Assembly: GCF_009797025.1 (NCBI RefSeq) | Contig: NZ_CP047027.1 | Location: 4,588,001-4,652,000, forward strand | DNA from: Cellulophaga sp. L1A9 | GTDB taxonomy: Bacteria > Bacteroidota > Bacteroidia > Flavobacteriales > Flavobacteriaceae | Direction: 5' to 3' | Length of the DNA: 64,000 bases | Shown: piece after piece, positions 1-64,000 of the stretch | How positions within the stretch are numbered: the stretch's first letter is position 1 | Layout of the letters: the number at the start of each line of letters is the position of its first letter | Made by a program: the position numbers and the translations under genes | The notes under the pieces: generated by a model | Database searches by the model: none | Seen by the model: the letters and a program-made list of their open reading frames with translations, nothing else | Told to the model about the DNA's origin: nothing

Positions 1-7
1 AATTAAA

Positions 8-1255
8 ATGATAAATTTTCAACTCACACCTAAAAAACTAAGGAGGTTATTTGTTTTTAGCTTTTCACTTTTAGCTATTCATATTAGCAATGCACAAGAA
101 CTAGAATCTTATATTAACACTGCTTTAAAAAACAGTCCTGAAATTCAAAAATTTGAAGTACAATATAACATTGCAACTGAAAAAGTGAATGAAGCGAATA
201 CCCTTCCGAATACTGAATTTAGTGCTAGTTACTTTGTTCTAGAACCAGAAACACGAACAGGATCACAGCGTTATAAAGTCGCCGCCAAACAAATGCTACC
301 CTGGTTTGGGACCATAACTTCTCGTGAAAATTATGCTAGTTCTTTGGCCGATATTAATTACGAAGAGCTTGTTATTGCCAAAAGAAAGCTAGTCGTTTCT
401 GTCTCTGAATCTTATTATAAACTGTACGTTAGCAAAGCCAAACAAGCAGTATTAATAGAAAACATTAAACTATTAGATACGTATGAAGCACTAGCATTAA
501 CCTCTGTAGAAGTTGGCAAAGCTTCTGCTGTAGATGTGTTTAGACTACAAATAAGACAGAATGAGTTAGAACAACTACAACAAGTTTTAAAACAACAGTT
601 TTTATCTGAGCAAACTGCTTTTAATAATCTGTTGAATAGAAAAAAAGATGTAGAAGTATCCGTTATAGCTACTTTGGTTTTACCTCCTGATGATATTAAA
701 ACTACTACTAAAAATTTAACCTTGCATCCAGAATTAATTAAATACGATAAGTTATATCAATCTGTAACACAGTCAGAATTACTAAATCAAAAGGAAAGTA
801 AGCTTTCGTTTGGTTTCGGAATTGATTATATCAATATTCAAGCTGCCCCAGATATCACCTATAGTAAAAACGGACAAGATATTTTAATGCCAACGGTTTC
901 CTTATCGGTTCCCCTTTTCAATAACAAATACAAATCGCAAACCAAGCAGAATGCCTTGCAGCAGAAAGAAATTGAATATCAAAAGCAAGAACGTTTAAAT
1001 ACTTTAGAAACACTTTTAGATAAGGCTATAAACGATAGAATTTCGTCACGAATACGTTACAATACACACGTAAAAAATTTGAAACAAGCTAAAGATGCTG
1101 AAACTATTCTAGTAAAAAGCTATGAAACAGGAACTATTGATTTTAATGATGTTTTAGAGATACAGGAACTACAACTAAAGTTTCAAATAAGCCTTATAGA
1201 ATCAGTACAAAACTATTATGTACAAACCACAATCATAAATTATTTAAGTAATTAA
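8..1255 (+). CDS. TolC family outer-membrane efflux protein (CusC-like)
   Basis: Outer-membrane channel of a tripartite efflux pump. The 415-aa length and the long alpha-helical, Gln/Leu-rich repeats fit the OEP (TolC) family. An N-terminal signal peptide of about 29 residues ends near the NAQ segment. The stop is 3 bp before the next gene, a CusB-type adaptor with a heavy-metal-binding domain, so the pump probably exports Cu/Ag or a similar cation. The inner-membrane RND (CusA-like) gene is not in the window and probably lies upstream. The start at 8 gives an immediate signal peptide. Family is seen from sequence; metal specificity is inferred from the neighbour. Confidence 0.88.
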   Translation: MINFQLTPKKLRRLFVFSFSLLAIHISNAQELESYINTALKNSPEIQKFEVQYNIATEKVNEANTLPNTEFSASYFVLEPETRTGSQRYKVAAKQMLPWFGTITSRENYASSLADINYEELVIAKRKLVVSVSESYYKLYVSKAKQAVLIENIKLLDTYEALALTSVEVGKASAVDVFRLQIRQNELEQLQQVLKQQFLSEQTAFNNLLNRKKDVEVSVIATLVLPPDDIKTTTKNLTLHPELIKYDKLYQSVTQSELLNQKESKLSFGFGIDYINIQAAPDITYSKNGQDILMPTVSLSVPLFNNKYKSQTKQNALQQKEIEYQKQERLNTLETLLDKAINDRISSRIRYNTHVKNLKQAKDAETILVKSYETGTIDFNDVLEIQELQLKFQISLIESVQNYYVQTTIINYLSN

Positions 1256-1258
1256 ATT

Positions 1259-2530
1259 ATGAAAAAATATATAATTTACACCGCAATATTAGCCCTTGGC
1301 ATCTTATTAGGAAGTTTCTTTTTTGGAGGAGAGTCTACTTCAGAAACAAAACACAATCACGATATAGAGGCTGCAGACAGTCAGTTATGGACCTGCTCTA
1401 TGCATCCTCAAATTATGCTTCCAGAACCTGGGCTATGTCCTATTTGTGCTATGGATTTAATTCCGGCAGAAAGCAGTACTCAAGGTTTACTGGCTGATCA
1501 ATTTAAACTTTCTGAAAATGCCATCGCATTAGCCAACATACAAACTACTTTGGTAGGTACCAGTACCGTAAATGAAGACGGCATCATACTTTCTGGGAAA
1601 ATTGTAGAAAATGAAGATAATACAGCCATACAACCTGCCCATTTTAACGGGCGAATAGAAAAATTATACGTAACATCATTAGGGGAAAAAGTCACAAAAG
1701 GACAAGCTGTTGCTCAAATATATTCAGCAGATTTAATTGCTGCACAGCAAGAATTAATAACTACATATAGCATAAGAGAATCGCAGCCACAACTATACAA
1801 AGCGGTACAAAACAAATTTAAAAACTGGAAAATTCATGGAGATCAATTAGATGAAGTCCTAAAAACGGGGCAAGTAAAAACAAGTTTTACTATATATTCT
1901 CATGTTTCTGGTGTTGTTACAGAAATTGCGGTTAGCGATGGCGCCCATATTATGGACGGTAAACCTATTTTTAAAGTGTCTAACCTTTCTACAGTTTGGG
2001 CAAATTTTGATGTATATGAGAACCAAATTAGTTTGTTTAAAAAAGGACAAGACATTGAAGTAATTACTTCTGCTTACGCTAATAAAGTTTTTAAAGGAAC
2101 CGTAGATTTTATAGATCCTATTTTAGATACCAGCACCAGAACCGTAAAATTAAGGGTGGTACTGAATAACAAAGATCAAATATTAAAACCTGGCCTTTTT
2201 GTTGAAGGTAAAATAAAAAGAACCACCACCAGTGAATCAGATGTCCTATCTATACCAACAACAGCTGTTTTATGGACAGGCAAACGCTCTGTAGTCTATA
2301 TCAAATCTAAAACAAATGAACCTGTTTTTGAAATGCGTGAAATTACTTTAGGCAATCAAATTGGAGATAACTATCAAGTTTTAGAAGGTTTAAATAACGG
2401 AGATGAACTTGTAACCAACGGTACGTTTACTGTAGATGCAGCAGCTCAATTACAAGGTAAAAAATCAATGATGAATAAGAATAGCGGTAAGGTTATGACC
2501 GGCCATGAAGGCCATCAAATGAATAAATAA
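1259..2530 (+). CDS. RND efflux periplasmic adaptor, CusB-like, with heavy-metal-binding domain
   Basis: Membrane-fusion protein linking an RND pump to TolC. Residues 1-25 are an N-terminal membrane anchor. Residues 44-69 form the small heavy-metal-binding domain found in CusB relatives, with C46, M48, H49, a C60-x-x-C63 pair and M65. The barrel-sandwich/lipoyl and beta-barrel adaptor domains follow (about 110-390). The C-terminus is rich in His and Met (MTGHEGHQMNK), which would suit metal handling. It sits 3 bp after the TolC gene and is the last gene of the operon before a strong terminator. Cu(I)/Ag(I) is the likely substrate, but Zn/Co/Cd cannot be excluded. Confidence 0.9.
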   Translation: MKKYIIYTAILALGILLGSFFFGGESTSETKHNHDIEAADSQLWTCSMHPQIMLPEPGLCPICAMDLIPAESSTQGLLADQFKLSENAIALANIQTTLVGTSTVNEDGIILSGKIVENEDNTAIQPAHFNGRIEKLYVTSLGEKVTKGQAVAQIYSADLIAAQQELITTYSIRESQPQLYKAVQNKFKNWKIHGDQLDEVLKTGQVKTSFTIYSHVSGVVTEIAVSDGAHIMDGKPIFKVSNLSTVWANFDVYENQISLFKKGQDIEVITSAYANKVFKGTVDFIDPILDTSTRTVKLRVVLNNKDQILKPGLFVEGKIKRTTTSESDVLSIPTTAVLWTGKRSVVYIKSKTNEPVFEMREITLGNQIGDNYQVLEGLNNGDELVTNGTFTVDAAAQLQGKKSMMNKNSGKVMTGHEGHQMNK

Positions 2531-2532
2531 AA

Positions 2533-2559
2533 AAACCGTCTCTTATCAAGAGACGGTTT
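2533..2559. terminator. Bidirectional intrinsic terminator
   Basis: An 11-bp perfect stem (2533-2543 with 2549-2559) with a 5-nt loop, A-run on the left and T-rich tract on the right. It lies between the convergent CusB-like and GH5 genes and can serve both. Confidence 0.85.
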
Positions 2560-2587
2560 CCTTTTTAATAGGTATATCAAATTTCTG

Positions 2588-4354
2588 CTATGGCTTTTTA
2601 ATAAAGCTTTTGGTTACTTCTTTTTTACCCGTTAGTTTCACAAAATACATTCCCTCATCATAGTTATTTAAAGGAATTTCAATAGTTCCTTTTGAGGTGA
2701 TTTTGTTTTCATACACTACTCTTCCTTGAAAATCTATGATGGTTACTCTAGAAAAATCTTCTGTATCACCAACTTCAATTTGTATTTTATCACTGGAAGG
2801 GTTCGGATAGAGCTTTATTTCAGTACGTGCACTTGTAGCATTTATGGTTGTACAAGAACTTACTAAAGTCCATACTTCCCATTGTCCTGAGTTGGTTGCG
2901 GGACTTTGGTTTTTGGTGTACCAATTATTCTTGTAAATAGTACCATTAAAAACAACTTGACTTCCGGCATTTGCATACACGGTATTGGCATTCCATACTG
3001 GTAAATCAGTACAGGTGCCACCACCAGGCAGAGTTCCTATTGTAACCGCAACTGCTGTACTTGTGGTCTTAGCACCAGCATTGTCTGTTGCTATAGCCGT
3101 TAAAGTATAAGATCCTGAAGTTGGATTCCAGTTCTGCGTATAAGGACTACTCACGTCTGTACCAATAATACTCCCATTTGCATAAAATGCTACTTGAGTT
3201 ATTGTGCCATCCGCATCAGTAGCCGTAGCTTTTACTTGAATAGTCGTTCCAGCTGCAGAAGAACTGTTTGCTGCAGGACTTGTTATGCCTACACTAGGTT
3301 CTTGGTTGGTCGTACCACCACCAGTGTCAGTATCTGAGCAATACTGTTTCCAGTTTTTGACAATACTTTTTACTTTAGTCCCTGAAGCCGTTAAATTACT
3401 TGCTGCCCAACCACCGGTGGTACTCGCACCTGGATTTAATACCGAAGCTCCTTCACTTTTATCATGAAGAGACCAATTAGCATGCGTAATATTATTAGTA
3501 GCTAGAAAAGACATCCAAGCATCAGTAGAAGCAGTATCTACATTACCATTACCGCTAGCTTCTACACTACCCCATTCTGTTACCATAAGCGCAACACCAT
3601 TATTCAAGGCTGTTTGTGCTTTTTGACGCAGACTTTCTTTATGCGTAGCCGCATAAAAATGTAATGTATATGCAATATTAGTGGTACTGGTAATAGGATC
3701 ATTTGAAGCAATATCTACATCTTGAGACCAAGTAGATGTTCCAACAATAATTAAATTATCAGGATCTATCGCTCTAATGGCTGCACTTACTCTTTCTGCA
3801 TACGGTTTAATCGTATTAGACCAAGATACTTGTAAAGGCTCATTGTAGATCTCATAAATTACATGTGGATTGTTGCCGTAGGTTTGAGCCATTTCTTGGA
3901 AAAAAGAAATCGCAGCAGCTTCATTATCCTCTGCATGATGAGAATGCCAATCTATGATGACATAAATACCTTTTGCAATAGCAGCATCTACTACCGCTTT
4001 TACTCTGTTTTTATTCTCAGTAGGATTACTTAAATACCCACCAGAATCTTCTACTCCCATTGCTGCTCGCACGATAGTGGTATTCCAATCAGACGCTAGC
4101 CAATTTACAACGTCTGCGTTGTAATACTTCTCTGCTCCCCATCCAGTATTGGACCAGAAAAAACTATTTCCGGCAAAACTTACAGGGTTGTTGTTTTTAT
4201 CTACGATCTTATTTCCGCTTACACTTAAACTACCGTGAACCGCTACAGGCGTAGAGGAACAGTAATTTTGGGCTTGTAAGACTACGGAACTAAACAGCAG
4301 ACTTGTGAAGAATAAACAGGCGTTCATCCTTTGTTTAAAGTTACTTTTTTTCAT
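2588..4354 (-). CDS. Secreted GH5 endoglucanase with Ig-like domain, CBM5/12 and T9SS sorting domain
   Basis: Cellulase-type glycoside hydrolase family 5 (588 aa) that hydrolyses beta-1,4-glucans outside the cell. Order of parts: signal peptide (about 1-29); GH5 TIM barrel (about 33-338) with the acid/base Glu172 in an NEP motif and the nucleophile Glu260 in VTEWGS; an Ig-like Bacteroidota linker domain (about 352-440) with the ATATDADG pattern; a CBM5/12-type carbohydrate-binding module (about 448-500) with the usual Trp residues; and a C-terminal type A T9SS sorting domain (about 515-588) opening with LYPNPSS. Both catalytic Glu are present. It stands alone, flanked by terminators, not in a SusCD locus. 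Whether it prefers cellulose, lichenan or mannan cannot be read from the sequence. Confidence 0.93.
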   Translation of the reverse strand: MKKSNFKQRMNACLFFTSLLFSSVVLQAQNYCSSTPVAVHGSLSVSGNKIVDKNNNPVSFAGNSFFWSNTGWGAEKYYNADVVNWLASDWNTTIVRAAMGVEDSGGYLSNPTENKNRVKAVVDAAIAKGIYVIIDWHSHHAEDNEAAAISFFQEMAQTYGNNPHVIYEIYNEPLQVSWSNTIKPYAERVSAAIRAIDPDNLIIVGTSTWSQDVDIASNDPITSTTNIAYTLHFYAATHKESLRQKAQTALNNGVALMVTEWGSVEASGNGNVDTASTDAWMSFLATNNITHANWSLHDKSEGASVLNPGASTTGGWAASNLTASGTKVKSIVKNWKQYCSDTDTGGGTTNQEPSVGITSPAANSSSAAGTTIQVKATATDADGTITQVAFYANGSIIGTDVSSPYTQNWNPTSGSYTLTAIATDNAGAKTTSTAVAVTIGTLPGGGTCTDLPVWNANTVYANAGSQVVFNGTIYKNNWYTKNQSPATNSGQWEVWTLVSSCTTINATSARTEIKLYPNPSSDKIQIEVGDTEDFSRVTIIDFQGRVVYENKITSKGTIEIPLNNYDEGMYFVKLTGKKEVTKSFIKKP

Positions 4355-4522
4355 GATATTGGGGTTTTAATTAGATACGAAGCTAATTGATATTTTCTCT
4401 CCATCAAAAAAAATAGCTACTAAAACCTCCATAAATTGATATTATATCCTGTAAACCATAGTATCTTAAAGGGAACATAAAAAAAATTTATTTTTGAATA
4501 CAGGAAAAATAACCCCACAAAA

Positions 4523-4550
4523 AAAGCCCATCTAAAATTAGATGGGCTTT
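4523..4550. terminator. Terminator of the cold-shock gene
   Basis: Perfect 12-bp stem (4523-4534 with 4539-4550) with a 4-nt loop. Read on the minus strand it ends in a T-run, just after the cold-shock gene. Confidence 0.85.
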
Positions 4551-4570
4551 TGTAAAACTTGAAGTATATA

Positions 4571-4762
4571 TTAGATAACTTTTACGTTTACTGCGTTTAA
4601 GCCTTTGTTTCCTTCTTGAAGATCAAACTCAACAACGTCGCCTTCGCGTACTTCGTCAATTAATCCTGAAATGTGCACAAAGTGATCTTTTTCAACTCCT
4701 TCTTCAGTGATAAATCCAAATCCTTTAGCGTCATTGAAAAATTTTACTGTTCCTTTACTCAT
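4571..4762 (-). CDS. Cold-shock protein, CspA family
   Basis: A 63-aa single cold-shock domain that binds single-stranded RNA/DNA and acts as an RNA chaperone. RNP1 (KGFGFI, residues 13-18) and RNP2 (HFVHI, 27-31) are intact and the length is typical. It is monocistronic with its own terminator. About 265 bp lie between it and the divergent channel gene, enough for the long 5' leader that regulates many csp mRNAs, but no leader structure was demonstrated here. Confidence 0.95.
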   Translation of the reverse strand: MSKGTVKFFNDAKGFGFITEEGVEKDHFVHISGLIDEVREGDVVEFDLQEGNKGLNAVNVKVI

Positions 4763-5027
4763 GGTAATTTAATTAAATTTATAATACTTATCGAATTACA
4801 AAGGTCGTGCCATTTTCTTAATAAACAACATATTAGCTGATATTTTAATCATTTTTTATTTAAAAGCCACTATAGTATAGCTTTCAGCGCCATTAACTAC
4901 TCCTAAATAGCCCTAGAAATAAAACATCTTAAAGTATAAGGAATTGCCTTTAGGGATACTTATTTTTGCAACCGATTAAACCGCTACATTTTAAAAGGGC
5001 GTACCCTTTTTTGAAAATTACAACACT

Positions 5028-6275
5028 ATGAATTTTGAACACCTTTTATACGATTATTTAGTATCAATAGGAATGTCTCCTATGTCTTCTAAGTATCTAA
5101 ATATGATTGCTTTATTAGGCATACTTTTAGTAATCGCAATTTTGGTTGATTTTCTAATACGAAAGATCATCGTAAAACTATTTACACAGTTCACCTTAAA
5201 ATCTAAAACCAATTTCGATAATTTACTGGTAAAGAATAAAGCACCACGTAGTATTGCACATATCATTCCTTTGATTGTTGCTTTAGAACTTATTCCGCAT
5301 GTGTTTGTTGACTTCCCTTATTTTGAAAATATCGTTGAAAAGGGATTACAAGTATTTGCTATTATCTTAACGCTGTGGATCGTTCGTAGCTTCTTAAACA
5401 CGCTTAAAGATTACTTTAAAACCTTACCAAGTTTAAGAGATAAACCCATAGACAGTTACATACAAGTATTTATGATTTTTGCTTGGATGCTTGGGATTAT
5501 GTCTGCTTTTGCTATTATTACAGGGATAGAATTTATTAAATTCATTACGACTATTGGTGCTGCCTCAGCTGTAATTATTCTTGTTTTTAAAGATACCATT
5601 CTAGGTTTCGTTGCCAGTATTCAAGTCTCTATAAATGATATGGTACGTATTGGTGACTGGATAACCTTTGAGAAATATGGTGCAGATGGTGATGTTAGTG
5701 AGATTAATCTATCTACAGTGAAAGTTCAAAATTTTGATAAGACCATAACTACAATCCCCACTTACGCGTTAATCTCTGATTCATTTAAGAACTGGAGGGG
5801 AATGGAAATCTCAGAAGGAAGGCGTATAAAAAGAGCCTTAAATATTAAATTAGATAGCGTTAGCTATTTATCTAAAAATGAAGTAGATAAACTAAAAAAG
5901 ATAAATGCTATTGCAGCATATTTAGAAACGCGCCAAGCAGATATTGATGCTTATAATACCAATAATAATATTGATAAAGAGCTGCTTTTAAACGGCAGAA
6001 ATCTTACCAATATTGGCGTCTTTAGAAAGTATGTAGAAACCTATATTGAAAATCATTCTGGCATCAATAAAGAGATGATGATCATGGTACGTCAATTGGC
6101 ACCAGGAACACAGGGAATCCCAATAGAAATTTATGCTTTTAGCAGTGATAAACGATGGAAGAATTACGAATATATTATGGCAGATATCTTTGATCATATC
6201 ATTGCGGCAGTACCTTATTTCAATTTGGAAATTTTTGAATTACCTAGCAATTCAAGTTTTAGAGATTCAAAATAA
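5028..6275 (+). CDS. Mechanosensitive ion channel of the MscS family (YbdG-like)
   Basis: Inner-membrane channel that opens on membrane tension during osmotic down-shock. The 415-aa length fits the YbdG branch better than the 286-aa MscS. Several N-terminal hydrophobic helices (about 20-45, 75-95, 105-125, 145-165) are followed by the pore helix and the MscS beta domain, where the stretch near residues 175-245 (KDTILGFVASIQ, then VRIGDWI) is the typical signature. A C-terminal cytoplasmic alpha/beta domain follows. The gene is monocistronic with a 13-bp stem terminator. Confidence 0.9.
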   Translation: MNFEHLLYDYLVSIGMSPMSSKYLNMIALLGILLVIAILVDFLIRKIIVKLFTQFTLKSKTNFDNLLVKNKAPRSIAHIIPLIVALELIPHVFVDFPYFENIVEKGLQVFAIILTLWIVRSFLNTLKDYFKTLPSLRDKPIDSYIQVFMIFAWMLGIMSAFAIITGIEFIKFITTIGAASAVIILVFKDTILGFVASIQVSINDMVRIGDWITFEKYGADGDVSEINLSTVKVQNFDKTITTIPTYALISDSFKNWRGMEISEGRRIKRALNIKLDSVSYLSKNEVDKLKKINAIAAYLETRQADIDAYNTNNNIDKELLLNGRNLTNIGVFRKYVETYIENHSGINKEMMIMVRQLAPGTQGIPIEIYAFSSDKRWKNYEYIMADIFDHIIAAVPYFNLEIFELPSNSSFRDSK

Positions 6276-6307
6276 ACTTTTTTGCAAGACTTAAATGTTT
6301 ACGTAAA

Positions 6308-6337
6308 AATAGTCCATCATGAAAATGATGGACTATT
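6308..6337. terminator. Intrinsic terminator between MscS-like and orphan gene
   Basis: Perfect 13-bp stem (6308-6320 with 6325-6337) and GAAA loop, between two convergent genes. The T-tract is weak on the plus side. Confidence 0.7.
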
Positions 6338-6348
6338 CAAAGTGTTAC

Positions 6349-6771
6349 TTACCCTAATAATTTTATCTGTTGTTCTACAGACTTCTGTAAGTTTGATAGC
6401 GTAACAGATAGCTCTTTTAATGCTTCTGAAGCAATACCTTCTCTCTTAATTGTATCAATTACAGATAAGCTGTCCTTTGCGCCATTAGATTTAATGAGAG
6501 CTTCTAAAAATAGTTCTCCTTGGATAAGGTTAGAAATATTAGGTTGTGGATCTGGATCTTTAAAATTCCACCATGGTGGACCTGGCCAAGGGAAAGGCCA
6601 TGGGCGTGGATTATCATCTGGCCCCAACGGGTTTGGGGTATAACCTACTAAATCGCTCCTTTTTAAAAATTTTGCTAATTCTTGGCCTTGTATAAAATCC
6701 CTAATGTTAGCTTTAGACCTTGCCGTTAATGTTCTGGGAAACGCCCCAGCATCAAATTCAATTAATACCAT
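6349..6771 (-). CDS. Uncharacterised 140-aa protein with Pro/Trp-rich centre
   Basis: Not recognised. No signal peptide or membrane helix is evident. The N-terminal third looks like a small folded region. Residues about 64-95 are extremely rich in Pro and Trp (for example PWPFPWPGPPWW), like a flexible linker or a ligand for SH3/WW-like folds. The C-terminal third is a Leu-rich amphipathic helix of coiled-coil type. Terminators lie on both sides, so it is a one-gene unit. The composition is very unusual for a chance reading frame and the frame is open for its full length, which supports a real gene. Confidence 0.65.
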   Translation of the reverse strand: MVLIEFDAGAFPRTLTARSKANIRDFIQGQELAKFLKRSDLVGYTPNPLGPDDNPRPWPFPWPGPPWWNFKDPDPQPNISNLIQGELFLEALIKSNGAKDSLSVIDTIKREGIASEALKELSVTLSNLQKSVEQQIKLLG

Positions 6772-6922
6772 AGTTCTCTATTATAAGGTTATTATTAATT
6801 TGTATTAAAGGTTCATATAATCTAAAAAAGAACATGTTAGTATTTTATAAATGGCAGTAAATAATGTATAAAACGCATAAAATCAAATACTTAATAGTAA
6901 ATTCCATTGTAATAGCACAAAA

Positions 6923-6948
6923 AAAGTCCACCATAAAAGGTGGACTTT
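6923..6948. terminator. Terminator of the DUF6503-like gene
   Basis: Perfect 10-bp stem (6923-6932 with 6939-6948), 6-nt loop, with a T-run on the minus strand after the gene ending at 6973. Confidence 0.8.
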
Positions 6949-6972
6949 AAAACTAGTGTTTGTTATAAAATC

Positions 6973-7761
6973 TTATTTTAATAAGAAAGATTCTTTTTTG
7001 AAACCGTTGTTAAACTTCACATTACTGAATGTAAAAACTCCCATTGGAGAACCATCAGGACCAAATCCTTTACGTACTGTAGACACTAAAATACCATCAA
7101 TCTTTTCGTAAGCTAAAGTCATTTTCAATACAGCAGTATTCACTCCCCATGCTGGTAAAGAGAAGAAAAATTGATCTACTAAATGAGTTTCAGGATTAAA
7201 AAACAAGATGTATTCATCGTTTTGCTCTTTTTTAGTAACATCAGCACTATAGGTTAAGCTTACTTTATCATAAGTAATGTCGCCCACTTTTTCCGTGCCT
7301 AAATACTTGTAATTAGCTCCATCATTTTTAAGTTTATACATCATAGCAAACCAATAGAAATTTACTTTACGTAAAAATTCTGTTCCACCAATAGCTTTAG
7401 GATCTGTTATTGCTTTGCCGTCTAAAGATAAAGCTGGTTTCCCATCTACTAAAGATTGTACCGCTGTTCCTTTTTTTCCAGGAAGTACATTAAGATCATG
7501 TTGCGAGTAAGAAGCCCATGACTGTTCTCCATTAAAGATATGACGCTCTAAAGAAACATCCTTTCCTTTCTCAAAGTTATCATAGACATAGGTAAACTCT
7601 ACATCTTTTTTAGTCGATAATTTTTTGTAACCCCCATTTACAGCTTCTAGTGCATCTAACAGTTCTGCTGATTTTGTATCTGTATTTTGTGCCGAAATAG
7701 AAAGCGTAAAGACGAATGCTACGATTGCACTTGCAAAGGTATTTTTAAATTGTAATTTCAT
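6973..7761 (-). CDS. Secreted DUF6503-like protein
   Basis: A periplasmic or exported protein of 262 aa with a clear signal peptide (MKLQFKNTF to SISAQ). The rest is beta-rich and resembles Bacteroidota proteins annotated DUF6503, distant in look from lipoprotein-carrier (LolA-like) folds. No catalytic motif is apparent. An ATG at 7773 would add four residues (MSLT) before the signal peptide. I chose 7761 because it gives a standard signal sequence. A terminator follows. Function unknown; the family assignment is from memory of the protein type and is moderate. Confidence 0.75.
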   Translation of the reverse strand: MKLQFKNTFASAIVAFVFTLSISAQNTDTKSAELLDALEAVNGGYKKLSTKKDVEFTYVYDNFEKGKDVSLERHIFNGEQSWASYSQHDLNVLPGKKGTAVQSLVDGKPALSLDGKAITDPKAIGGTEFLRKVNFYWFAMMYKLKNDGANYKYLGTEKVGDITYDKVSLTYSADVTKKEQNDEYILFFNPETHLVDQFFFSLPAWGVNTAVLKMTLAYEKIDGILVSTVRKGFGPDGSPMGVFTFSNVKFNNGFKKESFLLK

Positions 7762-7823
7762 AGTTAAAGACATATAAGTTATTTATGAACGGGATTAGTC
7801 GCCGCTTCTTAAATAGCTTACAT

Positions 7824-8393
7824 TTAAAACTGAAGTGAAGCACCAAGCGCTAAAAACCCTTTATATCCAAAGCCCAGTTCTGCAAATGCAGCTAGTTTTT
7901 TTCCTACTCGAAATCCTAATGCATTTATTTGAAAAGATGTATTTGATTCAAACGCTTCACTTGAGAAGTAGGCGATACCTAATCCCGAATACATTTGAAA
8001 TTTAGGGTTGGAGATATACCTATAGTCTGTTTCTAAGGCGATGCTAAAATTTGAATAATTTTGTTCCGGAATTTGTTGAAAATCTAAGAACCCAACATAT
8101 TCTATTTTATTGATTTTTAGATTTTCATAATTTACAGACCCTCCAATCATAAACCGATTATTTATGGCATATTTATAACTCAAACTAGCCACCCCACTAC
8201 TCTTAATTTCAGAATACAATAGGGATGAAAAATCTGAAGAAACTGAAATGTCGTAAAATTTGGAAATTTTGTAAATACTATTAGATCCGTACCCTAAGCT
8301 CAATTCACTTGTTCCTTGTAATTGTGCTTGAACGCCCGTAATACAAACAATATTGAATAGTACTGTGGTAAAAATAATTTGTAATGATTTCAT
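7824..8393 (-). CDS. Small outer-membrane beta-barrel protein
   Basis: A 189-aa protein with signal peptide (first 24 residues, ending VQAQ) and alternating hydrophobic/polar strands through to a terminal Phe (LGASLQF), as in 8-stranded outer-membrane barrels. Similar porin-like proteins are common and mostly uncharacterised in Flavobacteriaceae. It lies 62 bp upstream of the DUF6503-like gene on the same strand, so co-transcription is possible. The IS3 element begins about 150 bp upstream of its start and may affect its promoter. Confidence 0.75.
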   Translation of the reverse strand: MKSLQIIFTTVLFNIVCITGVQAQLQGTSELSLGYGSNSIYKISKFYDISVSSDFSSLLYSEIKSSGVASLSYKYAINNRFMIGGSVNYENLKINKIEYVGFLDFQQIPEQNYSNFSIALETDYRYISNPKFQMYSGLGIAYFSSEAFESNTSFQINALGFRVGKKLAAFAELGFGYKGFLALGASLQF

Positions 8394-8442
8394 AAGAATG
8401 ATTATTTATAATTAGTAAAATATTTAGACTTGAACAGGTTAA

Positions 8443-8478
8443 AAAAAGAGCCCTAACGATTTAGCTAGGACCCTTTTT
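8443..8478. terminator. Imperfect terminator-like hairpin beside the IS element
   Basis: A 17-position stem (8443-8459 with 8462-8478) with 13 matching pairs, flanked by A7 and T5 tracts, so it resembles a decayed bidirectional terminator. No plus-strand gene ends here, and on the minus strand the nearest upstream sequence is the insertion element. Confidence 0.35.
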
Positions 8479-8539
8479 CGCAAACACTATGAAAATCGTT
8501 CCCCCGAAGATTTACACAATTTTTTAGTAGCATAGGTAG

Positions 8540-8578
8540 TTTAGCCCCTAATAAGTTCGGAGTGATCTTTTAAATTTC
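8540..8578 (+). repeat. Left terminal inverted repeat of the IS3 element
   Basis: A 39-bp sequence matching the reverse complement of 9816-9854 at 29 positions. The innermost 14 bases (8565-8578) are identical to the partner. The outer part has the CCCC block typical of such ends. Confidence 0.8.
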
Positions 8579-8598
8579 AAACTTAATATATTTGAGAT

Positions 8599-8910
8599 AT
8601 GAAATACAAGAAATGGACCTTAGATCAGAAGTTAGAAATTCTCTCTAGTTCAGAAGAGATCGGCATCATAGAAGCCTGTCGTAAATACGGAGTTAGTACA
8701 GGTACTTTTTATAGTTGGAAGAAGAAACATGAGAGTCAAGGAGAAGCAGGCTTAAAAGTCATCTATGATACTAAAAGTAAAGAACACAAGCAGGCAGAAG
8801 AAGAAAACCGAATACTACGTAAGCTTCTAAGCAATAAGGAAATTGAATTAGAAGTACAACGAGAACTTTTAAAAAAAAAGTTTGGAACGTCCGATCCAAG
8901 AAAGATTTAG
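8599..8910 (+). CDS. IS3-family transposase OrfA (helix-turn-helix)
   Basis: A 103-aa DNA-binding subunit. The HTH covers about residues 10-45 (EACRKYGVSTGTFYSWKKK), followed by a Leu-rich coiled coil near 66-95. An A9-G run near its end holds the slippery heptamer that would shift ribosomes into orfB, yielding a fused transposase of about 402 aa. OrfA alone usually acts as a regulator of transposition. The frame is undamaged. Confidence 0.92.
   Translation: MKYKKWTLDQKLEILSSSEEIGIIEACRKYGVSTGTFYSWKKKHESQGEAGLKVIYDTKSKEHKQAEEENRILRKLLSNKEIELEVQRELLKKKFGTSDPRKI
8874..8880 (+). other. Programmed -1 frameshift site A-AAA-AAG
   Basis: In the orfA frame the heptamer reads A AAA AAG. A -1 slip enters the orfB frame, which is open from there with no stop, so OrfA (94 residues) is joined to 308 residues of the orfB frame. 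This is the standard mechanism for IS3 transposases; slippage itself is inferred. Confidence 0.8.
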
Positions 8911-9806
8911 TGAATGCTGTTTATAGCAAGCATAAAATTAGTAAAACCAACATAATTAATATGGTAGGGATGGTTCATAGTAGCTATTACCGTACTCCCA
9001 GTTTTGGTAAAAAGGGTAATACTCCTAGTAAACTCACCTATCATAAATCTAGAGGTTGGGTTAATCAAGACGCTCTTATTGCTTCTATAAAAGAGATTTT
9101 AAGTCATGAATTTATAGATTGTGGTTACCGATTAATGACTTCTTACTTAAAAAAAGAAGCATACCTGATTAATCATAAAAAGCTCTACAGAATTATGAAA
9201 GAACAGGGAATGCTAAAACTAGAGAATCGGATAAACAGGAGTGGTTCTGGGCGTAAATTTGTAAAATTCAGAAAAGTAAATACCTCAAGACCAATGGAAT
9301 GTTTAGAGATGGATATAAAGATGGTATGGATTCCTAATGTGGGTAAAAACGCTTATTTATTATCCATCATAGACGTACATACTCGTAGAATATTAAAAGA
9401 CTATTTTTCTTTTTCTATTAAACAGGATAAGGTGATAGCGTTTTTATCAGAGTTGTTTGCAGAATACCAATACCCTGATAACGTTGTTATTAGAAGTGAC
9501 AACGGTAGTCAGTTTATTGCAAATAATGTACGTGAATACCTTGGACTAATTGGGGTTCAGCAAGAATTTACACATATAGCCACACCAGAAGAAAATGCGC
9601 ATATAGAAGCCTATCATGGAATACTAAAAAAAGAAATTTTTAAAAGAGTGGATTACACATGTTTTGGGCAAATTGAACAAATCTTAAAAAGGTATGTGAC
9701 TTTTTACAACAATACTAGGTTACATGGGCTCTTAGGGCGTATTACACCAATGGAAAAATGGAACGCTGATAAACACCTAATTCTAATGAAAAAAATAACA
9801 GCTTAA
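8910..9806 (+). CDS. IS3-family transposase OrfB (DDE integrase)
   Basis: Catalytic domain of the IS3 transposase. The frame can start at a GTG at 8910 that overlaps the orfA stop, or be reached by the -1 shift at 8874-8880. An HTH_21-like region (about 60-110) precedes the rve core. The DDE triad is visible: Asp in LEMDIKM, Asp in IRSDNGSQF and Glu in NAHIEAYHG. The C-terminal NTRLHGLLGRITP segment is typical. No frameshift or stop, so the element may be active. Confidence 0.92.
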   Translation: MNAVYSKHKISKTNIINMVGMVHSSYYRTPSFGKKGNTPSKLTYHKSRGWVNQDALIASIKEILSHEFIDCGYRLMTSYLKKEAYLINHKKLYRIMKEQGMLKLENRINRSGSGRKFVKFRKVNTSRPMECLEMDIKMVWIPNVGKNAYLLSIIDVHTRRILKDYFSFSIKQDKVIAFLSELFAEYQYPDNVVIRSDNGSQFIANNVREYLGLIGVQQEFTHIATPEENAHIEAYHGILKKEIFKRVDYTCFGQIEQILKRYVTFYNNTRLHGLLGRITPMEKWNADKHLILMKKITA

Positions 9807-9815
9807 GCTATAATC

Positions 9816-9854
9816 GAAATTTAAAAGATTACTCTTGTTTTATAGGGGTCAAAA
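9816..9854 (-). repeat. Right terminal inverted repeat of the IS3 element
   Basis: Reverse-complement partner of 8540-8578, beginning 10 bp after the orfB stop. It ends in GGGGTCAAAA. Confidence 0.8.
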
Positions 9855-10334
9855 CACATAGGCTAATTAAAAACCACTGAGTACCACACTACTTTTATGC
9901 ACTTATATTTTCATATTCTGTTAATTACTAGAATTCAACTCCTTATTTTTTAAGTCAAAAAAAAATCATTTTTTTTATTCGGAGTATCATCAATATAGGC
10001 GCAAGCTATTCAATGTACTTCTTTCATAAAATAAGTGGATGTGTCTATTATTACGTAGGGGTACTAACTTTTAATCCTACAAAAGGAATAGGAGTTTTAG
10101 GAATGGGCAATATCCCCTACACCAATGACCATAGGCAATTCGGAATCAAAAAACGACATTTCTTATTCAGTAATCTACTCAAATACAAGTCATTGCTTGC
10201 ATTTTTTTTAGAGTACTCCAAAAACAAAAAACTTGATTGTCCTTAAATTTTGCGTTATTTGTCTTTAAGAATTTAGGTTAAACGTATCCAGAAAACTTTG
10301 GCAGTACCACTATTAAATAGAAGTATAAAAACCT
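9855..10334. other. Gene-poor region after the IS element
   Basis: About 480 bp with A/T runs and no gene I can support. A 77-codon frame at 10013-10246 has no recognisable features and looks like chance. The last 60-80 bases probably hold the promoter of the histidine kinase, but no exact TAnnTTTG element was found. Confidence 0.5.
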
Positions 10335-12356
10335 ATGAATAAAGCTTTCCTTCACATTACATTTATCCTATTAACAGCAAATGTATTTGCTCAAAAAACA
10401 AGCATAGAAGAGAAAATCGCACAATTTAATACGAAGATTGAACATACCGAAAAAGGCGAACGTCTTCAATGGATGGATAGCCTTAATCGTATCGTTTTTG
10501 AAAAACCAGCATTTAATTATGATACGATAGCGAGACAAACTATTGCTTTTGCAATTGAATTAGATTCCTTACCGCTCGCCTCAAAAAACTTAACTGATTT
10601 AATTTATTACCATGTTTATATTGGAGGGTCTCCTAAAGAAGCTATTTCATTGTTTCATTTTTATACTCCCAAATTAAAAAAATTAAAAAACGATTATACT
10701 TGGGCAGAATTATATCTGTATACCGGAGATGGGTATACCTTTTCTCATAACTTAGACAAAGCCATTACTTTTTATAAAAAAGCCATCCAATTTGGTATTG
10801 CATCAAAGAAAGAACACATTGTAGCGCTAGCAAGACTATATATGGGGTTTGTATTAACCGATACTGGAAAATTCGCAGAAGCCTCCTTAAGTTTTAAAGG
10901 TGCTTCTCAAATTTATACAAAACTAAAAGATACCACCAACTTACTAGCCGCAAAAAACGGATTGTCTATTCTCTACAGTAAAAATGCTTTTTATAAAGAA
11001 GCACAACAAGAGCGTGCAGAAGCCATTACCATAGCTCAAGTAAGTAAAAATTACAACATGCTCATTCCGCTATACGCCAATGCGGCAGAAGATTACAAGC
11101 GCACAGGCGACAGGGTAAAACAAATAGCTTATTTAAAAGCATCGTTAGCTGCAAATCTTAGAGATCCCAAAATGAATTACCTGAAAGCTCCCCTACTCGC
11201 TGCCATTGCAAATGCATATGCTGAGAGTGATAGTTTGCCACTTGCTATTAAGAATTTTAAGGCTCTAGAAGCGATTTATGAGAAAGATAAATCGGAAGAG
11301 AATACGCGGCATTATATCGATGTTAAAAAGACACTGTCTTTTGAACAAAAAGCATATCAAGAAGCTTTAGCCTATGGAAAAACGTTTTTAAAGTTTCAAA
11401 AAGAACGAAAAAAAACAGAAGACATCATGTTAGCAGAAAAATTTTTAGCTAAAGTCTATAACGCTTTAGAAGATAATGCTGCCAGTAATGAACATCTGGT
11501 TCATTACTACGCCATAAAAGATTCTATTGCTAATGTCCAAAACATAAAATCTTTGGCCTATTACCAAACACTCTACGAAACAGAAAAAAGAGATCTTAAA
11601 ATTGAAACTCAAAACTCAAACATCGATATATTACATCTTGAAAATAAGAACAAAACCCAAATATTTCTTTTTAGCGCTCTAGCATTGCTCCTACTTTTTG
11701 GGGGACTCAACTTCTACCGCTCTTTTATTCATGCCAAAAAAAGAGGAATTGCACAAAAAGTGTTTTCCCAAAAACTTATAAAAACCCAAGAGCAAGAACG
11801 CACACGGATTGCAAAAGATTTGCATGATGGTGTAGGCCAACAAATTACCCTACTTAAAATGAAAGCCCAAAAATCAGACCAAATAGAGTTTGTACACTTG
11901 GCACATAATGCTTTGGAAGAAGTGCGAAATATTTCTCGAGGCTTATACCCTGTGATACTAGCAAAACTAGGACTTACAGAGAGTATAGAACAATTACTTT
12001 TAACCTTAGATGAAGAAACAGATTTGTTTGTTTCTGTTGAGATTGACCCTATAGATTCTTATTTCAATACTACAGAATCGCTTAATTTTTATAGATTTAT
12101 ACAAGAATCGGTTCACAATGTTCTAAAACATGCGGAAGCGAAAACATTCATTGTTACCATTTTAAAACAAAACCATGTTATTAATGTATTCATTAAAGAT
12201 AACGGCCAAGGATTTGAAGTGAGTAAACGTATAAAACAAAGTAGTTTAGGCCTAAAAACTATGGCAGAACGCATCAGCATGCTTAAAGGAAGTTTTATGA
12301 TTAAAAGTAAAAAAACAGAAGGCACAACAATTACGGTACAAATACCTATTAAATAA
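10335..12356 (+). CDS. TPR-containing sensor histidine kinase (HisKA_3/NarL type)
   Basis: A 673-aa two-component sensor. Signal peptide (to VFAQ, residue 20), then a periplasmic array of TPR-like helical repeats (about 95-400), one membrane helix (about 440-462), a HisKA_3 dimerisation helix with the phospho-acceptor His497 in DLHDGVGQQ, and an ATPase domain with the N box near 590 and a G box (DNGQGF, then SSLGLKTMAERI). The periplasmic TPR layout with a NarL-type kinase is common in Flavobacteriaceae; the ligand is unknown. The stop is immediately followed by the ATG of its response regulator. Confidence 0.93.
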   Translation: MNKAFLHITFILLTANVFAQKTSIEEKIAQFNTKIEHTEKGERLQWMDSLNRIVFEKPAFNYDTIARQTIAFAIELDSLPLASKNLTDLIYYHVYIGGSPKEAISLFHFYTPKLKKLKNDYTWAELYLYTGDGYTFSHNLDKAITFYKKAIQFGIASKKEHIVALARLYMGFVLTDTGKFAEASLSFKGASQIYTKLKDTTNLLAAKNGLSILYSKNAFYKEAQQERAEAITIAQVSKNYNMLIPLYANAAEDYKRTGDRVKQIAYLKASLAANLRDPKMNYLKAPLLAAIANAYAESDSLPLAIKNFKALEAIYEKDKSEENTRHYIDVKKTLSFEQKAYQEALAYGKTFLKFQKERKKTEDIMLAEKFLAKVYNALEDNAASNEHLVHYYAIKDSIANVQNIKSLAYYQTLYETEKRDLKIETQNSNIDILHLENKNKTQIFLFSALALLLLFGGLNFYRSFIHAKKRGIAQKVFSQKLIKTQEQERTRIAKDLHDGVGQQITLLKMKAQKSDQIEFVHLAHNALEEVRNISRGLYPVILAKLGLTESIEQLLLTLDEETDLFVSVEIDPIDSYFNTTESLNFYRFIQESVHNVLKHAEAKTFIVTILKQNHVINVFIKDNGQGFEVSKRIKQSSLGLKTMAERISMLKGSFMIKSKKTEGTTITVQIPIK

Positions 12357-13001
12357 ATGACAAACGCCATTACAGTGATTGTAGCAGATGACCACCCTTT
12401 ATTATTAAAAGGTTTAGTAGATGAACTAAAAACGTATAATTATAACATCTTGGCAACAGCAGTAAACGGGGCTCAAGCGCTAGACAAAATAATGCAACTT
12501 CAGCCCAACATAGCCATTTTGGATGAAGAAATGCCAATGCTTACGGGTTTTGAAGTTATAAAAAAATGCAGTGAAAATAATATAGCAACCAAATTTATCA
12601 TCCTGACTTCTCATAAAGAAAAGGCCTTTGTATATAAGGCAAAAAACCTAGATATCTCTGGCTATATCATTAAAGATGAACCCTTTCAAGAGTTGCACAA
12701 ATGCATCCAAAGTGTGCGTAAAGGTGTGCCTTATTTTAGTACGCTTTTTAGTGATGTATTTGAGAATGAAGTAGTACCACAATTGAAAAAAATAAAGTTA
12801 CTATCTCCTTCCGAACGTACCATTCTACGCCTAGTTGCACAAGGAAAATCTTCCAAAGAAATTGGAGCACTCTTAAGTGTTTCTAATAGAACAGTAGAGA
12901 AACATCGTGCAAATATTATCGCCAAGCTAGAACTTGCTCCGGTAATGGACGCCCTGCTCTTATGGACCAAAGAATATAAGGAATTCCTAGTAACTATTTA
13001 A
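12357..13001 (+). CDS. LuxR/NarL-type response regulator
   Basis: A 214-aa regulator and cognate partner of the kinase, to which it is joined with no gap. The receiver domain (about 5-125) has the acidic pair D11-D12, phospho-acceptor Asp56 (AILDEEMP) and a conserved Ser/Thr and Lys further on. The LuxR HTH (about 143-205) shows LSPSERTILRLVAQGKS and the recognition helix NRTVEKHR. No target is adjacent: the next gene is convergent, so the regulon lies elsewhere. Confidence 0.94.
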   Translation: MTNAITVIVADDHPLLLKGLVDELKTYNYNILATAVNGAQALDKIMQLQPNIAILDEEMPMLTGFEVIKKCSENNIATKFIILTSHKEKAFVYKAKNLDISGYIIKDEPFQELHKCIQSVRKGVPYFSTLFSDVFENEVVPQLKKIKLLSPSERTILRLVAQGKSSKEIGALLSVSNRTVEKHRANIIAKLELAPVMDALLLWTKEYKEFLVTI

Positions 13002-13134
13002 TCAATCTATCTGCAATAAACCAATAATTATTTGCTTTTGAGCGTTTATAATTATGCTCTAAAAACTATGCTATTTACATGGGTCTGAAACTACGTATCT
13101 AGTATATTCTGTTGCATATCTTTTACGGCCCTAA

Positions 13135-14178
13135 TTAACGTTTAGGCAATAGTAATTTGTGAATGAATTTTAGTTTTTCTACTACTGGAGGTGTAATTAC
13201 AAAAGGATACACATCTGGTACCCCCATGGCCCTATTAATGCTATTCACAGCAAAAGATAACGGTACACAGGTTCGTACAATAATATCAAAATCTTCTTTG
13301 GTATAGGGATCAAAAGTAACTTTAGCCTTCATTTCCCTAAGCTTTGTAATTGGTTTTACATTCACGCCAAAAAAATACGCCGTTTCCACCATATCCATAA
13401 TATGGAGGTAATGTGCCCAAGTTTCGGCCCAATCTTCCCATGGGTGTGCGGTAGCATACTTACTAATATATGACTTTTGCCAATCCTTAGGGGCACCATT
13501 CTCATAATATGCTGTCAGAGCATCTCCATAATTGCGTTGCTCATCTCCAAAAATAGTTCTAAATTCTGTTAATGTATTTTGATTGGTATACACTAATCTA
13601 TCCCAGAAATAATGACCAACTTCATGCCTAAGATGCCCTACCAAAGTACGGTAAGGTTCAGAAAAATGTTTTCGCATTTGTTCTCTCTGCACAGAATCTG
13701 CTTCTTTCAATAAAATAGTAACTACACCATTAGCATGACCTGTCATTAGATTAGGATCATCTTGCTGCACTACAAAATCAAAACACAAGCCATTTTCATC
13801 CTCCATTTTACTATGTAAAGGCAATCCAATTTTTTGAAGTTGATAAACTAATCGATGCTTAGCGATTTCTAGGTGTTGCCACTTCTCAAAATTTTCAGAA
13901 TCGGAAAGGTTCGGAATGGTACGGTTTAGCTGGCAAGCATTGCAATATACTTCTGGGCTGTTTTTTTCAAGTATCCAATTACAGACCTCATACTCTTTAT
14001 TTTTGCAATACTTATATTCAATATTTTCACGATCTGAAAACAGCGCGACCTCGTCTGGCTTAAAAGTTAACATTTTACGATCTAGGTCTCTAAAACCAGT
14101 TAAATGCCCACAATTTTCACAAGAATAATTTTCAAAAAAAACAGAGTGATTGCAGTGACCACATTGAAATATTTTCAT
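13135..14178 (-). CDS. Putative zinc metallopeptidase with zinc-ribbon N-terminus (Peptidase_Mx type)
   Basis: A 347-aa predicted cytoplasmic protease. The N-terminus has two zinc-binding Cys sets (C6-x-x-C9/C20-x-x-C23 and C58, C66, C79-x-x-C82). The active site is H185-E-V-G-H189, with a likely third ligand Glu in the segment EDWAETWAHYLH (about 248-259). This is the layout of proteins named putative zinc-binding metallopeptidase. It is the last gene of the first ATP-grasp/alpha-E/transglutaminase locus, 102 bp after the transglutaminase gene, and suggests peptide processing. Substrate unknown. Confidence 0.85.
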   Translation of the reverse strand: MKIFQCGHCNHSVFFENYSCENCGHLTGFRDLDRKMLTFKPDEVALFSDRENIEYKYCKNKEYEVCNWILEKNSPEVYCNACQLNRTIPNLSDSENFEKWQHLEIAKHRLVYQLQKIGLPLHSKMEDENGLCFDFVVQQDDPNLMTGHANGVVTILLKEADSVQREQMRKHFSEPYRTLVGHLRHEVGHYFWDRLVYTNQNTLTEFRTIFGDEQRNYGDALTAYYENGAPKDWQKSYISKYATAHPWEDWAETWAHYLHIMDMVETAYFFGVNVKPITKLREMKAKVTFDPYTKEDFDIIVRTCVPLSFAVNSINRAMGVPDVYPFVITPPVVEKLKFIHKLLLPKR

Positions 14179-14280
14179 CTTAATTAGATTGTATTATTTT
14201 TTAATGTCAGAAGGAATCCTACCATTGACATTTTATAAATACAAAATGGCGGCAAAAATAAGCAGAATATTATTACTAAA

Positions 14281-15123
14281 TTATAATTTTTTAATGATTA
14301 ATTCTGTATTTAATTTAGAACTAGCACTTCCTCTGATACCTCCGGAAACAGGCATTGTATGATCATAATGTGCACTTGATGCAATGGGAAAATGAGTGTT
14401 GCCCGTCAAAAGACCATGACTAGGGTCTACACCAAACCAACCAATACCTGGCAAATACACATCTACCCAAGCGTGGAGCTCATAAGCAGGGTTTATCATA
14501 TCAAAATAATAATAACCACTTACAAAACGTGCCGCAAGACCTTGTTGCCTCAATACGTTAATCAGCATCCAAGATAAGTCTCTACATGAACCTCTCTTTA
14601 GTTGAAAAGTTTCATCTGGCATGAATGGCGCTCCATCTGCTCTATATTCAACACTAAAATCATCATGCAATTGTTTAGTAAGATTGGTGAGATAAGGAAT
14701 GGTATTAAAATTTGACTGCTTTAAAATGGATAAAGCATAATCAATCAACACTTTTGAAATAGGCACTACTTCTAATGCAGAAAAAAGTAATTTTTTCTGC
14801 AAGACATTATATTGAAAAGGTAGTGTATTAAAACTTTGAGGGTATATTAAAAAATTAAAAGGATTGTATGGTTTCGTTTCTAGAACACTTTCTGCTTTAA
14901 TGCTTAGTTGAGATGTCATGCCTTCAAACCAGCAAAAATCTACAACATTATTATCTTCATCTTGTACTAATTTATGCCCTGCTGGTTGTGGCTGAATTGT
15001 TATGGCAAACTCAGAAACATCAACATAAGATGTTTGGCTTGGACGAAATCTTAAATAATGAGGTTCTAAAAAAACTTCTGAATCAAATAGATACGTTGTA
15101 ATATGGGTGATTTTAAATTTCAT
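14281..15123 (-). CDS. Transglutaminase-like cysteine protease family protein (locus 1)
   Basis: A 280-aa protein with an N-terminal beta domain (bacterial transglutaminase-like N region, about 1-85) and a papain-fold transglutaminase core. The catalytic triad is complete: Cys180 (RGSCRDLSW), His217 (ELHAWVDVY) and Asp233 (GVDPSHG). Bacterial members are thought to act mainly as peptidases or amidases. No signal peptide, so probably cytoplasmic. It lies 57 bp downstream of the alpha-E gene on the same strand, and this association recurs in the second locus at 20.6-28.4 kb. Confidence 0.9.
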   Translation of the reverse strand: MKFKITHITTYLFDSEVFLEPHYLRFRPSQTSYVDVSEFAITIQPQPAGHKLVQDEDNNVVDFCWFEGMTSQLSIKAESVLETKPYNPFNFLIYPQSFNTLPFQYNVLQKKLLFSALEVVPISKVLIDYALSILKQSNFNTIPYLTNLTKQLHDDFSVEYRADGAPFMPDETFQLKRGSCRDLSWMLINVLRQQGLAARFVSGYYYFDMINPAYELHAWVDVYLPGIGWFGVDPSHGLLTGNTHFPIASSAHYDHTMPVSGGIRGSASSKLNTELIIKKL

Positions 15124-15180
15124 GGAGTACCTATTTTAGTGCTGATTTAATAAAGGTGATGAAGTAAAAAGGATTTCCGT

Positions 15181-16140
15181 TTAGCTAGTTATTTGATTTT
15201 CAATGGAAAAAAACGATGCATAAACTGCTGTAGACACTCCATTTAGTTTTTGCTGAATATCGTCAAGATATTCATGCATACCTCCAGAAATAATCTCATT
15301 TATCGCTGTATATTCTAGTTGTGATTTTAGAGCTCCTAATTGTTTTTGAGCACTATTACTGAATCCAAAAGAACTCCCCGATAACGTAATAAGAGATTTC
15401 TCTGCACTAATCAAGCATGCCAGTATTGATCTAGGAAATTCTGTGTCTAAAATCAAAAATTCTGCTATACTTGACGAGGTGAGTTTTCCGTATTTTTTTC
15501 TATACATATCATAAGCACTGACCGACTTTAAAAGTGATGCCCACTGAATTAAGTCTAAGGAAGAACCTACCTCATTAGGAGAATCTAATAAAAGATGATA
15601 TTTAGTGTCTAAGACTCGAGATGTTTTATCTGCACGTTCTATTGCTTGCCCTAACTTACCAAAATGCCATCCTTCATTTCTTGAAATAGTAGCATCATAC
15701 ATACCATAAAGTAGTTGACACCCATTTTTAACATTGGTAAAAAATTCTCGTAAATTGTTTTCTTTATGACACTTGTTTTCTAAACCTGCCTTCACTAGGT
15801 AGTTTAATGCGTTAATTTGCTCCCAAAATTCTTTCGTTATTTCAGGGCGTATGGCACGTGCATTTTCCCTTGCATTTAAAATACAATTGTAAATGGAGTT
15901 TGGGTTTTTCTTATCAAAAGCTAAAAAATAAATCACTTTAGATTTAGACACTTTCGTGTTTAATGATTTATACAATTCCCAATCTCCAGTAATTACTACA
16001 ATAGGTTTCCATTGCTGCTCTTCATCTGGCGGCATTTCTAGTGATAAGTTATAATTTACATCCATAAATCGTGCATAATTTTCTGCACGTTCTAGATATC
16101 TATTCATCCAATATATTGTGTTCGCTACTCTACCAAGCAT
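15181..16140 (-). CDS. Alpha-E domain protein (DUF403), locus 1
   Basis: A 319-aa, almost entirely alpha-helical protein opening with the family signature MLGRVANTIYWMNRYLERAE. Alpha-E proteins occur next to circularly permuted ATP-grasp enzymes and transglutaminases; their biochemical role is unknown and may be as partner or carrier for the ligase. The gene lies 11 bp after the ATP-grasp gene, so they are co-expressed. In the second locus the same domain is fused to the C-terminus of the ATP-grasp protein, which argues for direct physical association. Confidence 0.92.
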   Translation of the reverse strand: MLGRVANTIYWMNRYLERAENYARFMDVNYNLSLEMPPDEEQQWKPIVVITGDWELYKSLNTKVSKSKVIYFLAFDKKNPNSIYNCILNARENARAIRPEITKEFWEQINALNYLVKAGLENKCHKENNLREFFTNVKNGCQLLYGMYDATISRNEGWHFGKLGQAIERADKTSRVLDTKYHLLLDSPNEVGSSLDLIQWASLLKSVSAYDMYRKKYGKLTSSSIAEFLILDTEFPRSILACLISAEKSLITLSGSSFGFSNSAQKQLGALKSQLEYTAINEIISGGMHEYLDDIQQKLNGVSTAVYASFFSIENQITS

Positions 16141-16151
16141 AATTTTTTAAT

Positions 16152-17591
16152 TTAATGATTTAATACCCATGTATCTTTACTTCCGCCACCTTGTGAAGAA
16201 TTAACTACGATTGATCCCTTTTTTAGTGCGACCCGTGTTAATGCTCCAGGGATAATGTTAATATCATCACCATAAAGTGCGTATGGTCTTAAATCAACAT
16301 GTCTTCCTTCTATGGTATTTTCATCAGTAATCGTAGGTACTCTAGACAAATTAATCATAGGTTGCGCTATATAATTTCTAGGATTATGCTTAATTTTCGC
16401 AATGAATTCTTGCTGTTCTTTTTTTGTAGATTTTGGACCTACAAGCATTCCATACCCACCAGAAGCATCTGTTTGTTTAACTACTAAATTGTGTATATTT
16501 TCAAGAACATATTTACGGTCTTGTTCTTCATCACAGATATATGTTTTTACATTTGGCAAAATCATATCTTCTCCTAAATAATACTTTATAATTCTTGGAA
16601 TATAAGCATAAACAGCTTTATCATCTACTACTCCTGTTCCTGGCGCATTAACTAAAACCACATTGCCTTTTAAATAGGCATTAAATAATCCGGGGGTTCC
16701 TAAAACTGAATTTTTGTTGAACGCTAAAGGATCAATAAACTCATCATCTACACGACGGTAAATAACATCCACACGTTTTAAACCATTGGTTGTAATGGTA
16801 TAAACGATTTCATTTTTCACTATTAAATCTTTACCTTCTACCAACTCTGCACCCATTTGCTGTGCCAGGTAGGAATGTTCAAAATAAGCAGAATTAAATA
16901 TTCCAGGCGTTAAAACAACTACCGTTGGGTTTTCTACATCGGTAAGTGATTCTAAGGTATCTCTTAAAATATGCGTATAGTCATAAACGGGCTTTACCCC
17001 TAATTTTTCAAATAACTCAGGAAAAGTACGCTTCAAAATTTCTCTGTTTTCTAGCATATAGGATACCCCAGAAGGACAGCGTAAATTATCTTCAAGTACA
17101 TAATATTGCCCGTCTCCGCCCTTAATTAGATCAGATCCTGTGATGTGACACCAAATATCTCTTGGGGGCTTAAAACCTTCTAATTCTTTCAAATACGAAA
17201 TACTTGAAAAAATCATCTCTTTAGGAATAATTTTATCTTTTAAAACCTTTTGATCGTTATAAATATCTTGAATGAATAAGTTAAGGGCTTTAATACGTTG
17301 CTGTAAGCCTCTTTCTAAATGTGTCCATTCTTTATTATCGATAATTCTTGGAATAATGTCTAAATGAAGAATACGTTCTACGCCCTGATTGTCACTATAC
17401 ACATTAAAAGTCATCCCTAAAGATAGTTGTGCTCTATCTGTAGCATGCTGTAATGTGCTTAGTTTTTTAGGACTCATTTTTTGAAGTCGCTCTAAAAACA
17501 ATTTGTAATTTGGCCTAACGTTTTTATTTTCATCAAACATTTCATCATAAAACCCTTTGGTTTCGTAAGCTGAGAAATCTAATTTTGGCAT
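16152..17591 (-). CDS. Circularly permuted type 2 ATP-grasp protein (locus 1)
   Basis: A 479-aa protein of the CP_ATPgrasp_2 (DUF404/DUF407) family, predicted to make amide or peptide bonds with ATP through an acyl-phosphate. Family hallmarks include YVLEDNLRCPSGVSYMLENR (about 162-181), the RRVDDEFIDPLAF segment, VNAPGTGVVDDKA, and a C-terminal GGYGMLVG nucleotide-binding stretch ending near SSQGGGSKDTWVL. It is the first gene of the minus-strand locus ATP-grasp, alpha-E, transglutaminase, metallopeptidase. The peptide product has not been identified. Confidence 0.92.
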   Translation of the reverse strand: MPKLDFSAYETKGFYDEMFDENKNVRPNYKLFLERLQKMSPKKLSTLQHATDRAQLSLGMTFNVYSDNQGVERILHLDIIPRIIDNKEWTHLERGLQQRIKALNLFIQDIYNDQKVLKDKIIPKEMIFSSISYLKELEGFKPPRDIWCHITGSDLIKGGDGQYYVLEDNLRCPSGVSYMLENREILKRTFPELFEKLGVKPVYDYTHILRDTLESLTDVENPTVVVLTPGIFNSAYFEHSYLAQQMGAELVEGKDLIVKNEIVYTITTNGLKRVDVIYRRVDDEFIDPLAFNKNSVLGTPGLFNAYLKGNVVLVNAPGTGVVDDKAVYAYIPRIIKYYLGEDMILPNVKTYICDEEQDRKYVLENIHNLVVKQTDASGGYGMLVGPKSTKKEQQEFIAKIKHNPRNYIAQPMINLSRVPTITDENTIEGRHVDLRPYALYGDDINIIPGALTRVALKKGSIVVNSSQGGGSKDTWVLNH

Positions 17592-18055
17592 GAAAAAAGT
17601 GTGAATTTATTCCAGATTTAATGCGTCTTTTTTGTTGCTGAAAAATCAGCGCAAAAAAAGATTATTTGTAAATTAAAAAAGGAGTGATTAAAAATGTGAC
17701 ATACTACCCATTGTAGTATATTCTCTCAATATACAAAAAACAAAGGAATATCCTAAACTTTTATGACATAAACCATGATTTTTTACACTATTTAAGCATA
17801 AAGTGCTATAAATCAATAATTAGATGAATTATAGTTTTACACCAAAATACGTTGGTCCTATGCATTATTGCGAGTTCAATAAAAGCAATATAGTATAAAA
17901 TGCTTGATGTAAATTTAAAAAGTGTTTTTCAATTTGTTTACTAAAATAAAGTGATGAAGCTAAAGCCGGATGAACGGTTTAAACCCCATTTATAAATAGC
18001 TATAATTCTTTTGAAATTCAACAACTCTTTCTACCATATGGACAATCATTCCATA
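17592..18055. other. Promoter region of ATP-grasp locus 1
   Basis: About 460 bp without a gene. It must hold the promoter of the locus 1 operon. A 7-bp perfect inverted repeat with a 5-nt spacer (GTATATT at 17716-17722, AATATAC at 17728-17734) lies 125 bp upstream of the start codon and could be an operator. No exact TAnnTTTG element was found on the minus strand. Confidence 0.45.
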
Positions 18056-18084
18056 AAAAAAGCTCCCAAATTGGGAGCTTTTTT
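18056..18084. terminator. Terminator of the Gly-rich secreted protein gene
   Basis: A 12-bp stem (18056-18067 with 18073-18084) with GC-rich core AGCTCCC and A/T tracts on both sides, 21 bp after the stop codon of the minus-strand gene. Confidence 0.85.
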
Positions 18085-18105
18085 CAATCACATTTAATTT
18101 ATATT

Positions 18106-18894
18106 TTATCCCTTTGAATCTGCCTTGAACCAAAAATCTATAGCTACTTCTTCTGGTCTTTGATCTTGATCTGGGCGATCTCCGCCTTGAGATCCGCCTT
18201 GACGACCACCTGGGCCTCCGCCACTACCTCCAGGTCCGCCGCTTTGGCCACCGCGCCCACCTTGGCCACCGCCACCAAAACTAATGTTTGATGAGCTATC
18301 CTCTTCTCTCTCTATTTTTGTAGTTACCACTCCTATCGTCATTTTTGATCCATCTACAGGATGTGAACTTATATTATTTTTAGGCATTATGAGCTCATAA
18401 TGCAAAAAGCCAGCATCTTTATCATAGTCATAAGCAATACTGATTGCTAGATTATTTAGATCTAAATGAAATTCTTGCGCTAAATCAGGAGTACTATAGC
18501 GTGCCATTTTTGACATGTCTACCAATACGGCTAAAATAGCTGGACCTCTTTCGTCATCTTTTTCTTCTCGTTCTCCACTAGTTCCACGAGGGCTTTCATT
18601 GCTATTGGGTTTCCCTTGTGGTAGGGCTACTTCAGAAGGGTATTGAACAGCGACGTTCTTTTTTCGTTTTCCTTTTACATCAAAATAAACAGAAAAACCA
18701 CGATGCAACATAGAAAGCATTGTTGCCTCATCTGTTGTGCTTAATTGCACATAAACATTTTTAGCATCCATAGTACTGCTATAGTTTATAGTGCCCTCAC
18801 TATTTTCAAGTGATACTTGAGCCTGACTTTTTAACACCCCAAACAGCCCTAGAATGCAAAGCGACCATTTAATTTTATTGAAAATAAACTTCAT
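18106..18894 (-). CDS. Secreted protein with Gly/Gln-rich C-terminal segment, unknown function
   Basis: A 262-aa protein not recognised by name. Signal peptide of about 26 residues (ending KSQAQ). Residues about 30-200 form a mixed domain with a Ser/Pro/Glu-rich linker near 95-115. Residues about 205-240 are dominated by Gly, Ser and Gln in GGxGG patterns, followed by an acidic tail with Trp. Similar Gly-rich tails occur in extracellular or surface proteins. The gene has its own terminator and lies between the two ATP-grasp loci; no functional link can be shown. Confidence 0.7.
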   Translation of the reverse strand: MKFIFNKIKWSLCILGLFGVLKSQAQVSLENSEGTINYSSTMDAKNVYVQLSTTDEATMLSMLHRGFSVYFDVKGKRKKNVAVQYPSEVALPQGKPNSNESPRGTSGEREEKDDERGPAILAVLVDMSKMARYSTPDLAQEFHLDLNNLAISIAYDYDKDAGFLHYELIMPKNNISSHPVDGSKMTIGVVTTKIEREEDSSSNISFGGGGQGGRGGQSGGPGGSGGGPGGRQGGSQGGDRPDQDQRPEEVAIDFWFKADSKG

Positions 18895-19099
18895 TTTTTT
18901 CTACTTAAATTAGGTATGATTTACCCTAAAGCTATCAAATAACAAAAGGCAAATACCATACTTTCAGTGAATAGCCTATAGTTCTTAGTGAATACAGGAT
19001 AACTTCCTTTCCATTTAAATTAATGCTCCCTAGTCATCACCCTATAATCCTAACAGGAATCCTTATCTTTACAGACTCAATACTGATGATTATACAATT

Positions 19100-19669
19100 T
19101 TGCAACAGATAAAAGCTTACTTAGATCAAATAGCGACCATCTCTACTAAAGATTGGGAATATTTTACGTCTAAATTACAAGGCCGTGTCATTCCGAAGAA
19201 AACTATTTTTTTAAAAATTAATGAGATCGAAAACCATATTTCTTTTATTGAATCTGGTGTAGTACGCTTGTTTATTCCCAAAGAGGACCCTGAAAAAGAA
19301 ATTACTTTTGGCTTTAGTTTTGAAAACCAATTTATCAGTGCCTATGATTCTTTTTTAACCCAACAACCTTCTGCCTATCAACTGGAAACGCTAACAGAAA
19401 CTACGCTTTTGAGCATTACCTATAGTGATTTACAAGCCGTTTATAAAAATACCCAAATAGGAAACCTTATTGGCAGACTAACCGCAGAACGCCTTTTTCT
19501 ATTAAAATCTAAGCGCGAACAAAACTTACTAAATCTCACCGCAGAAGAACGCTACCTAAAGTTATTTAAAGAACGGCCAGAACTCATAAAAGTAATTCCT
19601 TTAAAATACATTAGCTCCTATATTGGTGTTACCGCACAGGCTTTAAGCCGAATTAGAAAGCGTCTATAG
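19100..19669 (+). CDS. Crp/Fnr-family transcriptional regulator (TTG start)
   Basis: A 189-aa cyclic-nucleotide-binding-fold regulator. The N-terminal beta roll (about 1-120) is followed by a dimerisation helix and a compact HTH ending YISSYIGVTAQALSRIRKRL. Flavobacteria have many such short Crp-like proteins without known ligand. No in-frame ATG exists upstream; the TTG at 19100 gives the usual N-terminus (xxxIKAYLDQIATIS). It lies about 70 bp before the desaturase gene on the same strand, so it may control membrane-lipid desaturation. Confidence 0.9.
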   Translation: MQQIKAYLDQIATISTKDWEYFTSKLQGRVIPKKTIFLKINEIENHISFIESGVVRLFIPKEDPEKEITFGFSFENQFISAYDSFLTQQPSAYQLETLTETTLLSITYSDLQAVYKNTQIGNLIGRLTAERLFLLKSKREQNLLNLTAEERYLKLFKERPELIKVIPLKYISSYIGVTAQALSRIRKRL

Positions 19670-19736
19670 TACGTGTTTTATTGATTTAGGTTCATTGTTT
19701 TCCGACAAACAACACAGTATCTTTGTAAAAAAAGTT

Positions 19737-20480
19737 ATGGCAGTAATCATTTTTGTTTTAGTGCTTTGGTATGGAGGGTTGTTTTTTCAATCATTCTTTT
19801 TACACCGGTATGCAGCACACCAAGTATTTACCATGTCTAAAACCATGGAGCGTATTACATTTATTCTAACTTGGATTTTTCAAGGGTCTAGTTACTTAAG
19901 TGCTTATGGATATGGCGTTATGCATCGCATGCACCACGCATATACGGATACGGATAAAGATCCGCATTCCCCTTCTCACGATGCAAATTTATTTGCGATG
20001 ATGTGGCGGACAAAAACTATCTATCAAGATATCAATAAAGAACGGATTGCTATTGATCAGCGTTTTACGAAAAACGTACCACAATGGAAAGCATTTGATA
20101 AATTTGCGAGTTCTCGTATTTCTAGAATCCTGTGGATTTCAATGTATATTTTATTTTTCGCATTTTTCACCACCGCAACATGGCAATGGGCTTTGTTGCC
20201 TATCACCTTTTTAATGGCTCCTATTCATGGGGTAATTATCAACTGGTTTGGTCATATTTATGGCTATGTGAATTTTAAAATGAAAAATACGAGTAAAAAT
20301 TTATTCCGATTTGATTTTTTAATGATGGGCGAAGGTTATCACAACAATCACCATAAGCATGCTAGTAGAGCTAATTTTGGTGTAAAATGGTACGAGATAG
20401 ATGTTACCTATGTTATCATTAAATTATTAGACGCTTTTGGTTTTATTCAATTAAAACCCATTCCTGTACAAGATAAATAA
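19737..20480 (+). CDS. Membrane fatty acid (acyl-CoA type) desaturase
   Basis: A 247-aa integral-membrane di-iron desaturase that introduces a double bond into acyl chains. Three His boxes are intact: HRYAAH (23-28), HRMHH (63-67) and HNNHH (202-206), with hydrophobic pairs of helices between them. The frame is open upstream to a TTG at 19695 (14 more residues), but the ATG at 19737 gives the N-terminus usual for this family. The gene follows the Crp/Fnr regulator and ends at a strong hairpin. It is a probable part of cold or fluidity adaptation. Confidence 0.9.
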   Translation: MAVIIFVLVLWYGGLFFQSFFLHRYAAHQVFTMSKTMERITFILTWIFQGSSYLSAYGYGVMHRMHHAYTDTDKDPHSPSHDANLFAMMWRTKTIYQDINKERIAIDQRFTKNVPQWKAFDKFASSRISRILWISMYILFFAFFTTATWQWALLPITFLMAPIHGVIINWFGHIYGYVNFKMKNTSKNLFRFDFLMMGEGYHNNHHKHASRANFGVKWYEIDVTYVIIKLLDAFGFIQLKPIPVQDK

Positions 20481-20521
20481 CTAAAAATAGTTCTTAGCTA
20501 AAGGACATTTTTGATAAAAAA

Positions 20522-20570
20522 AATCCATAAAATAAAAGCGCAGCAATGCTGTACTTCTATTTTATGGGTT
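20522..20570. terminator. Terminator between desaturase and locus 2
   Basis: A 17-position stem (20522-20538 with 20554-20570) with two mismatched or wobble positions, carrying an inner CAGC-AAT-GCTG hairpin in the loop. It lies between convergent genes. Confidence 0.75.
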
Positions 20571-20589
20571 TTTGCATTATATCTAATTG

Positions 20590-21465
20590 CTAACTTTTGC
20601 GGGTAACATCTACGGTAACCTCCATATGCTGACCTCCTCCAGAATACACGATTCCTTTTAAGGGAACAACATCTGAAAAATCACGTCCTTTAGCCACGCG
20701 TATATGCTGGTCTGATACTAAAAGATTATTTGTAGCATCAAACTCTACCCAACCTATGTCAGGTATATATAAAGACATCCAAGCATGAGAAGCATCTGCT
20801 CCTGCTAACTTGGGTTTTCCTGGTGGAGGAATGGTTTCAATATACCCACTTATATACCTAGCAGACAAGCCGATAGAACGCACACAGGCCAAACCAAAAT
20901 GTGCATAATCTTGACATACTCCTTTTTTATGTTTAAACACTTCTTCTAGAGGAGTACTTATTTCCGTGAAGCCGGGCGTAAATGTAAAGTCGGTATAAAT
21001 ACGCGTATTTAATTCATGCATCGCTTCCATTATTGGTCTGTTTGGAGTAAAAGACATTAAAGCATACGCACGTATAGCTGATAAGAAGGTAACATGAGGC
21101 GATTCTAAATAAAATTGCCGGATATCATTAGAGGTATCTATAGACTGCAGCAATTTAACTACCGATTCCCAAGCAGGTGTTTCGGCAGGATTTATAGCCA
21201 ACCACGTTGGTGGATGCACTGTAATTTCATTGGTACTTTCAACAACAAGCTTTTTGTGGGCTTTTTGCAGTGAAAAATAGAAGTATTTATTTTCAAAAAA
21301 ATCTTCTCGTTCCATTATAAAATTTGGCTCAGGATCAATAGTACATTTAGAGGAATTGATTTCCTGTAAAGTATTATTACCACTAACCTGAAATACGATA
21401 TTATGGCATAACGAAACCATAGATTGATATTCGTATACTGTTTTGTGTTTCACTTCGTAAATCAT
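20590..21465 (-). CDS. Transglutaminase-like cysteine protease family protein (locus 2, distal)
   Basis: A 291-aa protein, with beta-rich N domain (about 1-85) and transglutaminase core. The triad is complete: Cys184 (KGVCQDYAHF), His227 (ASHAWMSLY) and Asp243 (EFDATNN). It has the CQD form of the active site, unlike the CRD form in locus 1. Its start codon overlaps the end of the ATP-grasp/alpha-E gene by 4 bp, so translation is coupled. No signal peptide; cytoplasmic role expected. Last gene of the locus 2 operon. Confidence 0.92.
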   Translation of the reverse strand: MIYEVKHKTVYEYQSMVSLCHNIVFQVSGNNTLQEINSSKCTIDPEPNFIMEREDFFENKYFYFSLQKAHKKLVVESTNEITVHPPTWLAINPAETPAWESVVKLLQSIDTSNDIRQFYLESPHVTFLSAIRAYALMSFTPNRPIMEAMHELNTRIYTDFTFTPGFTEISTPLEEVFKHKKGVCQDYAHFGLACVRSIGLSARYISGYIETIPPPGKPKLAGADASHAWMSLYIPDIGWVEFDATNNLLVSDQHIRVAKGRDFSDVVPLKGIVYSGGGQHMEVTVDVTRKS

Positions 21466-24020
21466 ATTTCTGGAATTTTAGTGCTTACAAAACCAAATGT
21501 AGTTTCCGTATGGTTAAAATATTGACTTATAAATAAACTCGAAGCATCTCCAAGCAACTGTTCTAATTTTTCCATTAAAAGGATTAAGTCTTTTCTAGAA
21601 CCTGATTTTTTCTTTCCTTTTTTTAATAGGTTAGGTTCGCTTAAACGAACCAAGGTCGTTGCCTCTAAAAGTTTTTTCTGTATTAAACTAAGCTGTAGCT
21701 GTACTTCAGACGTTTTTGGCATGCGATTTACACGTTTTTCAAGTTGTGTAATTTGGTATACTACAGATCGTGGATTCAATTCATTTAGCAACAACAATGT
21801 TAATGTATTGGTGAATTCAATAGTAGATCTATACATATAACGATACGTAATTAAACTCTCGTTATTAATTAACACGCACTCTAAGAGCGATTTTTCTGTT
21901 TCGCTGTCCAGTTCCTTAGATAGGATATTTTTTAGAAAAGTACAGGTCATATAAGAAGATTCCAGATCACTTCCTATGCACTGTAAATTCCAAGAAACAT
22001 CTCTTGTCATCGTATCTACCCGTAAGCCATGATACGCCATAAGCCGTATAATTAAACCATCTAAAATATAACTAATATCATTGATTCTAGTGCTCTCTTT
22101 AAGCTTGTTACTTTCTTCTGAAATATGATCTAATATGCGCCAACTATCAAGACCTAAACGGTCACGTACCGCATAGGCGTTACGTAAAAATGCTTGTAGG
22201 GAGTGATTCAAGGAACCTGCCTTTGTTACATCAGTGATTACAGAAATGAGTTCTTTTTCAGGATTCACTAATGTTTCTTTATCTTCGAAACCTGGCAATA
22301 ACAAGGTGATATTAGAAAATGATTTTAATAAAGAGCAGAGTACCACATCTTTTTCAACATTTAAGTTATCCTCAGTTTCATAATACTTCTTTATAATAAC
22401 GCGTGCCAGACGCACTAGAAAAATAGAACGTTCTACATACCTGCCCAACCAGAATAATTTTTCTGCGGTACTGCTCGGCAATACATTTTCTGTTTGCGGA
22501 ATTTTATTTGGTACACTTTCTGATTTAGTATGTTTATCACTACCAAGCACCCAAGTATCTTTACTGATCCCTCCCGCTTGATTGGAAACTATAAACGTTC
22601 CTTCATCTGCAGAACTTCGGGTTAATCCACCCGGCATCACTTGGTACGAATGGTCTGTAGTATCTGCTACTACATAACTTCTAAATACCGCATTTCTAGA
22701 GGCTAACTTACCGTCTATGTATGATGGCGTTGTAGAAAAATTTACCCTTTCTTGACCTACATACAAATAAGGCCTCATATTAATTTCATTCTTCAGGGTT
22801 GCTATCTGTTCCTCATCTAATGATGAGCCGTACATAGCACTACTTGTATCATCACTATATATTTTTCTGATAATTAATTTTTCTAAATTATCAAATACAT
22901 ATTGTTTTGCAGCTGCTTGTCCGCACCACCATGTAGCGACAGAAGGTAGAATAAGTTCTTCCCCTAAAATATGTCTACATAGCTTAGGTAAAAACGCCAT
23001 TAAGCCTGGATTTTCAAGAATCCTACTGCCTAAAGGATTTATAAGCATTACCTTTTGCTGCCGTACTGCCTCCATAAGGCCTACAACCCCTAATTGCGAG
23101 TTCATTTTAAACTCTAAAGGATCGCAGAAAACATCATCAACTCGACGTACGATAACATCTACTTTTTTAAGTCCTTTTATTGTTTTTAGCCAAACATACC
23201 CATCACTTACTGTAAGATCTGCACCACTTACCAAGGTAAAACCCATCAATGAAGAAAGGTAAGCATGCTCAAAATAAGCCTCGTTTTCTGAACCTGGCGA
23301 AAGAAAAACTACTCTTGGCTCTTCCTTATTTTGCCATGCGAGATTTGTTATGGTTCTCTTTAAAGTTTCGTAGTACGTATTGATTTTTCTAATCTGATTT
23401 TCTCGAATCATTTCAGGAAAAACTCGGGTCATGGCGACCCTATTTTCAAAGGTATATCCTGCTCCCGAAGGCGCATCTGTACGGTCATGTAAAACCCACA
23501 TTTTACCATTCGGCCCACGTGCTAAATCGGCAGAATACTGTATCAATTGTTGCTCTCCCGGAATTTTTAATTTATCAACCTGCCGTAAAAATCCTTTGTG
23601 ATTATAGATCAGTTCAAAAGGGATATGGCCAGAGCGAATAAGTGTACGTTTGCCATAGATATCTTTTAAAATATGATTTAATAAAACAGTACGCTGTTTC
23701 AGCCCTGATTCTATAACGTTCCAATCTTGCTCTCCAAAAATCATGGGCACAGAATCAAGCATCCAAGGCCTGTTCATCCCATCCGGATCACCATAAATAT
23801 TATAGGTAACCCCATTTTCTTTCAATTGCCGCTTTAGTTGAAGCTGGCGCTCATCCATCTCCTCTTTCCCAAGCGTATTAAAGGTATCCAATATCTTTTC
23901 CCAATGTGGATGCACTGAACCGTCAGGCGATGTTATTTCGTCAAAATAGGGAGAATTACTTTCGACTTTTTTTTGTAATAAAGAAGAAATCATATCTTCT
24001 TTATAAAGCTGGTTGTCCAT
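21462..24020 (-). CDS. Circularly permuted ATP-grasp fused to alpha-E domain (locus 2)
   Basis: An 852-aa fusion. The N-terminal part (about 1-500) is a CP_ATPgrasp_2 ligase with WVLHDRTDAPSGAGYTFENR (about 175-194), the VRRVDDVFCDPLEF motif and a C-terminal QAGGISKDTWVL. The C-terminal part (about 515-852) is an alpha-E domain starting SSTAEKLFWLGRYVERS. It thus joins in one chain what locus 1 encodes as two proteins. Overlaps of 1 bp upstream and 4 bp downstream show tight coupling. Predicted amide-bond-forming enzyme of unknown product. Confidence 0.93.
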   Translation of the reverse strand: MDNQLYKEDMISSLLQKKVESNSPYFDEITSPDGSVHPHWEKILDTFNTLGKEEMDERQLQLKRQLKENGVTYNIYGDPDGMNRPWMLDSVPMIFGEQDWNVIESGLKQRTVLLNHILKDIYGKRTLIRSGHIPFELIYNHKGFLRQVDKLKIPGEQQLIQYSADLARGPNGKMWVLHDRTDAPSGAGYTFENRVAMTRVFPEMIRENQIRKINTYYETLKRTITNLAWQNKEEPRVVFLSPGSENEAYFEHAYLSSLMGFTLVSGADLTVSDGYVWLKTIKGLKKVDVIVRRVDDVFCDPLEFKMNSQLGVVGLMEAVRQQKVMLINPLGSRILENPGLMAFLPKLCRHILGEELILPSVATWWCGQAAAKQYVFDNLEKLIIRKIYSDDTSSAMYGSSLDEEQIATLKNEINMRPYLYVGQERVNFSTTPSYIDGKLASRNAVFRSYVVADTTDHSYQVMPGGLTRSSADEGTFIVSNQAGGISKDTWVLGSDKHTKSESVPNKIPQTENVLPSSTAEKLFWLGRYVERSIFLVRLARVIIKKYYETEDNLNVEKDVVLCSLLKSFSNITLLLPGFEDKETLVNPEKELISVITDVTKAGSLNHSLQAFLRNAYAVRDRLGLDSWRILDHISEESNKLKESTRINDISYILDGLIIRLMAYHGLRVDTMTRDVSWNLQCIGSDLESSYMTCTFLKNILSKELDSETEKSLLECVLINNESLITYRYMYRSTIEFTNTLTLLLLNELNPRSVVYQITQLEKRVNRMPKTSEVQLQLSLIQKKLLEATTLVRLSEPNLLKKGKKKSGSRKDLILLMEKLEQLLGDASSLFISQYFNHTETTFGFVSTKIPEI

Positions 24021-27000
24021 TATTGAATTTTCTTTTTCGCTTTATATTGTCTCAAATCCATAGTATATGGATAATCAGGATTTACTACTTCGCCACTAAT
24101 ATCATACTGCGTTGTAATTTGTATTGGTGTAATATAGCGTCCTGCAGACTGTTGTGTTGCTACGGTAGGTTCTACCAAATTAACGGTATGTCCAAAATCA
24201 AAAAATCTAGAAATACGTCGCGATTCTGCCTCATAACTATTCACAGGAAAGGTTTCATAATTGCGCCCTCCTGGATGTGCCACATGGTATTTGCAAGCCG
24301 CCACAGATTTTTTAGACCAGGTATCATACAAATCAATTACTAAAGGAGTATCCGCCCCTAGCGTTGGATGTAATGCAGAAGGCGGCTGCCATGCACGGTA
24401 GCGTATTCCTGCCACATATTCGCCCTGAACTCCTGTGTTCTTTAGTGGAATACGGCATCCATTACAAATGAGTATGTAACGAGAATCTGTCAATCCGCTT
24501 ACTTTTACCTGAATTCTTTCTAATGAAGAATCTACAAAACGTGCTGTTCCTGTGCTAGACATTTCTTCTCCTAGTACATGCCAAGGTTCAATCGCCATGG
24601 TTAATTCTATATGGATATTATCTACTTGTAATTCTCCTAAAAATGGAAAACGGAAGGCAAAAAATGGATCAAACCAATCCAAATTCATTTTATATCCTGC
24701 ATTTTGTAAGTCTTTCATCACATCGCCTAAATCATTAGAACAATAATGGGGCAATAAAAACCGGTCATGGAGTGCTGTTCCCCAACGTACTAATTTATGT
24801 TCATAAGGTTTTTCCCAAAACCAAGCCATTAAGGAGCGTATCAATAAAAATTGTACCATACACATTTGATAATGTGGTGGCATATCAAATCCTCTAAATT
24901 CTAAAATTCCCAAGCGTCCTGTTGAAGAATCTGGAGAATACAATTTATCAATACAAAATTCTGCTCTATGGGTATTCCCCGTAATATCTACCAATAAATT
25001 TCTGAAGATGCGATCTACCAACCAAAATGGTACTTCGTTTTCTTTTAGGTCTTCTGGTATTTGCTGAAAGGCCAATTCTAGCTCGTATAACATTTCATCA
25101 CGCCCTTCATCTACTCGTGGTGCCTGACTTGTAGGACCAATAAACTGTGTAGAAAACAAATACGATAATGAAGGATGATGTTGCCAATAGGTAATAAAAC
25201 TACGCAATACATCTGGTCTGCGAAGTAACGGACTGTCTGCTGGGGTTACTCCTCCTAGCGTTACATGGTTCCCACCACCGGTTCCGGTATGTTTCCCGTC
25301 TAGATTAAACTTTTCTGTAGTTAATTGAGTTTCCGCAGCTTTTTTATAAAGAATATCATAATTATTCAGAATTTCTTTCCAACTACTTGCGGGGTGAATA
25401 TTTACTTCAATAACGCCTGGATCGGGTGTGATTTGAAATTTCTGGATGCGATTATCTGAAGGAGGATCATACCCTTCAATAAGAATAGGCATTTGTAACT
25501 TCTCAGCTACTACCTCAATATGATTTACCAATTGAAGGTAATGTTCAAAATGTGTCAGCGGTGGTAAAAATATAAAGAGTTTTCCTGCTCTTATTTCTAC
25601 TGATAAACTGGTAATAAAAATGGACTCACTATCTGCTATTTGCTGACGCCCTTCGCTCTTTGCTGTATTTTCTTTTATGCTGGGTAATGCCTCTGCTGCT
25701 TCAAATAAACTAGGCTCTGGCTTCACTTTCACTTCTTCGTGATCAAATGCTTGAATAGATTTCAACGGCAATCGTAAGCCTAAAGGAGAGTTCCCAGGAA
25801 CTAGAAATAGGTTTTTTCTACGGAATTTCCATGCACAAGTTTCCCACGTACTATTTTCAAAATTCCATGCAATTGGTATAGAATAACCGATAGGTTTATT
25901 CATACCGTGTTGCAACAATTCTGATAAACGCTGACGTTCTAATGGAGCTTCTAAATCGAGTTTTAAAGGATCTACATCTATAGGTATATTACTTTCTTCC
26001 CATGCAAAATAAAAGGGATCTTCATACGCAGGGTGTATACATTCTTGGTTTAGTTGTAAGGATTTTGCTAAAGCGTTCATAAACGTATCCGCATCATCTA
26101 CCGTAAATTTATAATCGTGAGATAGGTCTGCTAAAAGCGTATCATTATTCCAAATTGGCAAGCCATCTTTACGCCAATAACATCCTAATTTCCAACGAGG
26201 CAAAGGCTCTCCAGGATACCATTTTCCTTGTCCGTACAGCATTAAAGCTCCCGTACCAAATTCATCTTTTAGTTTATGAAAAAGTTCATTTGATAATTTA
26301 CGCTTTTGTGCGCCATCTGCTGCAGAATTCCACTCTGGTGCATCTTGATTATCTGTAGCAACAAACGTGGGTTCTCCTCCCATGGTTAGCCGCACATCTT
26401 TCGCTAACAATACCGCATCAACTTGTTCTCCTAAGGTCACAATATCATTCCACTGTTCATCGGAATAAGGTTTAGTCACTCGGGGTTTTTCTACAATACG
26501 CGTTACGGTATTTTCAAAATGAAATTCGGTTTTTGCTGCTTCTGCAAGCCCTGAAATTGGGGCGGCACTATCTGGATTAGGAGTACACGCCAAAGGAATA
26601 TGTCCTTCCCCAGCAAACAAGCCTGAGGTAGCATCTAAACCTATCCAACCAGCTCCTGGAACATAAACTTCTGCCCAAGCGTGTAAATCTGTAAAATCTT
26701 CCTCGGCTCCAGAGGGTCCTGTAAGCGATTTAACATCCGGTTTTAATTGCACCAAATACCCTGATGCAAAACGTGATGCCAATCCTAAATGACGTAACAA
26801 TTGTACCAATACCCAAGTAAAATCACGACAAGAGCCTGATTTTAACTGCAAGGTTTCTTCACAGGATTGTACTCCTGCTTCCAAGCGGATGTTATAGGAT
26901 AATTGATTATATATCAACTGATTTAAGGCGACTAAAGAATCAACCATATTCATATCATCGGTTAAAAGCGCTTTTGCTTCCTTAACCAAATTGAGCATCA

Positions 27001-27376
27001 AGGCATCTTTTTCTTTTATCTCTAAGTAAGGCGATAATTGTTGTAATAAGCCTTCTTCATAGGTAAAACCTGGTTTTGAGGCATATTCTTCAATAAAAAA
27101 ATCGAAAGGATTAATCACCACTAGATCTGCAATAACCTCTACATCTACCGAAAAATGATCTACTTTATCTGGAAAAACAATTCTAGCCATATAGTTTCCA
27201 AAAGGATCTTGCTGCCAGTTGATAAAGTGATTTTTAGGATTGATATTTAAACTATATCCTTTAATCGGGGTACGAGAATGTGGTGCAGGACGTAGCCTAA
27301 TTACCTGTGGCGATAATTTAATATGCTTATCATATTTGTATTCTGTGTAATGCCTTATGGCTACTTGTATTGACAT
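24020..27376 (-). CDS. Large transglutaminase-like protein with DUF2126 region (locus 2)
   Basis: A 1118-aa protein. The N-terminal 290 residues are a transglutaminase-like protease with Cys183 (SGSCRDFTW), His232 (DLHAWAEVY) and Asp248 (GLDATSG). The remaining roughly 820 residues are the DUF2126 region seen in the same family, with conserved stretches such as LTMGGEPTFVA and HTGTGGGNHVTLGG. The latter region has a look of glutamine-synthetase/amidoligase-related folds, as suggested in the literature for this family; I cannot verify that here. The stop overlaps the ATP-grasp start by 1 bp. Confidence 0.93.
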   Translation of the reverse strand: MSIQVAIRHYTEYKYDKHIKLSPQVIRLRPAPHSRTPIKGYSLNINPKNHFINWQQDPFGNYMARIVFPDKVDHFSVDVEVIADLVVINPFDFFIEEYASKPGFTYEEGLLQQLSPYLEIKEKDALMLNLVKEAKALLTDDMNMVDSLVALNQLIYNQLSYNIRLEAGVQSCEETLQLKSGSCRDFTWVLVQLLRHLGLASRFASGYLVQLKPDVKSLTGPSGAEEDFTDLHAWAEVYVPGAGWIGLDATSGLFAGEGHIPLACTPNPDSAAPISGLAEAAKTEFHFENTVTRIVEKPRVTKPYSDEQWNDIVTLGEQVDAVLLAKDVRLTMGGEPTFVATDNQDAPEWNSAADGAQKRKLSNELFHKLKDEFGTGALMLYGQGKWYPGEPLPRWKLGCYWRKDGLPIWNNDTLLADLSHDYKFTVDDADTFMNALAKSLQLNQECIHPAYEDPFYFAWEESNIPIDVDPLKLDLEAPLERQRLSELLQHGMNKPIGYSIPIAWNFENSTWETCAWKFRRKNLFLVPGNSPLGLRLPLKSIQAFDHEEVKVKPEPSLFEAAEALPSIKENTAKSEGRQQIADSESIFITSLSVEIRAGKLFIFLPPLTHFEHYLQLVNHIEVVAEKLQMPILIEGYDPPSDNRIQKFQITPDPGVIEVNIHPASSWKEILNNYDILYKKAAETQLTTEKFNLDGKHTGTGGGNHVTLGGVTPADSPLLRRPDVLRSFITYWQHHPSLSYLFSTQFIGPTSQAPRVDEGRDEMLYELELAFQQIPEDLKENEVPFWLVDRIFRNLLVDITGNTHRAEFCIDKLYSPDSSTGRLGILEFRGFDMPPHYQMCMVQFLLIRSLMAWFWEKPYEHKLVRWGTALHDRFLLPHYCSNDLGDVMKDLQNAGYKMNLDWFDPFFAFRFPFLGELQVDNIHIELTMAIEPWHVLGEEMSSTGTARFVDSSLERIQVKVSGLTDSRYILICNGCRIPLKNTGVQGEYVAGIRYRAWQPPSALHPTLGADTPLVIDLYDTWSKKSVAACKYHVAHPGGRNYETFPVNSYEAESRRISRFFDFGHTVNLVEPTVATQQSAGRYITPIQITTQYDISGEVVNPDYPYTMDLRQYKAKKKIQ

Positions 27377-27546
27377 CGACTAAGAAATTAATGTGAAAAT
27401 TATCTAAGAGCAAAATTAACTATTAGATGTTATTTATTTAGACTCGTATTCGTAATGCTTAGGCGGACCTACAACAAAAACATAAGAAAGCGATTTTTTA
27501 TGAAATATACTATCATTCATTTGTTTTTTATTTCTAGCTGTAGGTA

Positions 27547-28362
27547 CTAAAATTTGGTGTAGAAATTTTCCTGTTCTTCCGCTACTTTCTCAACAGTTAC
27601 CACCTGTTTTAAAGGAACAACACCTGGACCAAATTGGTTAAAAACGGCAACATCTGCTGCATCGGTACCATAGCCTAAAGCAACATAACCTCCTTTTTTG
27701 TCCGATTGTGTGGCATCAAACGTATACCAGCATCCACCTACATACACTTCAAACCAGGCATGCATATCCATCGGTTTTAAATTATGTAAATATCCCACAA
27801 CAATACGAGCAGGAATGCTTATACTGCGGCATAAGGCAATGCCTAAATGGGCTAAGTCTCTACAAACCCCAGATTGTCGATAGTTAACGTCTACCGCTGA
27901 AATAGGGAAATTACTGCTCCCTGGAATATAGCTGATTGTATTACGCAACCAAGATTCAATAGCAGCAACTTGGTTATATCCTGGTAATTCATTTGCTGTA
28001 ATAGATACAGCCAAATCATTAAAACGATCTGATTCACAATACCTACTCGGTAATAAATAACGTAAGATTGAATCTGGTAAATTTTGAATCTCTACAAATG
28101 GAGCCCCAAAATGAACAGCAACTACATCTGGAACTTGTACCTCTGCCTTGGTACTAATGGAGAAATTTCCCGAAGGAGCAATCAGTCGCTGACAAAGGTT
28201 ACCCGCAATATCTGTATGTTCAACCACGGGTATCATGGGCGAAATTTTGTATTCTTCGCGTTCTACCCATTGTGCTGCATTACTTCGTGGGCGCAGCATT
28301 AATATAAACGGCGTAGGTACTTCTAACTCAAACAATAAAAAAAAACTAATTCGCAATACCAT
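27547..28362 (-). CDS. Transglutaminase-like protein (locus 2, first gene)
   Basis: A 271-aa transglutaminase-core protein with Cys in SGVCRDLAHLG, His in MDMHAWFEVY and Asp in TFDATQSD, so the triad is present. The frame is open to an ATG at 28431 (23 more residues), but the family begins near the MVLRISFFLLFEL segment, so I chose the ATG at 28362. It is 170 bp upstream of the DUF2126 gene and may be the first gene of the locus 2 operon or have its own transcript. With it, locus 2 has three transglutaminase-like proteins. Confidence 0.87.
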   Translation of the reverse strand: MVLRISFFLLFELEVPTPFILMLRPRSNAAQWVEREEYKISPMIPVVEHTDIAGNLCQRLIAPSGNFSISTKAEVQVPDVVAVHFGAPFVEIQNLPDSILRYLLPSRYCESDRFNDLAVSITANELPGYNQVAAIESWLRNTISYIPGSSNFPISAVDVNYRQSGVCRDLAHLGIALCRSISIPARIVVGYLHNLKPMDMHAWFEVYVGGCWYTFDATQSDKKGGYVALGYGTDAADVAVFNQFGPGVVPLKQVVTVEKVAEEQENFYTKF

Positions 28363-28772
28363 AGGGAAGTGTTTTATAAAATACGTGAAAATAGGTTTGT
28401 TTTTAGCTACAGGGTATTTTCCAATGCCCAACCAATTTAAGTATTATTTAGGTAGTAAAAGAGTTCTATTTTAGTTGATTAGGTATTATTTATGAATCGT
28501 AACTTTTAGTACTATTAATTTCCTAATTAGATAAAAAACCTGCGGATAATCTTTTGATTTTAGGGTGACAATTTATAAGCATCTTACAAAAATAGGAACG
28601 CGAAGATATCGGGAAAAGCACCCATTCCCCTTTCTAATTGCACTGTAGCCATCAGTTGTAATAACACATAAGTTAAACACTGCTAAGACTTTACACCGCA
28701 TATATTAAACAAAAAAAGGAAACAAAAACAACTATAGGGTCACTATTTACGTACATCCTTAAACCCCATTAC
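28363..28772. other. Divergent promoter region between locus 2 and a lipoprotein gene
   Basis: About 410 bp without a gene (the first 69 are open in frame with the transglutaminase). A CAAAAATA at 28587-28594 is a minus-strand TATTTTTG that fits the Bacteroidota -7 element and could drive locus 2; no matching -33 element is evident. Nothing else was recognised. Confidence 0.4.
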
Positions 28773-30089
28773 ATGAATCTTATGAAAAATTTAAAATCTT
28801 ACGTAGGCATTCTATACCTAGTTTTCGCTTTATATAGCTGTACTAGTGATGATGCCAAGGTTGTTGTTCCTAGTGAAACCGAAGAGTCAATAACCCCTAT
28901 TGATGAAGAAGAGCCTAATGAAGAAAACCCTGTTGCTACCACATTGATTGCCAATGATCTTGAACCACACCCTATGCAAGATATTGCCAGACCCGAATAT
29001 TTAAAAACTATCGTAGATCCTTCTTTCGGAACAACCATTCGTAGAATATCAAATGCTGGAGACGGTGGGGTTATAAAACCTATGTACAGTACCATCCAAG
29101 CTTGGAATGCCGATGAAACTAGAATGATTCTGTACGACCAAACAAACGGTGTACATCAATTGCTAGATGGCATGACCTATGAATTCATTCGGAATCTTGA
29201 TGACCTGCGCCCGGATGATTTAGAGCAACTATTCTGGGATTTCAATGATGCAGATGTCCTGTATTATTTAGATGCGAGTACGGATGATTTTATTAAATAC
29301 AGTATTTCATCTTCAACGAAAGAGATTTTAGTCAATTTAAAAGACGTCACAGGTTGTGATGGTAGTATTAGTATGGGCAGTGATGTGCAAATGATGTCTT
29401 GGGATTCTGATGTGATAGGCTTTAGATGTGATAATAGCACCACCTATTCGTATCGTTTCTCTACTCAGAACCTAACCCCCTTTAATCTTGATGATGTAAA
29501 CTATGCAGCCGTTATGCCTGCACCTAGTGGCACCTTATTTTACCATAATGTGTCTTCTTATGATGCCAATGGTAATTTTGTGGCTAGACTTAATAAAAGC
29601 AAACCAGAGCATTCTTGTTTAGGGCAAATGACCGATGGAACGGATACTGATTATTCGGTAAGTTTTGATGGCGGACCTAATGGTGGTTGTCAAGGGAATA
29701 TTATTGCTTTCGATTTAAACACGGGGGAGTGTCTTCCTGTGATTTCTGAAGCTCAAGGGTATGCTTATCCAAAAACAGGAACCCATATTTCTGCAGTTGC
29801 TCATAAAAACCCGGGGTGGATTGCTGCTTCAATGATTGGTTTTGATGAAGACGGACAAGCATTATTAGATCAAGAATTAGTGATTGCACGTGTTGAACCT
29901 GGGAATGTTGAGGTGTACAGAATTGGACACCACAGAGCCGATGAAGACCAATTTGATTATTGGGGAGAACCGCATGCTGTAATCAGCCCTACAGGAACCA
30001 GAGTCCTTTTTGGTTCTGACTGGAGCGGTTCTGAAGATGGCAAGTCTGTTGAATCTTACGTCGTAGAACTCCCTTCTTTTAATCCGTAA
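28773..30089 (+). CDS. Exported lipoprotein with beta-propeller-like repeats, unknown function
   Basis: A 438-aa lipoprotein: the signal peptide ends at lipobox ALYSC with Cys23, then an acidic Glu/Pro linker (about 32-55) places the domain away from the membrane. The rest repeats short strands ending in Asp/Gly turns, as in WD40-like or oligogalacturonate-lyase-like propellers, and the C-terminus has YWGEPHAVISPTGTRVLFGSDW, reminiscent of that group. No catalytic residues can be assigned safely. An ATG at 28782 is an equally good start. Monocistronic with a downstream hairpin. Possibly acts on or binds polysaccharides. Confidence 0.75.
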   Translation: MNLMKNLKSYVGILYLVFALYSCTSDDAKVVVPSETEESITPIDEEEPNEENPVATTLIANDLEPHPMQDIARPEYLKTIVDPSFGTTIRRISNAGDGGVIKPMYSTIQAWNADETRMILYDQTNGVHQLLDGMTYEFIRNLDDLRPDDLEQLFWDFNDADVLYYLDASTDDFIKYSISSSTKEILVNLKDVTGCDGSISMGSDVQMMSWDSDVIGFRCDNSTTYSYRFSTQNLTPFNLDDVNYAAVMPAPSGTLFYHNVSSYDANGNFVARLNKSKPEHSCLGQMTDGTDTDYSVSFDGGPNGGCQGNIIAFDLNTGECLPVISEAQGYAYPKTGTHISAVAHKNPGWIAASMIGFDEDGQALLDQELVIARVEPGNVEVYRIGHHRADEDQFDYWGEPHAVISPTGTRVLFGSDWSGSEDGKSVESYVVELPSFNP

Positions 30090-30097
30090 ATAAAATA

Positions 30098-30129
30098 AGG
30101 TCTAGCATGCTCCTGTAGCGGCTAGACCT
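30098..30129. terminator. Terminator of the lipoprotein gene
   Basis: Perfect 9-bp stem AGGTCTAGC (30098-30106) with 30121-30129 and a 14-nt loop, followed by ATCTTTTT. Between convergent genes; may also serve the NO operon. Confidence 0.75.
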
Positions 30130-30192
30130 ATCTTTTTAAATTTACGTTCTTATACCCTTCTAAATAATAGCGTATTATATTTTAGCACCCTA

Positions 30193-30591
30193 TTATCGCA
30201 TGCAGGTTGGTCTGTTCTTAGAAATATGTTGAAACTGACCAATAGCCATTCTTCTAGAGCCTTCTTTAGCGCGTTCTGCTACGGTACCCACATATAAAGT
30301 ATCTACGGTTGCTGCCCACAATTGCAACCAAGTATCAAAATGGGTTTGTTCAATGCTATGTTTCATATGGGCATCTACTTTTAAATGTGCTTCGCTAGGG
30401 TTGCCTTTAAAACAGACATTTCCTAATAATGCAGTTTCCCAAAAATCGGTTAGTTTTTCTAAATGTGCCGGCCATTGCGCTGCTGCGATATGTTCATTAA
30501 AGATTGGTCCTAACAAATCGTTTTTTCTAACTTCAGCATAAAAAGTATGTACCAATAAAGTAATCTCTGCTCTGTTTTCTATGTCTTTCAT
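30193..30591 (-). CDS. Group III truncated hemoglobin
   Basis: A 132-aa globin of the 2-on-2 trHb3 group that binds or converts O2/NO. The proximal His is probably His69 in NPSEAHL, and the distal side carries HTFYAEV and the FNEHI segment typical of the group; FDTWLQLW is also conserved. An ATG at 30615 would add eight residues; I chose 30591, which gives the common MKDIENR start. It lies 55 bp downstream of the NO reductase gene as the last gene of an NO-response operon, which supports NO scavenging. Confidence 0.9.
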   Translation of the reverse strand: MKDIENRAEITLLVHTFYAEVRKNDLLGPIFNEHIAAAQWPAHLEKLTDFWETALLGNVCFKGNPSEAHLKVDAHMKHSIEQTHFDTWLQLWAATVDTLYVGTVAERAKEGSRRMAIGQFQHISKNRPTCMR

Positions 30592-30646
30592 CTTACATGT
30601 TATAAAATGCAACACAGACTAAATATTAGGCTGTGTTGATTTTTAA

Positions 30647-32866
30647 TTAATTTTTCTTTTTGATACAATACACACTTCCTTGAATGGTAAACCAACAGAA
30701 ATAAAATATTCCTATAGAGAATATGATATCGCCAATCATACGCATCCATTTTAAGGTTTGTACGGTTGGTGAATATAGTAATTCTGCATCTCTAGCAAAA
30801 GAATATCCTTTAGTAATAGACGTATACGCTTGTATAATTCCTATGGGTAATAAACTTAAGACCACCATGGCTACTAATCCAATATTCAAGAACCAAAAGG
30901 CTCTTTTCAATTTTACAGAATTCCACACCCGGTCTGAATAGAAACGCAAACAGATGATGATAAAGCCCATTCCCAGTAAACCATACACCCCAAATAAAGC
31001 GGTATGCGCATGTACTGCGGTAGTATTTAAACCCTGAATGTAATAGAGTGCAATAGGCGGATTAATTAAGAACCCGAACACCCCTGCGCCTACCATATTC
31101 CAAAAGGCTACCGCAATAAAAAAGAATACTGGCCATTTGTATTTTTGCATCCATTCATTGGATTTTAAAAGGTTCCAGTTTTCACGAATTTCGAAACCCA
31201 TGAGCGTTAGCGGTACTACTTCTAGTGCACTAAACGTAGCTCCTAATGCAATGGCTTGCACAGGTGTGCCCGAATAATATAAATGATGTAAGGTTCCTAT
31301 GATTCCACCTGCTAGAAAAATCGTCGCCGAAGCAATGGACGCTTTTCCTGCTGTTTTTGCGGATAGAATTTTCATCCGTAAGAAGATAAAAGCAATTATT
31401 ACCGTCGCAAATACTTCAAAGAAACCTTCTACCCAAAGGTGTACCAACCACCAGCGCCAATAATTAATTACCGGCAAACTACTGTTTTCGCCATACATTA
31501 ATCCAGAGAAAAAGAACATCCCTATAGCTATTACAGAAATGAGTAGAATGATTAGCAAGTGCTTAGAATCATCATTCCTCTTAATTGCAAAAACTACGTG
31601 TCTACCTACCATCAACACCCACAATACTAAACCTATGCCCAAGAATATTTGCCAAAACCTACCTAAATCCATATACTCATAGCCTTGATGGCCAAAAAAG
31701 AAATTGGTGGTTAAATCTAAAAACTGATGTACGCCTAACCACTCCCCTAACATCGATCCTAATACAATTATAATTAAGGCGATAAATAAAAAATTGATCC
31801 CGAATACTTGAAACTTCATTTCTTTACCGCTAATCATCGGTGCTAGAAACAAACCAGTAGCAAGCCATGTAGCCGCAATCCAAAATACCGCCAATTGGGT
31901 GTGCCATGTTCTGGTAATGGAATAGGGTAAGAAACTAGACAAATCAAATCCAAAGAAGGCTTGCCCTTCTACCGTATAATGCACCGTTAGTGCTCCTAAA
32001 ACAACCTGTAGCGCTATCAATAAAGAGATTACAATAAAGTATTTTAATACCGCCTTCTGTGATCTGGTTAACACCAAGGTATCTAAAGGGTCTTGCTTAG
32101 GGTGAATTACCGCATCTCCTTTTTCATGGTTGCGGATGTAATAATAACTCAAGGCGCCAATAAATAATAACAGGAGTACAATAGAAAATCCGGACCAAAT
32201 TTGAGATTCTGGCGTAATGGTATTCCCTATTAAAGGTTCATGCGGCCAGTTAGAGGTGTAGGTATAATTCTCATTAGGCCTATTGGTACTCGCTGCCCAA
32301 GAGGTCCAGAACAAAAAAGCATTTAACTGTGCTAGTTTTACTTGATCTGTAAGTGCCCCTTCTGGAATGGCATATTGCTCATAACCTTCAGAAAAAATAC
32401 GGGTGTAATGAGCAGTATTGCTCCTAATTGCAGCATAACGTGCGGCAGAAATAGTTATAGCTCCGGTCTCTGGGTTGTAGCTATTGGTTTTAATATCTTT
32501 AATTAACCGCGCTTTTAGCGCTGCCTTATTTTCAACATCTAGGTTTTCGTAGGTAGAATTAAAGTCTTTTTTAGCCCATGCCGCTAACATAAATACGGCT
32601 TCCTTATGAATCCAATCGGCAGACCAATCGGGAGCCACATAACTCCCATGACCCCAAATGGACCCTACTTCCATCCCTCCTATAGATTCCCATACATTCT
32701 GACCTATTTGTATATCGGCCTTTGTAAAAACCGTCTCTCCCGTTTCTTTAATCGTAACGGTTTCCGGAATTGGTGGTTGTGTTTGATATACTTCTGTTCC
32801 TACCCATATTAAGGCTATAAACGAGAGTATAACAACGCTAGAAAATGCAATCCAAACTTTTTTCAT
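30647..32866 (-). CDS. norZ: Quinol-dependent nitric oxide reductase, large subunit (qNor type)
   Basis: Reduces 2 NO to N2O using quinol. The 739-aa length and the N-terminal extra-cytoplasmic domain after the first helix (GSIWGHGSYVAPDW, about 68-81) mark the single-subunit qNor form, with the NorC-like part fused. About 14 membrane helices. Heme and FeB ligand His are visible in TWHTQLAVFW, VHLWVEGFFEV, TLHHLYYSG and VHAHTALFG. It lies 20 bp after the cupin gene in a five-gene operon with an NsrR-like regulator. No nitrite or N2O reductase is nearby, so detoxification rather than full denitrification is likely. Confidence 0.95.
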   Translation of the reverse strand: MKKVWIAFSSVVILSFIALIWVGTEVYQTQPPIPETVTIKETGETVFTKADIQIGQNVWESIGGMEVGSIWGHGSYVAPDWSADWIHKEAVFMLAAWAKKDFNSTYENLDVENKAALKARLIKDIKTNSYNPETGAITISAARYAAIRSNTAHYTRIFSEGYEQYAIPEGALTDQVKLAQLNAFLFWTSWAASTNRPNENYTYTSNWPHEPLIGNTITPESQIWSGFSIVLLLLFIGALSYYYIRNHEKGDAVIHPKQDPLDTLVLTRSQKAVLKYFIVISLLIALQVVLGALTVHYTVEGQAFFGFDLSSFLPYSITRTWHTQLAVFWIAATWLATGLFLAPMISGKEMKFQVFGINFLFIALIIIVLGSMLGEWLGVHQFLDLTTNFFFGHQGYEYMDLGRFWQIFLGIGLVLWVLMVGRHVVFAIKRNDDSKHLLIILLISVIAIGMFFFSGLMYGENSSLPVINYWRWWLVHLWVEGFFEVFATVIIAFIFLRMKILSAKTAGKASIASATIFLAGGIIGTLHHLYYSGTPVQAIALGATFSALEVVPLTLMGFEIRENWNLLKSNEWMQKYKWPVFFFIAVAFWNMVGAGVFGFLINPPIALYYIQGLNTTAVHAHTALFGVYGLLGMGFIIICLRFYSDRVWNSVKLKRAFWFLNIGLVAMVVLSLLPIGIIQAYTSITKGYSFARDAELLYSPTVQTLKWMRMIGDIIFSIGIFYFCWFTIQGSVYCIKKKN

Positions 32867-32886
32867 GGTTGTTTCTTTTTCAATTC

Positions 32887-33225
32887 CTAGTTGGCTACAT
32901 TTTTTACACGGTCTACACTATCTGCCGTAGAAATGGTCAAACGGATAATCGCGTCTTCAATACAAAATAAATCATGGGGAACACTAGCCTCCAAGGCAAT
33001 TAAATCTCCTCTTTTTAATTGCTGTTTTTCTCCAGCTACGCCAAAATCTATAAGGCCTTCAAAGAGTTCTACTACTATTGGAAAAGGAGCTTTATGCTCT
33101 TTCATCTGTTGTCCTTTTTTCATGAGGATTCGCACCTCTTTTGTGCTGTTTGTTTTTAATAAAACACTCACTGCTGGTCGGTCTTCCAAATAGTTAAGAT
33201 TCGCTGTTATTGATGCTGTTTTCAT
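32887..33225 (-). CDS. Cupin-domain protein of the NO operon
   Basis: A 112-aa single-cupin protein. The central beta barrel has the segment MKEHKAPFPIVVELFEGLIDFGV, in which His and Glu could bind a metal, and DLIALEASVPHDLFC with a second His. This resembles small cupins found near NO-stress genes in other bacteria. A sensor, metal-storage or enzyme role cannot be told apart. It lies 20 bp before the NO reductase gene and 61 bp after a membrane-protein gene. Confidence 0.82.
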   Translation of the reverse strand: MKTASITANLNYLEDRPAVSVLLKTNSTKEVRILMKKGQQMKEHKAPFPIVVELFEGLIDFGVAGEKQQLKRGDLIALEASVPHDLFCIEDAIIRLTISTADSVDRVKNVAN

Positions 33226-33286
33226 AGTATATATATTTGTTGTTGTTTTAATTTTAATGTTCTTAATTAGAGGAACTTACGTATTC

Positions 33287-33733
33287 CTATTGCTTGTTTG
33301 TATTTAAATGTTTAAAGCTCCTAAATCCAAATAAAATAAGACAAGTTATCTTTATGATTTCTACGAGCACGTACCACAGATGCAACTTGCTTTTTCCTAG
33401 CACTACGCCTTCCCGTATTAAATTGGCTCTCTCATCTAAAGCGGGCAATAACCACACACTTTGTAATACCAAAATGGCTACTGCTGTATAAAACAATCCC
33501 TGTAGGCGCAATGAATTTTTTTCTTTGGAGGCTACACTTAATACCAGAATAACTATGGCACTGGTAATTTCTACTTTATTCAACGCACTAAAGACCAATT
33601 GCCCAATGCCTAAACCCAATGCAGTATCTATGCCTGGAGCCCTAAATTTTAACCATGCCTCCATAAAGCTGATGGCGCCTATAAACCCTACCCAGATAAA
33701 TGTGATGGCAATACTATACTTCTGTTTTTTCAT
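33287..33733 (-). CDS. Four-helix membrane protein of the NO operon, unknown function
   Basis: A 148-aa protein with four hydrophobic helices (about 8-26, 40-64, 76-96, 113-137). The FMEAWLKFRAPG segment near the end of helix 1 is strongly conserved in my memory of flavobacterial homologues. No catalytic motif. Its place between an NsrR-like regulator (41 bp upstream) and the cupin (61 bp downstream) on the same strand ties it to NO stress. It could be an accessory factor for the reductase or a heme-handling protein; this is inference only. Confidence 0.75.
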   Translation of the reverse strand: MKKQKYSIAITFIWVGFIGAISFMEAWLKFRAPGIDTALGLGIGQLVFSALNKVEITSAIVILVLSVASKEKNSLRLQGLFYTAVAILVLQSVWLLPALDERANLIREGVVLGKSKLHLWYVLVEIIKITCLILFGFRSFKHLNTNKQ

Positions 33734-33774
33734 AACGGATTAAAAGACCTTTTTATCTTCTATTAAATTAAATT

Positions 33775-34206
33775 TTAGCGTTTGAGTATGATGCTTTCTA
33801 AACTTAGATCATTCACAACCGATTTAATCGAGGTGGTTTCTAGCATATCCTGCAAATTATCACGGATTTCAACGAATTTAAAATGAAGTGGACAAGGCGA
33901 ATTGGCATCACATTGTTTTAAGCCCAAGGCACAGCCTTTATAGATACTGTCCCCATCTAGTATGGTGACAATTTCACTTAGTTTTGTATCCATCTTTTCT
34001 GGTAAAATACTAAATCCTCCATAGGGTCCTTTTAAGGAATGTACAATCTGTGTTTTCGTAAGCTTCTGTAATATTTTTGCGGTAAATGCCTGTGGAGAGT
34101 TTATTTCTTCAGAAATAGTGGTCATACTCACCTTAATATCTTTATCGCTCTGTTGTGCGATAAAAAGTACTGCCCTAAGTCCATACTCACACGATTTTGA
34201 AAACAT
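33775..34206 (-). CDS. nsrR: Rrf2-family [Fe-S] regulator, NsrR-like
   Basis: A 143-aa Rrf2-type winged-helix repressor that would sense NO by damage to an iron-sulfur cluster. The wHTH lies in the N-terminal half (SPQAFTAKILQKL recognition region). The cluster Cys are present: C92, C99 and C105 (spacing C-x6-C-x5-C). It heads the five-gene operon and is preceded by a TATCTTTG promoter element and a long palindrome, so autoregulation is likely. The symbol is given by function and context; IscR/RirA-type relatives cannot be fully excluded. Confidence 0.85.
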   Translation of the reverse strand: MFSKSCEYGLRAVLFIAQQSDKDIKVSMTTISEEINSPQAFTAKILQKLTKTQIVHSLKGPYGGFSILPEKMDTKLSEIVTILDGDSIYKGCALGLKQCDANSPCPLHFKFVEIRDNLQDMLETTSIKSVVNDLSLESIILKR

Positions 34207-34226
34207 AACTCCCCTATTTAGATGCC

Positions 34227-34234
34227 AAAGATAT
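34227..34234 (-). promoter_or_regulatory. Promoter -7 element of the NO operon
   Basis: Minus-strand TATCTTTG matches the Bacteroidota consensus TAnnTTTG, about 20 bp before the nsrR start. No convincing -33 element, as expected if the operator occupies that site. Confidence 0.6.
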
Positions 34235-34242
34235 ATAATTTT

Positions 34243-34270
34243 TATAGAGGATAAAAATATCCTTTATAAG
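34243..34270. promoter_or_regulatory. 28-bp palindrome, probable NsrR-like operator
   Basis: The core AGGATA-AAAA-TATCCT (34249-34264) is perfectly symmetric, and the symmetry extends to 28 bp with one mismatched pair. It lies just upstream of the -7 element, over the -33 region, so a bound dimer would block the promoter. Assignment to the adjacent Rrf2 regulator is inference. Confidence 0.65.
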
Positions 34271-34286
34271 AAAATTAAAAATTTTC

Positions 34287-37196
34287 TTATTCTGATGCCC
34301 AAATTGAGAGATTACACCCCGAACTACTAAGTCTGTCATGTAAAATTAAAAGAAGTTTTTCGACATTTGTCATTTTATCATTAAAAACAGCTGATTTTGA
34401 AAGACCTGGTTGAACAAGATAAACTTTATAATCCCAATCTGTAGGAATAAAATCATTATGCAAATCGTTCAACTCATCTAACTTATTATCTAAAATTGTT
34501 GAATTTTGAGTATTTGTTACTCTATATAATAACTGTTTAATTATAAAACTGGACCTTATCCATATACAATTTCTCATAGCCTGCTGGAATAATTCAGTTA
34601 TATTTCGCATATCGGCTCCAGGATTATCTGTATATGAAAATTTGCAATGAAAAAAGTGAATTGTTTTTTTCTTTTCAGAAAACCATATTATATCAGCCAT
34701 TTCTCCAGCTCCATCATCAATTACTACAATATCATTATCAGAGTAATCGGGATTATCAGTAATCACTTTAATAGTCTTTTGTTGAACATTATATTTTTTT
34801 CCTCTTTTTGGTGGCTTTGCTTCCTTTGTTACATCAGTATCATCCCATCCATTCTCAATATTTTTGAATAAATCAATATCAAATTTTTGTTCTTTAATTT
34901 TTGGCGCAAATAAGGTAGAGCCTTTTAATGTCTTTGCATTCTGAAATATTATTAACGGCGGATAATCATTAATAAAGTCTTCAAAACTAATATTAATTGG
35001 ATCTTTAAAAGGAATATCCATTATAATATGGATATCTTTATCTGATGTAACTACCCATTTTTTTTCATCATCAAAGTTAAAGTGGATTTTCGCTAGCTCA
35101 TCTTTTTTAACAAAAAGTGCGCATTCAATTTTTTTCTTTTCTTCTGATAATTTCTCAAAAAGTATTTCAGGAGTAAAACCTTCATAATCTTTATCCCCTT
35201 TTATAATTTTCACAATAGCAATTTGAAATATAACATTATCAAATAGAACAGAAACTGGATTATCTTCGAATATTTCAACAGTTTTGAAATCTGCTAAATT
35301 TGACATCCTAGGAATTTTTGATTCATTATTTCCTAATTTAATTAGGGAATGAATATGTTGACACCAAAACGAAAATTCTCTAAGGTTTTTCCTTTTAATT
35401 GCCCATATTCGACCATTATTTACGGCTATACCTCTAGTTTCATTTTCGTCTATTCTTGATAATGCATGACCAAAAGAAAATACAGAACCATCAGAATGTT
35501 TAACTGCAGACTCCACTTCAAGACCCATTAACATTTTATATGATGGATTTGATGCTCCACTTCCATAAATATTTGACATTCCAACCATAAAGTACTGCCC
35601 AATGGTATTATCACTTAATCCATTTCTTATATATGATGCTGGGATAATTTCATATTTTTTTGTGTCAAATAGTTTAGATTTCATATAATTTAAGACCAAA
35701 TCAGAAGTCGTACTTTCAAATAAAAAATCATCAATTAAATATAAAATATGCAAATCATAATTATCTTGAAACAAGGCTAAATCTTTTCCCCAAGGCAATG
35801 TTTTCTTATGCTTTGTAATTAATATTAAAGGGGAATTAACATCATCTTGATGTGTAAATACTAATTCAATTCCTGAAGGCATTTTTTTATGAAATCCTTT
35901 TATAAACTCAAAGCCAACTTTAGTTTTATAGATCTTGGTACTAAAGAATGGTTTCAAATCATCAGGAGATAAACCTAATGGATTTAATTCACTTGATTCT
36001 AAATCAGGGAACAAAGGTGAATTCGTGACAATTTTATCTACTAATTCAGGAATTAGTAAATCCCAAGACTTATCAAAATAGTATAACTTCTTAACTTCAC
36101 CTTTTACATAGTTTTTATCTGCAATTAAAATTGCATTTCCAATTTGTTCTTTATGTATTCTGGAAATTCTACCAATAAATTGAATTGTTGTAGGTAGTGT
36201 TCTTGGAATATCATGTAGTACACTTATTTTCAATGTCGGTATATCTAAACCTTCTCCAATCATACCTACAGCAATTAAACTTTCTAACTCACCTTTTTTA
36301 CATTTAATCAAACAATCTTCATTTTGTTTTGTAGTATTCCCACTATGAATTAAACCAACCGATATTCCTTTAGCTTCATATAATATTTTTAATTCTTCAG
36401 CGGAATCAATTTTTTTAGTTTTGATTAATAATTGAGCATTTGGATTTTTTTCTTGTTCTTTCCTCAAATTTTCTATCGCAGCATCTGCCAAAAGTGAATC
36501 TTTTTCTTGACTTTCTCCATTTTTAGTGTCTACATTTTTAAAGGTAACAGGTCTATATATTTCATCCTTTATAGCCTTAGCCATAGGATAATGATAAATT
36601 AAATCTCCAGGAATTCTTTTTCGGTCTCTTCTAAAAGGAGTTGCAGTTAACAAAATAATTTTCGAATCTGAATAATCTTTAAACACACTCCTATAAATTT
36701 TTGCAGGTGTATGATGTGCTTCATCAATAATTATTAAATCAAATAGATCTTTTGGAGGAGCTATGTTTTCTTTCATTTCAGAAGAACAACTGTGTGGAGT
36801 TGAAACAACCACATCATATAATTTTGTTGCTTCTATCCAATCATTTTCATTTTTTAAATATCCTATATGATTATTTACATTAGGCTTAACTTCATTCTTG
36901 TAAACACCCAAGGTCTTTAGTATTTCCATTCCACTAAAAACATCAAAAATTTGTTTTCTAATAACAACCGATGGAGTAATTATTAATACTTTTTTAATCT
37001 TCAATTCAAAACATATTGCTATCATCAAAGCTGTTTTACCAGAACCTGTTGGCATACTAATTAAAGCTGGTGCATTACTCTTAGTATAGTGACTTTTAAC
37101 AGCCCAAATAGCTCCTAATTGACATTTTCTAAAACCAATTTCATCTTGATCAACCTCTAATTTAAATTGATCTTTATTTTTTATAAAAAAAGACAT
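34287..37196 (-). CDS. SF2 DEAD/DEAH-box helicase with possible C-terminal nuclease domain
   Basis: A 969-aa protein. The SF2 helicase core has Walker A MPTGSGKT (48-55), DEAH (158-161), TAT (184-186) and motif VI QFIGRISR (339-346), most like type III/I restriction translocases and COG1061 helicases. A long middle region is unassigned. The C-terminal part has DDGAGEMADI (827-836) followed by FFHCKFS (848-854). The D/E, D, then x-K layout (E832, D835, K852) resembles a PD-(D/E)xK core with His in the usual acid position. It is markedly Lys/Ile/Asn-rich and more AT-rich than neighbours, and lacks a modification partner. A defence role is possible but unproven. Confidence 0.8.
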   Translation of the reverse strand: MSFFIKNKDQFKLEVDQDEIGFRKCQLGAIWAVKSHYTKSNAPALISMPTGSGKTALMIAICFELKIKKVLIITPSVVIRKQIFDVFSGMEILKTLGVYKNEVKPNVNNHIGYLKNENDWIEATKLYDVVVSTPHSCSSEMKENIAPPKDLFDLIIIDEAHHTPAKIYRSVFKDYSDSKIILLTATPFRRDRKRIPGDLIYHYPMAKAIKDEIYRPVTFKNVDTKNGESQEKDSLLADAAIENLRKEQEKNPNAQLLIKTKKIDSAEELKILYEAKGISVGLIHSGNTTKQNEDCLIKCKKGELESLIAVGMIGEGLDIPTLKISVLHDIPRTLPTTIQFIGRISRIHKEQIGNAILIADKNYVKGEVKKLYYFDKSWDLLIPELVDKIVTNSPLFPDLESSELNPLGLSPDDLKPFFSTKIYKTKVGFEFIKGFHKKMPSGIELVFTHQDDVNSPLILITKHKKTLPWGKDLALFQDNYDLHILYLIDDFLFESTTSDLVLNYMKSKLFDTKKYEIIPASYIRNGLSDNTIGQYFMVGMSNIYGSGASNPSYKMLMGLEVESAVKHSDGSVFSFGHALSRIDENETRGIAVNNGRIWAIKRKNLREFSFWCQHIHSLIKLGNNESKIPRMSNLADFKTVEIFEDNPVSVLFDNVIFQIAIVKIIKGDKDYEGFTPEILFEKLSEEKKKIECALFVKKDELAKIHFNFDDEKKWVVTSDKDIHIIMDIPFKDPINISFEDFINDYPPLIIFQNAKTLKGSTLFAPKIKEQKFDIDLFKNIENGWDDTDVTKEAKPPKRGKKYNVQQKTIKVITDNPDYSDNDIVVIDDGAGEMADIIWFSEKKKTIHFFHCKFSYTDNPGADMRNITELFQQAMRNCIWIRSSFIIKQLLYRVTNTQNSTILDNKLDELNDLHNDFIPTDWDYKVYLVQPGLSKSAVFNDKMTNVEKLLLILHDRLSSSGCNLSIWASE

Positions 37197-37504
37197 TATA
37201 CTTTGTTTTAAATTAAATATTATATTCTAGGAGGGAAAAATAAATATAGTGAATTTTAAGATCCACCCCACTGCGGTTTCCCGCAGTATCAAGAAAAAAG
37301 ATTGTCGTATGGCGCTTTGCTTTCCTCTTTCGTATTGCGAGTAACATTCAAAAAAAAGTATTTACCACTACGCAACAAGACACTAGTGCGGTAGTGCTAT
37401 ACTAATTCATAAAAAATTCTGTTTACTATCTAATGGGTGAGCTATGCCTAAAAATTAAGGGTAGCATGTCCGTTTACATTTTAAATTATTTCTAAAAAAA
37501 TAAT
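37197..37504. other. Intergenic region with two hairpins upstream of the helicase gene
   Basis: About 310 bp without a gene. A 7-bp perfect stem with TTTC loop lies at 37270-37287 (ACTGCGG/CCGCAGT). A second imperfect hairpin lies at about 37366-37396 (CACTAC with GTAGTG, then GCA with TGC). Neither has a T-run typical of terminators. They may mark the edge of an inserted segment. The right end holds the promoter of the beta-helix lipoprotein. Confidence 0.45.
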
Positions 37505-38881
37505 ATGAAAAATACCCACTATTCACTTTTCTTAGTTGTGTTATTAACTTTTTTGTCGTGCAAGCAAGACGAGCTCAACGTACTGGAAACAGTAACTACA
37601 GAAAATTTAGATGAGGGTGGTTTGCCCGAGCTTACCTTTAGCTCTGTCCTTCCTGCAATGACCAGCACCGAAGCCTATACTATAGATATAGCACAATGGA
37701 ATATTCCTAATGATGGCACCGATGCGGCAACGACCACCACCAATTTACAGGCAGCTATAGATTGGGCACATGCGGAAGGTTTTGCTACCGTTACGCTTCC
37801 GGAAGGCACTTATTTGGTAGGCGAAGAGAAAAATGACATTTACCAAGGGGGAATAGAAATACACGAGAATACGGAGTTTGTGTTTGGTGAAGGGGCTATT
37901 CTAGAAATAGACACCAATGATAAATGGAACTACTGCGTACTTAGTTTAGATGGCGATAATATTATTGTTAGAGACGGTATTATCCAAGGCGATAGAGACA
38001 CCCATGTATTTACGCCTCGCGAGAGTGATAATAAGGTAGCACATGATGAAGGCCATGGAATTTGTGTTTGGAACGATAGTAACGTTGTCCTTATTGACCA
38101 TATGATTATTAGAAATACCACTGGTGATGGTTCACTTGTCTTAGAAGCTACGGATGTTACTTTTACCAACAACACCATTTACAACAACCGCAGACAGGGA
38201 ATTTCTGTAGTGGGCGGCACCCGCATTACCATCACTGATAATGAAATACACCATATGAATGGTACGAGTCCGCAATTTGGAATAGATATAGAAGGTGCTG
38301 GGCGTGTAGATGAAGATATCCTGATCCAGAACAATTATTTTCATCATAATACGGGTGGAGATATTGTGAATACTAGTGGTAAAAATGTATACATTTTAGA
38401 CAATGTTTTAGAACAAGGAGAAGGCAATGAGTATATAGATGGTCCACTTGTGTCTTGGCATAAAACCCACAATATTATTGCAAGAAATACCATTACCATG
38501 CTTAGTGGTTCTGTAAATGGTAGGTTAGGATACATACAATACTCTAGCGGTGGCGACAAAGGCCATAGCCGTGCTACTTATGTACATGATAATGTCATGA
38601 ACAATTGTGGCATGTATATGTATAAAAGTGCTGATGCCGATGTGCGTAGAAATAAATTCTATGGCTACTTTGCAGCATTCTCAGATTTTGACAATTTAAT
38701 CTTAGAAGATAATTTAGTAACCTATTCTCAAGAACATACGAATCTTAGGTATTGCTGGTCCTATCGTTTTAAAGAAGCTACGGGTACAGCTAGTGGAAAT
38801 TATTTAGAGGATGAACTGCAAGACCTTCCGTTATCAGAAACAGAACCGTATACTATGCAATGTGTTTTAGATGGGTGGTAG
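37505..38881 (+). CDS. Right-handed beta-helix lipoprotein (pectate-lyase-like)
   Basis: A 458-aa exported protein: signal peptide with lipobox TFLSC (Cys19), then a domain with the start pattern of pectate_lyase_3/GH28-like beta helices (about 65-110: DGTDAATTTTNLQAAIDWA, then VTLPEGTY), followed by repeated NNTIYNN-, DNEIHHM- and DNVLEQG-like coils. This fold is used by polysaccharide lyases and GH28/GH110-type hydrolases; the substrate cannot be read, and catalytic residues were not assigned. Monocistronic, with a strong terminator. It could act on algal or plant polysaccharides. Confidence 0.82.
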   Translation: MKNTHYSLFLVVLLTFLSCKQDELNVLETVTTENLDEGGLPELTFSSVLPAMTSTEAYTIDIAQWNIPNDGTDAATTTTNLQAAIDWAHAEGFATVTLPEGTYLVGEEKNDIYQGGIEIHENTEFVFGEGAILEIDTNDKWNYCVLSLDGDNIIVRDGIIQGDRDTHVFTPRESDNKVAHDEGHGICVWNDSNVVLIDHMIIRNTTGDGSLVLEATDVTFTNNTIYNNRRQGISVVGGTRITITDNEIHHMNGTSPQFGIDIEGAGRVDEDILIQNNYFHHNTGGDIVNTSGKNVYILDNVLEQGEGNEYIDGPLVSWHKTHNIIARNTITMLSGSVNGRLGYIQYSSGGDKGHSRATYVHDNVMNNCGMYMYKSADADVRRNKFYGYFAAFSDFDNLILEDNLVTYSQEHTNLRYCWSYRFKEATGTASGNYLEDELQDLPLSETEPYTMQCVLDGW

Positions 38882-38901
38882 GCTTAGGGTCGATACGAAA
38901 T

Positions 38902-38943
38902 AAAAAATGCCTTTCTGAAATATTCTTCAGAAAGGCATTTTTT
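38902..38943 (+). terminator. Strong terminator of the beta-helix lipoprotein
   Basis: Perfect 18-bp stem (38902-38919 with 38926-38943), 6-nt loop, T6 on the right arm, 20 bp after the stop. Confidence 0.9.
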
Positions 38944-39221
38944 GTATACCTGTTTTTAGAAAAGAAATGCCACTACTATCCTTTAAAGAATACAACGCTT
39001 GGCGCCTGTTTGCACCGTCCGCTTATACAGGTAAACGAATAGAAAATAGGGCAAAAACGTTTTTTACTACACTCCTATTTTCCTTGAAATGACGAAAAAA
39101 CACCCTTTTTCGTCAAAAAATAGCCATTTTGAGCCTTTTTTTGATAAAATATGCCTTTTTATTAGGAATAACGTAGAAAAAAGTGTATAATAAGGAAAGA
39201 AATAATAACTAAAACATATAT

Positions 39222-40082
39222 ATGAGGCAACTAAAGATCACTAAGCAAATTACAAACAGAGACACAAAATCATTAGAAAAGTATTTCCAAGAAATATCAA
39301 AATTAGACATGATTACCGCTAATGAGGAAGTAGAACTGGCCATAAAAATTCGTGAAGGAGATCAAGTTGCACTTAACACCTTAGTAAATGCTAATTTGCG
39401 TTTTGTAGTTTCAGTGGCAAAGCAATATCAAGGAAGTGGTTTACGACTTTCTGATTTGATTAATGAAGGAAATGTTGGACTAGTAAAAGCAGCCAAACGT
39501 TTTGATGAAACCCGAGGCTTTAAATTTATTTCGTATGCTGTATGGTGGATAAGACAATCTATTTTACAAGCGATATCTGAATTATCACGTATGGTCCGTC
39601 TGCCTTTAAATAAAATTGGAGAGATTGGTAAAATAAATAAGGTGTTTTCTTATTTAGAACAGAGCCTACAACGCCCGCCAAATGCTATTGAAATAGCTAG
39701 AGAATTAGACATGAGCACGTCACAAGTAAAGCTTGCCATGAAAAACACAGGCAAACACTTGTCTATGGATGCGCCTTTCGCAGAAGGAGAGTCTTCTAAC
39801 TTGTACAATGTGGTACAATCAAAAGAAGCCAATAGTCCAGATACGAACTTAATGCAAGAATCGCTTACTTCGGATATCGGTGATTTATTAAGTACATTAC
39901 CAAGTAGAGAAAGTGACATCATCCGTTTGTACTATGGAATAGGAGAAAAAGCGCCTATGAGTTTAACAGAAATTGGTGAAATTTTTGATATTAGCAGAGA
40001 GCGTGTACGACAAATTAGAGAAAAAGCCATTAGAGTATTGCGTAGAAAATCTCAAAAAGAGGTATTGAAAGCATACTTGTAA
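39222..40082 (+). CDS. RpoD/SigA-type sigma factor (possible paralogue)
   Basis: A 286-aa sigma-70 protein beginning MRQLKITKQITNRDT, the start typical of the flavobacterial primary sigma factor, and lacking region 1.1 as is normal there. Regions 2.2-2.4 (LINEGNVGLVKAAKRFDETRGFKF, broken by me into one motif area near 80-105) and 4.2 (SLTEIGEIFDISRERVRQIR) are intact. Several positions differ from the housekeeping RpoD I remember (for example LSRMVRLP and the SSNLYNVVQSKEA linker), so it may be a second, alternative copy. Convergent with hxlA, sharing a terminator. Confidence 0.88.
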   Translation: MRQLKITKQITNRDTKSLEKYFQEISKLDMITANEEVELAIKIREGDQVALNTLVNANLRFVVSVAKQYQGSGLRLSDLINEGNVGLVKAAKRFDETRGFKFISYAVWWIRQSILQAISELSRMVRLPLNKIGEIGKINKVFSYLEQSLQRPPNAIEIARELDMSTSQVKLAMKNTGKHLSMDAPFAEGESSNLYNVVQSKEANSPDTNLMQESLTSDIGDLLSTLPSRESDIIRLYYGIGEKAPMSLTEIGEIFDISRERVRQIREKAIRVLRRKSQKEVLKAYL

Positions 40083-40104
40083 AATATTCTCAACTTAATA
40101 CTTG

Positions 40105-40132
40105 AAAATCCGACCTGAGAAGGTCGGATTTT
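40105..40132. terminator. Bidirectional terminator between sigma factor and hxlA
   Basis: Perfect 12-bp stem (40105-40116 with 40121-40132), GAGA loop, T8 tract on the plus side and A-run on the other. Confidence 0.9.
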
Positions 40133-40154
40133 TTTTATATCAAATTTTTCAGCC

Positions 40155-40784
40155 TTAAGCCATTGCTAATGCCTGTAATTCTTTAGCGGCTTTTGCAGGA
40201 TCTTCTGCACCATAGATGGCTGCGCCAGCTACGGCAACAAGAACACCTGAATTTTTAACTGCCGTTATACTCTTTAAATTAACACCCCCAGCAATAGATA
40301 CGGCAACGCCGGCTCTTGCAGCTTCGTCTATCAATACTTGAATAGAATATCCCTCTTCTGCCTGCTCATCTAAACCTGCATGTAATTCTACAAACTCCGC
40401 GCCTAAAGCAATAGCTTCTTGTGCACGTTTTACTCTATCCTTTACCCCGATGGTATCTACAACAACCCCTTTACCATGTTCCTTAGCTGCTTTTACCGCT
40501 CCAACAATGGTAGAATCTCCTGTTGCTCCTAAAACTGTAATATAATCTGCTCCGGCGCCAAAAGCCATATTTGCTTCTAATTCCCCTGCATCGGCCGTTT
40601 TAAAATCTGCCAAAACTAATTTATCAGGAAAAGCATCTTTCATCTTTCTTATTCCTGCTAAACCTTCACTTTTAATAAGCGGAGTACCTAATTCTATAAT
40701 GTCTATGTACGGAGCTACTTTTGTTGCTAATGCGATAGCGTCGTCTATGCTTAATAAATCTATTGCTACTTGTAATTTTGCCAT
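40155..40784 (-). CDS. hxlA: 3-hexulose-6-phosphate synthase
   Basis: Condenses formaldehyde with ribulose 5-phosphate to 3-hexulose 6-phosphate, the first step of the ribulose monophosphate (RuMP) route. The 209-aa OMP-decarboxylase-fold protein has the active-site segment VLADFKTADAGELEANMAF (about 56-74), the VDTIGV and LHAGLDEQ motifs and a phosphate-binding AGGVN near the C-terminus. It follows hxlB by 47 bp in the same operon. In a non-methylotroph this pair serves mainly formaldehyde detoxification or pentose-phosphate supply. Confidence 0.93.
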   Translation of the reverse strand: MAKLQVAIDLLSIDDAIALATKVAPYIDIIELGTPLIKSEGLAGIRKMKDAFPDKLVLADFKTADAGELEANMAFGAGADYITVLGATGDSTIVGAVKAAKEHGKGVVVDTIGVKDRVKRAQEAIALGAEFVELHAGLDEQAEEGYSIQVLIDEAARAGVAVSIAGGVNLKSITAVKNSGVLVAVAGAAIYGAEDPAKAAKELQALAMA

Positions 40785-40831
40785 AATTGTATATTTAAAC
40801 TATTCTTAATTTATATTTGAGTACTTCTTAA

Positions 40832-41416
40832 TTATTCCATATTTGCGTGACGCTTCCATAATTCGGAAGCCGAAGTGCCTTCTATTTCCCAAAGGCTTTG
40901 TATTAATGCATCGAAAACTAAAAGCAACGATTGCTCAAAAAGGCTTCCCGCGTATTGTTTAGATACAGCTTCAACCCGTTCTTGTTTTTGTGCAGCAGGT
41001 ATCGTTACCGTTTGGTTTGCCACTTGTGCTAAAGGCGATTCCGTATTGGTAGTAAAACAAAGGACAGCTGCACCTACTTTTTTAGCAGTTTCTGCCGCCC
41101 TAACAATCCCGCTAGTGGTTCCAGAACCAGAACCTGCAATAAGTAAATCTCCTTTCATTATTGCGGGCGCAGTAGTTTCTCCTACCACATGAACCTTATA
41201 GCCTAGATGCATTAAGCGCATGGCCGCAGCTTTCATCATAAGGCCCGTTCTCCCTGCTCCCATAACAAATAGCCGATCTGCATTGTTTATCACAGGGATC
41301 AATGCTGCTATTTCTTCATACTTAAGAGTATGTATTAGTTTTATATGCTCATTAATAATCGTATTCATGGCATTTTCTACTACTTGGGTTTCCTTATTTT
41401 TAAGTATGTTTTCCAT
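40832..41416 (-). CDS. hxlB: 6-phospho-3-hexuloisomerase
   Basis: Isomerises 3-hexulose 6-phosphate to fructose 6-phosphate. A 194-aa SIS-domain protein with MGAGRTGLMMKAAAMRL (about 54-70) and the AGSGSGTT phosphate-sugar-binding loop, and the conserved C-terminal Glu (NQTVTIPAA then QSLLLVFDAL). First gene of the hxlB-hxlA operon, transcribed away from an AraC-type regulator. A TAATTTTG promoter element and tandem direct repeats precede it. Confidence 0.93.
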   Translation of the reverse strand: MENILKNKETQVVENAMNTIINEHIKLIHTLKYEEIAALIPVINNADRLFVMGAGRTGLMMKAAAMRLMHLGYKVHVVGETTAPAIMKGDLLIAGSGSGTTSGIVRAAETAKKVGAAVLCFTTNTESPLAQVANQTVTIPAAQKQERVEAVSKQYAGSLFEQSLLLVFDALIQSLWEIEGTSASELWKRHANME

Positions 41417-41457
41417 CGTTAATCTTCCTTTATGCTATTGCTTCTCCATATCGAAGG

Positions 41458-41465
41458 CAAAATTA
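41458..41465 (-). promoter_or_regulatory. Promoter -7 element of hxlBA
   Basis: Minus-strand TAATTTTG fits TAnnTTTG, about 42 bp before the hxlB start. No good -33 element at the usual distance, as at activator-dependent promoters. Confidence 0.55.
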
Positions 41466-41490
41466 GGGACGCTCCTGAACTAAAGAGTTA

Positions 41491-41520
41491 TACAATTTGA
41501 CAGATGTCTGGTACAATTTG
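41491..41520. promoter_or_regulatory. Tandem direct repeats, probable AraC-type operator
   Basis: TACAATTTG occurs at 41491-41499 and 41512-41520, exactly 21 bp apart (two helical turns), as AraC-family half-sites do. They lie just upstream of the hxlBA promoter. A weaker copy, TACATTTTG, lies at 41564-41572 by the regulator's own promoter. Confidence 0.6.
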
Positions 41521-41552
41521 CCCTTATCCTAAAAAAGGGTGGTGTTATTCAC

Positions 41553-41560
41553 TATTTTTG
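41553..41560 (+). promoter_or_regulatory. Promoter -7 element of the AraC-type gene
   Basis: TATTTTTG fits TAnnTTTG, 81 bp before the start codon. The third repeat-like site TACATTTTG begins 4 bp downstream, near the expected transcription start, which could give autorepression. Confidence 0.5.
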
Positions 41561-41641
41561 TGGTACATTTTGGAAACTGTCATTTTTTAAGGGGTAATAG
41601 GCAACTTACAAACCCCAATGTAGTGCCATAAAAAAACTAGT

Positions 41642-42484
41642 ATGCTTAGTGATAAAGTTTTATATATTCGAGATTTAGGGAATTGCCCTCCAGCCTATTT
41701 AAATGACCCTGCACGAAGAGATTTTTTTGAGATTGTTTGGTTGCGCAATGAGGATGCACTTCATGTTCCGCAACACGATTTTCAAACCCTAAAAGGAGAT
41801 TGGATTTATTTGATTCCACCTTACCGTGTACATCAATTAAACAAGGCGGGAAAAAATGGCGTATTAATTTCTTTTAAGCAAGAATTATTGGAAGGAGATT
41901 TAAAAGAGTTCTTATTAGATGTTTTCCGTATGTTCAATATCCAAGGAGAATTTTCTTGTTTACAAGTCAACGAAGAAACCTCTAAAAGCTTGGTATCTGT
42001 ACTTCAGCTTTTAAAAGAAGATTATGACAAACCCACGGTGAATTTGATTATGATAAAAGCCCTATTAAAAGTGTTTTTATTAAAGTTGATTCATTTAAAA
42101 GAACAGCATTTTACACTACAGGATATTAATGAAAAGCGTGTGTATGAATTTATGCTATTGCTTGAGAATAATTACAAAGAGGAGCGTACCGCTAATTTTT
42201 ATGCGGAACAATTGGGCATAAGCGCAAAACGGCTCAATCAGATATTAAAAGAAAAACTAAACAAAACTGGGGTTCAATTAATACATGACCGAGTAATACT
42301 GGAGGCAAAACGTCAAATCATACACAGCGAGAATACAATTAAAGAAATAGCCTATAATTTAGATTTTAAGGATCATTCCTACTTCAGCCGTTTTTTCAAA
42401 CAACACGCTGCACAAACGCCACAGGAATTCCAAAATAATGTAAAGGAGCATGTCATTTCACATGACAACACCTTATATAGTTAG
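41642..42484 (+). CDS. AraC-family transcriptional regulator, likely of hxlBA
   Basis: A 280-aa regulator with an N-terminal cupin-like sensing domain (about 20-110) and a C-terminal double HTH (about 180-272), including IKEIAYNLDFKDHSYFSRFFK and the PQEF end. It is divergent from hxlBA, with tandem repeats in the shared 225-bp region, so it probably activates the RuMP genes in response to formaldehyde or a sugar phosphate. The inducer is unknown. Confidence 0.9.
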   Translation: MLSDKVLYIRDLGNCPPAYLNDPARRDFFEIVWLRNEDALHVPQHDFQTLKGDWIYLIPPYRVHQLNKAGKNGVLISFKQELLEGDLKEFLLDVFRMFNIQGEFSCLQVNEETSKSLVSVLQLLKEDYDKPTVNLIMIKALLKVFLLKLIHLKEQHFTLQDINEKRVYEFMLLLENNYKEERTANFYAEQLGISAKRLNQILKEKLNKTGVQLIHDRVILEAKRQIIHSENTIKEIAYNLDFKDHSYFSRFFKQHAAQTPQEFQNNVKEHVISHDNTLYS

Positions 42485-42538
42485 TTCCTATTTTTTTGAA
42501 GTAATTTCTGCATCTTTACTAGCGCATAACAGGAAAAG

Positions 42539-42573
42539 AAACACCTCTTTAATTAAAAATTAAAGAGGTGTTT
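42539..42573. terminator. Terminator between AraC-type gene and phytase-like gene
   Basis: Perfect 16-bp stem (42539-42554 with 42558-42573) with a 3-nt loop and T5 on the plus side; serves convergent genes. Confidence 0.88.
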
Positions 42574-42594
42574 TTGGATTATTAAAAGTAAAGA

Positions 42595-43755
42595 TTACTG
42601 TTCTATTTCTAATAAAATAAATTGGTTTAATTGTGGACCAAAAAAACTAAAATTGTTATCGGCCACAAGAACTAAAGACCTATTTCCGTTTTCTAAAAGG
42701 GGACCAAAAGTAATTCCCTCTATATTATCAATAATACCACTCGTAAGCTCACTTCGGATGGTATCAAAATCAAGCAACAGTGTTTTGCTTACTTCCGTAT
42801 ACTCCGCTCCTTTTAGGCTATCTAATCCGCTCACGTCAGTAGCATTCGTAGCATCTACGTCATAAATTTTTATCGTATTCCCACCATCAAGATACCCCGT
42901 TGAATATGAGCGCTCTAGTACTAAAAACTTGTGTTCTGCATAAGCAAATAATTCTGCGACGCCATTAACTTCAAACGTAGTTCCCAATAGTGCTGGGCGC
43001 GCTACAGGATCAAGATCATAGACGATTTCTTTTTCAAAGGCATTTGTAGCTTTGTTGATATAGGCTATTCGTATTTTAGCATCTGTATCCTCTAAAGTGG
43101 GCATTTCGCTATCTTGCTTTAATGGGAGCTCCATAGAAACCCAATACCCTTTACGATCATAGCTTACACAAAGACCTTCAAATACTCCATTTTGTCGTGG
43201 TCCAAAACTACTAGCTGCATTGGGCATGTATCGTTCTGGCAATGTAGCTTCGCTAACAAAAGTTCCGTCTAAAGATGCCGTACGCAAAAAAGGAGCTATT
43301 CCCTTGTCAATATTTCCTTCACTGGTCCAAACGACATTTTCATTCCCATAACGAATCGCCTCTGGATCCGTGATACTTTCCTCTAAATTTGCACCATTAG
43401 CATCTTTAAAATTGGTAATTCCGGTGAAGTTTATAGCGGTAATCCCTTCTGAACTCAACGCAATATCTGCCGTATAAAAGTGGGGCGTTATTCTATCATC
43501 ACTAATCATATACCAGGTGTTGTTGGCATAATCTATACCTGATATCCCCCCAACTATTGTATTCTGGAATACCATCCCATCTGGAATGATATATTCATCA
43601 ATAAAACGCAATTGCGTAATTGTCTGATGTTCTTCTGAAAGCGGATTGGTTTCTTGATTTTGATTCTCGTTTTTTTCTTGTCCTTCAACAGATCCGCAAG
43701 AACCTACAGCCAAGAGGACTGCAAATGCACATAGTTTAATCATCATTCTATTCAT
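42595..43755 (-). CDS. Lipoprotein of the 'esterase-like activity of phytase' family
   Basis: A 386-aa exported lipoprotein, with signal peptide and lipobox AVGSC (Cys20). The domain (about 50-386) matches the beta-propeller family named for esterase-like activity of phytase: DPEAIRYGNENVVWTSEGN, the DNTW and FGPRQNGVFEGLC segments and the final IEGITFGPLLENG are typical. It may release phosphate or act as an esterase outside the cytoplasm; neither activity can be confirmed here. Monocistronic. Confidence 0.85.
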   Translation of the reverse strand: MNRMMIKLCAFAVLLAVGSCGSVEGQEKNENQNQETNPLSEEHQTITQLRFIDEYIIPDGMVFQNTIVGGISGIDYANNTWYMISDDRITPHFYTADIALSSEGITAINFTGITNFKDANGANLEESITDPEAIRYGNENVVWTSEGNIDKGIAPFLRTASLDGTFVSEATLPERYMPNAASSFGPRQNGVFEGLCVSYDRKGYWVSMELPLKQDSEMPTLEDTDAKIRIAYINKATNAFEKEIVYDLDPVARPALLGTTFEVNGVAELFAYAEHKFLVLERSYSTGYLDGGNTIKIYDVDATNATDVSGLDSLKGAEYTEVSKTLLLDFDTIRSELTSGIIDNIEGITFGPLLENGNRSLVLVADNNFSFFGPQLNQFILLEIEQ

Positions 43756-44051
43756 TTCATTCGTTTATCAGACAAGCAATTAATGTTGCTTTATCTTGTA
43801 TTACCAGTATGTAATCAGTAAGTTTTGGGGCACTAATGTACTAGTTTACGATCACTTTATTTCATTCAGAGCCTTTTTTTAAAAATGAAGATTATAATTA
43901 TATAAAATGGTTGCGCTAATTCAATTAAAAAAGGGCATTTAAAACTAAAGTTTAAGACATGCCAAAAGGTGCAATACAAACCACACTCCGCTTTTCTATA
44001 GGAGTAGTTCTATCGCTATGTAGAGGATAATGAGTAACTTTACTAAAAAAA

Positions 44052-44402
44052 TTGGATCTCTTAACCCTCTTAATTTGGTTTTCAAGCTTAGCCTTCGTGT
44101 ATTTCGGAATGAGTTGTTTTTATTCCGACTTTATAATTTCGGAGTTTGTACGCTATAATTTAGCGAAGTATCGGCGCGCTACCGGTTACCTTCAACTGCT
44201 GGGAGCAGCAGGATTGTTATTCGGACTTTATTTTAATGCAGGTGTAGTTGTATGCGCTTCCACAGGATTATTTTTATTAATGCTTGCAGGGTTTATAGTG
44301 CGACTAAAAATTAGAGATAATTTCATTAAATCTTCTCCTGCTTTTATTTTTGCAGGCCTCAACTTATATATAGCCTTTAAAACTTTCTATACGTATTTCT
44401 AA
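44052..44402 (+). CDS. DoxX-like four-helix membrane protein (TTG start)
   Basis: A 116-aa protein with four hydrophobic helices, in the DoxX-like/MauE size class. The first codon is TTG at 44052; no in-frame ATG is available before it. The C-terminal part (RLKIRDNFIKSSPAFIF) parallels the end of the neighbour at 44399-44776 (HLKVKDELFKSFPAFLF), and the two genes overlap by 4 bp at their stops. This suggests two paralogues in tail-to-tail position. Function unknown. Confidence 0.7.
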   Translation: MDLLTLLIWFSSLAFVYFGMSCFYSDFIISEFVRYNLAKYRRATGYLQLLGAAGLLFGLYFNAGVVVCASTGLFLLMLAGFIVRLKIRDNFIKSSPAFIFAGLNLYIAFKTFYTYF

Positions 44403-44776
44403 TAGGCCAAAGAGGCAATCACTAAATTCATAGCAATAAACAAAAAGGCTGGAAAAGATTTAAACAATTCGTCTTTTACTTTTAAGTGCATGATAATAGA
44501 ACCTAACAAAAGTGTTGCTAAGCCCAAACTGCTAATTAAAGTTAATCCTTCAAATTTTATGGAAGCTAATAGCATCAGCGCTAAACTAACTTTTAAAAAC
44601 CCAATTACGTAGCAGAAAGTTTCGGATAAGCCATACACTTTAAACTCTTCTTTGATAGTTGTGGCATTACCACCGCGCCACTTTGTAGCTTTCTTAGGTT
44701 GAAGCAACCACACATTTAGAATACTTAATCCCACTATTATCTTTAGCCCTATACTCACATATTCCATTACTTCCAT
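44399..44776 (-). CDS. DoxX-like four-helix membrane protein
   Basis: A 125-aa protein with four hydrophobic helices (about 5-22, 52-70, 75-92, 103-122), of the DoxX-like type. The interhelical segment has a KKATKWRGGNATTIKEEF loop. It is convergent with, and similar at its end to, the preceding gene, with the last 4 bp of each shared. Membrane role unknown; DoxX-like proteins have been linked to redox or thiosulfate chemistry in some bacteria, but this is not shown here. Confidence 0.75.
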   Translation of the reverse strand: MEVMEYVSIGLKIIVGLSILNVWLLQPKKATKWRGGNATTIKEEFKVYGLSETFCYVIGFLKVSLALMLLASIKFEGLTLISSLGLATLLLGSIIMHLKVKDELFKSFPAFLFIAMNLVIASLAY

Positions 44777-45035
44777 TTGTTATTTTTAGTTGTTGGCAAT
44801 TTTCATAAAGCTACAACAAATAATAAACTAATGTTTGCCCAATTAGCACTTTAAATAACACAAAAGCAAATTGCTTATATATGCTACCCTATTCCTAGTT
44901 TTATTAAGGACCCAACCCTGATAAAGGCTAAAGAGTTTTTAGAATAAACACTACTCTAATTCGCCTTTTCAAACGCTTTACCCATTGAATATTAAAGTTT
45001 TACAGATTGATTACCTACCGGAATCAAATATTTTG

Positions 45036-45043
45036 TACCTTTG
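45036..45043 (+). promoter_or_regulatory. Promoter -7 element of the TetR/export operon
   Basis: TACCTTTG matches TAnnTTTG exactly and abuts the operator palindrome at 45044. Confidence 0.65.
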
Positions 45044-45070
45044 TTAACCATATGGTTAAACCATATAGTT
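45044..45070. promoter_or_regulatory. TetR-type operator, interleaved palindromes
   Basis: TTAACCATATGGTTAA (45044-45059) is a perfect 16-bp palindrome. It overlaps a second, ATGGTT-A-AACCAT, and a related AACCATATAGTT follows. The block covers the expected transcription start, so binding would repress. The TetR gene starts 5 bp later. Confidence 0.7.
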
Positions 45071-45074
45071 TATT

Positions 45075-45689
45075 ATGAAAAAATCAAAAGACGAAAACAC
45101 GGAGGAACAAATACTTGCTGCTGCAAAAAGTGTATTTCAAGCCAAAGGAATGGATGGCGCGCGAATGCAAGAAATAGCAGATAAAGCGGGTATAAATAAA
45201 GCGATGCTTCATTATTATTTTAGAAGTAAGCAACTGTTATTTGAAGCCGTTTTTAAGAATGTATTTTTATTATTAGCGCCGCAATTAAATGCTATTCTAA
45301 ATGATGATTCTTCTATTGAAGAAAAGATAAAAAACTTTACGTCAAATTACATCTCTTTTATTAGTCAGCATCCGTATTTGCCCAACTTTATCATTCAGGA
45401 GTTAAACAGGAATCCTGAATTTATATTAAAATTTAAAAACAATAAGGGGTTTCCTGACATCACGAAATTTAAAAAGAAAGTTGCTGAAGAAGTGCAACAA
45501 GGGGTTATAAAACCTATACGCGCAGAACAATTATTCATTAATATTTTAGCGCTTAATATTTTTCCTTTTGTAGCACAACCTTTAATCATGGCATTTACTG
45601 ATCTCGATAATCAAGCGTACCAGAAATTAATGGAAGATAGAAAAACAGAAGCCGCAAATTTCATTATCAATGCAATAAAGAACACTTAA
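45075..45689 (+). CDS. TetR-family repressor of an export operon
   Basis: A 204-aa regulator with N-terminal HTH (about 8-54: ILAAAKSVFQAKGMDGARM, INKAMLHYYFRSK) and helical ligand domain. It starts 5 bp after a strong palindrome and leads an eight-gene co-directional export cluster with gaps of a few to about 90 bp, so it probably controls this operon and itself. The inducer is probably a toxic amphiphile or drug. Confidence 0.92.
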   Translation: MKKSKDENTEEQILAAAKSVFQAKGMDGARMQEIADKAGINKAMLHYYFRSKQLLFEAVFKNVFLLLAPQLNAILNDDSSIEEKIKNFTSNYISFISQHPYLPNFIIQELNRNPEFILKFKNNKGFPDITKFKKKVAEEVQQGVIKPIRAEQLFINILALNIFPFVAQPLIMAFTDLDNQAYQKLMEDRKTEAANFIINAIKNT

Positions 45690-45690
45690 T

Positions 45691-46935
45691 ATGAAACGTT
45701 TCCTATGTATTCTGATAAGCATAACCGCATTCTCTGGTAGCGCACAACAAAGCATCTCCTTAAAAGAGTGTTATGAGCTAGTCACACAAAACTACCCTTT
45801 AGCGAAACAAGTCCAATTGTTAGAAGCTCAAAATACCTTAGAGGTTGCTGTAGTCTCTAATGCAAAATTGCCACAATTGAGTTTAGATGCCCAAGCCACT
45901 TATCAATCTGATGTGATCGAAATTCCAATATCGAGTATTGATCCGTTGAATAAAGACCAATACCGCGCTACATTTTCGGTAAATCAATTGCTCTATAATG
46001 GTGGTGCAACCGGCGCTTCATTAGCGCTTAAATCTGCGCAATTAAAAACAAATCAAAAACAAATAGAAGTCAGCTTATATCAACTAAGACAACAAATTAA
46101 TCAACTGTACTTTTCTATTTTATTAGCACAAGAATCTAAACTATTAGTAAAATTAAAACAAGAACAGCTACAGGCAAAACTTGATGAAGTACGTGCAGGG
46201 GTTACCTATGGTATGCTTATGCCCTCTTCCGATAAAGTACTGGAAGCAGAATTACTAAAAATAGAACAACAATATCAAGAACTAGAAAGCAGTAAAAATA
46301 GCTTGATAGAAACACTTGGGAGTTTAATAAAAAAACCACTGAGTGGGGCTATCCAATTTCAAAACCCGCTGATTGAAATTAAAATACAGCCAGAATTAAC
46401 ACGACCGGAATTAGAATTGTTTCAATATAAAAAAGAAGAAATAGCGCATTCAGAACGCTTTATAGGAAAACAAAATGCGCCTAAATTACATGGTTTTGCT
46501 ACTGGTGGATATGGCAACCCAGGGTTAAACATGCTAGATAATTCTTTTCAGGCTTTTTACACTGCTGGGATAAAATTACATTGGAATGTATTTGATTGGA
46601 ATGCGAACAAAAAACAACGTGAATCATTAGCCATTAACAAAGACCTCGTAGATACTGAAGTCGAAATTTTTAAGCTAAATACTCATATTGAACTGAACAA
46701 ACAGCAGCAAGAAATTGATAAGATGAAGGCGATTATCACGGCAGATGATGCCATAATAGACTTAAGAAAAGACGTCTTACTAACGGCAAGTTCTCAACTA
46801 AAAAATGGCGTAATAACAGCGTCTGCGTACCTCACAGAGCTCACCAATTTATATGAAGATGAAAATACGAGGGTACGGCACAAAATTCAGTTGCAACTCG
46901 CTAAAGTAAATTATAATGTTATCAAGGGACTTTAA
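45691..46935 (+). CDS. TolC-family outer-membrane efflux protein
   Basis: A 414-aa OEP-family channel: short signal peptide (ending SGSAQ), two long helical repeats (about 40-215 and 235-410), and the YNGGATGASLAL motif of beta-strand/coil type. It starts 1 bp after the TetR stop and overlaps or abuts the adaptor gene. Partners with the HlyD lipoprotein and the ABC-2 permeases below, a YbhFSR-like arrangement. Confidence 0.9.
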   Translation: MKRFLCILISITAFSGSAQQSISLKECYELVTQNYPLAKQVQLLEAQNTLEVAVVSNAKLPQLSLDAQATYQSDVIEIPISSIDPLNKDQYRATFSVNQLLYNGGATGASLALKSAQLKTNQKQIEVSLYQLRQQINQLYFSILLAQESKLLVKLKQEQLQAKLDEVRAGVTYGMLMPSSDKVLEAELLKIEQQYQELESSKNSLIETLGSLIKKPLSGAIQFQNPLIEIKIQPELTRPELELFQYKKEEIAHSERFIGKQNAPKLHGFATGGYGNPGLNMLDNSFQAFYTAGIKLHWNVFDWNANKKQRESLAINKDLVDTEVEIFKLNTHIELNKQQQEIDKMKAIITADDAIIDLRKDVLLTASSQLKNGVITASAYLTELTNLYEDENTRVRHKIQLQLAKVNYNVIKGL

Positions 46936-46945
46936 ATATTTAAAA

Positions 46946-47848
46946 ATGAAAAAATACAACGCTATACTAACGATCAGCATGAGTGCCACTACCCTATTTT
47001 CCTGCAGCGATGCTAGCGGTACAGCAGATGGTTATGGTAATTTTGAAGCTACAGAAATTACCATTTCTGCCGAAAATAACGGAAAACTACTGCAGTTTGA
47101 TGTGCAGGAAGGCGATACACTTAGTAAGGCTCAATTTATAGGCTATATTGATACCATACCACTTGCTTTAAAACGGGAACAATTACAGGTTTCTAAGGCG
47201 ATAATTAGTTCAAAATCTAAAGGAGTTCTATCTCAAATTAATGTACTAAATGCCAAGTTAAAAACAGGAAACATTAATAAAGATAGAATGCAGCATTTGA
47301 TTCGTGATAATGCAGGTACACAAAAACAACTAGATGACGTGCAGGGAGAAATAGCGGTTATTAAAAGTCAGATAAGAAGTGTAGAAATCCAGAATGCCCC
47401 CGTAGTGAATGAACTTAAGGCCATTGATGTGCAGTTAAAACAGCTCGACGATCAAATAGAAAAAAGTAAAATTATTAATCCTATTGCTGGAACAGTATTA
47501 ACCAAATATATGGAGCCTAATGAAATTGTAAGTTTTGGAAAACCGCTGTATAAAATTGCGGACCTAAAGATGATGCAATTGCGCGTTTATGTAAGTGAGA
47601 CGCAATTAGCAAGCTTAAAAATAGACCAAGAAGTTACCGTAAAAATAGATGATGGAGCTGCTATGAAATCCTATAAAGGACGTATTCGCTGGGTTGCTTC
47701 TGAGGCTGAATTTACACCAAAAATTATTCAAACAAAAGAAGAGCGTACTGCCTTAGTATATGCCGTAAAAATAGATGTAGAAAATGATGGTCGTATAAAA
47801 ATTGGTATGCCCGCAGAACTATGGTTAAAAAATAAGACCCAAAATTAA
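46946..47848 (+). CDS. HlyD/MFP adaptor lipoprotein of the ABC export system
   Basis: A 300-aa periplasmic adaptor. Signal peptide with lipobox TLFSC (Cys20) anchors it to a membrane. The biotinyl-lipoyl half-domains flank a coiled coil (about 85-170), and the C-terminal barrel contains EIVSFGKPLYKIADLKMM. An ATG at 46916 inside the TolC frame would add ten residues; 46946 gives a standard lipoprotein start and is preferred. Joins ABC transporter to TolC. Confidence 0.9.
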   Translation: MKKYNAILTISMSATTLFSCSDASGTADGYGNFEATEITISAENNGKLLQFDVQEGDTLSKAQFIGYIDTIPLALKREQLQVSKAIISSKSKGVLSQINVLNAKLKTGNINKDRMQHLIRDNAGTQKQLDDVQGEIAVIKSQIRSVEIQNAPVVNELKAIDVQLKQLDDQIEKSKIINPIAGTVLTKYMEPNEIVSFGKPLYKIADLKMMQLRVYVSETQLASLKIDQEVTVKIDDGAAMKSYKGRIRWVASEAEFTPKIIQTKEERTALVYAVKIDVENDGRIKIGMPAELWLKNKTQN

Positions 47849-47858
47849 TTCCTAGAAA

Positions 47859-48329
47859 ATGAAAAAAATAATAGGGCTTTTATTCGTAATCACAACGCTT
47901 ACGGCAAGCTGTAAAAATACAAACAAAAAAACAGCAACAGATACTTCAACGGACTCCACGACGTCGCAGACAGATGCATTATTTGAAACAGCATGGATGA
48001 ATGACCTTAGTTTGAATAATGGCCGTAAATGGGAAGCGAATAAGGAAACTACGGAAGGTGTTCTTAAAATGCAAACCCTTTTACAATCTGAAACTACACA
48101 TACTATTGAAGAATATGTACACTTAGCCAGCAAACTTAACGTAGTAAAAAACCAAATTGTAAAAGAATGTACTATGAAAGGTGCTTCTCATGATAATTTA
48201 CACCTATGGCTTTATCCATTAATAAAAAAAATAAAAGGGCTTTCGGAAGTTAAAAGCTTGGAAGAGGCTTTAAAATTAAAACAAAGTATCGAAGAGCATC
48301 TCAAGGTTTACGCTACTTATTTTCAATAA
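47859..48329 (+). CDS. Small lipoprotein of the export operon, unknown function
   Basis: A 156-aa lipoprotein with lipobox LTASC (Cys18), a Thr/Ser/Asp linker (about 22-45), and a helical domain (about 46-156) rich in Lys/Glu/Leu, with HDNLHLWLYPLIKKIK. It lies 10 bp after the adaptor gene and 19 bp before the OsmC gene, so is part of the operon. It could help bind the exported compound or respond to envelope stress. No family was recognised. Confidence 0.75.
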   Translation: MKKIIGLLFVITTLTASCKNTNKKTATDTSTDSTTSQTDALFETAWMNDLSLNNGRKWEANKETTEGVLKMQTLLQSETTHTIEEYVHLASKLNVVKNQIVKECTMKGASHDNLHLWLYPLIKKIKGLSEVKSLEEALKLKQSIEEHLKVYATYFQ

Positions 48330-48348
48330 CAATCTTAAAATAAATACC

Positions 48349-48807
48349 ATGGAAAAACATACTTATAATGTCAATGTTCGTTGGACGAAAGACCGAAAAG
48401 GTCTGCTTTGCTCTCCTGAGCTTCACAATAAGGAAACCAATGCATCTAATTGTTTAGAAGTTGCCACACCCCCAGAATTTCCCGGAGGAATGCCAAATAT
48501 TTGGTCGCCAGAACATTTGTTTACGGCAGCGGTCAGCAGTTGTTTAATGACTACTTTTTTGGCTATTGCCGAATTTTCAAAATTAGAGTACCTAAGTTTC
48601 AAATGTGACTCTAGAGGTATTTTAGAGAAAGTAGATGGCAAGTTTGTCATTAGTGAAGTACTCTTATTTCCTGAAGTGGTTATTGCCGATGAAGCCAAGC
48701 GCGAAAGAACCGAACGCATTCTTGAAAAATCTGAGAAAGCCTGTTTAATTTCAAATTCAATTACGTCAAAAATTACAATGGAAACGAAAATAACTGTTCA
48801 AAATTAA
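48349..48807 (+). CDS. OsmC/Ohr-family peroxide-reducing protein
   Basis: A 152-aa OsmC-like protein with the two reactive Cys, Cys65 (VSSCLMTT) and Cys132 (KACLISNS), at family spacing. It would reduce organic hydroperoxides with thiol cofactors. Its placement inside an export operon suggests that the inducing compounds also cause oxidative or thiol stress. Starts 19 bp after the lipoprotein gene. Confidence 0.9.
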   Translation: MEKHTYNVNVRWTKDRKGLLCSPELHNKETNASNCLEVATPPEFPGGMPNIWSPEHLFTAAVSSCLMTTFLAIAEFSKLEYLSFKCDSRGILEKVDGKFVISEVLLFPEVVIADEAKRERTERILEKSEKACLISNSITSKITMETKITVQN

Positions 48808-48813
48808 TATGAA

Positions 48814-49719
48814 ATGAGCATCACCGTAAACCATATTGGTAAATCCTACAAAAAGATACCCGCCTTACATGATATTTCTTTTGAAGTGAAGGAAGGAGAA
48901 CTCTTTGGTCTAATTGGTCCAGATGGTGCGGGTAAAACAAGTTTATTTCGGATTCTTACGACCCTATTGATCGCCAATGAAGGTACTGCAACAGTCGCAG
49001 GATATGATGTGGTTGAAGATTATAAAAAAATTAGGAACTGTGTGGGCTATATGCCTGGGAAATTCTCATTGTATCAAGATTTAACGGTTCAGGAAAACCT
49101 AAAATTTTTCGCTACTATTTTCGGAACTACAATAGAAGAAAACTATGATTTAATTAGAGAAATATACGTTCAGATTGAGCCTTTTAAAACTCGTAGGGCA
49201 GGAAAACTTTCTGGGGGAATGAAACAAAAATTAGCTTTGTGCTGCGCCTTAATTCACAAACCAAAAGTGCTCTTTTTAGATGAACCTACCACGGGAGTTG
49301 ATCCGGTATCCCGAAAAGAATTCTGGGAGATGTTAAAACGCTTACAACTAAAAGGAATTACCATTTTAGTATCTACTCCATATATGGATGAAGCGGCCTT
49401 GTGTGACAGAATTGCACTGCTGCAAGATGGGAAAATTTTACAGATAGATACGCCAGGAGCAATAGTAAAACACTATCCTAAAGAGATTTACAATGTGGGA
49501 GCCCATTCGATGTATGAACTCATCAATAGTTTAAAAGCGTATGAGCACCAGCATAGCGTGTATCCTTTTGGCGAGTTTGTTCATTATACTGATAAAAGAT
49601 CGGACTTTAATCCGGCGGACTTAAAAGCATATTTGGCGGCTAAAAACCTCTCGGAGATCACTATAGAAAAAACGACTGCCAGCATTGAAGATACTTTTAT
49701 GGAATTAGCAAAAAAATGA
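48814..49719 (+). CDS. ABC transporter ATP-binding protein, first NBD of pair
   Basis: A 301-aa ABC ATPase. Walker A GPDGAGKT (35-42, Asp in place of the usual Asn), signature LSGGMKQKL, Walker B VLFLDEPT, D loop and an H-loop-like Tyr (STPYMDE in place of His). A C-terminal extension follows (about 230-301). It resembles the first half of YbhF/RbbA-type double ATPases. The ATGA overlap of 4 bp with the next gene couples the two halves. Powers the ABC-2 permeases downstream. Confidence 0.93.
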   Translation: MSITVNHIGKSYKKIPALHDISFEVKEGELFGLIGPDGAGKTSLFRILTTLLIANEGTATVAGYDVVEDYKKIRNCVGYMPGKFSLYQDLTVQENLKFFATIFGTTIEENYDLIREIYVQIEPFKTRRAGKLSGGMKQKLALCCALIHKPKVLFLDEPTTGVDPVSRKEFWEMLKRLQLKGITILVSTPYMDEAALCDRIALLQDGKILQIDTPGAIVKHYPKEIYNVGAHSMYELINSLKAYEHQHSVYPFGEFVHYTDKRSDFNPADLKAYLAAKNLSEITIEKTTASIEDTFMELAKK

Positions 49720-50450
49720 ACGACAACAAAGTCATACACGTAGAAGGGTTAACAAAAACATTTGGAGATTTTACCGCTGTAAATGCCATTACATTTGATG
49801 TGCATAAAGGTGAAATATTTGGATTTTTAGGGGCCAATGGGGCTGGAAAAACAACGGCTATGAAAATGCTCATCGGAATTTCTAATCCAACGTCTGGCAA
49901 GGCACAAGTAGCAGGTTTTGATGTATTGACACAAGCAGAAGACATCAAAAAAAACATTGGCTATATGAGTCAGAAATTTGCCTTGTATGATGATTTAACG
50001 GTTCAAGAAAATATTACTTTCTTTGGCGGTATTTATGGTTTATCAAGAAAACAAATCAGAGAAAAGTCTGCTTTATTAATCCAAGAACTAGGGCTAGAAA
50101 ATGTAGATCATCAATTGGTAGGCGCATTACCCTTGGGTTGGAAACAAAAACTATCATTTTCGGTAGCTTTACTTCACGATCCAAAAATTGTGTTTTTAGA
50201 TGAGCCTACTGGTGGTGTGGATCCTATTACCAGGCGCCAATTTTGGGAAATGATTTACAAAGCCGCACATCAAGGAACGACCATTTTTGTAACTACCCAT
50301 TATATGGATGAAGCAGAATATTGCGATCGCGTTTCCATTATGGTGAATGGCAAAATAGAAGCTTTAGACACCCCTAAAAACCTTAAAAAAAAATACAAAG
50401 CAGATAGCATGAACGATGTGTTTCTAAAACTTGCCAGAGTGCCCTCCTAA
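49716..50450 (+). CDS. ABC transporter ATP-binding protein, second NBD of pair
   Basis: A 244-aa ABC ATPase with Walker A GANGAGKT and Walker B IVFLDEPT and H loop TTHYMDEAEYC intact, but the signature is degenerate (LPLGWKQKL in place of LSGG), as in the second half of YbhF-like fusions. With the first NBD it would give a heterodimer with one weak ATP site. Starts in a 4-bp overlap with the upstream gene. Confidence 0.93.
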   Translation: MNDNKVIHVEGLTKTFGDFTAVNAITFDVHKGEIFGFLGANGAGKTTAMKMLIGISNPTSGKAQVAGFDVLTQAEDIKKNIGYMSQKFALYDDLTVQENITFFGGIYGLSRKQIREKSALLIQELGLENVDHQLVGALPLGWKQKLSFSVALLHDPKIVFLDEPTGGVDPITRRQFWEMIYKAAHQGTTIFVTTHYMDEAEYCDRVSIMVNGKIEALDTPKNLKKKYKADSMNDVFLKLARVPS

Positions 50451-50539
50451 CTCCTGCTAAGAAAAAGAAGACTTTACTATTAAAAATAGCATCAAAATTA
50501 AAACTAGAAAAATTATCCCATTAGGGAATTATAGCAAAA

Positions 50540-51646
50540 ATGAAAAGATTTATAGGCTTCATAGAAAAAGAATTTTACCATATCTTTAGAGATAGACGCT
50601 CCTTGTTTATCCTCTTTGGAATGCCTATTGCCCAGATTTTATTATTTGGCTTCGCGATAACCAATGAAATTAATAATGTTGATATTGCTATTCTAGACCA
50701 TTCAAAAGATGCAAACACCACCGAAATTATTTCAAAAATAGGGTCCTCAAAATACTTTAGTATTAAACAAGTTATCACTAAAGAAGCAGACATTGCTGCT
50801 GTTTTTAAAAAAGGCGAAGTAAAGGCTGTATTAAATTTTGAGAAAGACTTTAGCAAAAACCTTATAAAAGAGCATAAAGCTAGCGTTCAAATTGTTACCG
50901 ATGCAACGGACCCGAATACCGCGAATACCATCAGTAACTATGTCAATGCTATTCTACAGCAATACCAAAAAGAATTAAACAAAGACAGCAGCACGCCATA
51001 CCAGATAGTTCCTGAGACCCGAATGGTCTATAATCCAGAATTAAAAAGCGTGTATATGTTTGTTCCGGGAGTCATGACCATTATCCTTATGCTCGTTTCT
51101 GCCATGATGACGTCTATTTCTATCACAAAAGAAAAAGAATTGGGTACTATGGAAATATTGTTAGTCTCTCCGATAAAACCAATTCAAGTCATTATAGGCA
51201 AGGTTTTTCCTTATATTTTTCTATCCATCATAAACGCAATTGTCATTGTAGTTTTGAGTATTTTCATCTTTAACATGCCGGTACAAGGTAGCTTATTTCT
51301 GTTGGCTTTAGAGAGTATCCTTTTTATTGTGAGTGCTTTGGCATTGGGAATTTTAATTTCCACCATTTCTAAAACACAACAAACCGCCATGATGATTTCT
51401 TTAATGGGATTAATGCTACCCGTTATTTTACTTTCGGGTTTTATTTTCCCTATTTCAAGCATGCCAGTACCCTTGCAGGTCATTAGTTCTATTATTCCTG
51501 CCAAATGGTTTATTCTTATCATTAAAGGCATTATGCTAAAAGGGGTAGGTATAGAGTATTTATGGAAAGAAACTCTTATTTTATTAGGAATGACGGTGTT
51601 TTTCATAGCCTTGAGTGTCAAAAAATATAAAATTAGACTAGAATGA
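50540..51646 (+). CDS. ABC-2 type permease (YbhS/YbhR-like), first
   Basis: A 368-aa permease with one N-terminal helix, a large extracytoplasmic domain (about 45-175) and five C-terminal helices including KEKELGTMEILLVSPIKP and the IIPAKWFILIIKGI end motif, typical of ABC-2 exporters. Forms a heterodimer with the next permease. It lies 89 bp after the second NBD gene. Confidence 0.92.
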   Translation: MKRFIGFIEKEFYHIFRDRRSLFILFGMPIAQILLFGFAITNEINNVDIAILDHSKDANTTEIISKIGSSKYFSIKQVITKEADIAAVFKKGEVKAVLNFEKDFSKNLIKEHKASVQIVTDATDPNTANTISNYVNAILQQYQKELNKDSSTPYQIVPETRMVYNPELKSVYMFVPGVMTIILMLVSAMMTSISITKEKELGTMEILLVSPIKPIQVIIGKVFPYIFLSIINAIVIVVLSIFIFNMPVQGSLFLLALESILFIVSALALGILISTISKTQQTAMMISLMGLMLPVILLSGFIFPISSMPVPLQVISSIIPAKWFILIIKGIMLKGVGIEYLWKETLILLGMTVFFIALSVKKYKIRLE

Positions 51647-51719
51647 AACAGCACCTAGTAAAATAAAAAAACAGCAGTAGAACGCGAGTATTAATAGCTA
51701 AAAAGAGATTCCCGATTTT

Positions 51720-52853
51720 ATGGGAAATAATATGAAAATAATACTATACATCATACAAAAAGAGTTTAAGCAAATCTTTAGAAATAAAGGGATGCTGCCT
51801 ATTATTTTTGTTTTACCCCTACTCCAATTAATCATTTTATCAAATGCTGCGACTTTCGAAATAAAGAACATCAAATTTGGAGCTATAGACCATGATCATA
51901 CGGCTACTTCCAGAGCATTAATTGAAAAATTTAATGCCTCTACTTATTTTGATGTACTGACCAATTATCCTTCTCAAGAAAAAGCGAGTGCCGCTATGCT
52001 AAAGGGAGAAGTAAATGTGATTTTAGAAATACCAAGCTATTTTCAACGTGATTTACAAACGGAAAAATACCACACTTTAGGGGTTACCATAAATGCTATT
52101 GATGGTGCTGCAGCGGGTGTAGAAAATGTGTATGTTACACAGATTATTCAAAGTTTTAATCAACATATAAAAGTTGATTTATTACAGCCCTCAGACCAAC
52201 TTATAACCACAACACGTATAGAAACTATTCCTTTATTTTGGTACAATGAAACCTTAAATTACAAAACCTTTATGGTACCTGGCATTTTAGTGCTATTGGT
52301 TACCATGATTACACTATTTCTTTCAGGAATGAATATTGTGCGCGAAAAAGAAATAGGCACCTTAGAACAGATTAATGTAACACCCATTAAGAAAAGTCAG
52401 TTTATTATAGGCAAACTCTTTCCGTTTTGGGTTATAGGAATGGGCTTACTCACTGTTGGACTTATTATTGCTAAAGGTATCTTTAATGTTCCTATGCTAG
52501 GCAGCTTACCCCTCATGTATTTATATACGGGAATTTATATTTTAGTGATATTAGGAATTGGATTGTTTATTTCAAATTTTACAGACACTCAACAACAAGC
52601 CATGTTTATCGCTTGGTTTTTTACCGTTATTTTTATATTAATGAGTGGCTTGTTTACGCCTATTGAAAGTATGCCAAAATGGGCACAGATGATGACGGCC
52701 TTTAACCCTATAAAATACTTTGTGGAAGTGATGCGGATGGTGATGCTTAAAGGATCTGGTTTTATGGATATTCTTCCACAATTATTAAAAACCGTATTGT
52801 ACGCATTTATAATGAATGGTTTGGCGGTTTGGAGTTATAAAAAATCGACATAA
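51720..52853 (+). CDS. ABC-2 type permease (YbhS/YbhR-like), second
   Basis: A 377-aa permease with the same layout as the preceding one and the matching REKEIGTLEQINVTPIKK coupling helix and FNPIKYFVEVMRMVMLKG end. The start may instead be the ATG at 51732 (four residues shorter), which gives the more usual MKIILYI opening. Last gene of the TetR export operon; it converges with the gene at 52886-54121. Confidence 0.9.
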   Translation: MGNNMKIILYIIQKEFKQIFRNKGMLPIIFVLPLLQLIILSNAATFEIKNIKFGAIDHDHTATSRALIEKFNASTYFDVLTNYPSQEKASAAMLKGEVNVILEIPSYFQRDLQTEKYHTLGVTINAIDGAAAGVENVYVTQIIQSFNQHIKVDLLQPSDQLITTTRIETIPLFWYNETLNYKTFMVPGILVLLVTMITLFLSGMNIVREKEIGTLEQINVTPIKKSQFIIGKLFPFWVIGMGLLTVGLIIAKGIFNVPMLGSLPLMYLYTGIYILVILGIGLFISNFTDTQQQAMFIAWFFTVIFILMSGLFTPIESMPKWAQMMTAFNPIKYFVEVMRMVMLKGSGFMDILPQLLKTVLYAFIMNGLAVWSYKKST

Positions 52854-52885
52854 CTTAATATATATTAAACTCTAAGATTGTTCTC

Positions 52886-54121
52886 CTAGAAAACATTCGC
52901 TTCAAATTGAATACTTACTTCCCCATTTACTAATCTATTTTCATTATCAATACCACTAAATGTACCATTTTGTATTTCGCTATTCGGTTTTAAAAAATAG
53001 GTTTTAAAATACATCTGCACTTGATCAAAAGCGATAATCCCTGTAAAATCAAAACTAAAATGCACTACGGAACCTTTATTCAAAAGTTTTAAACTATCAT
53101 TTTCAAAATACACATTCTCCGTAAGCGGAATCATCTTATAATTATTAGGCGCGATCTTAAATTTTAATTGCTCTACCCCTACGCCATCTATTAAGAAATT
53201 AAATTCATACGTACCTGTTAGACTTTCATAGATAGAAGCATAGGGACTGTGATTAGAAATTTCTAAAAATTGAGTGGGTACAATACTCTTGTTTACGATG
53301 CGCTTATTCCTTACTTCCATGGCAATATAGGGCGGAATCCTCGGATCTTTTACCCGTTCTTCCATATCCTCCTTAGAAGCACATTTTTCCCAAATTGCTT
53401 CCCCCGCTACGGTATTGGTATAATTATCAAAAGTACAGTAGGTACCAATTAAAAATTTTAAAGAAGCAAGATCATTGTGTCCTACATAATAAATTTCACT
53501 AGCTCCTTCTACCAACTTACCATCTAATAAGGTCTTAGAATTAATATGCAAAGTATCTTCACGGCGAATAATATTGCCAAAATTATAGTGAGTTTCAATA
53601 CTCCCGTCTTCCTTGGGGTACACATAGGTATGCTTCACCTTTTTCCAGTTATTAGAAATTACCGTCTCTCCTTTTAGAATTAAATTTTCTTCTCCAAAAT
53701 AATAATTTACATAGTAGTAGGTTTGGTTCGCAGTAGCATCATACAACAGATCTAGTTGCTTCTTTTCGCTTACATCGCCTAAGGTATTCTTACTTAAAAA
53801 ATGATCAATGGATTCATATCCAAGATATAATAAGACGATAGCCTTATAATACCTATTGAGTTTTATGATTGGTTTTCCTTTATGATAATCTCTCTCCTTA
53901 TCATATAAATATTTACCATTAATAAAATCGCTCCCTATTTGTTCCAGATCACTCTTAAGGTTGGGCTTCTCTGTATTGTAGTTACCGTAACCAAAAAACT
54001 GCATGGACTTAGGAAGTTCTTTTAGTTTATGATTCTCCTTAAATTTTGCATATAGATCTTCTAGTAATAGTTCAAAGTATGCTGCAGTCAGTGGTAAAGA
54101 GTCTACTTCCTGTTTTTTCAT
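52886..54121 (-). CDS. Uncharacterised 411-aa protein
   Basis: Not recognised. No signal peptide or membrane helix is evident, so it is probably cytoplasmic. The N-terminal part (about 1-150) is helical, with acidic/basic Lys-Glu patches. The C-terminal two-thirds are rich in beta strands with many Tyr/Asn and a CTFDNYTNTVAGEAIWEK segment. Normal composition for the region. Convergent with the export operon and divergent from the TonB receptor, so it may be unrelated to either. It would be worth a structure-based search. Confidence 0.7.
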   Translation of the reverse strand: MKKQEVDSLPLTAAYFELLLEDLYAKFKENHKLKELPKSMQFFGYGNYNTEKPNLKSDLEQIGSDFINGKYLYDKERDYHKGKPIIKLNRYYKAIVLLYLGYESIDHFLSKNTLGDVSEKKQLDLLYDATANQTYYYVNYYFGEENLILKGETVISNNWKKVKHTYVYPKEDGSIETHYNFGNIIRREDTLHINSKTLLDGKLVEGASEIYYVGHNDLASLKFLIGTYCTFDNYTNTVAGEAIWEKCASKEDMEERVKDPRIPPYIAMEVRNKRIVNKSIVPTQFLEISNHSPYASIYESLTGTYEFNFLIDGVGVEQLKFKIAPNNYKMIPLTENVYFENDSLKLLNKGSVVHFSFDFTGIIAFDQVQMYFKTYFLKPNSEIQNGTFSGIDNENRLVNGEVSIQFEANVF

Positions 54122-54254
54122 AAATTCCGATTTTCATTATAAAATTATTAAATAATATTTTAATAAGTATAAATAATCATAATTAATAGGTGAAGATTAA
54201 ATTTATAACACATAAAACTAACCAAAGCGTAATTATTTCAAAAAACTGAGGACT

Positions 54255-56612
54255 ATGAGAAATGTACTATTTACACTATTATTACTACCCCTATTAAGCT
54301 TGGCACAGCGCACCACCATTAGTGGTGTGGTCACAGATGGCAGGGATGCCTTACCTGGCGTCAATATTATAGAAAAAGGAACCACCAATGGGGTGACTAC
54401 CGACTTTAATGGAAATTTTCAAATTTCTGTAGCTACAGGCGCACTATTAGAATTCTCTTATATCGGTTTTAAAAATCAGGAAGTACCTACAACAGGTAAA
54501 ACTGTACTTAGTATTGCTATGGAAGAAGATGCTAAGGCCTTAGATGAGGTTGTTGTCCAAGGGTTTACAGGCGTTGTTGGTAGGGCTCGGAAACGGACAG
54601 AATCAATACAGTCTATCCCAGAATCTGTAACCGCCTTAAACAGTGAGGGCATTGAGAAAAATGGCATTAACAATGTTACCAATTTTGCGAAATTGGTACC
54701 TAACCTAAAATTAAACAGCTCACAAGCTGCAGGAATTAACTTCTTAACCATAAGAGGTATTCCTCAAATACGAAATGCAGATGCGCCTGTGGCTTTTGTT
54801 ATAGATGGTGTTACCATTCCAGATCCAAGTTTATTAAATCAAGAATTGTTTGATTTGGCTTTGATAGAAGTAGTGAAAGGTCCTCAAGGGGCACTTTATG
54901 GTAAAAATGCCATTGGAGGAGCTATTAACATTTACTCTAAAGAACCTGTAAATACGAACAAAAACAATTTAACCTTAGGCTATGGAAATGCAAATGCTTT
55001 ATTAACGCAATTTGTTTCTTCAGGTGCTATTAAAAAAGATAAAGTATTCTACCGCTTATCTACGCAGTTTAAAAACTTCGACGGTTTATTAACGAATGAA
55101 TATACTAATGAAAAAGTAGATTTCTCTAGAGAATTCAATGTTCGAGGTCAGATTATCGCTAGAATTGCAGACAATTTCAAAGCCAGTGCTACACTACAAT
55201 TTATTGATGTAAGTGGCGGCGCCGCATACTACTCCGTAAATCCTACGGGAAATATCTTTGTAGATGGCGCTCCTGGAGGAACACTTTCTCCAAACCCAGA
55301 AGACGGCAATAATGTTATCAACCATGATGAACCTGGAAAATCGGATATCAACAATGCCTTTGGAAGCCTTTCTTTAGAATATACTCCTGGCAAAGTTAAA
55401 ATGCAAAGTATTACTTCCTACAACTATGTTGATCGTTCTTTGAGTGGCGATTTAGACTTTATTCCTTTTGATGATTTTACACAAGGAGAAACCGCTGAAA
55501 CCAGAACATTTAATCAAGAACTACGCTTTAATAATGTCGCTTCTGAGGGAAAAATTAATTGGAGTGCTGGTGGTTTTTATCAAGATATAGAAAAGCCTTT
55601 CTTTCAAGATGGCTTGAGTCGTGATTTTGATTTAAATGAATTGTTTTATGGTGTAGCTGCAGATGTTATCAACACAACAAAAACCTATGCCCTATTTGGT
55701 TTTATAGATTATAAGTTAACGGACAAACTTACGGCTTCGGCAGGTTTCCGATACGATAATGATACTTTCAAACAAGAAGATCATTTATCTGGGGATACTT
55801 TTGAGCGCTCTAATAATATAGTACAACCTAAGGCTTCTATATCGTATCAAGCTACCGAGAATGTTTTGGTCTATACTAATTACGGAAGAGGATACCGAAC
55901 AGGTGGATTTAATCCTGCAGTGACCGATCGTTTTAACAGAGATTATGAAGATGAATTGACGGATAATTTTGAACTAGGTTTCAAATCTTCTATGTGGAAC
56001 AACCGATTTATTTTAAATGGCTCTGCTTTTTACACAGATTTCTCTAACCAACAGCAGTATATATTTGACCTAGACACCTTTTTTCCTGGAAACTACAATT
56101 ATGATAAGAGTAGAATTATTGGTTTTGAATTTGATGCAAAACTTAGATTGTCTAAGTTCTTAGATTTATTAGCTAATTATGGTTTTGTTGATTCTGAAAT
56201 TACAGAAGGTGGTACTACAGGTGGTGTTGATGGTACCGCAACAGATCTTAATGCCTTTAATGGTAAAAAGACTCCTTTTGTTCCCCAAAATAACTTCAAT
56301 ATAGGTTTAGAATCTAGTTTTGCTTTGACCGAAAAAATAAATTTTGACGGCACTATTAACCTAAATAGCACAGGAAAAACTTATTGGGATGAAAATAACT
56401 CAGATGCATTTACAACAAATGCCTACCAATTGCTAGATGCACGTGCTTCTATTTCTTTTGACAACTTAAAATTTACCATCTGGGGAAATAACATATTAGA
56501 TAAACAATACTATACAGAGTATGTTCCAGGATCAACATTTGGTGGTTTTGATGACTTTGGATGGAGAGGCAGACCGGCAACATACGGTGCTTCAGTTTCA
56601 ATCAATTTCTAA
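54255..56612 (+). CDS. TonB-dependent outer-membrane receptor
   Basis: A 785-aa receptor for uptake of a scarce or bulky compound. Signal peptide (to SLAQ, about 18), carboxypeptidase-like regulatory domain (about 20-95: TISGVVTDGRDALPGVNI and FSYIGFKNQ), TonB plug (about 110-225, with the IRGIPQIRNADAPVAFVIDG segment), then a 22-strand barrel ending in the SINF terminal Phe. There is no SusD partner, so it is not a standard polysaccharide SusCD pair. It leads into a catabolic gene set 67 bp downstream, so the substrate is probably handled by the permeases and enzymes there. Confidence 0.92.
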   Translation: MRNVLFTLLLLPLLSLAQRTTISGVVTDGRDALPGVNIIEKGTTNGVTTDFNGNFQISVATGALLEFSYIGFKNQEVPTTGKTVLSIAMEEDAKALDEVVVQGFTGVVGRARKRTESIQSIPESVTALNSEGIEKNGINNVTNFAKLVPNLKLNSSQAAGINFLTIRGIPQIRNADAPVAFVIDGVTIPDPSLLNQELFDLALIEVVKGPQGALYGKNAIGGAINIYSKEPVNTNKNNLTLGYGNANALLTQFVSSGAIKKDKVFYRLSTQFKNFDGLLTNEYTNEKVDFSREFNVRGQIIARIADNFKASATLQFIDVSGGAAYYSVNPTGNIFVDGAPGGTLSPNPEDGNNVINHDEPGKSDINNAFGSLSLEYTPGKVKMQSITSYNYVDRSLSGDLDFIPFDDFTQGETAETRTFNQELRFNNVASEGKINWSAGGFYQDIEKPFFQDGLSRDFDLNELFYGVAADVINTTKTYALFGFIDYKLTDKLTASAGFRYDNDTFKQEDHLSGDTFERSNNIVQPKASISYQATENVLVYTNYGRGYRTGGFNPAVTDRFNRDYEDELTDNFELGFKSSMWNNRFILNGSAFYTDFSNQQQYIFDLDTFFPGNYNYDKSRIIGFEFDAKLRLSKFLDLLANYGFVDSEITEGGTTGGVDGTATDLNAFNGKKTPFVPQNNFNIGLESSFALTEKINFDGTINLNSTGKTYWDENNSDAFTTNAYQLLDARASISFDNLKFTIWGNNILDKQYYTEYVPGSTFGGFDDFGWRGRPATYGASVSINF

Positions 56613-56679
56613 TATTTTTTTAGTAAAAAGAAGATACCCTTAAAAATATTACTCCTTACGTTTATATAACACAAATACT

Positions 56680-57735
56680 ATGAGCACTAATACGAATTTA
56701 GACTGCACCTTGGTTGCCAAGGTAATAATACAAGATATGTTTAAGGTAAAAGCAGGGGAATCTGTTGCCATTACGGCCGATTCTGGTTCTGATCCACAAC
56801 TTATGCAAGCCTTTGCAGACGCTGCTTCTGAAATTGGCGGATTGCCACTACTGATCTGGACGCCAAAAGCAAAAGAAGACGGACAAGCAGGAGTCAAAGA
56901 TTGGCCAGCAGCTGCATTGACTGCCACTTTGAGTAATGTAGATGTTTGGTTAGAATGTAATTCTACCGTTCTTTTATATTCTGATATTTGGGAAAATGCT
57001 TTTAAAAATAATAAAAAATTACGTTATTTAATCATTGCTGATTCTAGCGTACAATCCTTAAAAAGAACATTTACAGGGTACAGCGTACCTGATTTAGGTA
57101 AAATGCTCAACAAGGTAAAAGATATGATTCTTGATTGCAAAACCATACGTATAACTAGTGCCAACGGTACGGATGTATCGTATGATATTAATCTAGATTA
57201 TTCCTTTGATATTGATGATGGTGATTTTTCAATGCCTAAATTTGGGACTGCTCCCGGATATGTAAATATCGTACCCAAAATAGGAAGTATGAACGGGACC
57301 ATTGTTTTTGATTTATTACAACATACCGATATCTATGGAAATGATAATAGCGTAGCATTTACAATGAAAGACAGTACTATCGTCGATGTAAAAGGCACAG
57401 AAAAAGAAGCTGAAAAATTTAAAAAATATTTAGCTTCTTTCGATGACCCCAACATGTATAAAATATCTCATAATATGTTTGGGATTAACCCTAGTGTACG
57501 AAAAATGTGTGGAGAAATTGTTGAAGACGAGCGTGTGTGGGGTGGTGTAGATTTTGGCTTCGGTCATACAAGTCCTATGGATATGCCACCACTAGGGCAA
57601 GTTGCTAAATCTCATTTTGATGGGATTGTGAATAAAGTAAGTATTTACCTAGATGATATACAAATAGTAGAAGATGGTGTGTACACACACCCTACCCTGA
57701 AGCCCTTGGCTGAAAAACTAATAGGAACGTATTAA
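56680..57735 (+). CDS. M29/NicX-like metalloenzyme (aminopeptidase or N-heterocycle dioxygenase)
   Basis: A 351-aa protein of the M29 leucyl-aminopeptidase-like fold, which also includes 2,5-dihydroxypyridine 5,6-dioxygenase (NicX, about 350 aa). Candidate metal ligands are His264 (KISHNMFGIN), His312 and Asp314 (SHFD). M29 peptidases normally have Glu where His264 falls, and NicX-type enzymes use two His and one Asp, so this one fits the dioxygenase pattern better. His296 (FGHTSP) is also close by. Its stop overlaps the NCS1 permease start by 1 bp. Enzyme type is inference from residue pattern. Confidence 0.75.
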   Translation: MSTNTNLDCTLVAKVIIQDMFKVKAGESVAITADSGSDPQLMQAFADAASEIGGLPLLIWTPKAKEDGQAGVKDWPAAALTATLSNVDVWLECNSTVLLYSDIWENAFKNNKKLRYLIIADSSVQSLKRTFTGYSVPDLGKMLNKVKDMILDCKTIRITSANGTDVSYDINLDYSFDIDDGDFSMPKFGTAPGYVNIVPKIGSMNGTIVFDLLQHTDIYGNDNSVAFTMKDSTIVDVKGTEKEAEKFKKYLASFDDPNMYKISHNMFGINPSVRKMCGEIVEDERVWGGVDFGFGHTSPMDMPPLGQVAKSHFDGIVNKVSIYLDDIQIVEDGVYTHPTLKPLAEKLIGTY

Positions 57736-59003
57736 TGCTAGATAAAGAAGCACCGATTATCGATGATTATTCAAGAACTAAAGTTCCTGAAGATAAAACA
57801 GTCAACGGCATTCGTATTGCTTCTATTATCGTAGGTATTGGCGTAACATTACCCGTTTTTTTTGTTGGTTCAGAAGTAACTCAGGCCCTAGGGTTAGAAA
57901 AAGCCTTTTGGGTCTTTATGGGCGTTTGCCTCGTGCTAAGTATTCTTTGCACGGTGACCGCTATTATTGGGAACAGAACCCGTTTATCTACCTATATGCT
58001 CCTTCATTTTTCCTTTGGAAAAAAAGGAGCTTTACTCATCAACTTGCTCGTTGCCATTACACTCTTAGGTTGGTATGCGGTGACCGTAGAAATATTCGGA
58101 CAAGCATTAACAGATGCATTTGCGCAACTTTTCAATGTATCTTTTCCTGTTTGGATCGGTATCATATTGGGTAGTATCTTAATGACCTTAACCTCCATTT
58201 ATGGGTTTCGGATTATTGAACGTTTCTCATCTGTCGCAGTACCTTTAATGCTTTTGTTTGTAGTTTATGTACTTTATATCACTACTTCCCAGAATAGCAT
58301 GAACACACTTTTGCAAATTTCCGGAAATGCCTCTATGACAACCACGCAAGCCATTTCAGCAGTAGTGGGTATGGTTATTTTAACGCCTGTATTAATGCCA
58401 GATTATTCCCGATTTGCTAAAACAGATAAGGATAGTTTAATTTCAATTTTGGGGCTGACTATCGGGTTCCCCTTAGTACTCTTAGCAGGTGGAATACCGA
58501 GCCTTATTACAGGAGAAATTGATATCATGAAAATTATGATAGGCCTAAGCTTGACGATTCCAGCCTTGTGTATCCTCATATTTTCAACTTGGACCACGAA
58601 CACCGCAAATTTATACTCTACCCAACTTACCTTATCTACGGTATTCACTAAAACAAAAGATGCTAAATTGGGTATCGTAGCAAGTTGCATTGGAACCCTA
58701 TTGGCTCTTTTTGGTGTTGCCACTCATTTTATTGATTTTCTAAATATTTCTAGCATATTCATCCCTCCTGTTTCTGCTATTTTTATTGCTGACTTTTTCT
58801 TTGTAAAAAAGCAACAGTATGAGTTAGCACGTTTTAACGAATTACCCCAGTTGGATACTTCTGCATTAGTTAGTTGGATCGTAGCTTGTATTGTAGCCTA
58901 CTTAGGGGCTTTTGATTATATTACCTTAACCTCTATATCATTTTTCGACTCTTTTATTGTCGCCTTTACCTTATATCTAATTTTAAAGAAAATACGTAAC
59001 TAA
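57735..59003 (+). CDS. NCS1-family permease (cytosine permease type), first
   Basis: A 422-aa inner-membrane transporter with about 12 helices and CodB-like features: TVNGIRIASIIVGIGVTLP at helix 1, IGNRTRLSTYMLLHFSFG and VILTPVLMPDYSRFA. NCS1 members import nucleobases, hydantoins, pyridoxine and related N-heterocycles with Na+ or H+. The start is in a 1-bp overlap with the NicX-like gene, and its stop abuts the pepD start, so the three are translated together. Confidence 0.9.
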   Translation: MLDKEAPIIDDYSRTKVPEDKTVNGIRIASIIVGIGVTLPVFFVGSEVTQALGLEKAFWVFMGVCLVLSILCTVTAIIGNRTRLSTYMLLHFSFGKKGALLINLLVAITLLGWYAVTVEIFGQALTDAFAQLFNVSFPVWIGIILGSILMTLTSIYGFRIIERFSSVAVPLMLLFVVYVLYITTSQNSMNTLLQISGNASMTTTQAISAVVGMVILTPVLMPDYSRFAKTDKDSLISILGLTIGFPLVLLAGGIPSLITGEIDIMKIMIGLSLTIPALCILIFSTWTTNTANLYSTQLTLSTVFTKTKDAKLGIVASCIGTLLALFGVATHFIDFLNISSIFIPPVSAIFIADFFFVKKQQYELARFNELPQLDTSALVSWIVACIVAYLGAFDYITLTSISFFDSFIVAFTLYLILKKIRN

Positions 59004-60449
59004 ATGTCTATTACTAATTTAGAACCTAAAGCTATTTGGCAGCATTTTGAAGCTATAAATGCCATACCAAGAGCATCTACCAAGGAAGAGGAAATCACTC
59101 AATTTATGATTGCCTTCGGCACCTCTCTAAACCTAGAGACCTCTGTTGATGCTATTGGAAATGTCATCATCCGAAAACCAGGTACTCCCGGTAAGGAAGA
59201 TCACAGAACTATCGTACTTCAAGGACATACGGATATGGTGCATCAAAAAGAACCAAATTCAAATTTCAACTTTGACACGCAAGGGATTAAAATGTTTGTT
59301 TATGGAGATTGGGTCAAAGCAAAAGAAACCACATTAGGTGCTGATAACGGAATTGGCGTTGCAGCAATTATGGCAGTATTGTCTTCTAAAGACTTAGAAC
59401 ACCCTCCTATTGAAGCTTTGTTTACAGTAGATGAAGAAATGGGTATGACTGGTGCTATGGCTTTGACTAAAGAGCAACTAAAAGGAACCATGCTATTGAA
59501 TTTGGATTCAGAAGAAGATGATATTATTACCATTGGCTGTGCAGGTGGTGTTGATGTACTTATAGATGGCACCTACGCTTTAGAACTTTTAGATGCCAAG
59601 AATTATAGTTTATTTGAAATTAAGCTTAGTGGATTGGCAGGAGGTCACTCTGGTGTAGAAATTCACCTAAACCAAGCAAATGCAATTATTGTATTGGCGG
59701 AGTGCTTAGACCAGTTGGCCTTAAAAACAGGGTGTAGCATTCATAGTATAAATGTTGGTACATTAACCAATGTAATTCCTAGAAACGGGTGGGCCATAGT
59801 GGCCGTTGAAAAAGATAAATGTGAAGTGTTTTCGCAAACGTTTACAGACATTTCAACGCAGCTTAAAGAGAAATATAGCGCTACAGACCCAGGTCTAAAA
59901 TTGGAGTATATAAAAACAAAAAATACTACAGGTGTTTTAGACACTAAAACTCAAAATCAGCTCCTAAAGGCTATATTGACTATCCCGAATGGCGTATACT
60001 CCATGACTAAAGGTATTGCCGACTTGGTACAAACGTCTAACAATATTGCTATTTTACATCTTGGAGACAGCAAGTTTCATGCAGCCTGTCATACCCGAAG
60101 TTCTGTTGATCAAGAGCGGAATGAACTCGCTAATAAAATAAAAGAGTGCTTTGCTTTTGCAGAGGTTACCGAAGTTGGTCCCTATCCAGGTTGGGAGCCT
60201 AATCCTGAAAGTGAATTGTTACATCTTACCAAAAAATGTTATACCGAACTTAATGGAGCCTTGCCACTTGTAAAATCTATCCATGCCGGATTAGAGTGTG
60301 GTATATTATCAGGTACTTTCCCTACGATGCAAATGGTTTCATTTGGTCCAAATATCCTTGGAGCTCATTCGCCAGAAGAACGTTTACAAATAAGTTCTAC
60401 TCAGAAATTCTGGAAACTATTGACCACACTTCTTAAGCAACTAGAATAA
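59004..60449 (+). CDS. pepD: Aminoacyl-histidine dipeptidase (PepD, M20)
   Basis: A 481-aa di-zinc M20 peptidase that hydrolyses dipeptides such as Xaa-His (carnosine-like substrates). Metal ligands are visible: His75 (QGHTDMVHQ) with catalytic Asp77, Asp114 (GADNGIGVA) and Glu144-Glu145 (DEEMGMTG). The lid domain has GLAGGHSGVEIHL. It abuts the first NCS1 gene and precedes the second by 6 bp, which is unusual company for pepD and points to a specialised substrate. The natural substrate is unknown. Confidence 0.93.
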   Translation: MSITNLEPKAIWQHFEAINAIPRASTKEEEITQFMIAFGTSLNLETSVDAIGNVIIRKPGTPGKEDHRTIVLQGHTDMVHQKEPNSNFNFDTQGIKMFVYGDWVKAKETTLGADNGIGVAAIMAVLSSKDLEHPPIEALFTVDEEMGMTGAMALTKEQLKGTMLLNLDSEEDDIITIGCAGGVDVLIDGTYALELLDAKNYSLFEIKLSGLAGGHSGVEIHLNQANAIIVLAECLDQLALKTGCSIHSINVGTLTNVIPRNGWAIVAVEKDKCEVFSQTFTDISTQLKEKYSATDPGLKLEYIKTKNTTGVLDTKTQNQLLKAILTIPNGVYSMTKGIADLVQTSNNIAILHLGDSKFHAACHTRSSVDQERNELANKIKECFAFAEVTEVGPYPGWEPNPESELLHLTKKCYTELNGALPLVKSIHAGLECGILSGTFPTMQMVSFGPNILGAHSPEERLQISSTQKFWKLLTTLLKQLE

Positions 60450-60455
60450 CCAATT

Positions 60456-61727
60456 ATGGCCGAAGACAACCAATACGCAAATACAAAAGTACAGCCTAAA
60501 GATTTTACTTCTGGCTGGCTTATCGCCATTATAATAGCTGGGACAGGCCTGACTCTTCCTATATTATTTTTGGGTTCTGAAGTGGCTTTAGGTGTTGGTT
60601 TCAAAGATGCTTTGTGGGCTTTTGGTATCAGTACCGTTGTATTAACGTTGATGTGTTTAGCAACAGCTAAAATTGGGAATAGATCTAGGCTTTCTACGTA
60701 TATGATCCTTCATTTTAGTTTTGGCAGGCAGGGCGCCAAAATCATGAATTTTATTTTCGGAATTACACTTTTAGGATGGTTTTCAGTAGCCCTAGAATTA
60801 CTATCTGTTGCTGTAGTAGATACGGCGCTTGACACCTTTGCAGTAGCGCTTCCACAATGGCCCATCATCATCATTATGGGAGCCATGATCACCGGTACTA
60901 CACTCTATGGAATTAAAAGTTTAGAGCGTTTGGCAAATTTTGCGGTACCCGTGCTTACCCTTTTTTTATGCTATGTTATTTATGTTTCATTTGACGAAGG
61001 GATGTCACTTACAGCGGTAATAAATTTTGTTCCTGATAATCCTACAATGACCTTATTTGAAGCCACTTCTATACTGGTGGGCTCTTCCATTCTTTTTCCT
61101 GTGATGATGGCAGACTTCTCACGATTTATCTATAATGATAAGCAGAGTATGATTGCAGTATTAGGGATTACTATTGGCTTTCCTGTTGCACTTTTATTTA
61201 GTGCTATTCCTTCGATACAAACAGGGGAAGTAGATATTATTAAAGTAATGCAGGAATTAGGTTTGGTCATTCCAGCCTTCGTTTTATTATTGATATCTAC
61301 TTGGGTAGGTAATGCGAGTAATTTATATTCCACAGTATTGACATTTTCCACTATAAAAACGGAATGGGCTTTTAAAAAAATAGTCCTGATCGCAAGTGTT
61401 TTTGGGATTCTATTCGCATTATTGGGATTCTCCGAATACTTATTTGATTTTTTAAATTTTCTGGGTGTTTTAGCGCCATCCATTTCCGCTATTTACATCA
61501 TCAATTTTTATTGGGTAAAAAAACAACGCTATGAATTGGATGAAATTCCAGAATGGCAACCTAAGGCCTTAATCAGTTGGGTGCTTAGTTCTATTATCAC
61601 CCTATTTACGTATTTGGAAATTTTTCAACTCACACACGCTTATTTTATAGATTCCTTTATACTTGGTGGATTATTATATGGTGTATTGAATTGGAAAGCT
61701 ATATTCAACTCTAGGGCAACAGACTAA
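60456..61727 (+). CDS. NCS1-family permease, second
   Basis: A 423-aa paralogue of the first NCS1 permease: the same IGNRSRLSTYMILHFSFG and a matching C-terminal KKQRYEL segment. Starts 6 bp after pepD. Two copies of one transporter type within a single operon suggest two related substrates, or uptake of a product and its precursor, since a single one would normally suffice. Confidence 0.9.
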   Translation: MAEDNQYANTKVQPKDFTSGWLIAIIIAGTGLTLPILFLGSEVALGVGFKDALWAFGISTVVLTLMCLATAKIGNRSRLSTYMILHFSFGRQGAKIMNFIFGITLLGWFSVALELLSVAVVDTALDTFAVALPQWPIIIIMGAMITGTTLYGIKSLERLANFAVPVLTLFLCYVIYVSFDEGMSLTAVINFVPDNPTMTLFEATSILVGSSILFPVMMADFSRFIYNDKQSMIAVLGITIGFPVALLFSAIPSIQTGEVDIIKVMQELGLVIPAFVLLLISTWVGNASNLYSTVLTFSTIKTEWAFKKIVLIASVFGILFALLGFSEYLFDFLNFLGVLAPSISAIYIINFYWVKKQRYELDEIPEWQPKALISWVLSSIITLFTYLEIFQLTHAYFIDSFILGGLLYGVLNWKAIFNSRATD

Positions 61728-61941
61728 TTACTTGCGTAACAATATTAGTTGACTCCTGTTTATTTACCACTTAAGGCGTTGATTATTTCTTAAAAGACGT
61801 ACAGTAATTCGCTTTTCTAAAACAAAAAGAACGCTCATCGTTCCCTGCCATTACGTAAGAAATCAATACCTTCGTTTACACAAAAGGTGCAGACAATTTA
61901 GTCTTAACACCATCCTTCACACCTTATAAATATAGATACTT

Positions 61942-62910
61942 ATGGTTCATTATTTCGATCAACATAAAATACACGAATTAATTAGTATGAAGGAATGCAT
62001 CGAGGTCATGAGAGCTCTTTTTAAGATTGCTTCTGATGAAAATATACTGAACCCTCTACGCTCTAAAATGGAACTTCCAGAACCCGCAAATGGTATCATG
62101 GGATTAATGCCGGCTTACTTTAAACCCTATAACATTATGGGCGTAAAAATATTAAGTATATTTCCTGACAACCATAAAAAAGGGCTAAGTTCTCATCAAG
62201 GAATATTCCATCTTTTTGAAACGGAGACAGGACAGCTTCTCGCTAATTTTGATGCCCACACCATGACAGAAATGAGAACTGCTGCGGTCAGCGCTTTAGT
62301 TACAGATTATACCGCTCTCCCTAATGCTGAAAGTTTAGGAATATTAGGAACAGGGACACAGGCCTATTCTCATCTACAGGCTATTTTGCTAGTTCGCGAA
62401 ATTAAATCTGTTTTTGTGTACGGAAGAAATCAAGAAAATCTAAATAATTTTATAGAAAAGGTAACTGACCTCTACCCTAGTATTACATTTACAAAATGTA
62501 GCACAGCACAAGAAGCTGCTAACGCTTCTGACATAGTGTGTACCGTTACCGGTGCAAAAATGCCTCTTATTTCACAAAAAGGATTACGTAGTCATGTACA
62601 TATAAATGCCGTTGGCGCCTGGGATCCTAAAAATAGAGAACTCGCTTCTGATATTGTTTTAAACTCAGCCGTTATTGTAGATAATTATTATGCTGCTGAG
62701 CAACAAAAAGGCGAGCTTATTATTGCCGCAAATGAAATGGAGAGGACACCAAAAGATCTTATTGAAAAAAGCGTCTTTGATTTGGTCTCACAGAATAACA
62801 GAAGCTATCAAAACATGCCATCGGTCTTTGCTTCCTTGGGTCTTGGCATTGAAGATTTAGCATTTGCCTATGAAGTATTTAAAAAGTTTAACAAGGAACA
62901 AAAAGATTAA
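61942..62910 (+). CDS. Ornithine cyclodeaminase/mu-crystallin family protein
   Basis: A 322-aa NAD(P)-dependent enzyme of the OCD family, which includes ornithine cyclodeaminase, ketimine reductases and alanine dehydrogenases. Lys69 (MGVKI) and Arg112 (EMRTAAVSAL) are family residues, the dinucleotide fold has LGTGTQA (135-141), and Asp in the IEDLAFA segment is conserved. It lies 214 bp after the second permease, so probably has its own promoter but is in the same direction. In this setting a cyclic-imine or ketimine reduction after ring opening would make sense; this is inference. Confidence 0.88.
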   Translation: MVHYFDQHKIHELISMKECIEVMRALFKIASDENILNPLRSKMELPEPANGIMGLMPAYFKPYNIMGVKILSIFPDNHKKGLSSHQGIFHLFETETGQLLANFDAHTMTEMRTAAVSALVTDYTALPNAESLGILGTGTQAYSHLQAILLVREIKSVFVYGRNQENLNNFIEKVTDLYPSITFTKCSTAQEAANASDIVCTVTGAKMPLISQKGLRSHVHINAVGAWDPKNRELASDIVLNSAVIVDNYYAAEQQKGELIIAANEMERTPKDLIEKSVFDLVSQNNRSYQNMPSVFASLGLGIEDLAFAYEVFKKFNKEQKD

Positions 62911-62924
62911 TTTATCCATCATTG

Positions 62925-62970
62925 AAAAAGGGTATTAGGAAGATTGTTCCATCTACCTAATACCCTTTTT
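62925..62970. terminator. Terminator after the OCD-family gene
   Basis: Perfect 15-bp stem (62925-62939 with 62956-62970), 16-nt loop, T8 on the plus side. It ends the locus and also can serve the convergent DUF2130 gene. Confidence 0.88.
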
Positions 62971-63036
62971 TTTCGTCCTTTACTTTAAGACGCCTATTGT
63001 GCGTTATAATGCAAATTATATAGCATCGGCTATTCG

Positions 63037-64000
63037 TTATAAAAATGCTTCATCGCCTCCAGGAAGTTCTAAAGCTTTAACCGATTGAATAGCATTCCCG
63101 GCGATTCCTTTTATAGCCGCATGCATGTCTATCGTATTGTTGGTTACTTTCTCTATCTGTTTCTCTCTTTCTTTCCAGATACGCTGCATGGCTCTTTTTT
63201 CACTGTCTAGGGCAGTTTTCATAGAAGTAAACCCTTCTACAATGGCTTCTATTTGCATTCTGAACTGATTACTCGTTAAGTAATCATAAAGCATATCCAT
63301 TTTGTCTCCTTTATTTTCTTGGGTACTAAGTGCTAGATTTACTTTGATAATTGACTCTCGCAATACTTTACAGAGTCCTTTAAATTCATCATAATTGCAA
63401 ATCCATATACCTTCTCTAAGTCCCATTCGATCCATATCAGAAGGCATCACTTCAGTAACTAAAACACCAATATTGGCGCCTCTCTCCCTGATATCATTTT
63501 TAAATTTCTCGATCCAACTAGGCTGAAAGTCCTTGGTACGCTTGCTCTCGTAGTAGATTTTTCCACAATGCTGCTCCGTTCGCGTATTCACTATTTGAAT
63601 ACAATCGCCTCCTCGCGCTCCTTTTTTTATTTCTTCTATGGTATCTAAAGGAAACTGAGCTGCCAACCATTCTTCTATCGCTAATTCTTGTACTTCTCCT
63701 TGTAACTGCATGGAACCCTGCTCCTGCTTACGTTTCATTTCTTCCGTAAGCTTTTTTTGGTCCTCTAATTGTTTTTGCATTTCCTTAAAACGCAATTCAT
63801 TTTTATCTTCTTCCGATTTCTTAATCTTCTCTTTTTCAGCAATAAGAATCTCATTAAGCTTTTTTTGAGCTTCTGCTTCAGCCGCCTCTTTCAATTCGCC
63901 TTTTTCTCTTTTGAGTTTTTCTATTTCGGCTTTAGAGCGATTTAGTTCTTTTACTTGTTCTGACTTTTCATTCAATTCTTTTTGTAAAGCATTAAACTGT
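63037..64000 (-). CDS. DUF2130 family protein, N-terminus beyond the window (partial)
   Basis: 321 codons of a minus-strand frame that stays open through the window edge, so the start lies outside. The visible N-terminal part (first about 110 residues) is a Lys/Glu/Gln coiled coil; then comes the DUF2130 core (about 120-260: AIEEWLAAQFP, KGARGGDCIQIVNT, YYESKRTKDFQ, WICNYDEFKGL). An in-frame TTG at 63975 is not the real start. Members have a nuclease-like (PD-(D/E)xK) look in this core, with GGDCIQ and YYESKR as candidate motifs. Function not established. Confidence 0.9.
   Translation of the reverse strand, partial: QFNALQKELNEKSEQVKELNRSKAEIEKLKREKGELKEAAEAEAQKKLNEILIAEKEKIKKSEEDKNELRFKEMQKQLEDQKKLTEEMKRKQEQGSMQLQGEVQELAIEEWLAAQFPLDTIEEIKKGARGGDCIQIVNTRTEQHCGKIYYESKRTKDFQPSWIEKFKNDIRERGANIGVLVTEVMPSDMDRMGLREGIWICNYDEFKGLCKVLRESIIKVNLALSTQENKGDKMDMLYDYLTSNQFRMQIEAIVEGFTSMKTALDSEKRAMQRIWKEREKQIEKVTNNTIDMHAAIKGIAGNAIQSVKALELPGGDEAFL

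Follow-up and report, generated by a model that had tools for sequence, protein, structure and literature searches.

The two neighboring gene clusters of Cellulophaga sp. L1A9 described here, locus 1 and locus 2, are probably (at a probability of about 0.64) modules of one composite peptide or amide ligase system with a noncatalytic ATP-grasp/alpha-E partner, rather than two parallel systems. The composite system fits better because the module of locus 2, made up of an ATP-grasp/alpha-E fusion and a DUF2126 protein, depends on the stand-alone ATP-grasp set, and not the reverse. The gene set is of a known kind, predicted in 2009 and widespread in bacteria; what this analysis adds is that the fused paralogue is degenerate in all copies examined and that the DUF2126/fusion module has a one-way dependency on a stand-alone ATP-grasp. 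The function of the gene set is predicted from homology and from a single assay carried out on a relative.

Two ligase-type loci in the Cellulophaga genome

The window analyzed is a stretch of 64,000 nucleotides (contig NZ_CP047027.1, positions 4,588,001 to 4,652,000), and the positions below are counted within it.

13135-14178, minus strand, locus 1: zinc-ribbon and Peptidase_Mx metallopeptidase with an HEVGH motif (PF15887, E 7e-105; PF10005; motif read from the translation)
14281-15123, minus strand, locus 1: TG1, transglutaminase-like protein of the GSCRD type, triad complete (PF08379/PF01841; alignment)
15181-16140, minus strand, locus 1: stand-alone alpha-E protein with an R-E-N-x-R motif (PF04168, E 2e-95; conservation)
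16152-17591, minus strand, locus 1: stand-alone circularly permuted (CP) ATP-grasp (CP_ATPgrasp_2), predicted active ligase (PF14403, E 4e-165; PDB 3n6x, E 2e-159; conservation)
18106-18894, between the loci: gene without assignment
19100-19669, between the loci: Crp-like regulator, assigned by eye
19695-20480, between the loci: desaturase (Pfam)
20590-21465, minus strand, locus 2: TG2a, transglutaminase-like protein of the GVCQD type, triad complete (Pfam, alignment)
21462-24020, minus strand, locus 2: fusion of CP_ATPgrasp_2, with a degenerate ATP/Mg site, and Alpha-E (Pfam, alignment)
23463-23492, minus strand: metal motif of the fusion in its degenerate form, LHDRTDAPSG (aa 177-186); stand-alone relatives have LEDNxRxPSG at this place
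24020-27376, minus strand, locus 2: transglutaminase-like region of the GSCRD type (aa 1-280) joined to DUF2126 (aa 280-1110, predicted glutamine synthetase-like ligase fold)
27547-28362 (28431 from an upstream TTG), minus strand, locus 2: TG2c, transglutaminase-like protein of the GVCRD type, triad complete (Pfam, alignment)

Open reading frames and Pfam matches agree with the gene content given for both loci in the original prediction, and the overlaps of 4 bp (21462-21465) and 1 bp (24020) that it described in locus 2 are real. Alignment also bore out its complete C, H, and D triads in all four transglutaminase-like (TG) proteins of the window, among which both CRD and CQD types are found. 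Because all eight proteins of the two loci have a top Pfam match with an E value of about 2e-16 or lower, chance is excluded for these eight domain assignments. The loci are separated by three unrelated genes. In the close relative Cellulophaga baltica, the gene order is the same and the fusion is 98 percent identical.

Other features surround the region. The GC content is about 0.38 in window positions 22001-34000 versus 0.32-0.37 in the 10-22 kb stretch, and from this shift locus 2 and its right-hand neighbors may have a different origin. Just past locus 2 lie a NorB-type nitric oxide reductase and an open reading frame that by eye resembles a truncated hemoglobin (30193-32866), and an IS3-like transposase frame with an integrase core is found to the left (8910-9806).

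The whole genome holds three Alpha-E and three CP_ATPgrasp_2 matches. The third ATP-grasp/alpha-E/TG set lies 0.6 Mb from loci 1 and 2, on the minus strand at 4013.8-4017.1 kb (G000:C1; L004 8821-12137), with its motifs intact and a TG of the GVCQD type. Neither this set nor the motif loss described below was part of the original prediction. As in the neighborhoods reportedly predicted by Iyer et al. in 2009, a circularly permuted ATP-grasp adjoins alpha-E and TG-like genes in this genome, and a glutamine synthetase-like ligase, DUF2126, is present in the neighborhood at locus 2. No Anbu operon was found, since this genome gave no PF00227 match and no Anbu match anywhere; a zinc peptidase gene adjoins locus 1 in this Anbu-less genome.

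ATP and metal motifs of the fused ATP-grasp

The motifs of a catalytic CP ATP-grasp (E-x-N, DDK, K..GGYG, and D-x-R) are all intact in the locus-1 protein, and the fusion does not carry this set. Residues E167, N169, and K325 (locus-1 numbering) were each found in 99 of 99 distinct stand-alone proteins versus none of 92 distinct fused ones. They were likewise absent from all 120 closest homologues of the fusion, some of which are also among the 92, and neither E nor N occurred in any of 120 homologues of a Tsukamurella fusion, a list that partly overlaps the former and in which 119 proteins carry both domains. Stand-alone proteins have 109 near-invariant positions, of which the fused ones retain 53 at a level of at least 90 percent and have lost 29; the replacement residues are conserved across phyla. 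In an unfused paralogue (G251), E, N, and K are intact and the glycine loop is altered. Judged by these alignments, every examined copy of the fused ATP-grasp is without the motifs that mark the active family. Loss of conserved residues on alignment, which the original prediction had itself named as evidence against it, was thus found in the fused ATP-grasp.

Compared with C. baltica, the fusion has a dN/dS of 0.011/0.378, the stand-alone ATP-grasp one of 0.014/0.388, and the TG-DUF2126 protein one of 0.013/0.363. The fused ATP-grasp is still under purifying selection; its change is a loss and not a decay.

The alpha-E half of the fusion has changed as well. The R-E-N-x-R motif of the stand-alone alpha-E protein is replaced by L-R-N-x-Y. 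Among 81 stand-alone alpha-E proteins, R93 was found in 80, E94 in 79, N95 in 81, and R97 in 76; the 69 fused ones show no conservation of R93, E94, or R97 and have N95 in 32 cases, and all 69 retain W13, R20, and E170. By alignment, conserved residues are lost in parallel in both domains of the fusion. This parallel loss suggests, as one reading, that the alpha-E motif completes the active site of the ATP-grasp or works at the same place as the ATP site. The earlier claim that the fusion shows ATP-grasp and alpha-E acting as a unit stands for their physical association. With conserved residues lost from both domains, however, the fusion is more suggestive of a partner protein than of a second active ligase.

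Of the locus-2 proteins, DUF2126 would instead be the ligase that appears intact. Its structural model has a glutamine synthetase-like fold (pLDDT 71, informative at the fold level only). Residues E335, E390, E657, N659, H704, R804, E826, and R828 are invariant in 64 of 64 sequences and on that basis are candidates for the catalytic (metal and ATP) residues of a glutamine synthetase-like ligase. No report of biochemistry on the fusion or on DUF2126 was found in the literature searched.

Co-occurrence of the module with the stand-alone ATP-grasp

The distribution of these genes was surveyed in two genome samples. Among 120 Pseudomonadota, a sample that includes its center (G167), picked for having the module, a stand-alone ATP-grasp was found in 69 genomes, DUF2126 in 40, the fusion in 36, and both module parts in 34. 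All 36 fusion genomes and all 40 DUF2126 genomes have a stand-alone ATP-grasp, compared with 69 of 120 overall (hypergeometric 2e-13, with genomes that are not independent). The sequences of the Pseudomonadota stand-alone proteins were read in 20 hand-picked regions only. Among 148 Bacteroidota, this genome included, 52 have a full-length stand-alone protein, and all five genomes with DUF2126 and all four with the fusion fall within these 52 (hypergeometric 0.005, again with genomes that are not independent).

A further survey started from DUF2126 loci, the best 80 of 378. Of 35 genomes behind such loci, a stand-alone ATP-grasp is present in 34, a fused one likewise in 34, and clearly both in 33; the exceptions are G182, with a contig-edge piece, and G177, a 2.5-Mb metagenome-assembled genome with a fusion and no stand-alone copy. 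The stand-alone proteins read in 33 DUF2126 genomes all have E, N, and K intact, and one (L161) has GGYD for GGYG. For 49 of the best 80 loci, the sequence extends 9 kb or more to either side. A fused ATP-grasp or its fragments occur in 46 of the 49, with a stand-alone one as well in 12; two loci carry only a stand-alone one, and one carries neither. Overall, the DUF2126/fusion module occurs almost only together with the stand-alone ATP-grasp, and the reverse does not hold: stand-alone sets with neither DUF2126 nor fusion make up 27 of the 69 in Pseudomonadota and 47 of the 52 in Bacteroidota. Since such sets are common, locus 1 may work alone.

There are exceptions to the joint occurrence. 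DUF2126 accompanies a stand-alone set, with no fusion found, in one Bacteroidota genome (G064) and three Pseudomonadota genomes (G218, G246, and G258); three genomes with contig-edge matches (G231, G267, and G279) were set aside from this count. Two genomes (G206 and G296) have a fusion and no DUF2126. One Sinorhizobium meliloti locus and one Tsukamurella plasmid locus hold a fusion and a TG with neither DUF2126 nor a stand-alone set, and loci of Azospirillum and Shinella show no stand-alone set, in each case within 8 kb only.

The two parts of the proposed system are often adjacent. A stand-alone gene lies within 15 kb of the fusion for 22 of the 36 Pseudomonadota fusions; for 14 of the 36 this is not so on the same contig. 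On an Enterobacter plasmid, genes for the ATP-grasp, alpha-E, TG-DUF2126, the fusion, and a TG follow one another in a row. Single clusters are also found in Caballeronia, with a zinc peptidase added, and in Methylococcaceae, with TG2c and Anbu added. In Arenibacter, about 250 kb separate the module from a stand-alone set, which is of the third-set type.

Several of these regions have features of their own. The five-gene set of the Enterobacter plasmid (L157; Enterobacter roggenkampii, IncFII, 91 kb) lies near arsC and an IS6 transposase, and the Methylococcaceae clusters have citrate synthase and ParA-like ATPase genes among the ligase genes (L136, 13491-14792 and 18518-19222). On a Halomonas plasmid (L152), the stand-alone ATP-grasp, DUF2126, TG2a, and Peptidase_Mx frames are each split. 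On an Acidithiobacillus caldus plasmid (L155), the DUF2126 frame stands apart from a TG-like frame upstream of it and occurs with Anbu, an intact ATP-grasp, and alpha-E, with no fusion within the 18-kb stretch.

A putative composite ligase system and its alternatives

In the proposed system, the active ATP-grasp and its alpha-E partner would activate a carboxylate as an acyl phosphate and make an amide bond. The fused ATP-grasp/alpha-E protein would be a noncatalytic binding or scaffold subunit, which might hold the acceptor peptide or pair with the active ATP-grasp, and DUF2126 would be a second ATP-using ligase that extends or caps the product. The TG-like enzymes of both CRD and CQD types and, in this genome, the zinc peptidase would transfer or remove the product. 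In this genome, either locus 1 or the third set, or the two together, could supply the active partner. A more specific version, which we put forward only tentatively, is a phylum-spanning pair of ligase and pseudo-ligase: the ATP-dead fusion would be a substrate-holding platform between the active ATP-grasp/alpha-E and the GS-fold DUF2126, so that a single peptide or tag might be worked on by two unrelated ligases in turn, and the TG-like enzymes and the peptidase would transfer and remove it.

The age of the two ATP-grasp types bears on whether the copies are simply redundant. A tree of 127 ATP-grasp domains places all fused ones on one side of a single branch (support 100, length 2.0), and none of 500 label shuffles did as well as the split into fused and stand-alone. 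Bacteroidota, Pseudomonadota, and Thermodesulfobacteriota occur on both sides. The tree was built with a quick method and may have one very long branch (L147) in the wrong place. The phylogeny of the two copies had been set beforehand as a test and gave one deep split. A recent lineage-specific duplication, which the three related sets in one genome might bring to mind, is ruled out by this split and its three phyla, and we regard it as extremely improbable.

The original prediction held that loci 1 and 2 are two parallel amide-bond systems with different targets. On such a reading, locus 1 would make one amide product and locus 2, with DUF2126 as its ligase, another, and the stand-alone set would merely be frequent in the same genomes. 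Many genomes do have stand-alone sets without the module, other genes lie between the two loci here, the TG types differ, and DUF2126 by itself looks intact. Nevertheless, the ATP-grasp of locus 2 itself lacks the ATP motifs, the dependency on the stand-alone protein is one-way (40/40 and 36/36), adjacency is frequent, and single-cluster arrangements occur, so that we consider parallel systems unlikely. Somewhat less doubtful, yet still rather improbable, is that the fused ATP-grasp is re-tooled and not dead, its clade-specific motifs (DRTxAPSG and LENP) forming a new catalytic or nucleotide-binding site for a different reaction. Such a protein would be compatible with the composite system; against it, the loss takes in the metal-binding E-x-N, the DDK lysine, and also the glycine loop, all together, and a gap stands in place of the loop in the common forms among the Tsukamurella-fusion homologues. 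The composite system with a noncatalytic partner is thus the reading that we prefer.

The pattern indicates which proteins to combine in module-carrying genomes, namely, the active ATP-grasp with alpha-E, DUF2126, the fusion, and the TGs. It also indicates the fusion as the protein not expected to turn over ATP, and the residues of interest. In this way, the old open question of what the gene set produces becomes directly testable.

Comparison with known systems

The original prediction described these genes as predicted amide-ligase/peptidase sets with no known product, and this agrees with the literature searched. In the same literature, which had most subscription papers outside it, no report of a degenerate ATP-grasp/alpha-E fusion was found. 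The closest assayed relative belongs to the four-gene Anbu operon of Yersinia. According to the text available of PMC6376114, its ATP-grasp homologue, tested by itself or together with Anbu, HslV, glutamine, or glutamate, releases phosphate from ATP in an assay that does not distinguish between ligation and ATP hydrolysis; no product was identified there, and the co-expressed proteins showed no specific interaction in pull-down. The Anbu operons of Yersinia and Pseudomonas (PMC6376114, PMC5666114) resemble locus 1 and the third set in their ATP-grasp, alpha-E, and TG genes. They differ in having Anbu, and the four-gene operon is described, in the portions available, without DUF2126 or a fusion. 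RloABC of Pseudomonas aeruginosa (PMC12239564), set beside our loci by its description, likewise has an ATP-grasp protein in an operon with a transglutaminase and a protease; in that system, however, the transglutaminase is the inactive member, and the term alpha-E is absent from the main text as available. The prediction of Iyer et al. is itself cited in the accessible text of PMC5666114, PMC6376114, and PMC3597751.

With respect to the individual proteins, the E-x-N, DDK, and GGYG residues of PDB 3n6x, a stand-alone CP ATP-grasp of Methylobacillus, are absent from the fusion. Compared with ligases of the glutamine synthetase/YbdK fold, the DUF2126 region is distinguished by its 830 residues, its fusion to a TG, and an identity of 7-16 percent. 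The nearest system as a whole is the one that Iyer et al. reportedly predicted in 2009, a peptide-tagging system of CP ATP-grasp, glutamine synthetase-like ligase, alpha-E, transglutaminase, and NTN-peptidase. The loci described here share with it ATP-grasp, alpha-E, and TG-like proteins and a putative GS-fold ligase (DUF2126) in linked genes; they differ from it in that no Anbu was found in this genome, a zinc peptidase adjoins locus 1 and, above all, the second, fused ATP-grasp is degenerate.
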